A stretch of DNA of 28,059 nt. It comes from a virus. Positions 1-28,059 of the stretch are shown one piece after another (position 1 is the first letter of the stretch; each line of letters starts with the position of its first letter). A program made the position numbers and the translations under genes. The stretch lies in the IMG/VR virus record IMGVR_UViG_3300005823_000012, positions 1 through 28,059 of that record, one strand, 5' to 3'. The notes beneath the pieces were generated by a model, which ran no database searches, had not been told where the DNA came from, and was given only the letters and a program-made list of their open reading frames with translations.

Positions 1-581
1 GCACCACTTACGTAATATCTATCGTAATATGTATGTGTATGATCCGGTTCTATATCAGTAGTGGCACCACCATGAATATGCGATCCACTGGATGCGATAG
101 TAGCCGAATGCGTATGTGCTGGTCCCTCACTGGGCTGAAGAGCGTAGTTCTCCTGACCGGTGACACCACCAAGATTCTGTGATTGCGTCCTATTAACACG
201 GTTGACTCCGGAACCGGTGTTATTTTTACCTAAAACAAACCGACCCCTGGCGTCTGGAACATTGAAATTAGCACCAGCTCCACCATAGGTATAACCAATA
301 GCTGCAAATAAATCTGGGTATGCGGAAACCAACAACGATTGTCCTTCACACAGCAACCACCCAGTTGGTGCTACAGCACCCGCCCATGGTAATGGTCCAA
401 GACCAGGAGGTACTCGAAGAAGAAGGAGTGCAGCGATGGTATCATCAACGTATTTCTTTGACGTTGCTTCATCATCAAGGGATGGTGTAGCAGTGACACC
501 AATAACCTTTTTCCCATTCAAAGCAATGTCCTGTTGAACATCACTTAAATCCATTACTGAGTCGGTTACTTTTGTTGTCAT
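1..581 (-). CDS. Tail collar / short tail fibre protein (gp12-like), C-terminus cut by window edge
   Basis: This is a receptor-binding or fibre-tip protein, and the reading frame stays open for 193 codons to the window edge. Residues 35-48 contain the DDEATSKKYVDD motif common in phage fibre necks. Residues 65-118 are a clear tail-collar domain: PWAGAVAPTGWLLCEG, then an AIGYTYGG stretch and NVPDARGRFVLG. Beyond it are three HxH pairs (His156/158, 168/170, 181/183), like the metal-binding histidines of T4 gp12 and related collar proteins. The start ATG lies 2 bases after the stop of the upstream 544-aa gene and has a GAGAAG ribosome site, so the two are probably translationally coupled. The collar-domain assignment is from family knowledge. 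The role as short tail fibre is inferred from position at the end of the baseplate cluster. The missing C-terminus would normally carry the receptor-binding tip. Confidence 0.88.
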   Translation of the reverse strand, partial: MTTKVTDSVMDLSDVQQDIALNGKKVIGVTATPSLDDEATSKKYVDDTIAALLLLRVPPGLGPLPWAGAVAPTGWLLCEGQSLLVSAYPDLFAAIGYTYGGAGANFNVPDARGRFVLGKNNTGSGVNRVNRTQSQNLGGVTGQENYALQPSEGPAHTHSATIASSGSHIHGGATTDIEPDHTHTYYDRYYVSG

Positions 582-583
582 TA

Positions 584-2218
584 TTAAATCTTCTCAGATA
601 CGATGTTCCAGTTATTTGAACTGTCGAACACCAATGTAACGGCACCTCGGTCGGTAGAGATCGTATAGGTTGCTGCACCATCAAATGTTGCCGCAAACGG
701 ACCAGTAATGTCGATATTTCTGAGTGATCCTGCCAGACCGCCTTCATCCTTGATGATTATCTTACGTCCGGGGGTGGGTGCTGCTCCACCTGGACCACAT
801 GTAGCCAAATCAACAATAATATTAGGACCAGGAATATTGGTATCAAGAACACCAACATAACTCGGCGATTCTCCAACAACTATGGGGCTTCCATTCGCAC
901 CGATTCGCTGTTCGTAGTTGGCACCAGTCGATGCTGCGATGGTTATTTGATGACCTGGAGCGTCTTCGACGATGGTGATGTTGGAGCCAGCTACCAATCC
1001 CTTAAACTGGAGGTCAACTCCACTCTTACCATCCGTTATATCAGCTGATCCAAACGGAGCCAGTGAGTTCAGGGATGCGGTGTTTGCTTCACCGGCTGTC
1101 GGGGCAACAACAAGATTCTTCAAACTCTTGATATCAACAAGCTCACCACCTGTCATACCTACGAAGAATTCAACCTCATCCGGGACGAACGGTGGAGAAA
1201 AGTATAAAATCGGGTCTGGTGTTGCGGAAATCGGGTCAGTGGCGAGGACATTAATTTCGTAGTCGTTAGGACCAACAATATTAGCAACAGTGAAATCACC
1301 GTTGTATTCAGCCTCAAGTGCCCCACCAAGCTCTACCACAGTACCAACGGATGTAATACCATGCGGGTCAATCGTGTTCACATTTGCCAACACTGCACCG
1401 GCAAACGCCTTGATAATGGAATTCACAGTCAAATCTTGCTGATTGACGGAATAATCGATACCGATTGTCTTACCAATACCATCAACTGTTACAAGTATTG
1501 CTTCCGGTTGGGTTCCAGCCACACCAGTTTGGAACGTTGTTTGTCCAATACCGGCAGTGGTAATTGACTCAAATACCCTTGCGGTCTGGGATATCTGCAC
1601 TGTCTCGTATGCCCTAGTATAAACCTCAGCATTCAATACAGGAGGTACAACAAATACGATGGTGGTACCAACAACCGAGTAATCCCCGGTGACGGGTTCC
1701 ACTGTCAAGGAGTTCTGGCGAACACCATCAATGAATACTTCAACCAATTCTGAAGGGAGAGCGGACCCAACACCGAGCGGATAAGACACTGTGGTGTTGT
1801 CACCAACAGCTCTTCGCTCGATAACGTTAGTTGCATATCGTCCACCAGTAGCCTGCCACTGCAAACCATCCCAAACGAACAATACTTCAGTGTCTGTGGT
1901 CCAGTACAATGCTCCAGGAACTTCACTGCCAGTTACGGGCGGCTTGGGATCAGTCGGAGAGCCGTCGGAGAGACCGACTTCTGCCGGGACACCTTCCAAT
2001 GCTACCCATTGGGTAGTTGGGGAGTTAATGTACAGGAAAATAGTTGCATCGGCGATGCTAAAAACGATCCTACCGGGGGTGTTGTCCGGGTCTGCAACGG
2101 AAGGCAGCGTGTCCAGAACCTCCAAGGCAGTCGCCAAGGGGTCTCCGGTAGCGTTGTCCAGATTAATTCCGTAGTTTCCACTCGGAAGCAAACCATAAGG
2201 TACTAAATTTTTAGCCAT
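584..2218 (-). CDS. Tail fibre / virion adhesin-like structural protein, 544 aa
   Basis: This is a modular fibre-like virion protein. Residues 47-75 and 100-123 look like two related short beta units (FLYINSPTTQWVALEG and LYWTTDTEVLFVWDGLQWQ), typical of phage fibre stems. Residues 135-205 and 213-262 are two copies of a module with the pattern V-DGV-Q, DY-V and I-F-PP. The same pattern recurs in the giant protein encoded upstream. Residues 480-544 resemble the common C-terminal fibre domain (RKIIIKDEGG, DGAATYTI, GAVTLVFDSSNNW). It starts 11 bases after the preceding gene with an AAGGG ribosome site, and the collar gene follows after 2 bases. I cannot assign it to a single T4 gene. By place it could substitute for the gp9-gp11 peripheral baseplate or fibre-attachment set. 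The structural role is well supported, the exact role is not. Confidence 0.75.
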   Translation of the reverse strand: MAKNLVPYGLLPSGNYGINLDNATGDPLATALEVLDTLPSVADPDNTPGRIVFSIADATIFLYINSPTTQWVALEGVPAEVGLSDGSPTDPKPPVTGSEVPGALYWTTDTEVLFVWDGLQWQATGGRYATNVIERRAVGDNTTVSYPLGVGSALPSELVEVFIDGVRQNSLTVEPVTGDYSVVGTTIVFVVPPVLNAEVYTRAYETVQISQTARVFESITTAGIGQTTFQTGVAGTQPEAILVTVDGIGKTIGIDYSVNQQDLTVNSIIKAFAGAVLANVNTIDPHGITSVGTVVELGGALEAEYNGDFTVANIVGPNDYEINVLATDPISATPDPILYFSPPFVPDEVEFFVGMTGGELVDIKSLKNLVVAPTAGEANTASLNSLAPFGSADITDGKSGVDLQFKGLVAGSNITIVEDAPGHQITIAASTGANYEQRIGANGSPIVVGESPSYVGVLDTNIPGPNIIVDLATCGPGGAAPTPGRKIIIKDEGGLAGSLRNIDITGPFAATFDGAATYTISTDRGAVTLVFDSSNNWNIVSEKI

Positions 2219-2229
2219 CTTTTCAACCC

Positions 2230-2907
2230 TTAACTAACACGCTGGTAGCCGAATACCACAGCGTCGAATTTTAAATCTATAACACCCGCACCAGTGGCTG
2301 GGCTCGTAATCTCCAGTTTGATCTCTTCCGCATTCTCTGCGAAACGAGTCATACCCTGGATGGTGTAGAATGCGTGCTTTTGCAGAGTATAGTTCTGCAC
2401 CAACACGTTCTCCATGATGTCCTCGGAGGTATCGATGTACAGGTTCAACTGAGTGGGACCAATCGGAGGCGCACCACCATCGTTAACGGTCTTCGGAATC
2501 AACATAAGACCCGTGGGGTGGTGAGTTACATTAGCCAGACCAGGAGCCTGGAAGATAATCGTCGAACCGGCGACAGTAAAGTCGATATCGGTTGCGGCAG
2601 CCAACATCTGGAACTGGTGTGCGTAGTTACTATCAGCCGTTGACAACGGGATGAACTGGCTCGCATCTCGGTATTTCGGCAATGCCAAGTCGGTATCGTA
2701 CCAGATCATACCCTCAACTGGGTTGGCTGGCTCGGTCGGGTTGGCGAAATGTTCCATGAGGCGATACTGGGACTCGGATATAATGCCGCCATACAGCGAA
2801 ATTCCCTGTCCAATCATCTCGATTGGGAAATTGGCACCAGTGGTTGTCCCCACGTTTATAGTGGTTACCAGATTACCCCTAGAGTTCAATACGTTATATG
2901 CAGGCAT
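2230..2907 (-). CDS. Virion protein with fibre-type N-terminal domain, 225 aa
   Basis: Residues 2-88 follow a pattern I recognise from virion and fibre proteins of T4-like and marine myoviruses: YNVLNSRGNLVTTINVGTTTG, then a QGISLYGG stretch, then LMEHFANPTEPANPVEGMIWYDTD. The last block (FA-P-PANPVEG-IWYDT) usually precedes a fibre shaft. Residues 95-225 are a predicted beta-rich domain with no motif I can name. The ribosome site GAGGAAG is well placed before the ATG at 2907, and a TAAATA box lies in the 30-base gap upstream. The gene lies between a conserved baseplate-type protein and the 544-aa fibre protein, so it is probably a peripheral baseplate or fibre-attachment component. Family resemblance is by eye only, and the function is inferred. 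Confidence 0.7.
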   Translation of the reverse strand: MPAYNVLNSRGNLVTTINVGTTTGANFPIEMIGQGISLYGGIISESQYRLMEHFANPTEPANPVEGMIWYDTDLALPKYRDASQFIPLSTADSNYAHQFQMLAAATDIDFTVAGSTIIFQAPGLANVTHHPTGLMLIPKTVNDGGAPPIGPTQLNLYIDTSEDIMENVLVQNYTLQKHAFYTIQGMTRFAENAEEIKLEITSPATGAGVIDLKFDAVVFGYQRVS

Positions 2908-2925
2908 TTTACTTCCTCGATTCTA

Positions 2926-2934
2926 CTATTTAGT
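2926..2934 (-). promoter_or_regulatory. Candidate late promoter box (ACTAAATAG)
   Basis: A TAAATA core lies in the 30-base gap, 18 bases before the ATG of the 225-aa gene at 2907. It matches the core shared by the other minus-strand gaps. The flanks differ from T4 TATAAATA, so it may be weak. Confidence 0.4.
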
Positions 2935-2937
2935 CTG

Positions 2938-3546
2938 TTATTCGCAGATGCGTATTCTAAGTGTATACACAACCTCGATGATTCTGTTGGCTGATTTTTC
3001 AATCGGGGAAAACACGATATGGGTGATCAGCAGGTCGTCTTTGGATTTCAATCCGATCTCATCGAATATGAAAGCTGACGAATTTATGTTGGTATCGCCA
3101 ACATTATCAAACGCAGCCTGACCAAACGGCTCGTTTTTGTCGATCACGCATCGTATTTCAACGTCCGAGAACAGGGTTCCATTCACATGACGAACAGACA
3201 TCGAGTTGCCAGCCGGGGCTCCACTATTATCGTCCACAACCTCGAAATAAACCGGGGTGTTCAGATCGGCGGCACCAGTGGTGTTCGGGGTCGCATAAAT
3301 GATGTTACCCAGGGGATCAATGGTTGCGCCACCAGTACCGAACCACATCGTGTAGATGTAGCCATTATCACGGTGGGCTAGTCCCCTCGAAATGATCACG
3401 GATGCGTGTTCAGGGTGAATAGCGTTCCTGCGATTCAGGAGAATCTTACCCTTGGACTCATCACCAATATCACATTCCTCGTCATATTCGACGATTTTCA
3501 CGTGACCTTCGATTTTTACTTTTAATTCATCAGAAAGACTTGTCAT
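2938..3546 (-). CDS. Conserved virion / baseplate-associated protein, 202 aa
   Basis: The protein has a strongly patterned middle and end: MWFGTGGATIDPLGNIIYATPN near residue 67, SVRHVNGTLFSDVEIRCVIDKNEP near 117, and FIFDEIGLKSKDDLLITHIVFSPIEK near 160. I recall similar small structural proteins in large T4-like phages but know no defined function. I chose the ATG at 3546 rather than the longer TTG start at 3552. An AGGA ribosome site lies 7 bases before 3546, and the TTG has no such site. The gene follows the giant gp7-position gene after a 38-base gap containing a GATAAATAT late-promoter-like box, so it can be transcribed on its own. By location it may occupy the T4 gp8 position, but I see no gp8 similarity and the length is shorter than gp8 (about 334 aa). 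Confidence 0.7.
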   Translation of the reverse strand: MTSLSDELKVKIEGHVKIVEYDEECDIGDESKGKILLNRRNAIHPEHASVIISRGLAHRDNGYIYTMWFGTGGATIDPLGNIIYATPNTTGAADLNTPVYFEVVDDNSGAPAGNSMSVRHVNGTLFSDVEIRCVIDKNEPFGQAAFDNVGDTNINSSAFIFDEIGLKSKDDLLITHIVFSPIEKSANRIIEVVYTLRIRICE

Positions 3547-3570
3547 AACCAATTCCTAGTGCGATCTATT

Positions 3571-3579
3571 ATATTTATC
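3571..3579 (-). promoter_or_regulatory. Candidate late promoter box (GATAAATAT)
   Basis: The nine bases are identical to the box before the hub operon at 27499-27507. It sits 24 bases before the chosen ATG at 3546, in the gap after the giant gene. It has seven of eight matches to T4 late TATAAATA. It would give the fibre and peripheral baseplate genes their own late transcript. Confidence 0.55.
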
Positions 3580-3584
3580 ATTTC

Positions 3585-6500
3585 TCAACTACAATCCCCA
3601 GGATGCTGCATAATTTCATATGCTTCAGGCCACTGGACTGCTGCACCATTAGCGGTGCCGAATGCGTATGTTCCGTATGTTACGCCCCTACCAAAGGTCG
3701 GGAAACCGATTAATGGTGGGGTAATGTACGAATCGCCGACGCTAAACAGCTTATTAAATGAGGCTCCGTCGTATTCCCAGATTTCCTGTTTACGGGCTAC
3801 GAAGAACTGTTCACCGGGGAGTACCGGGGCTGTCATATTCCAAACTGTCCCATCCCATTGATAATACTCAACTAATGTGGTATCCACGACAGTAGTTCCG
3901 ACAATTCGACCGGTCTCTTCACCAAGCGGGGCGTCGTAACTCAGATGATCAACCATAATATCAGCCACAACGATTGGCATTCTGGTCAAAATAGACCGTG
4001 CCAGATCACCCTGACGGGGTTCTTTGTAATTAATCGTGATTGTGTCGTTGACCACCGGTGTGTCCAGGACGAAGTATTGGTTCACCACATCGTATGGGGT
4101 CGGGGAGGAAACCACCTCAAACGGACCCAGAGGACCGACAGGCCAGCCATTATATACAAACCGGACGATATCGCCTGGGAGCAGGTACGGGTTCGGGGAT
4201 ACATCAATGATATCGCCAGGAACCGGGACGATATCCTGAATGGTTATCTGGGATACCGTGATGGAACGGATCATCCGGAATGAAATCACATCACCAGGAG
4301 CCGGGTTGGTGGTCCAGTTGATAGTGTTTCCACCAGATAATGTCAAATCCGGTATTCCAAGCGCCGTATACAAATCCTGCACAACACCATTAAGGAAAAT
4401 CATGATGTCATCAGGGTCCAACGCATCCGTAACACCGGGGATTACATCCGAAGCTCCACCAGAAGCTGAGAAGGTACTCTCAACCACGTTGTAAATGTCA
4501 ACAGGGCTATCGATTACTCGGACTTCGATATTACCAACGGAGGTTGCCGGTGGCGCTACTACAAAATCAACAGATGCCAACGCAGTGCCCGGATTTGAAA
4601 TAGTGTAGTCAACACCAGGATTCTGATATACTCCATCAACAAACACAAACACAGTGTCATCGAATGAGTCATCCTGTCCGGTAGTAATAGTTCCAATCAG
4701 GAACGAGGTAAGGATCGAGTTGCCTGTGAAGTTGGTGATCGAGAACAGCGGGGAATTGTCGCTGAAAGTGTTACCAAATCCAAAAAGAATGATCTCATCA
4801 TTAGTATTCGGGGCTACCGTGAATGTCACATCACTAACCGGACCAATGTTATATGCGCCGGAGAAGTCGGATACGTATGCGGCACCGGAACCAGTGTCCT
4901 GGAACACAAATACATTCTCACGAGTGAGGCTGTCCAATGGGAGATTTATTTCAAACCCGAAGGTTGCACCGGATGCCAGTACACTACTAGCACTGGAGAT
5001 GAAGTTTTCTTCAACAGTCCTTGGTGCCGGTTGGATCGGTGTGAAATCGATTATCTGGTTACCATTGGGACCAGACAGGAAGTAATCAACACCACCTGTC
5101 AACAGGTTGCCATTCAACCTAACGTCGTTAGCACCTGTTACGATGGTGACATTAAACAGGGTAGTCGAGCCATCAGCGATAAACTGCTGACCGGCTGGTG
5201 ATCCAAATTCAAGGATATTATTGAACGGTTCGACGACGGTGTACTCAGTTCCCTCAGTTACAGGGAGGAATGTACCAGTACCACCAGCATCCACCAGAAC
5301 CTCTACACGGCGATATGCTTCACTTGAGCCTATCACATATGGTGCATTTATCGATGTGAAGTCTTCACTGGTTGGGAATATTTCCAATCCGGGTGCTATT
5401 TCCTGCTGAGCACCGATGCTCATGAGGAATACCCGGTTACCTATATCGTTCGGGGCTTGATCAAAACCAGTAGTATCCCATGGTGTCGAGTCCCAGGATG
5501 CCATGATCTCATTTACTGTATTGGTGACACAGATATTAACACTATCGATAACTTCAGTCACGATGCGCTCTTCCGGACGACCACCAAGGGGGTCATTCAG
5601 ATCGGTACACCCGTACATCCCGATTATCCCCTCAAGCTGTACAACTATAACCGCATTATTGGATGGGGCAACAACGAATTCAATGGCGGCATCAGCCGTA
5701 CCAGGATCAATAACGGTGTAATCAACACCAGCTACCTGAAGTACGTCGGATACAAATACCACAGTTGTACTTTCGGATGCTCCGTTACCGACCACAAATG
5801 TAGTCTGTGATCCATCACCTATGAAACTGGTGTATCCCTCAGTCCTCGGGTCAAAGCCAATTGCCCCGGTCGTGAGCGTGCGTGCCACGTGATGCTTGTA
5901 GCTGCTCGGGATAGCCTCGAATTGAGTATCGTCGAATTCAGGTCCAAGTGTTATTGCAGTATTGCGTTCTACAAAGCCCTGGGTCTGTTGTGCCTCAACC
6001 TCACTACCGTTCGGGAGAATGGAGGCAAGGTCAACCTGAATCGAGGTTGGGAATGTAGTTATGGTCACACCAACTGAATCATTCGACAATTCATTACCAA
6101 ACTGATCACGAATGACAACACGCTGACTGTAAAGCGGTGGGTTGTCAGCCGGGTTGTTAAATGTATATGATGTATTGATACCATCGGCTACTTCAATGCC
6201 CACGGTGTACCATTCATCGGTGCCCAGTTCTGCCATATCCCACAAAGGCATGTCCCAACCGATAGCCGGTGGTGACGGATCGTCCCATGCGTAAGAGTCC
6301 CAACCACCATCGTCTATAAGGTTACAGGACAGCCTGTCAAATCTAAGGCCAATCTTGATATTCGGGAGTTCCTGGATATTAACCGGAACCTCTTCAAGGG
6401 TGTCTACTGTCATAGTTGACGTTGCGCTACGAAGTTTGGTGCGGAACGGCTTAACATCAGTAATGTTGTTTATCACACCCTGGGTCTCATCCGGGCGAAC

Positions 6501-9500
6501 GAACGGGGATTGAATCAGTACATCAAACACCTGGGTGGAGATATATGAAGTCTTGACAAACCAGTCGGCGTTTAAGTGCTGGCGCATCATTTCATGCAAC
6601 AAGGAGAATACCAGGGCATTCTGCTCGCCACGATCCAAAGCATCATACGTGCGCTGGTATACGACTCGGAATCTAGTGGTATCGTTTGTGAGGTTGGTGT
6701 TTAATGCAACAGTGTGGTTGTCCAGACCAACTTCCAGGAACGCACCATCACTAAACACATATGTTGCACCAACTTCGACGGTGTTACCGGCAGCTTCCTC
6801 GAACGGGTCAAGGTTTCCAGACTGTTCTACCTTAATAAGGTCGCCGTTTGCATAGAAATCATTAGCACCACGGAAATCACGAACTGCAATCGTTACGGTG
6901 GTATCGAATAATGGCTGATTTTCGTATTCTTTAAGAATGAAATCCTCTCGCTTCCAGAACCCAGTAGGATTGGTGGTTGCGTTGTACTCGTCTGCGAGGT
7001 CGAATATTGCTACCAACGCATCAAGCGGACCCAGATTCTTTTGCTTCAGTATACCGTTTACGGTTTCCAGATACGTGGATACTGCGGAGTCAACATCTGC
7101 ATAAATTGTCTGTACCGGGAATTCGCATGAACCATACTTCTCAGTATCTGACAACTGAGGCGCAGGAACGGTAGTTCCAAACTGGTCTACACCAGACATG
7201 GAATCGATGATCTTACTATTAATAACCGGTGGTACTTCCTTAAACTGGTCTCCCTCGGACACGAGTACCCATGCGGCATGGGTGTCAAGGACACGCTCGT
7301 CGATGATGACTTCCACAGCATGGTTATTAAGAACCTTCACGCCACCAGTGAACATTGCCATATAGTTGGCATCCATTGGTGCAAACCATGCAGAACCGAC
7401 TATGGATGGACTAGCGAGGCGCTGAGCAACTTCTACCGTGTCAACATCTGAAGATGGGTTGGTACCCGTATTGCCCTTAACCCAGAAATAGTAAACCGGG
7501 GTGAGTATATTAAGACTGTTGTACTTATCAATCTTCACATAAGACGGATTATCAGCGTTTAGCGGCACACCAGTCGGGTGATCAGGGGCTGTCAGGGTGT
7601 TAGTGTAATCTACCCAACTCTCAGGCGGCACAGGGGACTCTACCCACTCATACAGGTCGATCTCGCCCACCTGAACTTTAACGTCGCCAGTGGCTGGAGA
7701 CGAAGGCAGGCTAGTTATTTCGAATGTGAACTTGGTGAGGTCCGTAGTAAATGTTCCTGGGGTTATACCAGTCAATGTCAGCAGATCGTGCGATGCTGGG
7801 GTGCCGGATACCAGATCGAATGTCACACCAATGTAATCATTTGTGTTCTCGAACTTCAGGAACCCACCATCGTTTACAGCTTCTACCTCAACTACCGGTA
7901 CCGCCGTGAAGAATGCATTAATTTCGGCAACAATGGCATCCAGCGTTCCACCCTCCGGGGATGTGAACGAGATTGGGACACCAGTGGACGGAGTGGTTAT
8001 GTCGAAGTTGCTTCCGGACGGGTATGCACCGTAGGTCTGGGCGGAGATTCCAGCACGTGCCAGGAGATCATCTACAGTTCCGGCTGTAAGCACGAATCTC
8101 TTACCTTCGTTACCTATGGTGTTACGAAGAATGAGCTTGTTATCTTCAGCAACCGCTTCTACTTCTACGATGAGAACAGATGTCAAGAATGTGTTTATCT
8201 CAGCCACGATAGTGTCGAGATTTCCACCCTCGGCACTACTGAATGTCTGCAAACCACTTGCATCAGTTTCGATGGAGAAGTCGGACAATGCTGGGATGAT
8301 TTCAAAATACCCAGGGATAGCTGAGATGCCGATGACTGCAAGAAGATCATCCGGGACACCAGCAATAAGCTGGAACCTAGCACCACCATTACCAGCGGTG
8401 TTCGTGAACACAACAACATCATCAACGTTCAGGGCGGTAACAACCGTTATTCCTTCAGATGTCAGGTATGTATTAATGTCAGCAACAAGGCTATCAACCC
8501 CGGCACTAGCTGTGGTTACATACGGTCCGGTTGTGGTCGGTACTGCATCTGTAGCGATGTTGAAACTATATCCAGACGGGATGATTTCCAGAGCAACACC
8601 AGTATCACCACTAAACACACTATCATATGGTGCCGGGAATGCGGTAGACGGACCTATTGCTATACCAGTCATGGCAAGCAGGTCGTCCTGGGTGCCACTG
8701 ATCAGGATAAATGATGTTCCCTCGTACCCGAGTCCGTTCTGGAACCCAAGAGAATCCTCAGAGAAGAATGCGTGAGCCTCTACTATGTCAGTAGCACCCA
8801 GGCTAGAATTTATTTCTGCGATGACGGTCTCAAGGTTGGCACTGCGCTGGTTAACGTAGTTGAGGCGCTTGGACGCAAACAAGGTGTAGTCATTACCGGT
8901 GGTGGTAAACGACAGCCTGTTGGCATTATTGACTGCCACCACGGATGAGATTCCGGAGTTAGCCAATGCTGCGTTAATGTCAGAGATGACCCCAGTCAAC
9001 GTGGTGTTCGAGACAACCACTGGGACCACAATATCAACTTCGATGTCGAAAGACTCGGTAGCAAGGTAGGGGGCAACATCTACACTACCAGTCACGTCGG
9101 TATATGTGCCTGGGTTTATGAAAACTTTAGGCAGGAGATCGGTTGCACCAGCCGTAAGATCAAATGTTACGTCTGCTCCAGATATAACGTTATTGAGGCG
9201 TAGTTTGTTTCCAACGGCAGTAGCTGATATGGCTGTGATATTCGCAGCCAGCAAATCAGCGTTTACTTCGGATACGAGCTGCCCGATGGTTGTACCATTT
9301 GTGGGGGTAACCGTAGCTGACTGATGAACAGTTATCTCGAAAGTGTCACCGTTATCAAATACTGGATTAACAACGGTACCGATTGTGGTCAAACCCGTGC
9401 GTACTTTACTGGTCTGATCGGTGATGTCGATACCAGCCTTGGTCATTAAATCTTTAAACAACACCAATGAGAAATCGGCACCGGTTCCTGGACCAGAGAA

Positions 9501-12500
9501 GTCCTCACCTGGGATTATCTCATAGGTACCGGGGGCAACACCGGCTATTTCGAGGATACCGCCATATACACCAGCTGGTATTCCAGCCACGGTGAGAAGA
9601 TCGTTAGATGATCCGGAAACCAGGAAGTATTTTGCTCCCTCATAACCAACGGTGTTCCTGAACCCAAGTCTACCACCGGAGTCGAATGCTTCCACTTCAA
9701 CAATCGGATTCTTACCAAGTGGTGGAGTTGCAAATCTAGTGTTGATCTCAATTACGATTGCTGCAACGTTACCACCGGCAGTACTGGAGAAGCCATATGA
9801 GTCAGAATCTGTTGTGAATGAGAAGTTATCACCAACTGAGAAAGTAGGACCAGCGACGGAACCAACCACTTCACGAGGGAGGTTCGTCAGATCGTATGCT
9901 TCACCACTACCACAAGTGACCTGTCCGGGGTTCCGGAATGCCATCCTGTTAACTTGTGCCAGGGTGTCATAGTCATTAAATGCTTCTATTTCGTCTTCAA
10001 TACCATTGGTGATGAAGAACTGGTTGATTTCTTGAACCATTCCTATCACGGTGCCGCCAGCAGCGGACGTGAACTGGAATGTTCCATCACGTGTTGTTAC
10101 TTCGAAGTTGTCACCAGCCTGGAATTCGGGGTTAGCCTCGATTCCGGACACTGAGTTATTGTTTACAAACGTTATCGTTCCGGTAATCTCATTGCTTCCA
10201 GAAAGCTGACTGCCGGAAATCGTTATTGACGACGGGATGAATACTGTACCAGCAGCTTCCTCTTCCACATACGGGACTGTGCCAGTTACTTCTACCGGAC
10301 CTAGTGAAATAACAACGTCGGAAACGTTCCATTCCGGTTCGTTTGCATCACGAATGCTAATAATATCACCGGATGACAAACCACTGATCACAGGCTCCCT
10401 GGAGAAGATATCCAGAGTCTGTACTGTTGCTACATCACCATCACGGGTTATGTCTGCACGGTAGTACTCAAGATTGCCCCACACGCTACCAGCAGCCAGA
10501 TAATCCGGACCATTAGGGAATGTAACTGGGTCGGAGCCATCGATTGGTCTACGGTAGTCAACATAACTACGACGAGAGATATCCCACCACAGATCACCAA
10601 CGTGGTTTGCACCCCATGCCAATCCATTGGAGCGTGTAGTATCAGGACCAACATTATATCGAGCTGGGTCCAGTGCTTCGGTGTAATCAACCTCAGCCAC
10701 GGCAATCGGGTCGAATTTCCCAAGCTCGGGATCAAACTGTGGTGCTCTGGTAAGTGTGAATCCAGTCGTCTCATCAAACAACTGTGCGAAATATTCAGTA
10801 TCTTCAACAATAGGAAGACCATTTCCGTCAACAGGGAATGTCACATTGGACAATCCGCTCTGTCCGGTTGGTGGTGGTGTGATCCACCTTGAGTTATCGG
10901 TCGTGTAAGTCCCTGGAGTTATACCAGCATCAGCAAGCAGGTCATTAACAGTACCAGCTTCAAGGGTGTACTCAGTTCCGATGAAGTCACCGGTGTTTTG
11001 GATGCCGAGAGTTTCGTTGTTGTCAGTTATAACAACAAACGCTTGGACACCGACCATACTGATAGCAGCAAGCTTTTGATTTATCTCAGCAGCAATATCA
11101 GTTGCGGTTCCACCAGACGAACCGTTGAAATAAAGGGTATTACTTGCGTTGCTTATTGTAAAATCATTGGATGCCACGAATGCCGGGTTTGACACGGTGC
11201 CAACAGCGGAGTTGTACCTATCAAAGTCCTGCACCTCAAGAACATTATCAAACAAGTTGACCGGGGTTCCGAAACCTATTATCTGGACATCATCACGGAA
11301 TTCATCTTCGGTCACGTTGAATTGTGCAATAACACGATTCTCATCACCGAATTTTTGAACCTTCCAAGCCCAATCTTCATAGACGAACACATTACCAGCA
11401 CCAAGTATGGTACCCCTGGTGTACGCCGTTACCGCACGCACTGTGCCTTTCGCATTAAGCATACCACGGAAGTAGTCAAACCTTGAGCGATCTGATGCGC
11501 CGATGATATCCATATAAGAATCATTAGGACTCCAACCGTATAAGTTCCTAGCGGAGTCACGCAGTGTTGGGTCATCGGGTGTATCTATTCTATCGTAGAA
11601 CCTAGTAAAGTCAAAGGCTTGTTTCTCGAAGTTGGGGAGAAGTGTGCCATTATCGATGACGTAACCGTCTGCTTCCGGTCGTCCGACCCAATCATTTGTC
11701 CTATAACTATCAACACGGAGCGTTGTGTGTGCCAGGGAAAGTACAGGATCGTAAATTATGTCATTAAATCTCGTGATATTGGAGAATATCACAACGTGCT
11801 GCATCTCAATGAGATTAATACGGATGCCATATAGATCAGGGTCGCCAGTGGCTACTACTTCAGTATGTGATTCACTACGAGACACCAGGGTCTGATCGGA
11901 ATCAATCGGGAGACCATTATAGTTTACAATACCATATGAACCATTCTGTAGAGACTCGATGTTGTTGGAAATACCGAAGTCTGCTTTGAATATGGCTTTT
12001 CTAGCCATCGGGGTGTACCGGAATATACCCGTATCCAAAACATCAACTTTGGATTTATTGGGATTCCATGCACTCTCTGTCTCGATGACCCATGCAGCAA
12101 ACTTCTGGGCACCGTTCATCCAATCCAATGTTGCGTTCGTTGTTTCGTCCGTGTCGCTGAATATCCAACCATCCTCGTCCAACGCTCTACCATAACCGAG
12201 CATGAAGTTGATGACTTCAGATGAGGTTTCAAAGAACCTACCGTATTCGACTGCTATTCTTTCACCGGTTCCCCTTGGGAAGTAAGAGAACGGGATGCCC
12301 CGGACCTTAAAGGAACGCATTTGAGCACTAGGGCTCTGTGTTGTTGCCAGGACAGTCGCCGTAACGATCATCCCATCTTCCATCCGAACGCTACTCTCAA
12401 TCTGGAAAGTGCGCTTATCAAGTATGGTTATATGCTGTGGTTTAATCCTTCTACCATCAACCAAGATTGACACCTTAGTGGTATCATTGTTAGCCAGATT

Positions 12501-15500
12501 AAATGGGAGAACCAGAGAGTCTGTTATGTAGGTGTGCTTATCACCAATTTCCACCAGGGTCAAAGCTGCTGGGCTGCTCCCCTGATTGACACCGGTTTCA
12601 AAACTCTCTCTGCGCTCAAACTGACCAGCGGCGGTCGGCACGGCAGGCTTATCGATTTCGAATATCGGGTTACTAGAATCTGTTCCATAGATACGGTAGC
12701 CAGACGGCTGCTCACGAACAACGGTAATACCGGAAGCAAACTTGCGATCAAACGGCTGTGACGTATGTAAAATAGTGTGGACATCCTCAAACGGAATATC
12801 ATTACTGGACAATGTTGTTACAGTTGTCCTTTCGTCTCTGATGAATCCAGAGGTCTGCCATATAAGAGCCGGTTCGGTGTTATCGACAACCACGGCAAAA
12901 TCAGCCGTCGGGCTTCCACCACCAGCTAAAATAACATCGGAAATCCATGCATTGGTACCGATTGATTCTATCAGATTACCATCGTCATCGACTTCAAGAT
13001 GGGTTGGGATTTCGTCATTGTTCGGGCGAGTTAGCGTGTCCTGCTGTACAAAGTGTGGAGCAGTAGCTATCTGGTTCGTACCAGAATCACCTATAGATAA
13101 TGTCTGACCAGCCCAGGTAAGATCGACCCACCTACCGTTCTTCATCAAATACGATGACAGTGAAACGGAGAATGGGTATATTGGGGAGTCATAAAACGAC
13201 TGCTCGACCGGACCATCGTCGCCATACTTCCAGGAATCGTCGATCCTGTCCCAATCAAGACTGGACTCTTCAACAATACCAGCTGTGATTGGGTCTATAA
13301 GCTCACCAGCAGCGTCAACTGGTATAGGACCAGCCATCACAAACTCTTCTCGTACTGCGCCAGTTATCGGGTTGACAATACCAGCCTGGAAATCAACCCA
13401 CATCGGGTGTGCGCTTCCGTATCTGGGGGTTCCGTCTGCCGCCACGCTGGTCGGGACGTACTCAGTTCTCCACCACGTAGGTTCGATGGTGTATCCCACA
13501 ACTTCCCACGCATGAATCTGGGGCTCGATGGTGTTGTACAACCGACGATATATACCACGGTAGTTGCCTTCCACGCCAGCAGAACTGTAGTTCCATGTGA
13601 ACTTGTCGGATTCTTCAAATGTGTCGTTAGCGGTAGGGTCTTCCTCTTCTAATATAACCAGACGGCTGTATTCGTTCTGTATTACTTTGCGGAATTCGTT
13701 ATCACTGTAATCGAAATCAAATGAATTATTGAACAGTTGAATAACGCTCGTGGTTTTACCATTGTAAATGTAATACTCACTATCCCCATTATTGAGGAAA
13801 GTGTCATCGACAATTGCCTGGGTGAGCAACCACGTTGATCCATTATAATCTGCAAACACTGCCTGCCCGGTGGAGAACACACGCTGGTTCAGGCTCGGTG
13901 CCACGATGGTGGTATAATCAACCACAACCTCGTCAACCGGGGGTTGTGTCGTTACCGGGGTTTTATTACCGTAGTAATCACCCAGGAAGAAATTAGATGG
14001 AAGATATCTAGCTGAGAAGGAGGTGTCCTCCGTCCTGTACGACTCTGGAACTTTAGCGAAGAATCGATCTTGTAGATCAAGCCACATCAAGTCCCTGTCG
14101 TCACCGAACGAATTCTGGATGTACCCATCATGCCCACGGAGTAAAATATTACCCTGGGTGTCAACATACTTCGACGGTAGGTAAGTCGGTGATGCACCAA
14201 CCTTTGGTGGTGATGGCGGGATAAAAATGGGTTTAGGGTTAGTCGGGTCAACAACGATTGCGGTACCGCTATCAACTCGGGTCTCCAGGTATGTACCCAT
14301 GTCCGAGTGTGCATACGGGAAATCACCAGTCCTACCGGCGAACAGCTCCGTTAACACAGTGTCAACAGCCTCGGTGGGTGTTACAAGCAGTGTTCCAGCG
14401 GGGTCTGCGAATTTATTATCTTCACCCCATAGCTGATTCATCCTGTTGGTAAATCTAAACAGGGTCTTCTGATAAATTCTGGATGACTCACGCATCGCAT
14501 TGGTGAAATCGAGGCTCGACGACTGTAATGTTGCCATAGTGCGGAGCAACGACTGTTCGGGATCGATAAGAGAAGCTCCAAGGGTGGGGCTCCTATCAGA
14601 CCAACGATAACCATTCGGACCATTCGGGCTGCCGGATGCGTCATCCTGTGAACCAATGACACTAATCATATGATCCAATATCTTAGAGCGAGAGAATTCA
14701 GTCAGAATGACGTGATCTGGGTTCGAGCTAAGACTGTGCGGAACGTCATACAATCCCTCCGCATCCTGGGTCTGTTCCAAATCTTTATCCGATTTGAACC
14801 AGATGGAATGCATGAGACCAGTATTTTCGTCTTTGAAATATTTGTAACCCAGAGCACTCGACGGGTCACTCTCTAAAGTAAGGTTGAACAAGAACTCACC
14901 GGATGCGTTGAACTCCAGCGGGAACCCAAGAACGGTATCATCACGCCCGGTACCAACCTCATATGCATAAATCGTAGTGGATTCGCCGGTGTCCGTGATA
15001 TCATTCAGGGTTGCATTGTAAGAATACTTTTTGTATACCGGCTGATCATTCCTTGAGTCTTTACTATCACCAGCAACGGACTCTATACCATTCCAGAATT
15101 CAACGATTGGTCGTACAGCCTGATCTTCAGACAGTAACGCAGCCTTATCAGCAGGTGATAAGTCTTCATAATGTCTCCACCAGTTTTCACGGGACCATGC
15201 GTCTTGGGCATCACTAAGACTGATACTATCGAAGAAGTTTCTGATATCGTACACGTGTTCTTGATCGGTACCAACACCAGACGGACCGGGGGCATTGGTA
15301 TATACGAGGTCCACAAACATACCATTGGTGTAGATTTTAAATTTTCGCTGAGGCTTTACCCTAGCATCTTCCCAAATCATACCCTCACGAGGGACATCAG
15401 GAGCCACCAGTGACACGACTACGGGCTGGGCTATCCAACGTTTAGCCTGATCACTATACATCCACACCAGGGGTCTGTTGAACTCAGGACCGGTCCTGGT

Positions 15501-16208
15501 AACATACACAACGTCGCCGGACACAAATGGTGCAGTGTTGGTAGGAATATTATCTACTGGTGTAAATTCTACAACAATCCAGGAGGTACCATTGGAGCGA
15601 TATATCAACCTTGTAATATTGGAAGCATCTTCCACATATTCACCGACTGCACCAACAGCTGGCAACCCATCAGCAATAGGAACCTCGACACGATTGAATG
15701 TCGTTCCGTCAAATTCATAAATCGTGGTTTTAGATGCTTCTGGTTCCTTGGTGATATACACACCATGAATGTCGGCAGCTTCACCGGGAACAATCCAGAA
15801 ATACCTACTGAAATTGATATGCTTGTCATAATCAATCGGCGGGGTCCAAGCATAGAACCCGACATCAAACACTCGATTCGGGTCATCAGACAACCCACCA
15901 TTTGCGGTGATCTGCCCAGTGAGGTCGGTGTAGAACGCTGCACTAAGTCTGCGCTGGAATTCCGGCTCAATGTAGGTGGCACCAATGGAAAGCTGATATT
16001 TCTGACGTTCGGGTGTGTTTTCGTGGATGAGCGGGGTCCGCTCAAGGTCCAAAGGCGTGAGCAACTCTCCCGATCCGATATACCCCTGAAGGAAATCAGC
16101 ATTCTCGGGCTCATACATCATATCATCCGCAATGTAAGTCTCCTGGTCGTTATGAGGAGTCTTCAGATAATCAGGGTATGAGGTAAATGCCCTACGTTGT
16201 TTTGCCAT
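3585..16208 (-). CDS. Giant virion structural protein in the gp7 (baseplate wedge) position, 4207 aa
   Basis: One unbroken frame of 12.6 kb covers about 45 percent of the window. It follows gp6 as gene 7 does in T4, so a wedge role is likely, but T4 gp7 is only about 1030 aa. The N-terminus (residues 1-400) has HINFSRYFWIVPGE (130-143) and repeated short 'IYEFDGTTFNRV' units. It also has a WSRENWWRHYEDL stretch followed by RPIVEFWNGIE, a pattern I associate with large myovirus baseplate or virion proteins. Residues about 1675-1777 and 2020-2825 hold nine modules resembling flagellin hook IN motifs. Residues about 3455-3982 hold five beta modules of the 'FVDGVYQ-GVDYTI-VDFVVAPP' type. The start is ATG with AAGG nine bases upstream, in a leader rich in inverted repeats. 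It may be a wedge core fused to adhesive or spacer modules. The structural role is sure. The gp7 equivalence is inferred from synteny. Confidence 0.85.
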   Translation of the reverse strand: MAKQRRAFTSYPDYLKTPHNDQETYIADDMMYEPENADFLQGYIGSGELLTPLDLERTPLIHENTPERQKYQLSIGATYIEPEFQRRLSAAFYTDLTGQITANGGLSDDPNRVFDVGFYAWTPPIDYDKHINFSRYFWIVPGEAADIHGVYITKEPEASKTTIYEFDGTTFNRVEVPIADGLPAVGAVGEYVEDASNITRLIYRSNGTSWIVVEFTPVDNIPTNTAPFVSGDVVYVTRTGPEFNRPLVWMYSDQAKRWIAQPVVVSLVAPDVPREGMIWEDARVKPQRKFKIYTNGMFVDLVYTNAPGPSGVGTDQEHVYDIRNFFDSISLSDAQDAWSRENWWRHYEDLSPADKAALLSEDQAVRPIVEFWNGIESVAGDSKDSRNDQPVYKKYSYNATLNDITDTGESTTIYAYEVGTGRDDTVLGFPLEFNASGEFLFNLTLESDPSSALGYKYFKDENTGLMHSIWFKSDKDLEQTQDAEGLYDVPHSLSSNPDHVILTEFSRSKILDHMISVIGSQDDASGSPNGPNGYRWSDRSPTLGASLIDPEQSLLRTMATLQSSSLDFTNAMRESSRIYQKTLFRFTNRMNQLWGEDNKFADPAGTLLVTPTEAVDTVLTELFAGRTGDFPYAHSDMGTYLETRVDSGTAIVVDPTNPKPIFIPPSPPKVGASPTYLPSKYVDTQGNILLRGHDGYIQNSFGDDRDLMWLDLQDRFFAKVPESYRTEDTSFSARYLPSNFFLGDYYGNKTPVTTQPPVDEVVVDYTTIVAPSLNQRVFSTGQAVFADYNGSTWLLTQAIVDDTFLNNGDSEYYIYNGKTTSVIQLFNNSFDFDYSDNEFRKVIQNEYSRLVILEEEDPTANDTFEESDKFTWNYSSAGVEGNYRGIYRRLYNTIEPQIHAWEVVGYTIEPTWWRTEYVPTSVAADGTPRYGSAHPMWVDFQAGIVNPITGAVREEFVMAGPIPVDAAGELIDPITAGIVEESSLDWDRIDDSWKYGDDGPVEQSFYDSPIYPFSVSLSSYLMKNGRWVDLTWAGQTLSIGDSGTNQIATAPHFVQQDTLTRPNNDEIPTHLEVDDDGNLIESIGTNAWISDVILAGGGSPTADFAVVVDNTEPALIWQTSGFIRDERTTVTTLSSNDIPFEDVHTILHTSQPFDRKFASGITVVREQPSGYRIYGTDSSNPIFEIDKPAVPTAAGQFERRESFETGVNQGSSPAALTLVEIGDKHTYITDSLVLPFNLANNDTTKVSILVDGRRIKPQHITILDKRTFQIESSVRMEDGMIVTATVLATTQSPSAQMRSFKVRGIPFSYFPRGTGERIAVEYGRFFETSSEVINFMLGYGRALDEDGWIFSDTDETTNATLDWMNGAQKFAAWVIETESAWNPNKSKVDVLDTGIFRYTPMARKAIFKADFGISNNIESLQNGSYGIVNYNGLPIDSDQTLVSRSESHTEVVATGDPDLYGIRINLIEMQHVVIFSNITRFNDIIYDPVLSLAHTTLRVDSYRTNDWVGRPEADGYVIDNGTLLPNFEKQAFDFTRFYDRIDTPDDPTLRDSARNLYGWSPNDSYMDIIGASDRSRFDYFRGMLNAKGTVRAVTAYTRGTILGAGNVFVYEDWAWKVQKFGDENRVIAQFNVTEDEFRDDVQIIGFGTPVNLFDNVLEVQDFDRYNSAVGTVSNPAFVASNDFTISNASNTLYFNGSSGGTATDIAAEINQKLAAISMVGVQAFVVITDNNETLGIQNTGDFIGTEYTLEAGTVNDLLADAGITPGTYTTDNSRWITPPPTGQSGLSNVTFPVDGNGLPIVEDTEYFAQLFDETTGFTLTRAPQFDPELGKFDPIAVAEVDYTEALDPARYNVGPDTTRSNGLAWGANHVGDLWWDISRRSYVDYRRPIDGSDPVTFPNGPDYLAAGSVWGNLEYYRADITRDGDVATVQTLDIFSREPVISGLSSGDIISIRDANEPEWNVSDVVISLGPVEVTGTVPYVEEEAAGTVFIPSSITISGSQLSGSNEITGTITFVNNNSVSGIEANPEFQAGDNFEVTTRDGTFQFTSAAGGTVIGMVQEINQFFITNGIEDEIEAFNDYDTLAQVNRMAFRNPGQVTCGSGEAYDLTNLPREVVGSVAGPTFSVGDNFSFTTDSDSYGFSSTAGGNVAAIVIEINTRFATPPLGKNPIVEVEAFDSGGRLGFRNTVGYEGAKYFLVSGSSNDLLTVAGIPAGVYGGILEIAGVAPGTYEIIPGEDFSGPGTGADFSLVLFKDLMTKAGIDITDQTSKVRTGLTTIGTVVNPVFDNGDTFEITVHQSATVTPTNGTTIGQLVSEVNADLLAANITAISATAVGNKLRLNNVISGADVTFDLTAGATDLLPKVFINPGTYTDVTGSVDVAPYLATESFDIEVDIVVPVVVSNTTLTGVISDINAALANSGISSVVAVNNANRLSFTTTGNDYTLFASKRLNYVNQRSANLETVIAEINSSLGATDIVEAHAFFSEDSLGFQNGLGYEGTSFILISGTQDDLLAMTGIAIGPSTAFPAPYDSVFSGDTGVALEIIPSGYSFNIATDAVPTTTGPYVTTASAGVDSLVADINTYLTSEGITVVTALNVDDVVVFTNTAGNGGARFQLIAGVPDDLLAVIGISAIPGYFEIIPALSDFSIETDASGLQTFSSAEGGNLDTIVAEINTFLTSVLIVEVEAVAEDNKLILRNTIGNEGKRFVLTAGTVDDLLARAGISAQTYGAYPSGSNFDITTPSTGVPISFTSPEGGTLDAIVAEINAFFTAVPVVEVEAVNDGGFLKFENTNDYIGVTFDLVSGTPASHDLLTLTGITPGTFTTDLTKFTFEITSLPSSPATGDVKVQVGEIDLYEWVESPVPPESWVDYTNTLTAPDHPTGVPLNADNPSYVKIDKYNSLNILTPVYYFWVKGNTGTNPSSDVDTVEVAQRLASPSIVGSAWFAPMDANYMAMFTGGVKVLNNHAVEVIIDERVLDTHAAWVLVSEGDQFKEVPPVINSKIIDSMSGVDQFGTTVPAPQLSDTEKYGSCEFPVQTIYADVDSAVSTYLETVNGILKQKNLGPLDALVAIFDLADEYNATTNPTGFWKREDFILKEYENQPLFDTTVTIAVRDFRGANDFYANGDLIKVEQSGNLDPFEEAAGNTVEVGATYVFSDGAFLEVGLDNHTVALNTNLTNDTTRFRVVYQRTYDALDRGEQNALVFSLLHEMMRQHLNADWFVKTSYISTQVFDVLIQSPFVRPDETQGVINNITDVKPFRTKLRSATSTMTVDTLEEVPVNIQELPNIKIGLRFDRLSCNLIDDGGWDSYAWDDPSPPAIGWDMPLWDMAELGTDEWYTVGIEVADGINTSYTFNNPADNPPLYSQRVVIRDQFGNELSNDSVGVTITTFPTSIQVDLASILPNGSEVEAQQTQGFVERNTAITLGPEFDDTQFEAIPSSYKHHVARTLTTGAIGFDPRTEGYTSFIGDGSQTTFVVGNGASESTTVVFVSDVLQVAGVDYTVIDPGTADAAIEFVVAPSNNAVIVVQLEGIIGMYGCTDLNDPLGGRPEERIVTEVIDSVNICVTNTVNEIMASWDSTPWDTTGFDQAPNDIGNRVFLMSIGAQQEIAPGLEIFPTSEDFTSINAPYVIGSSEAYRRVEVLVDAGGTGTFLPVTEGTEYTVVEPFNNILEFGSPAGQQFIADGSTTLFNVTIVTGANDVRLNGNLLTGGVDYFLSGPNGNQIIDFTPIQPAPRTVEENFISSASSVLASGATFGFEINLPLDSLTRENVFVFQDTGSGAAYVSDFSGAYNIGPVSDVTFTVAPNTNDEIILFGFGNTFSDNSPLFSITNFTGNSILTSFLIGTITTGQDDSFDDTVFVFVDGVYQNPGVDYTISNPGTALASVDFVVAPPATSVGNIEVRVIDSPVDIYNVVESTFSASGGASDVIPGVTDALDPDDIMIFLNGVVQDLYTALGIPDLTLSGGNTINWTTNPAPGDVISFRMIRSITVSQITIQDIVPVPGDIIDVSPNPYLLPGDIVRFVYNGWPVGPLGPFEVVSSPTPYDVVNQYFVLDTPVVNDTITINYKEPRQGDLARSILTRMPIVVADIMVDHLSYDAPLGEETGRIVGTTVVDTTLVEYYQWDGTVWNMTAPVLPGEQFFVARKQEIWEYDGASFNKLFSVGDSYITPPLIGFPTFGRGVTYGTYAFGTANGAAVQWPEAYEIMQHPGDCS
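7735..11185 (-). repeat. Nine flagellin-IN-like protein modules inside the giant structural gene
   Basis: The encoded modules share the pattern 'F-I-T-(10)-F-S-GG-(5)-IV-EIN-(8)-V-AF-(6)-L-F-N-G-G-F-L-GT-DDLLA-GI-GTY'. Approximate positions are 11185-10880, 10150-9895, 9855-9560, 9370-9090, 9060-8870, 8870-8645, 8585-8305, 8290-8030 and 8010-7735. Each is about 65-105 residues. They are diverged at DNA level, so this is an old protein-level expansion. The GG plus EIN core and the following 'L-L-N-G' strand resemble the IN motif of flagellin, FlgL and FliD. That comparison is from memory and not from a profile search. Confidence 0.7.
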
Positions 16209-16324
16209 CCATTTGAACCTTATTAAATTATATAGGATTATTTACTAATTTCCGAGGGGCACGATTGGAATAATCCATAAGAACTATATAAGTTCAAATG
16301 GATTATTTTTCAAGAACAGTAGCA
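16209..16324 (-). promoter_or_regulatory. Structured leader between the gp6-like gene and the giant gene
   Basis: This is a 116-base AT-rich gap with overlapping inverted repeats. A local hairpin pairs 16269-16278 (AATAATCCAT) with 16298-16307 (ATGGATTATT). Inside it GAAC (16281-16284) pairs with GTTC (16292-16295) around a 7-base loop. A competing long-range pairing joins 16209-16218 (CCATTTGAAC) to 16292-16301 (GTTCAAATGG), 16230-16235 to 16284-16289, and 16235-16242 to 16269-16276. The long form would bury the spacer between the ribosome site and the start codon of the giant gene. The local form would leave it free. In the transcribed (minus) direction no U-run follows the stem, so it is not a standard terminator. 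Confidence 0.6.
16238..16246 (-). promoter_or_regulatory. Candidate late promoter box (AGTAAATAA) for the giant gene
   Basis: The box has a TAAATA core on the minus strand, 29 bases before the ATG at 16208. T4 late promoters have TATAAATA read by gp55. It lies between the arms of the leader repeats, so transcripts starting here would lack the upstream arms. It is weaker than the boxes at 27499 and 3571. Confidence 0.4.
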
Positions 16325-19300
16325 TTACCCGATTGCGCAGGTTTTCAGCTCTTCATCTGTTAAACTCGTGACAATCTGTACATTTTCAGCACTTGCCGCC
16401 GAAGCGAACAACTGATCCGGCTCAGACCTGACCTGGAACATTGCACCAAAGGACAAATCATTGGACCTTGGTACGATAACCACCGACTGGATATCCGGCG
16501 TCAATTCCTTATGGATATATGCTGCCAGTTCGGTGAAGTAGAATGTCTCACCGAAGTCCCAGTTCGCTGCTTCGAAGAATGTGTTGATCGCTGCCAAAAC
16601 TCTCAGGCGGATATTGTTTTCACTAACCAGTGATCCTGGGGTCTGAACAATCTTGAAAGTAGCCTGGAGTTCTGGTATCGCCTGCTCACCAAACAACAGT
16701 AAGTATCTGGTCGAGTGGAAGATAATCGAATCACTCATGGTTTTGAAATCTTCAAAATCCTGGAACTGAGTGCGCAGTGCTTCCGAGGACGGGGCTTCTG
16801 GCATCGTGCTCAGTGGTTCGTTGTTGAACAACCAGGAACGGATTTGCTCATCATATAGCGCCGTGAGGATATAAACATCCATGACATTCGACACCGACGG
16901 GTCAATTCGAATGGAATCCGGGGAGTAATGAACCCACTTAAACGGTAGATCATCCCTACCAATCCGATACTGATACGCATCCTGATTAACAGCGACTTCC
17001 CATTCACCCTCAACGTGGGTGGTCTGGTTAGCACCATTTGCCACCAACCATTGACCGGTGGTCTGGTCATAGTGAATATCACCACTAACATACGGAATAG
17101 TGTGACACGCCACGAGTGGGGTGGCGGAATAATAGATCGTCTTAGTCTGGATGGGATCACCCGGTACTGGATAACCACTAACGGTATCAACACCTTGCGT
17201 TCCATACGTCCCTTTCGGCGAAGTGAATCGGTTTATCGGCTGGGGTACTGTGAATCCTTGCGAATCAATACTCCTCCAAAGAACCAAATCGGTTACTCCG
17301 TCCTCTACAACGAAATCGCTAAACAGGAACGGATTGTCGTAGAATCCCGAATTATCTAAGTCAGCCGGGGTGACAAAAATACCGTCAGTATTGACGTAGC
17401 CGTCTGGATATCGGAGAACATCGGAGACAAACAGCTCATTTCCGGAGTCCGAGATAAAACTGGGATCGTCTGAGATGCACTGTCTACGTAAGCTGTCCCT
17501 GGTCTCATTGCAATTAAGAATGGTAACGGCGTCATGTTCAACCACACCAGTCTCGGGATTAAGAACAGCAGAATTATTTACGAAGAAGAAATCGACTTCA
17601 CGAGCTGATTCCCAGAAGAATCCAAACCCACGGTCTGTGATGCTCCAGAAATCTTCACCGGTTCCACCAGGAACGAATTCAGCCATAATCATCCACGACG
17701 CATCAAGTCCGGAGCCGGACGTATTACCTTGGTTTGCAAGGCTAAATGGTGATGTCTTATCGAGATTTTCAAAGGTGATCATATTCCAAGTGGATGTCAC
17801 ATAGTCCCAGGAGATACCAAAATCAAGACGGAACAATAATTGCTGCTCGATGTTGGCAAGCTCGGCTCCAGTGAATACTGTACGCATAGCCGGGAGCACG
17901 GAGTCAATCGTGTCCAAGTCCTGCACTATATCACGAAGGATTATCGATCCGGCACCAGTGCCGTCATCAACGATCCGATCCACGTATGCGTTTACGCTCA
18001 ACCCGGTTGTTATAACGGCGTCAACATCAACGAATTGAAGATTAGTTGTTGTATTTCCGGTACCTACCGGTAAAATATTACTACTATTGTCCTTGATATT
18101 ACCACGGGACTGGTCGGCAACTATCGCATTTTCTGCCCATTCATATGGTTGAAGAACAAAGTCACCATTGCCATTAAGGCGGGTATCGGTGTTAGTGTTA
18201 TCAAACTTTATCGGCGGATAATCATTAACATACAGAACATTCTTGTCCGGTTTTGAAATAAGAGGTGCTATGTAATTGTTCAATAAGGAATCAATAGGCA
18301 CGATGGTTATGTCTGCGGACACCTGGGTGTTCGTCAGAGTATTATCTTTATAGAACCTACCATCGTCTGCCATGACCTTAACGTTCTGGTACAATCCAGT
18401 CGGGTCTGTCAGTTTGGAGAATCTGGAGTGACCGGCATACGTCCGATTTACAACCTTGACTTTCTCGATGGCACTATCTTTCAGGAAGAAACTATTATAA
18501 TCCTGACCGGTAACCATGCGATTCTGGGTGTAGAATACCCGATTAGCACGGGTTCTGATATCGTCATTCGATTCTGTAGCGGCAGCATTCAGTAACTGAT
18601 CCCTCAGAGAGAATGTCAATGTCAAATAAAATATAGTCGAGTCAACAACATAAGGCACGGTTACTTGTTGATTCTGTATGGCTTCTGGCTTGATAGCCTG
18701 CGGCTGTGGGTTTGCGGTGCGGTACCAGAACCTGAATAGTCCCTGGGGGATCGCACCGAATTTACCATCACCAAAACGAACCCGAACCGTGTCGCCGAGT
18801 AGGGTGTCTATTTCATAAATGGTATTCGAACTGTCAACGTCCGGATCGAATGAAACGCCTTCACCGAACACATCATCAACCTGAGTCCAATTCTGGATAA
18901 CGTCACCATTTTCATCGACTTCTTGAACAAAGAAATCGTCATTATTAATATTGGGGACATCAAGATCAAACACACGGATAATGATCGGGTCTACAAAATC
19001 CACATCACGGAAGGTGAGGGTTCCCTGTACTACCTGGAAGAAGAATCCAGTACCGTCGGAGGAAAGACCTTTACCGTCCTGGTTATACAGGATGTTGTAA
19101 GCGTTTGTTGGGTCAGGAATATTTTCCTCGACCACACCAGTATCCTTGTCCAATAACAAGTTGATGGTATCAAACGGGAGGTTCACACCATTAACCTGGG
19201 TGGTGAACGGGTATGAGCCGCCCTCGGGGGCAGCCGAATTGAAAACGTACTGGTCCTTCTGGATGCCATCAGTCTGTGTGGAAACCAGCGGTCTACCGAA

Positions 19301-19810
19301 CTGGGTCCGGCGAGTGAATGCGGAGTTCATGATCAAAATAAACTGTTCCAACCAATCCTCGTTGCGGGGGTCGTTCCAGATAATATCAGCATTCTGGATA
19401 TTAATACCGTTGGAATCGGTGATTGGTTGATCTGTTCTTATGCGCTCGATGCGGACTTGACCGCTGGCGGAAGTAACACGGTCTACCTTATATGCCACGT
19501 TTTCGGCGAGGCGGATGAGGCTGTTACGACGTTCTGCTGTCGCCAAAAAGTTTTCCCTGGCGTTCAGGTCGATCCTGAAAGCGATGTTCTGGGACAACCA
19601 CGCCAGTGTCTCGACTTTCATTATAAATTCCGAGGAGGCTATCCAATCGTTGAATTCTTCCGGGAAGGTCTGCTGTAAGTGATCCATTATAGCCTGGACT
19701 AAGTTATCGAAGTCGTAGGCTCTAAAGTCAACGTTTTCAATGGCTTGGTATATCTGAATCCAATCCTCAGCGACGAATAATGTATTCTGTCTACTAATTA
19801 CGTTTGCCAT
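16325..19810 (-). CDS. 6: Baseplate wedge protein, T4 gp6-like, 1161 aa
   Basis: The N-terminal 160 residues carry the hallmark gp6 sequence: VAEDWIQIYQ (13-22), FRAYDFDNLVQ (29-39), FPEEFNDWIASSEFI (49-63), LNARENFLATAERR (82-95), then TDSNGINIQNADIIWNDPRN (131-150). gp6 dimers form the iris-like ring that joins baseplate wedges and opens during tail contraction. The protein is about 500 residues longer than T4 gp6 (660 aa). The extra length lies in the middle and C-terminal parts, where I recognise little beyond RDQLLNAAATESNDDIRTRANRVFYTQNRMVTGQDYNSFF, a gp6/gpJ-family-like stretch. Its ATG overlaps the stop of the gp25-like gene (TAATG), so translation is coupled. GAGG lies ten bases upstream. 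Identification is secure, and the extra length may serve the giant gp7-position partner. Confidence 0.95.
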   Translation of the reverse strand: MANVISRQNTLFVAEDWIQIYQAIENVDFRAYDFDNLVQAIMDHLQQTFPEEFNDWIASSEFIMKVETLAWLSQNIAFRIDLNARENFLATAERRNSLIRLAENVAYKVDRVTSASGQVRIERIRTDQPITDSNGINIQNADIIWNDPRNEDWLEQFILIMNSAFTRRTQFGRPLVSTQTDGIQKDQYVFNSAAPEGGSYPFTTQVNGVNLPFDTINLLLDKDTGVVEENIPDPTNAYNILYNQDGKGLSSDGTGFFFQVVQGTLTFRDVDFVDPIIIRVFDLDVPNINNDDFFVQEVDENGDVIQNWTQVDDVFGEGVSFDPDVDSSNTIYEIDTLLGDTVRVRFGDGKFGAIPQGLFRFWYRTANPQPQAIKPEAIQNQQVTVPYVVDSTIFYLTLTFSLRDQLLNAAATESNDDIRTRANRVFYTQNRMVTGQDYNSFFLKDSAIEKVKVVNRTYAGHSRFSKLTDPTGLYQNVKVMADDGRFYKDNTLTNTQVSADITIVPIDSLLNNYIAPLISKPDKNVLYVNDYPPIKFDNTNTDTRLNGNGDFVLQPYEWAENAIVADQSRGNIKDNSSNILPVGTGNTTTNLQFVDVDAVITTGLSVNAYVDRIVDDGTGAGSIILRDIVQDLDTIDSVLPAMRTVFTGAELANIEQQLLFRLDFGISWDYVTSTWNMITFENLDKTSPFSLANQGNTSGSGLDASWMIMAEFVPGGTGEDFWSITDRGFGFFWESAREVDFFFVNNSAVLNPETGVVEHDAVTILNCNETRDSLRRQCISDDPSFISDSGNELFVSDVLRYPDGYVNTDGIFVTPADLDNSGFYDNPFLFSDFVVEDGVTDLVLWRSIDSQGFTVPQPINRFTSPKGTYGTQGVDTVSGYPVPGDPIQTKTIYYSATPLVACHTIPYVSGDIHYDQTTGQWLVANGANQTTHVEGEWEVAVNQDAYQYRIGRDDLPFKWVHYSPDSIRIDPSVSNVMDVYILTALYDEQIRSWLFNNEPLSTMPEAPSSEALRTQFQDFEDFKTMSDSIIFHSTRYLLLFGEQAIPELQATFKIVQTPGSLVSENNIRLRVLAAINTFFEAANWDFGETFYFTELAAYIHKELTPDIQSVVIVPRSNDLSFGAMFQVRSEPDQLFASAASAENVQIVTSLTDEELKTCAIG

Positions 19811-20181
19811 TATATTTGTGCCTCAAAGATTGCTGCGAAATTTGCCGTCATATCGAATTCCAGAACTTTTAATGTAATATCGAGTCTAATGCTGTGGTTT
19901 TCAAGGTCCACCGTGGGTTCTAGTGCTAAAAGCTGCACCCGTGGGTCTTCAGAAATTATTCTCTCAGCGTCTTGCACTATCAATGCTTCCGTGCGAGAAT
20001 CTGACAAATCGAACATGAGATCATGAATAACGGAACCATAATTGGGGCGCATACGGCGTTCGCCCAGGCGGGTGTTGAATTGATTTAGTAAATCCTGAGA
20101 TACTAAATTGATATCAAACAACCCGGTCTGGATACCCTCGTTTGCTACGGAAGAAAAACCCCGGTAAAGTGCCTTCGCCAT
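19810..20181 (-). CDS. 25: Baseplate wedge protein, T4 gp25-like, 123 aa
   Basis: This is a small wedge component that nucleates sheath assembly and binds gp6 and gp53 in contractile tails. Its length is close to T4 gp25 (132 aa). ERRMRPNYGSVIHDLMFDLSD (41-61) matches the family core (P-GS-L-LFE). SEDPRV (77-82) carries the conserved E-PR motif used for sheath contact. The C-terminal half (90-123) is the usual beta strand pair. The start ATG has an AGGA ribosome site seven bases upstream, and two TAAATA boxes precede it. It is the first gene of the gp25-gp6 pair and is divergent from the sigma gene at 20305. Assignment is from clear family motifs. Confidence 0.95.
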   Translation of the reverse strand: MAKALYRGFSSVANEGIQTGLFDINLVSQDLLNQFNTRLGERRMRPNYGSVIHDLMFDLSDSRTEALIVQDAERIISEDPRVQLLALEPTVDLENHSIRLDITLKVLEFDMTANFAAIFEAQI

Positions 20182-20206
20182 CTTGATTTCCTAGAACATT
20201 AGACTT

Positions 20207-20215
20207 ATATTTAAT
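20207..20215 (-). promoter_or_regulatory. Candidate late promoter box (ATTAAATAT), proximal, before gp25-like gene
   Basis: A TAAATA core lies 25 bases before the ATG at 20181, the same spacing as at the other late boxes. A second box lies further upstream at 20245-20253, so the pair may act as tandem late promoters for the wedge operon. Confidence 0.5.
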
Positions 20216-20244
20216 ACCCGCTATACTATGTGGGCTCATCTTTA

Positions 20245-20253
20245 ATATTTACT
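20245..20253 (-). promoter_or_regulatory. Candidate late promoter box (AGTAAATAT), distal, before gp25-like gene
   Basis: A second minus-strand TAAATA core lies 63 bases before the gp25-like start. It overlaps the upstream region of the divergent RpoH-like sigma gene, so use of this box could interfere with sigma transcription. Confidence 0.35.
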
Positions 20254-20256
20254 AAA

Positions 20257-20281
20257 GAATTCTCTTAAGAATTCATATACT
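20257..20281 (+). promoter_or_regulatory. Dyad plus candidate -10 box before the RpoH-like sigma gene
   Basis: A perfect seven-base dyad (GAATTCT, 4-base spacer, AGAATTC; 20257-20274) abuts CATATACT (20274-20281), a possible -10 element 23 bases before the ATG. The same eight bases lie 20 bases before the gp55-like sigma gene. No clear -35 box is seen at standard spacing. The dyad could be an operator or a short hairpin. Evidence is weak. Confidence 0.3.
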
Positions 20282-20304
20282 TCATACTCTGAGGAGGGTA
20301 GCAG

Positions 20305-21171
20305 ATGAAAAAAGCCTTATGCATGGATGATTTTATTCAGAATTACAGGGTTTTACTAACAGAGGAGCAAGAAAACGACCTGTTTCAACTTTGGTGGGAT
20401 ACCAAAAGTCAAGAAGTACTACTTGAAATTGTTAAGGCATACTCGCCGATAATCCAGCGTTGCGTCCGGGAGCTTGCCGGATACAAAGCAAATCCAGAAG
20501 ACTTGCGTAGTGAAGGCGTCATTGCACTCCTTGCCGCTGCACAAAACTTCAAACCTGAAGTTGGGCGATTCGCAACCTATGCGAAAACGTGCATTAAAGG
20601 TATTATGCTGGGTTTCATCACCAAGAACTATTTTCCAGTCAACGTATGTACCAGTCATGGGAAGAAGAAATTATTTTTCTCAATCCGAAAACTGGTGGCT
20701 ATCACACTGATTAAGGAAGGTAAATTCGACATGACCAGGGATATCGCCGTGGAACTTGCGGAGAGTCATGAAGTGGATGAGGCTGTGGTTTACAGCATGT
20801 ACGACATGATACGGAAGCCGTACATTTCACTTTCCGAGAAGATTCCGATGTATGGTTTTGAGACGGATCACACCATTGAGGAACATATGGTGCTCGACGG
20901 TGATGATACCGATGTATCAGCTGACCTCACCGACCTGCAATTCCACCGCAGGATCATTGATACCGCAATGGATGAGGTTCTCGACAACCGGGAGCGTAGG
21001 ATTTTCGAATCCCAAATGCTGGTAAATCGGGAGGACAGGATAATCCTGGAAGACCTCGGGGCGGAATTTGACATCTCCAAGGAACGAGTACGGCAGTTAA
21101 GGAACGGTGCCTACACTAAGGTTAAGCGTGCGATCATCCGGACCATCGGTCACGATCCGGATATGTTTTAA
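20305..21171 (+). CDS. RpoH (sigma-32)-like RNA polymerase sigma factor, 288 aa
   Basis: This is a group 3 sigma-70 family factor that would redirect host core polymerase. Region 2 (about 44-111) includes PEDLRSEGVIALLAAAQNF, KPEVGRFATYAK and IKGIMLGFITKN, aligning with the RpoH stretch '[23 protein letters not shown]'. Residues 119-129 (GKKKLFFSIRK) match the RpoH box (QRKLFFNLRK), a feature specific to sigma-32 proteins. Region 4 (about 223-277) has LDNRERRIFESQML and an HTH ending in DISKERVRQLRNGAYTKVKRAI. The length matches E. coli RpoH (284 aa). The 2.3-2.4 aromatic stretch differs (KNYF for RNW), hinting at changed promoter specificity. The ATG has a strong GAGGAGG site seven bases upstream. 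The gene runs against all its structural neighbours, and its stop overlaps that of the spike gene. Family placement is strong, the target promoters are unknown. Confidence 0.9.
   Translation: MKKALCMDDFIQNYRVLLTEEQENDLFQLWWDTKSQEVLLEIVKAYSPIIQRCVRELAGYKANPEDLRSEGVIALLAAAQNFKPEVGRFATYAKTCIKGIMLGFITKNYFPVNVCTSHGKKKLFFSIRKLVAITLIKEGKFDMTRDIAVELAESHEVDEAVVYSMYDMIRKPYISLSEKIPMYGFETDHTIEEHMVLDGDDTDVSADLTDLQFHRRIIDTAMDEVLDNRERRIFESQMLVNREDRIILEDLGAEFDISKERVRQLRNGAYTKVKRAIIRTIGHDPDMF
21168..21171. other. Overlapping convergent stop codons (TTAA)
   Basis: The palindrome TTAA supplies TAA stops to both the plus-strand RpoH-like sigma gene and the minus-strand spike gene. The coding regions overlap by four bases with no room for a terminator, so each transcript is likely to run into the other gene as antisense. 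Confidence 0.9.
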
Positions 21172-23627
21172 CCGACCCCAAGCTCAGTATCCGTTGCGGA
21201 GAAGAACTGTTCAAGTTCTTGTCTGCGACGGTCATTGAGACCCTTATTGAATTTCTTCTGAGACCTATTGAATCGCATCCAGTTCTCCGGAACCTGCTCT
21301 ATGTTTCCAGAGTTCAGACGCTTCAATGCCGTGCTATTTGCGAATGCTGTTATTCCGATGTTGTAAGACAGTGACACCATGGCATCAAACTGCCCCTGGG
21401 TTATATCAACCGTGACATTGGAACGCACTGCTCCCTCAAACTTCCTCAAGTCTTGGTCGAATAAGCGGTCAGCTTCAGCCGTGGTTATCTGTAAGTTCCC
21501 GTTTGTTCTATACAATTCTGCTATAAAGGCTTTATCAACCACCTTCCCGTTTATCACATCACCAAGGATGATGTTATGTCCATATCCGATTGCCCATGCG
21601 GTACCAGCGTCCAGATAAGCAGTCTGTGTGACTTTACCCTCTTTGGTATGCATGAACCTTTTAACAGCCGCCGACGACGTATACTCAACAGCCGGTCGTA
21701 ATACTCCGTCGGCTGGGGTTCCGAGGTCTTCGTAAACTGGGGTCTCACCAATATTAGTGGTCGTGTAGTCCACACCACGTGATATGGATGGCACCGATGC
21801 GCCAAACGACAATCCAACAATACTCAACGGGGCGACAGCATTCGGGATTGATGATCCAGCTCTGGTTTCGATTTCCTCATACTCGTCCACAAACCCTCTG
21901 AAACCGAGTGTGGACTTGATACGACCGCTCCAAGGTTGATGTTGGGGCACTACGGTGGCAAGAGCCGATCTCGTCGCTACGGGCTCCTGACCAAGCGATA
22001 TCTCATCATCGGTGGGAGCAGCCGGGACGGTGTTGAGTTCCGGGATGGATGCTGATCCTGCGGGGCTTGCGGGTTTTGCTGGCTCCGCCTGGGCACCGGT
22101 ACCCGAGTTCATGAAAATACCAGCCGGGGCTGTCTCACGATATACTGTTGTAGTGACGGATATATCAGCTGATGCCGTTTCTCTAATGCTCAGTGCCGAC
22201 ATACTGATATCAGCACCGGATGAAATTCTAGCAAAAGATGCCGCCAATAAATTAATACCACCACCAGTGGTTAAACGATACTCACCACCAACGTTCATAT
22301 CGAAACTTCCTGATGAAGAGAAGTTGGCGGACCCGGATGCATTGATAGAATAGCTCCCAGCCTCAATGTTTTTATTACTGTACCGTTCATTACTGGTGCC
22401 AACCACATCCATAGTATGGTTGCCCCCAGCTTTTAAATTCAAATCAGTACCAGACTCGATATTAACGGCACCACCGGCTGTTAAGTTGAGATCACCTTCA
22501 AAGTTAAACGACCCGGAACCTGCACCATACACGTTGAGGTCTCCGTCGTCCTGCATCTCTATCCACACATTACCTTTGGGTGTTGAGATATAGATAAAAG
22601 CGTCATTGGGAGCTTCTCCGGTGAGACCACCATCGTTGAAATATATCTGCGACCCAGCCGAGGTACGAATGCGGAGCCCTTGGTTGTCCGGGTGATCATC
22701 CATGACGATCTGATGACCCTCGGAGTTTACATTCTGATATTTGCTCCTAGTGGGGGCAGTTATTGACGTACCCACTGGATTACCATCGAATTTATCACCA
22801 GTCGTTGCATTTACATTATATTTTTCAGCATTAAAGAACCACCCAGGAGACTTCAACCCCGTCACATAAGATGGTGACTCACGACGGGCACTGGATATAC
22901 CGGCACCACGAAACTGATCGTTGATGAGACCAGACAACATAAGATTCAACATGTATGTCCTGGCTGGGTATACATCATCAAACCGTCGGGCGGCATCGGT
23001 ACCAGCAATGTCCCGTGTTTTTTCAAGCGAAGGGATGAGTGCATCCGGAGGTATTGTCTTACCATCGAGTGTGTTTGCCAGTACCTCTGGGTCAACAGTG
23101 TCTTGGTTTACGCCAGAAATAGACGGGGTGGAAAAATTACTATAGAATTTTGGGACTGCGCCTATCCAGTAAGCACGGGCTATGTCCCCGTGTGAGAATA
23201 ACACACCGACCTGATCGCCTATACGAGGTGTTGCCCAAAATCCATATGATGAGGTATCACCATTCTGGACGGCATTACGATTATCTGAATCAGTAACCCT
23301 ATTACTATCGGAACCGAAGAATGGCATCAGCGGGTAACATTGAATCCAACCCACTCGTTGCGTTTGATCAAATTCCAACTGACCAGTTCCTCGATCTGGT
23401 GTAGTTCCGGACGTTGGTATGGCTCCCTCGTTCAGTCGCTTACCGGAGAATGCCGGTATGTATACCCAGACTTGCCCCATACGCTGGTCGTCGGCGTCAT
23501 CCATAACGGTTCCGATGTAGAAGCCCATTCCCTGTTGTTCTGGTACGGGCGTAGACCTACCCCCGGAAGCTACACGCCGGGTTATCTCACCTATACCATT
23601 ATTGAAAGTGTTGTTGCCTCTTCCCAT
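21168..23627 (-). CDS. 5: Baseplate spike / tail lysozyme, gp5-like, with C-terminal GH24-type lysozyme, 819 aa
   Basis: This is the cell-puncturing spike at the hub centre. Residues 35-165 are an OB-fold domain (MGFYIGTVMDDADDQRMGQVWVYIP to GDIARAYWIGAVPKFYSN). Residues about 300-365 lead into a beta-helix-like region (370-510) of short repeats such as GDLNLTAGGAVNIESGTDLNL, as in gp5 C-termini and VgrG. A Pro/Ala-rich linker (510-640) follows. Residues 650-810 are a phage lysozyme domain: Glu663, Asp673 and IGYGH (680-684), plus QGQFDAMVSLSYNIG (744-758) and NWMRFNRSQKKFNKGLNDRRRQE. The third catalytic position, Thr26 in T4 lysozyme, is Ala679. In T4 the lysozyme precedes the beta-helix, and here it follows it. 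ATG 23627 has AGGA six bases upstream and lies 8 bases after the hub candidate. The gp5 role is strongly supported; catalytic activity is uncertain. Confidence 0.92.
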   Translation of the reverse strand: MGRGNNTFNNGIGEITRRVASGGRSTPVPEQQGMGFYIGTVMDDADDQRMGQVWVYIPAFSGKRLNEGAIPTSGTTPDRGTGQLEFDQTQRVGWIQCYPLMPFFGSDSNRVTDSDNRNAVQNGDTSSYGFWATPRIGDQVGVLFSHGDIARAYWIGAVPKFYSNFSTPSISGVNQDTVDPEVLANTLDGKTIPPDALIPSLEKTRDIAGTDAARRFDDVYPARTYMLNLMLSGLINDQFRGAGISSARRESPSYVTGLKSPGWFFNAEKYNVNATTGDKFDGNPVGTSITAPTRSKYQNVNSEGHQIVMDDHPDNQGLRIRTSAGSQIYFNDGGLTGEAPNDAFIYISTPKGNVWIEMQDDGDLNVYGAGSGSFNFEGDLNLTAGGAVNIESGTDLNLKAGGNHTMDVVGTSNERYSNKNIEAGSYSINASGSANFSSSGSFDMNVGGEYRLTTGGGINLLAASFARISSGADISMSALSIRETASADISVTTTVYRETAPAGIFMNSGTGAQAEPAKPASPAGSASIPELNTVPAAPTDDEISLGQEPVATRSALATVVPQHQPWSGRIKSTLGFRGFVDEYEEIETRAGSSIPNAVAPLSIVGLSFGASVPSISRGVDYTTTNIGETPVYEDLGTPADGVLRPAVEYTSSAAVKRFMHTKEGKVTQTAYLDAGTAWAIGYGHNIILGDVINGKVVDKAFIAELYRTNGNLQITTAEADRLFDQDLRKFEGAVRSNVTVDITQGQFDAMVSLSYNIGITAFANSTALKRLNSGNIEQVPENWMRFNRSQKKFNKGLNDRRRQELEQFFSATDTELGVG

Positions 23628-23635
23628 TATTGTTC

Positions 23636-26335
23636 CTACTTATCCCTTCGGTTCAGTACGTTAGCTGTTGTTCTTGGGTTATTAACACTCTGGCTAGCGG
23701 TCGTGCTGGTCGTACTATCCCCTAATAATGGACTCCGCTTCTGTTGCGTGAATGCATCCGAAACCTGTCCTTTAACTCCAGGTTGTGAGTTTCCGGGTGC
23801 CTCTTTATATTTAATCGTGGAGCTAATGATATCTTCAAATCTAAGACCTTCCTCAACGTAATTCAAGTGATTCATTTTATATCCTTGAATCTTCTGAGTA
23901 AAACTACCACCGGAGAATGTACTCTCCACTGAGTATACCCCATAAAAACCACCCATTACATTTGGGTTCCTACCCTTTTTATCCTCAGACTTGATAGTAC
24001 TGTATGAGTCTGGGTCCATGTAGTTTTTCTGCTTGGGTGCTCTTATGTTAATGAAGATACACTTATCAGTATTTGGTTTAATCAATCCACCTATTTTCTT
24101 CAATCGGTTCATGTCAGCCGATGCATACGGGGATAACAACCACAGTGGATCGCCACGAACTTGTAAATCTTCTATCTGCATCTGATCATTTGCTAACCAA
24201 TCCTGGAACTCCCGCATATACTTGTCCTTCCGGGAATTTATAGATGCAGCTTCCCCCTGGATTGCACCGTATGAATTTTGATCGGGTGCCATTCCTTTAC
24301 CACCACCGAGAATATCATATGGCGGAAGTCTATTGTTTGCTGCGGTTTCGAGGTCTTTCCCTCCACCCAGGACTGTATCAAACCTATTATCTCTATCGGT
24401 CACACCAGTTAATGTGGTTCCAATTTGTGTCTGAATTGATTCACTAAACGCCTGATACTGTTTATCACGTAAGTTTTTTTCTTGCTGAGCTGCGGTGGTT
24501 GTCGTTCCGGTTCCTTTAGTTCCTGGGAAATCCTGACCACTGTCCATAGCCTCAAAGAAGAACGCAGATAGATTTATACTAAAATCCAACACTTCAGTAT
24601 TACCAGAAGTATTCAAGTAATCATATTTTCGGACTATAGCACCTATTTTTGTCATCTGTGATACTCGGCGTATCTGGGCTTCTAATGCGGTATATTCGCC
24701 AACATTCCTAGCGGAGTAAGAACCCTTCTTGAATGATATAAACGGTTCAATTATCACCTGTATCTTTAAATTCTTATAGTCGCCGACCTCTTCAGCCTTT
24801 TCACCATACACCACATTAAACCGAACAGTGAAATGTGTCCTGGGTCTGACAAATTGATTATTATCGTTCTCGGATGATTTCGCAATGAATAATTCATGGA
24901 CATACGGCAAGTCAGTCAATGCCGATTGTATCACAGTCAACAAGTCTATATTTTTACCAACACCAACGAGTGACCCAGCCTTATCTGGCTTGACATACGC
25001 CTGACTAACCGCCCATTCCTGACTCCAAAATTCAGTATTACGTAGGGATTCGGGTGCTATAAATTCATATTCTCTAAGCAATCCAGTAGGACCATTAGTG
25101 GATTGGGTAGTATCGATCCTGCGAGATTCCTCCAATACTACTTTGACATGATCCAAGAAACCACCAAACGTGTTGGAAGTTCCGGTGAATATTTTTGCTG
25201 CATCAACTGCGAAGTCTTCGGTACGAAGTGCGGCAGAGCCAGACGGTACAAAATCTATATTATAAACGGTGCCGGTGTTCGTTACTTTGGCTTCAACCTT
25301 GGATATCACAACATAATACGTCAGGAATGGTATCCTAGTTTCCTTACGTGTGTCTATATCTATGACCTCTTTCCAGCTTCCCGTCCGTGGGTCGTATCCT
25401 GAAAAGCTTATATCAATACGATACAGTATGCGACCATTATTGACATTCTTATAACCAATACGGTCTGATATTGTCCTTATATCATCATTGAAACTAAAAC
25501 CACCGGGTTCTAAGATTGTCATCCTGCCTGCAAACATAGAAGATATTAACGGGTTGGCATTTGTCGGGGATTGGTAATTTTCAACAACCATGTCAGTGAT
25601 GGCATAATAATTCTTATCACCGATGAACACATTCTCCGTTTTTACCGTCGGACCGGCAGATGCTTTTGCATTCATCATTGCTGATATATCACCGGCACTA
25701 CCTGTCACCCCTGGGGGTAATCTAAACGGGGCTCCCGGTGGTGGTGTCTTGTTCTCTTCAACCGTTGTGGTTCTAACAAAACTATGATCGAAATTACTAC
25801 CAGTCGATGCAATAACGACGGCTCCTTTCGCTCTCAATTCACTGGCGATATCTCGCTGTGGTAATTCTTCACCGAGTGGGATAGATTCCTGAATCTCTAT
25901 GGTGGTATCTTCTGGTACCATTGAAAAGACAATATTATATTGAACATTCAGGTAGTCATTAAGAACGTTTGTGGCAATACCAGTGTAATTATCAGGATCA
26001 TCCTCGAAGATCAAACTACCAGTTTCACCGGTACAATCGACAGTTTTCTTTTCACGTTTTGTCCTAATCCTCGTGCCACGTCTTCCCTTGGAGACATATT
26101 CCCGGTTTACGTATTGTTCCTCACCCAGTCCATGACATACATCGGAGGGGATGGCACCATTCTGTTTACTATCAGTAGTATCCAGTGCTTTATTAACATT
26201 GGCACCACCACGGCGCTTGGAACTCCTCGGCGATACAGCCCCATGCGCATTAGACCCCGTGACAGCCTGTTTTAAACTATCAACGAAACCTAATTTAGGG
26301 GTGATCTTCTTTTTCCGAGGATTATTCCTACTCAC
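23636..26335 (-). CDS. Baseplate hub candidate (gp27-position structural protein), 899 aa
   Basis: I do not recognise a named family with certainty. The N-terminus is basic (RNNPRKKKITPK; KGRRGTRIRTKREKK at 83-97). The middle (235-600) is beta-rich, with TILEPGGFSFNDDIRTISDRIGY (273-295) and IDISFSGYDPRTGSWKEV (308-325). A glycine-rich segment repeats LGGGK at 656-660 and 676-680. The end has LQVRGDPLWLLSPYA (724-738), like the 'GDP-W-L' loops of phage hub and LysM-type baseplate proteins, and then MGGFYGVYSVESTFSGGSFTQKIQGYKMN (794-822). The start is GTG, set by an AGGA site eight bases upstream and by a GTGA overlap with the gp53-like stop. Lying directly before the gp5-like spike, it is probably the hub that carries the spike (gp27 in T4), but it is more than twice gp27 length. 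The role is inferred from position and motif style. Confidence 0.65.
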   Translation of the reverse strand: MSRNNPRKKKITPKLGFVDSLKQAVTGSNAHGAVSPRSSKRRGGANVNKALDTTDSKQNGAIPSDVCHGLGEEQYVNREYVSKGRRGTRIRTKREKKTVDCTGETGSLIFEDDPDNYTGIATNVLNDYLNVQYNIVFSMVPEDTTIEIQESIPLGEELPQRDIASELRAKGAVVIASTGSNFDHSFVRTTTVEENKTPPPGAPFRLPPGVTGSAGDISAMMNAKASAGPTVKTENVFIGDKNYYAITDMVVENYQSPTNANPLISSMFAGRMTILEPGGFSFNDDIRTISDRIGYKNVNNGRILYRIDISFSGYDPRTGSWKEVIDIDTRKETRIPFLTYYVVISKVEAKVTNTGTVYNIDFVPSGSAALRTEDFAVDAAKIFTGTSNTFGGFLDHVKVVLEESRRIDTTQSTNGPTGLLREYEFIAPESLRNTEFWSQEWAVSQAYVKPDKAGSLVGVGKNIDLLTVIQSALTDLPYVHELFIAKSSENDNNQFVRPRTHFTVRFNVVYGEKAEEVGDYKNLKIQVIIEPFISFKKGSYSARNVGEYTALEAQIRRVSQMTKIGAIVRKYDYLNTSGNTEVLDFSINLSAFFFEAMDSGQDFPGTKGTGTTTTAAQQEKNLRDKQYQAFSESIQTQIGTTLTGVTDRDNRFDTVLGGGKDLETAANNRLPPYDILGGGKGMAPDQNSYGAIQGEAASINSRKDKYMREFQDWLANDQMQIEDLQVRGDPLWLLSPYASADMNRLKKIGGLIKPNTDKCIFINIRAPKQKNYMDPDSYSTIKSEDKKGRNPNVMGGFYGVYSVESTFSGGSFTQKIQGYKMNHLNYVEEGLRFEDIISSTIKYKEAPGNSQPGVKGQVSDAFTQQKRSPLLGDSTTSTTASQSVNNPRTTANVLNRRDK

Positions 26336-26631
26336 ACTAACGTTCCTATGTATGATGGGTCCGGAATTATCAAAGCTCGACCAAACGTCAGGTCAAACAC
26401 CGGGTCTTGTAAACCATTTCGAACTGGGATCACCCAGAACAAATCTTCGTTGCCGTATATATCCCTGGCGAGCAGGTCCGGGCGATTGACATACCGCTCA
26501 TTATTGAGGATGGTTGCCCTATCTAATGGATGTTGATCCACGGACCGATGGACGTAATAGGTCAGATACTTCCCAGTAATATCTGTGAAGTTATACGGCG
26601 ATGCTGAATCGTATGATGGTACGTATGTCAT
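26332..26631 (-). CDS. 53: Baseplate wedge protein, minimal T4 gp53-like, 99 aa
   Basis: Residues 46-93 (RYVNRPDLLARDIYGN, EDLFWVIPVRNGLQDPVFDL, GRALIIPDPSY) follow the gp53 family pattern: 'RPDLLAYDLYG', 'WW-F-RN', 'DPI-D', 'G-I-P'. gp53 has a LysM-like fold and clamps wedges together beside gp25 and gp6. T4 gp53 is 196 aa, so this copy is about half-length and essentially the core domain. Its ATG overlaps the stop of the 282-aa gene (ATGA), and its own TGA overlaps the GTG of the hub candidate. The ribosome site is weak (GGGA), so coupled translation is likely. Identification is from motif resemblance and is fairly secure. Confidence 0.8.
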   Translation of the reverse strand: MTYVPSYDSASPYNFTDITGKYLTYYVHRSVDQHPLDRATILNNERYVNRPDLLARDIYGNEDLFWVIPVRNGLQDPVFDLTFGRALIIPDPSYIGTLV

Positions 26632-27476
26632 TGTTTTATATCCCGGTGGAATCCCTTACGATTTTTTAACATGGTGCCGTCTCGGTAATCTTGCAGAGAC
26701 CAGTTGAGCCAGTAGTTTGGTGTGTGTTGAACTATCAAACTGATCGATGACACCTCAAATTTCATCGGCAACCATGTGTAGGAACCAGATGATGGGTTCC
26801 TACTCGTCAACATAGTCCTGGATATGTACTCGGGTGACCCAGGCTCGGGTATGCCAACATAATCAATATCATTCGGAAATGTCCAATCCGCCTTTTCCAT
26901 GAACACCGGAACCCGGTTGAATGCATAATTACCATATGCGCTAAACCACATCGGTGATGGTGGTCTACCTGTTCCGCTCCTGCCAAAATCCATGTTACTA
27001 TACGACCGAAGGAAGTGAAGCACCGCCATTGCATATATTGCGTTGTCGAAGGTGTCGCACGTCCACATACAATTTGATAATGAAATCCGGACGTTAGATG
27101 TGTTTTTGTAGAAATGATACGACTCGTTGGAGTGTGTTATTTCAGCCGCCTCGTAATTGACCTGGACATTCTCACTGATCGTTGGGTTGTATGGGAACAC
27201 CAACCCATTCGTCATAGAAATGGGCCATAATGCACTGGTGCGGTCCGTGTCCCTGGATGCGCTAACCCCAGCCGTTGTGTTGATATCGATGGTGATACCA
27301 TTATATTGCTCACCGGTGGCAAACGATGTCCCCGGCTTGGCAGCGGGGGGAGCCGGGTTGGCAGCAGCACCAGAAGCAACAGATTCCGACCCATTCATGT
27401 TGAAATCAAATGGCGTTAATCTTGCTGCGACGTGCTCGAAAGCGAATGATGGCTCTTTGTTTGCATTAGTTTCCAT
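26628..27476 (-). CDS. Tail-tube cap / initiator candidate (gp48/gp54-like), 282 aa
   Basis: Residues 90-200 show a pattern seen in baseplate proteins with a tail-tube-like fold: FPYNPTISENVQVNY, THSNESYHFYKNTSNVRISL, then TFDNAIYAMAVLHFLRSYSNMDFG, RPPSPMWFSAYG and RVPVFMEKADWTFPNDIDYVGI. The 'FLRS-NM-FG-RPP-AYG-VPV-DIDY' series is distinctive. In T4, gp48 and gp54 cap the hub and start tube assembly. Residues 36-49 are a low-complexity Ala/Pro segment. The ATG has AAGGA seven bases upstream and a GATAAATAT box 22 bases upstream, making this the first gene of the hub operon. Assignment to gp48 or gp54 specifically is uncertain. A structural baseplate role is well supported by its place. Confidence 0.6.
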   Translation of the reverse strand: METNANKEPSFAFEHVAARLTPFDFNMNGSESVASGAAANPAPPAAKPGTSFATGEQYNGITIDINTTAGVSASRDTDRTSALWPISMTNGLVFPYNPTISENVQVNYEAAEITHSNESYHFYKNTSNVRISLSNCMWTCDTFDNAIYAMAVLHFLRSYSNMDFGRSGTGRPPSPMWFSAYGNYAFNRVPVFMEKADWTFPNDIDYVGIPEPGSPEYISRTMLTSRNPSSGSYTWLPMKFEVSSISLIVQHTPNYWLNWSLQDYRDGTMLKNRKGFHRDIKQ

Positions 27477-27498
27477 ATCAAAATCCTTGGTTACTTGG

Positions 27499-27507
27499 AT
27501 ATTTATC
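27499..27507 (-). promoter_or_regulatory. Candidate late promoter box (GATAAATAT) for the hub operon
   Basis: Identical to the box at 3571-3579, with seven of eight matches to T4 late TATAAATA, 22 bases before the ATG at 27476. It would drive the tube-cap, gp53, hub and spike genes, and lies next to the divergent gp55-like gene whose product would be expected to read it. Confidence 0.55.
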
Positions 27508-27598
27508 TAAAATAGGACTTGAATTTTGTGACAAAAATAACCACATTATACCTAACACAAAAATAATAAGCATATACTAACATTGGAGAGAGAATATT
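27508..27598 (+). promoter_or_regulatory. Divergent intergenic region before the gp55-like sigma gene
   Basis: This AT-rich stretch holds a 13-base perfect dyad (TTTTGT G ACAAAA, 27524-27536) and CATATACT (27571-27578), a possible -10 element also present before the other sigma gene. The GGAGAG ribosome site is at 27585-27590, eight bases before the ATG. There is no TAAATA box on the plus strand and no convincing -35 box. Confidence 0.3.
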
Positions 27599-28059
27599 AT
27601 GGCTGTTCGGAAGAGGAAGCCCAAGAACTACGTTAACAATGCTGATTTATTGATACAGATTCAACTCAGTAAGAACACACAGTTGGAAAATGAGGATTTT
27701 ACCCCGGCTCAGTGCCTCACCAGCGAACTGGTGAAGATGCTGATCATGCTCGTTGAGCGGTACTCCCAGAAAGCAAACTGGAGGAATTACACGTACTTAG
27801 ACGATATGAAGGGAGAGGCTATCGCCTCTTTGTGCCAGAATGCGCTCAAGTTCAAACCTGAGAAGAGTAACAATCCGTTTGGGTACTACACCCAAATAGT
27901 TACGCATTCTTTCCTCACTTTCCTTGAAAAAGAGAAAAAAGTGCGTAAAATACGTGATGACCTTCTGGAACTCAATGGGTTCACCCCGTCATTCACCAGA
28001 CAGATCGAGAATGACGAGCAGGCTCGGGTTGACCGGGAGGATAGAGCTATCACCCACGA
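27599..28059 (+). CDS. 55: Late-transcription sigma factor, T4 gp55-like, C-terminus cut by window edge
   Basis: T4 gp55 replaces the host sigma on core polymerase and recognises the late promoter box, acting with gp33 and the sliding clamp gp45. Here residues 1-18 (MAVRKRKPKNYVNNADLL) match the gp55 start with its YVNN-LL signature. Residues 63-118 (NYTYLDDMKGEAIASLCQNALKF, NPFGYYTQIVTHSFLTFLEKEKKVRK) match gp55 '[23 protein letters not shown]', the region-2-like core-binding and promoter-melting part. 153 full codons are present of an expected total near 185. The ATG has GGAGAG eight bases upstream. It is divergent from the hub operon, which begins with a late-type box. Identification is strong. 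Confidence 0.88.
   Translation, partial: MAVRKRKPKNYVNNADLLIQIQLSKNTQLENEDFTPAQCLTSELVKMLIMLVERYSQKANWRNYTYLDDMKGEAIASLCQNALKFKPEKSNNPFGYYTQIVTHSFLTFLEKEKKVRKIRDDLLELNGFTPSFTRQIENDEQARVDREDRAITH

Follow-up and report, generated by a model that had tools for sequence, protein, structure and literature searches.

The window, an IMG/VR virus record of 28,059 bp, carries an open reading frame of 12.6 kb (positions 3585 to 16208, minus strand) encoding a giant virion structural protein of 4207 aa that belongs to the PHROG_10938 family. The frame is transcribed from 16208 to 3585, begins with an ATG that has a Shine-Dalgarno-like AAGG just 5' of it, and contains a single, terminal stop codon. A stop-free frame of this size is far too long to have arisen by chance. 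A second IMG/VR contig (L016, 21,890 bp), whose DNA is 99.995% identical to the window over 18,989 bp, encodes an identical 4207-aa protein, and the frame is thus not an assembly error. An earlier note on this DNA, which described the frame as uninterrupted and placed it behind a gp6-like gene in the position of T4 gene 7, is borne out on these points. In transcription order the giant gene is preceded by genes for a gp53-like protein (PF11246, 1.5e-5), a structural protein, a gp5-like protein with a lysozyme domain, a gp25-like baseplate wedge protein (123 aa; 20181 to 19810, minus strand; PF04965, 1.5e-10) and, immediately upstream, a gp6-like baseplate wedge protein (1161 aa; 19810 to 16325, minus strand). 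The lysozyme domain of the gp5-like protein (819 aa; 21168-23627, minus strand) is C-terminal (aa 666-804), whereas that of T4 gp5 lies in the middle of the protein. Inside this baseplate cluster, between gp5 and gp25, a gp55-like sigma-factor gene (20305-21171, plus strand) is found on the opposite strand; the sigma factor of RaK2-type relatives is annotated as gp55, a late-transcription factor. Two tandem copies of a 26-bp repeat (27531-27582) lie upstream of the run of structural genes.

On the other side of the giant gene lies a conserved neighbour of 204 aa (phrog_11259; 2938 to 3552, minus strand), which is found within 400 nt of the giant gene in 18 of the 32 testable loci among the matches listed. 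It is followed by P0010 (225 aa; 2230 to 2907, minus strand), a protein of 544 aa (584-2218, minus strand) and a Tail-Collar-domain protein (3 to 581, minus strand; PF07484, 2.9e-21) whose frame is open at the window edge. By eye, the 544-aa protein contains beta-type units like those at the C-terminus of the giant. In contig L102 the Tail-Collar ORF, of 263 aa, is followed by an ORF of 390 aa (3209-5185 for the two). We interpret the 390-aa product as a fibre that ends in an S74-type, chaperone-like region, and both ORFs are probably fibre genes. The Tail-Collar protein has a weak Gp10_C match (0.046) and the N-terminus of P0010 matches a PA5oct protein annotated as T4-like gp10; the earlier statement that no gp10 homologue is recognisable nearby is therefore not supported.

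The giant protein aligns with the PHROG_10938 profile ("virion structural protein", 3324 aa) in seven stretches with E=1.7e-192. In PHROGs the family is categorized under "head and packaging", not tail. Translated searches identified relatives in 57 to 59 cultured phage records, all of them from jumbo phages except two Klebsiella records of the RaK2 group, which are short and probably partial. The order gp25-gp6-giant is kept in RaK2 (giant of 3326 aa), GAP32 (3341 aa), XaC1 (3332 aa), Hallingskeid (3330 aa), PA5oct (3857 aa), Atu_ph07 (4449 aa), Phosso (4555 aa) and XacN1 (3313 aa). Family members including Atu_ph07 AUZ94962.1, PA5oct EST35_0128, RaK2 gp465/ORF070, GAP32_230 and CBB_236 share with the window protein the conserved scaffold blocks and their order, the neighbours gp25 and gp6 and, in many cases, the 204-aa protein; the cultured giants (3313-4555 aa) differ from it in being only about 21-39% identical in the conserved blocks and in lacking the array of flagellin-IN-like modules described below. 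Two of these relatives have been found in virions, in keeping with the virion part suggested for the window protein. The record for PA5oct EST35_0128 is annotated ESI-MS/MS, and hence indicates detection in virions by mass spectrometry, and 21 peptides of CBB_236, encoded beside the gp6 gene CBB_237, were recovered from virions by the same method (PMC5259590). In phage AP-J-162 a structural protein of 4455 aa likewise adjoins a wedge protein (PMC11242549).

Relatives are also abundant in metagenomic data, being encoded by at least 577 IMG/VR stretches. Among the matches listed there are 31 distinct complete frames of 2241-5538 aa (median 4546), 20 of which are longer than 4207 aa, and a gp6-like gene lies directly upstream of the giant gene in 73 of 76 testable loci. 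The giant gene is apart from gp6 in Salicola phage SCTP-2 and in three large IMG/VR contigs; in those contigs gp6 is found elsewhere in the same record. The closest relatives, from IMG/VR contigs L018 and L017, are 44-51% identical to the window protein over its first ~1650 residues. The L017 giant is cut by the end of its contig; that of L018, the closest complete relative, has 2737 aa, is 45% identical in the core and lacks both the array and ~560 C-terminal residues. In size and position the window protein is thus an ordinary member of PHROG_10938. The uniqueness implied in the earlier note is not upheld, since cultured jumbo phages and cyanophages commonly have giants in the gp7 slot. What the window contributes is a private, nested array of modules in one member of the family, and not a new kind of protein.

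Blocks of the giant that are collinear with seven cultured relatives comprise aa 1-180, ~480-770, 830-1650, 1808-1893 and 2850-3310, the remainder being variable. The N-terminal block (aa 1-180; 15669 to 16208, this and all following features on the minus strand) contains a motif common to all cultured relatives, PPIDYDKxINFxxYFW. The best-conserved scaffold core (aa 480-1650; 11259 to 14771) includes a helix-KGT-helix motif, FDYFRGMLNAKGTVRAVTAY (aa 1573-1598; 11415 to 11492). The AlphaFold2 model of aa 480-1665 has a mean pLDDT of 76.2 and a pTM of 0.67, and in a Foldseek search of BFVD it retrieved mainly members of its own family, the best being from Atu_ph07 (9.5e-53). The core is followed by a first flagellin-IN-like module (aa 1674-1770; 10899 to 11189), which stands outside the array and ahead of the conserved domain into which the insertion is set. 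This scaffold domain (aa 1771-1893; 10530 to 10898), with the motif VGDLWWDISRRSYVDY...WGNL, bears in one loop a first-level insertion domain (aa ~1894-2025; 10134 to 10529) that is partly common to contigs L018, L022 and L075 and, by alignment, absent from PA5oct and GAP32, and then the array proper, eight modules of ~75-98 aa each (aa 2026-2822; 7743 to 10133). The scaffold resumes at aa 2848-3310 (6279 to 7667) with the motif IDLYEWVESPVPPESW, conserved in cultured relatives. The variable C-terminal region (aa ~3450-4207; 3585 to 5861) contains, to judge from the sequence, repeated beta-type units of the form xGVDYTxxxPG...xAPxx. A three-part layout had been proposed, and its conserved N-terminal virion region, tandem array and C-terminal beta modules are broadly borne out; it needs correcting in that conserved scaffold of the N-terminal type does not stop at the array but returns behind it.

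The relation of the array to the scaffold is apparent from the alignment around it. In PA5oct and GAP32 the segment WGKL-(FPGS or LPNS)-INVYEW or INVLEW is uninterrupted. In L018, L022 and L075 a short domain lies between WG(R/S/Q)(M/L) and the (I/V)xVxEW strand, and the window has that short insertion too, with the array nested inside it. This graded series at a single site (none, short, short plus array) identifies the array as a nested loop insertion that rejoins one conserved domain at either end. All nine related modules, the one at aa 1674-1770 and the eight at 2026-2822, score 9e-19 or better against a module HMM, which was itself built from these nine. No such module was detected in the other giants compared or in the phage collection, and a single-sequence scan of IMG/VR returned the same phage population only. 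By these searches the array is private to this phage population.

These observations bear on the model of the earlier note, in which a single chain would run through wedge, periphery and adhesive projection and replace gp8 to gp11. The length and modular composition of the giant are in keeping with such a chain. The array is unlikely, however, to be a linear spacer from an N-terminal wedge part to a C-terminal adhesin, because it is inserted in a loop and conserved scaffold follows it. Collar and S74-type fibre proteins have ORFs of their own downstream, no slice of the protein matches gp8 or gp10, and in RaK2 it is gp098 and gp526-gp534, not the giant, to which adsorption is attributed (PMC10253068). 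Given the RaK2 attribution and the downstream genes, an adhesive role for the giant is not supported either. No significant match to a receptor-binding, lectin or adhesin protein was obtained in Pfam, in PDB sequences or, for the models of aa 480-1665 and of two modules, among PDB folds. Taken together, the evidence makes the single-chain arrangement very unlikely.

Some indication of the nature of the modules comes from structure prediction. An AlphaFold2 model of two modules, with the sibling modules as alignment, has a pLDDT of 89.0 and a beta-beta-alpha-beta-beta layout. It matched nothing in Foldseek at E<=0.001. Weaker matches recur in flagellins, including H. pylori FlaA (E=0.035), C. 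jejuni flagellin and FliD, and V. cholerae FlaA superimposes with an rmsd of 3.2 over 99 columns (probability 0.89). The Pfam family Flagellin_IN (PF07196) is found in two of the nine modules with a best E of 0.05, below the cut-off. Flagellin_IN and the outer domains of flagellins share the beta-beta-alpha-beta-beta layout with the modules, which in contrast to flagellins have no flagellin core helices. As all of these resemblances are below significance, a flagellin-IN-like fold is suggested and no more. Two other candidates were set aside: the DUF348 match to the whole giant (E=2.2e-5) was not used because it rests on 17-residue fragments, single modules scoring only 0.004, and the match of the module profile to a tail sheath (E=0.14) is insignificant. 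Two points would suit a giant that formed part of the tail whiskers or hairs seen on CBB and related jumbo phages, instead of the baseplate: the flagellin-like fold suggested for the modules and the lack of assigned hair genes (PMC5259590). Yet the core shows linkage to wedge genes, the modules occur in this phage population only, and RaK2, which has the core, is described without mention of such hairs in the part of its description consulted. A whisker protein is accordingly a highly improbable reading of this gene.

Like T4 gp7 (1032 aa), the giant is encoded behind gp6, and its helix-KGT-helix motif looks similar to the helix-KG-helix motif of gp7; T4 gp7 is a quarter of its size, and no significant profile or fold match connects the two. 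Comparison by hhalign of the N-terminal 1700 residues with T4-type gp7 gave no significant match, nor did that of all 400-residue slices with gp7, gp8, gp9, gp10, gp11 and gp12 (at most 3.3% for gp10), while the controls were readily recognized (T4-like with cyanophage gp7, 97.7%; jumbo gp6 with T4/cyanophage gp6, 98.6%). One gp8-like signal at aa 3001-3400 (8.4%, P=0.004) was lost on extending the alignment from 4 sequences to 45-79 and was for this reason rejected as chance. PDB sequence searches with the whole giant, the core and the KGT region found no match, and the model of aa 480-1665 matched no PDB structure, and so no solved wedge fold, at E<=0.001 (best E=0.012, TM-score 0.06). The homology to gp7, gp8 or gp10 that had been envisaged thus finds no support in these comparisons. 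The helix-KGT-helix motif may possibly be the counterpart of FYSTKGxxxSYKFLFKLLY in T4 and cyanophage gp7. The gp7 domain profile picks it out when given aa 1500-1665 (P 0.011-0.016); over aa 1-1700 its best local match has P 0.09, and the hhalign probability of the motif against gp7 is at most 4%, compared with the 97.7% of the gp7 control. The similarity is a lead, statistically unproven.

The giant probably helps to build the tail baseplate. Its place there might be other than that of gp7: as an outer ring, a collar or a hub to which fibres attach, it would have taken over the functions of gp8, gp10 and gp11, and an unrecognised small protein would bind gp6. Lack of homology to gp7, separation from gp6 in SCTP-2 and the three contigs, and the fibre-type genes that come after the giant would all suit such a hub. 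Against it stand the strong gp25-gp6-giant linkage, the absence of any match to the gp8 and gp10 profiles as well, and the cyanophages, in which giants in the same slot bear a true gp7 motif. We consider a hub of this kind rather unlikely.

The cyanophage proteins, with lengths taken from annotated coordinates, lie directly behind gp6 in ACG-2014f (4225 aa), P-TIM68 (4307 aa), S-SSM6a (3007 aa), S-CAM22 (6273 aa) and S-RIM2 (6378 aa), and those of ACG-2014f and P-TIM68 are annotated "baseplate wedge initiator". They resemble the window giant in this position, in their thousands of residues and in their modular insertions. They differ from it in that each contains a true T4 gp7 FYxxKG domain, and homology to the window protein is undetectable. 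In these giants (L096 6469-22001, S-CAM22; L103-L106) the domain lies within the first ~700 residues, with a long insertion preceding it in S-CAM22 and S-RIM2. A search of IMG/VR with the gp7 of Yut3 returned identical copies only.

The cyanophage giants provide a precedent for reading the protein of the window, and of RaK2-like jumbo myophages generally, as one that, along with gp6 and gp25, makes up the body of each baseplate wedge and acts like T4 gp7. The gp7-domain profile finds T4 (5.2e-49) and S-CAM22 (7.8e-31) but has no match across nine genomes of cultured jumbo phages and a further three large contigs; a gp7 role, which the gene position fits, is plausible by elimination because no other gp7-type domain was found in these twelve. 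Points against it are the missing gp7 sequence or fold match, the unlinked loci of SCTP-2 and the three contigs, and the "head and packaging" category in PHROGs. On balance we favour the gp7-like wedge role with moderate confidence. The conserved scaffold (aa 1-180, 480-1650, 1771-1893 and 2848-3310) would pack on the gp6 dimer and bridge to the baseplate rim, as T4 gp7 does, and variable domains inserted in its loops or appended C-terminally would decorate the outside. The nested loop insertion of this phage, ~900 residues with eight flagellin-IN-like modules among them, exits from the scaffold and rejoins it at one place, and for this reason it probably stands out from the wedge as a decoration.

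A broader evolutionary scenario can be offered only tentatively. The gp7 wedge subunit might have become, in RaK2-like jumbo phages, a frame of 2,200-6,400 residues that takes up private loop cassettes, and in cyanophages have done so independently or by extreme divergence; the window array would then be a recent decoration of the baseplate surface. We regard this as conceivable but doubtful. If it were true, the number and type of array modules may tune host contact or shielding. RaK2-like jumbo phages are often isolated, though the annotations and literature examined name no gp7 equivalent for them and state no function for the giant gene; the giant gene of the baseplate cluster is a candidate, and a map of scaffold and inserted domains is now available for the whole family. 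With a named candidate the question of gp7 becomes testable in the cultured phages RaK2, PA5oct and GAP32. In SCTP-2 (L015) the neighbour that precedes the 3807-aa family member (17914-29337) is a second giant ORF, of 3096 aa (8546-17836).
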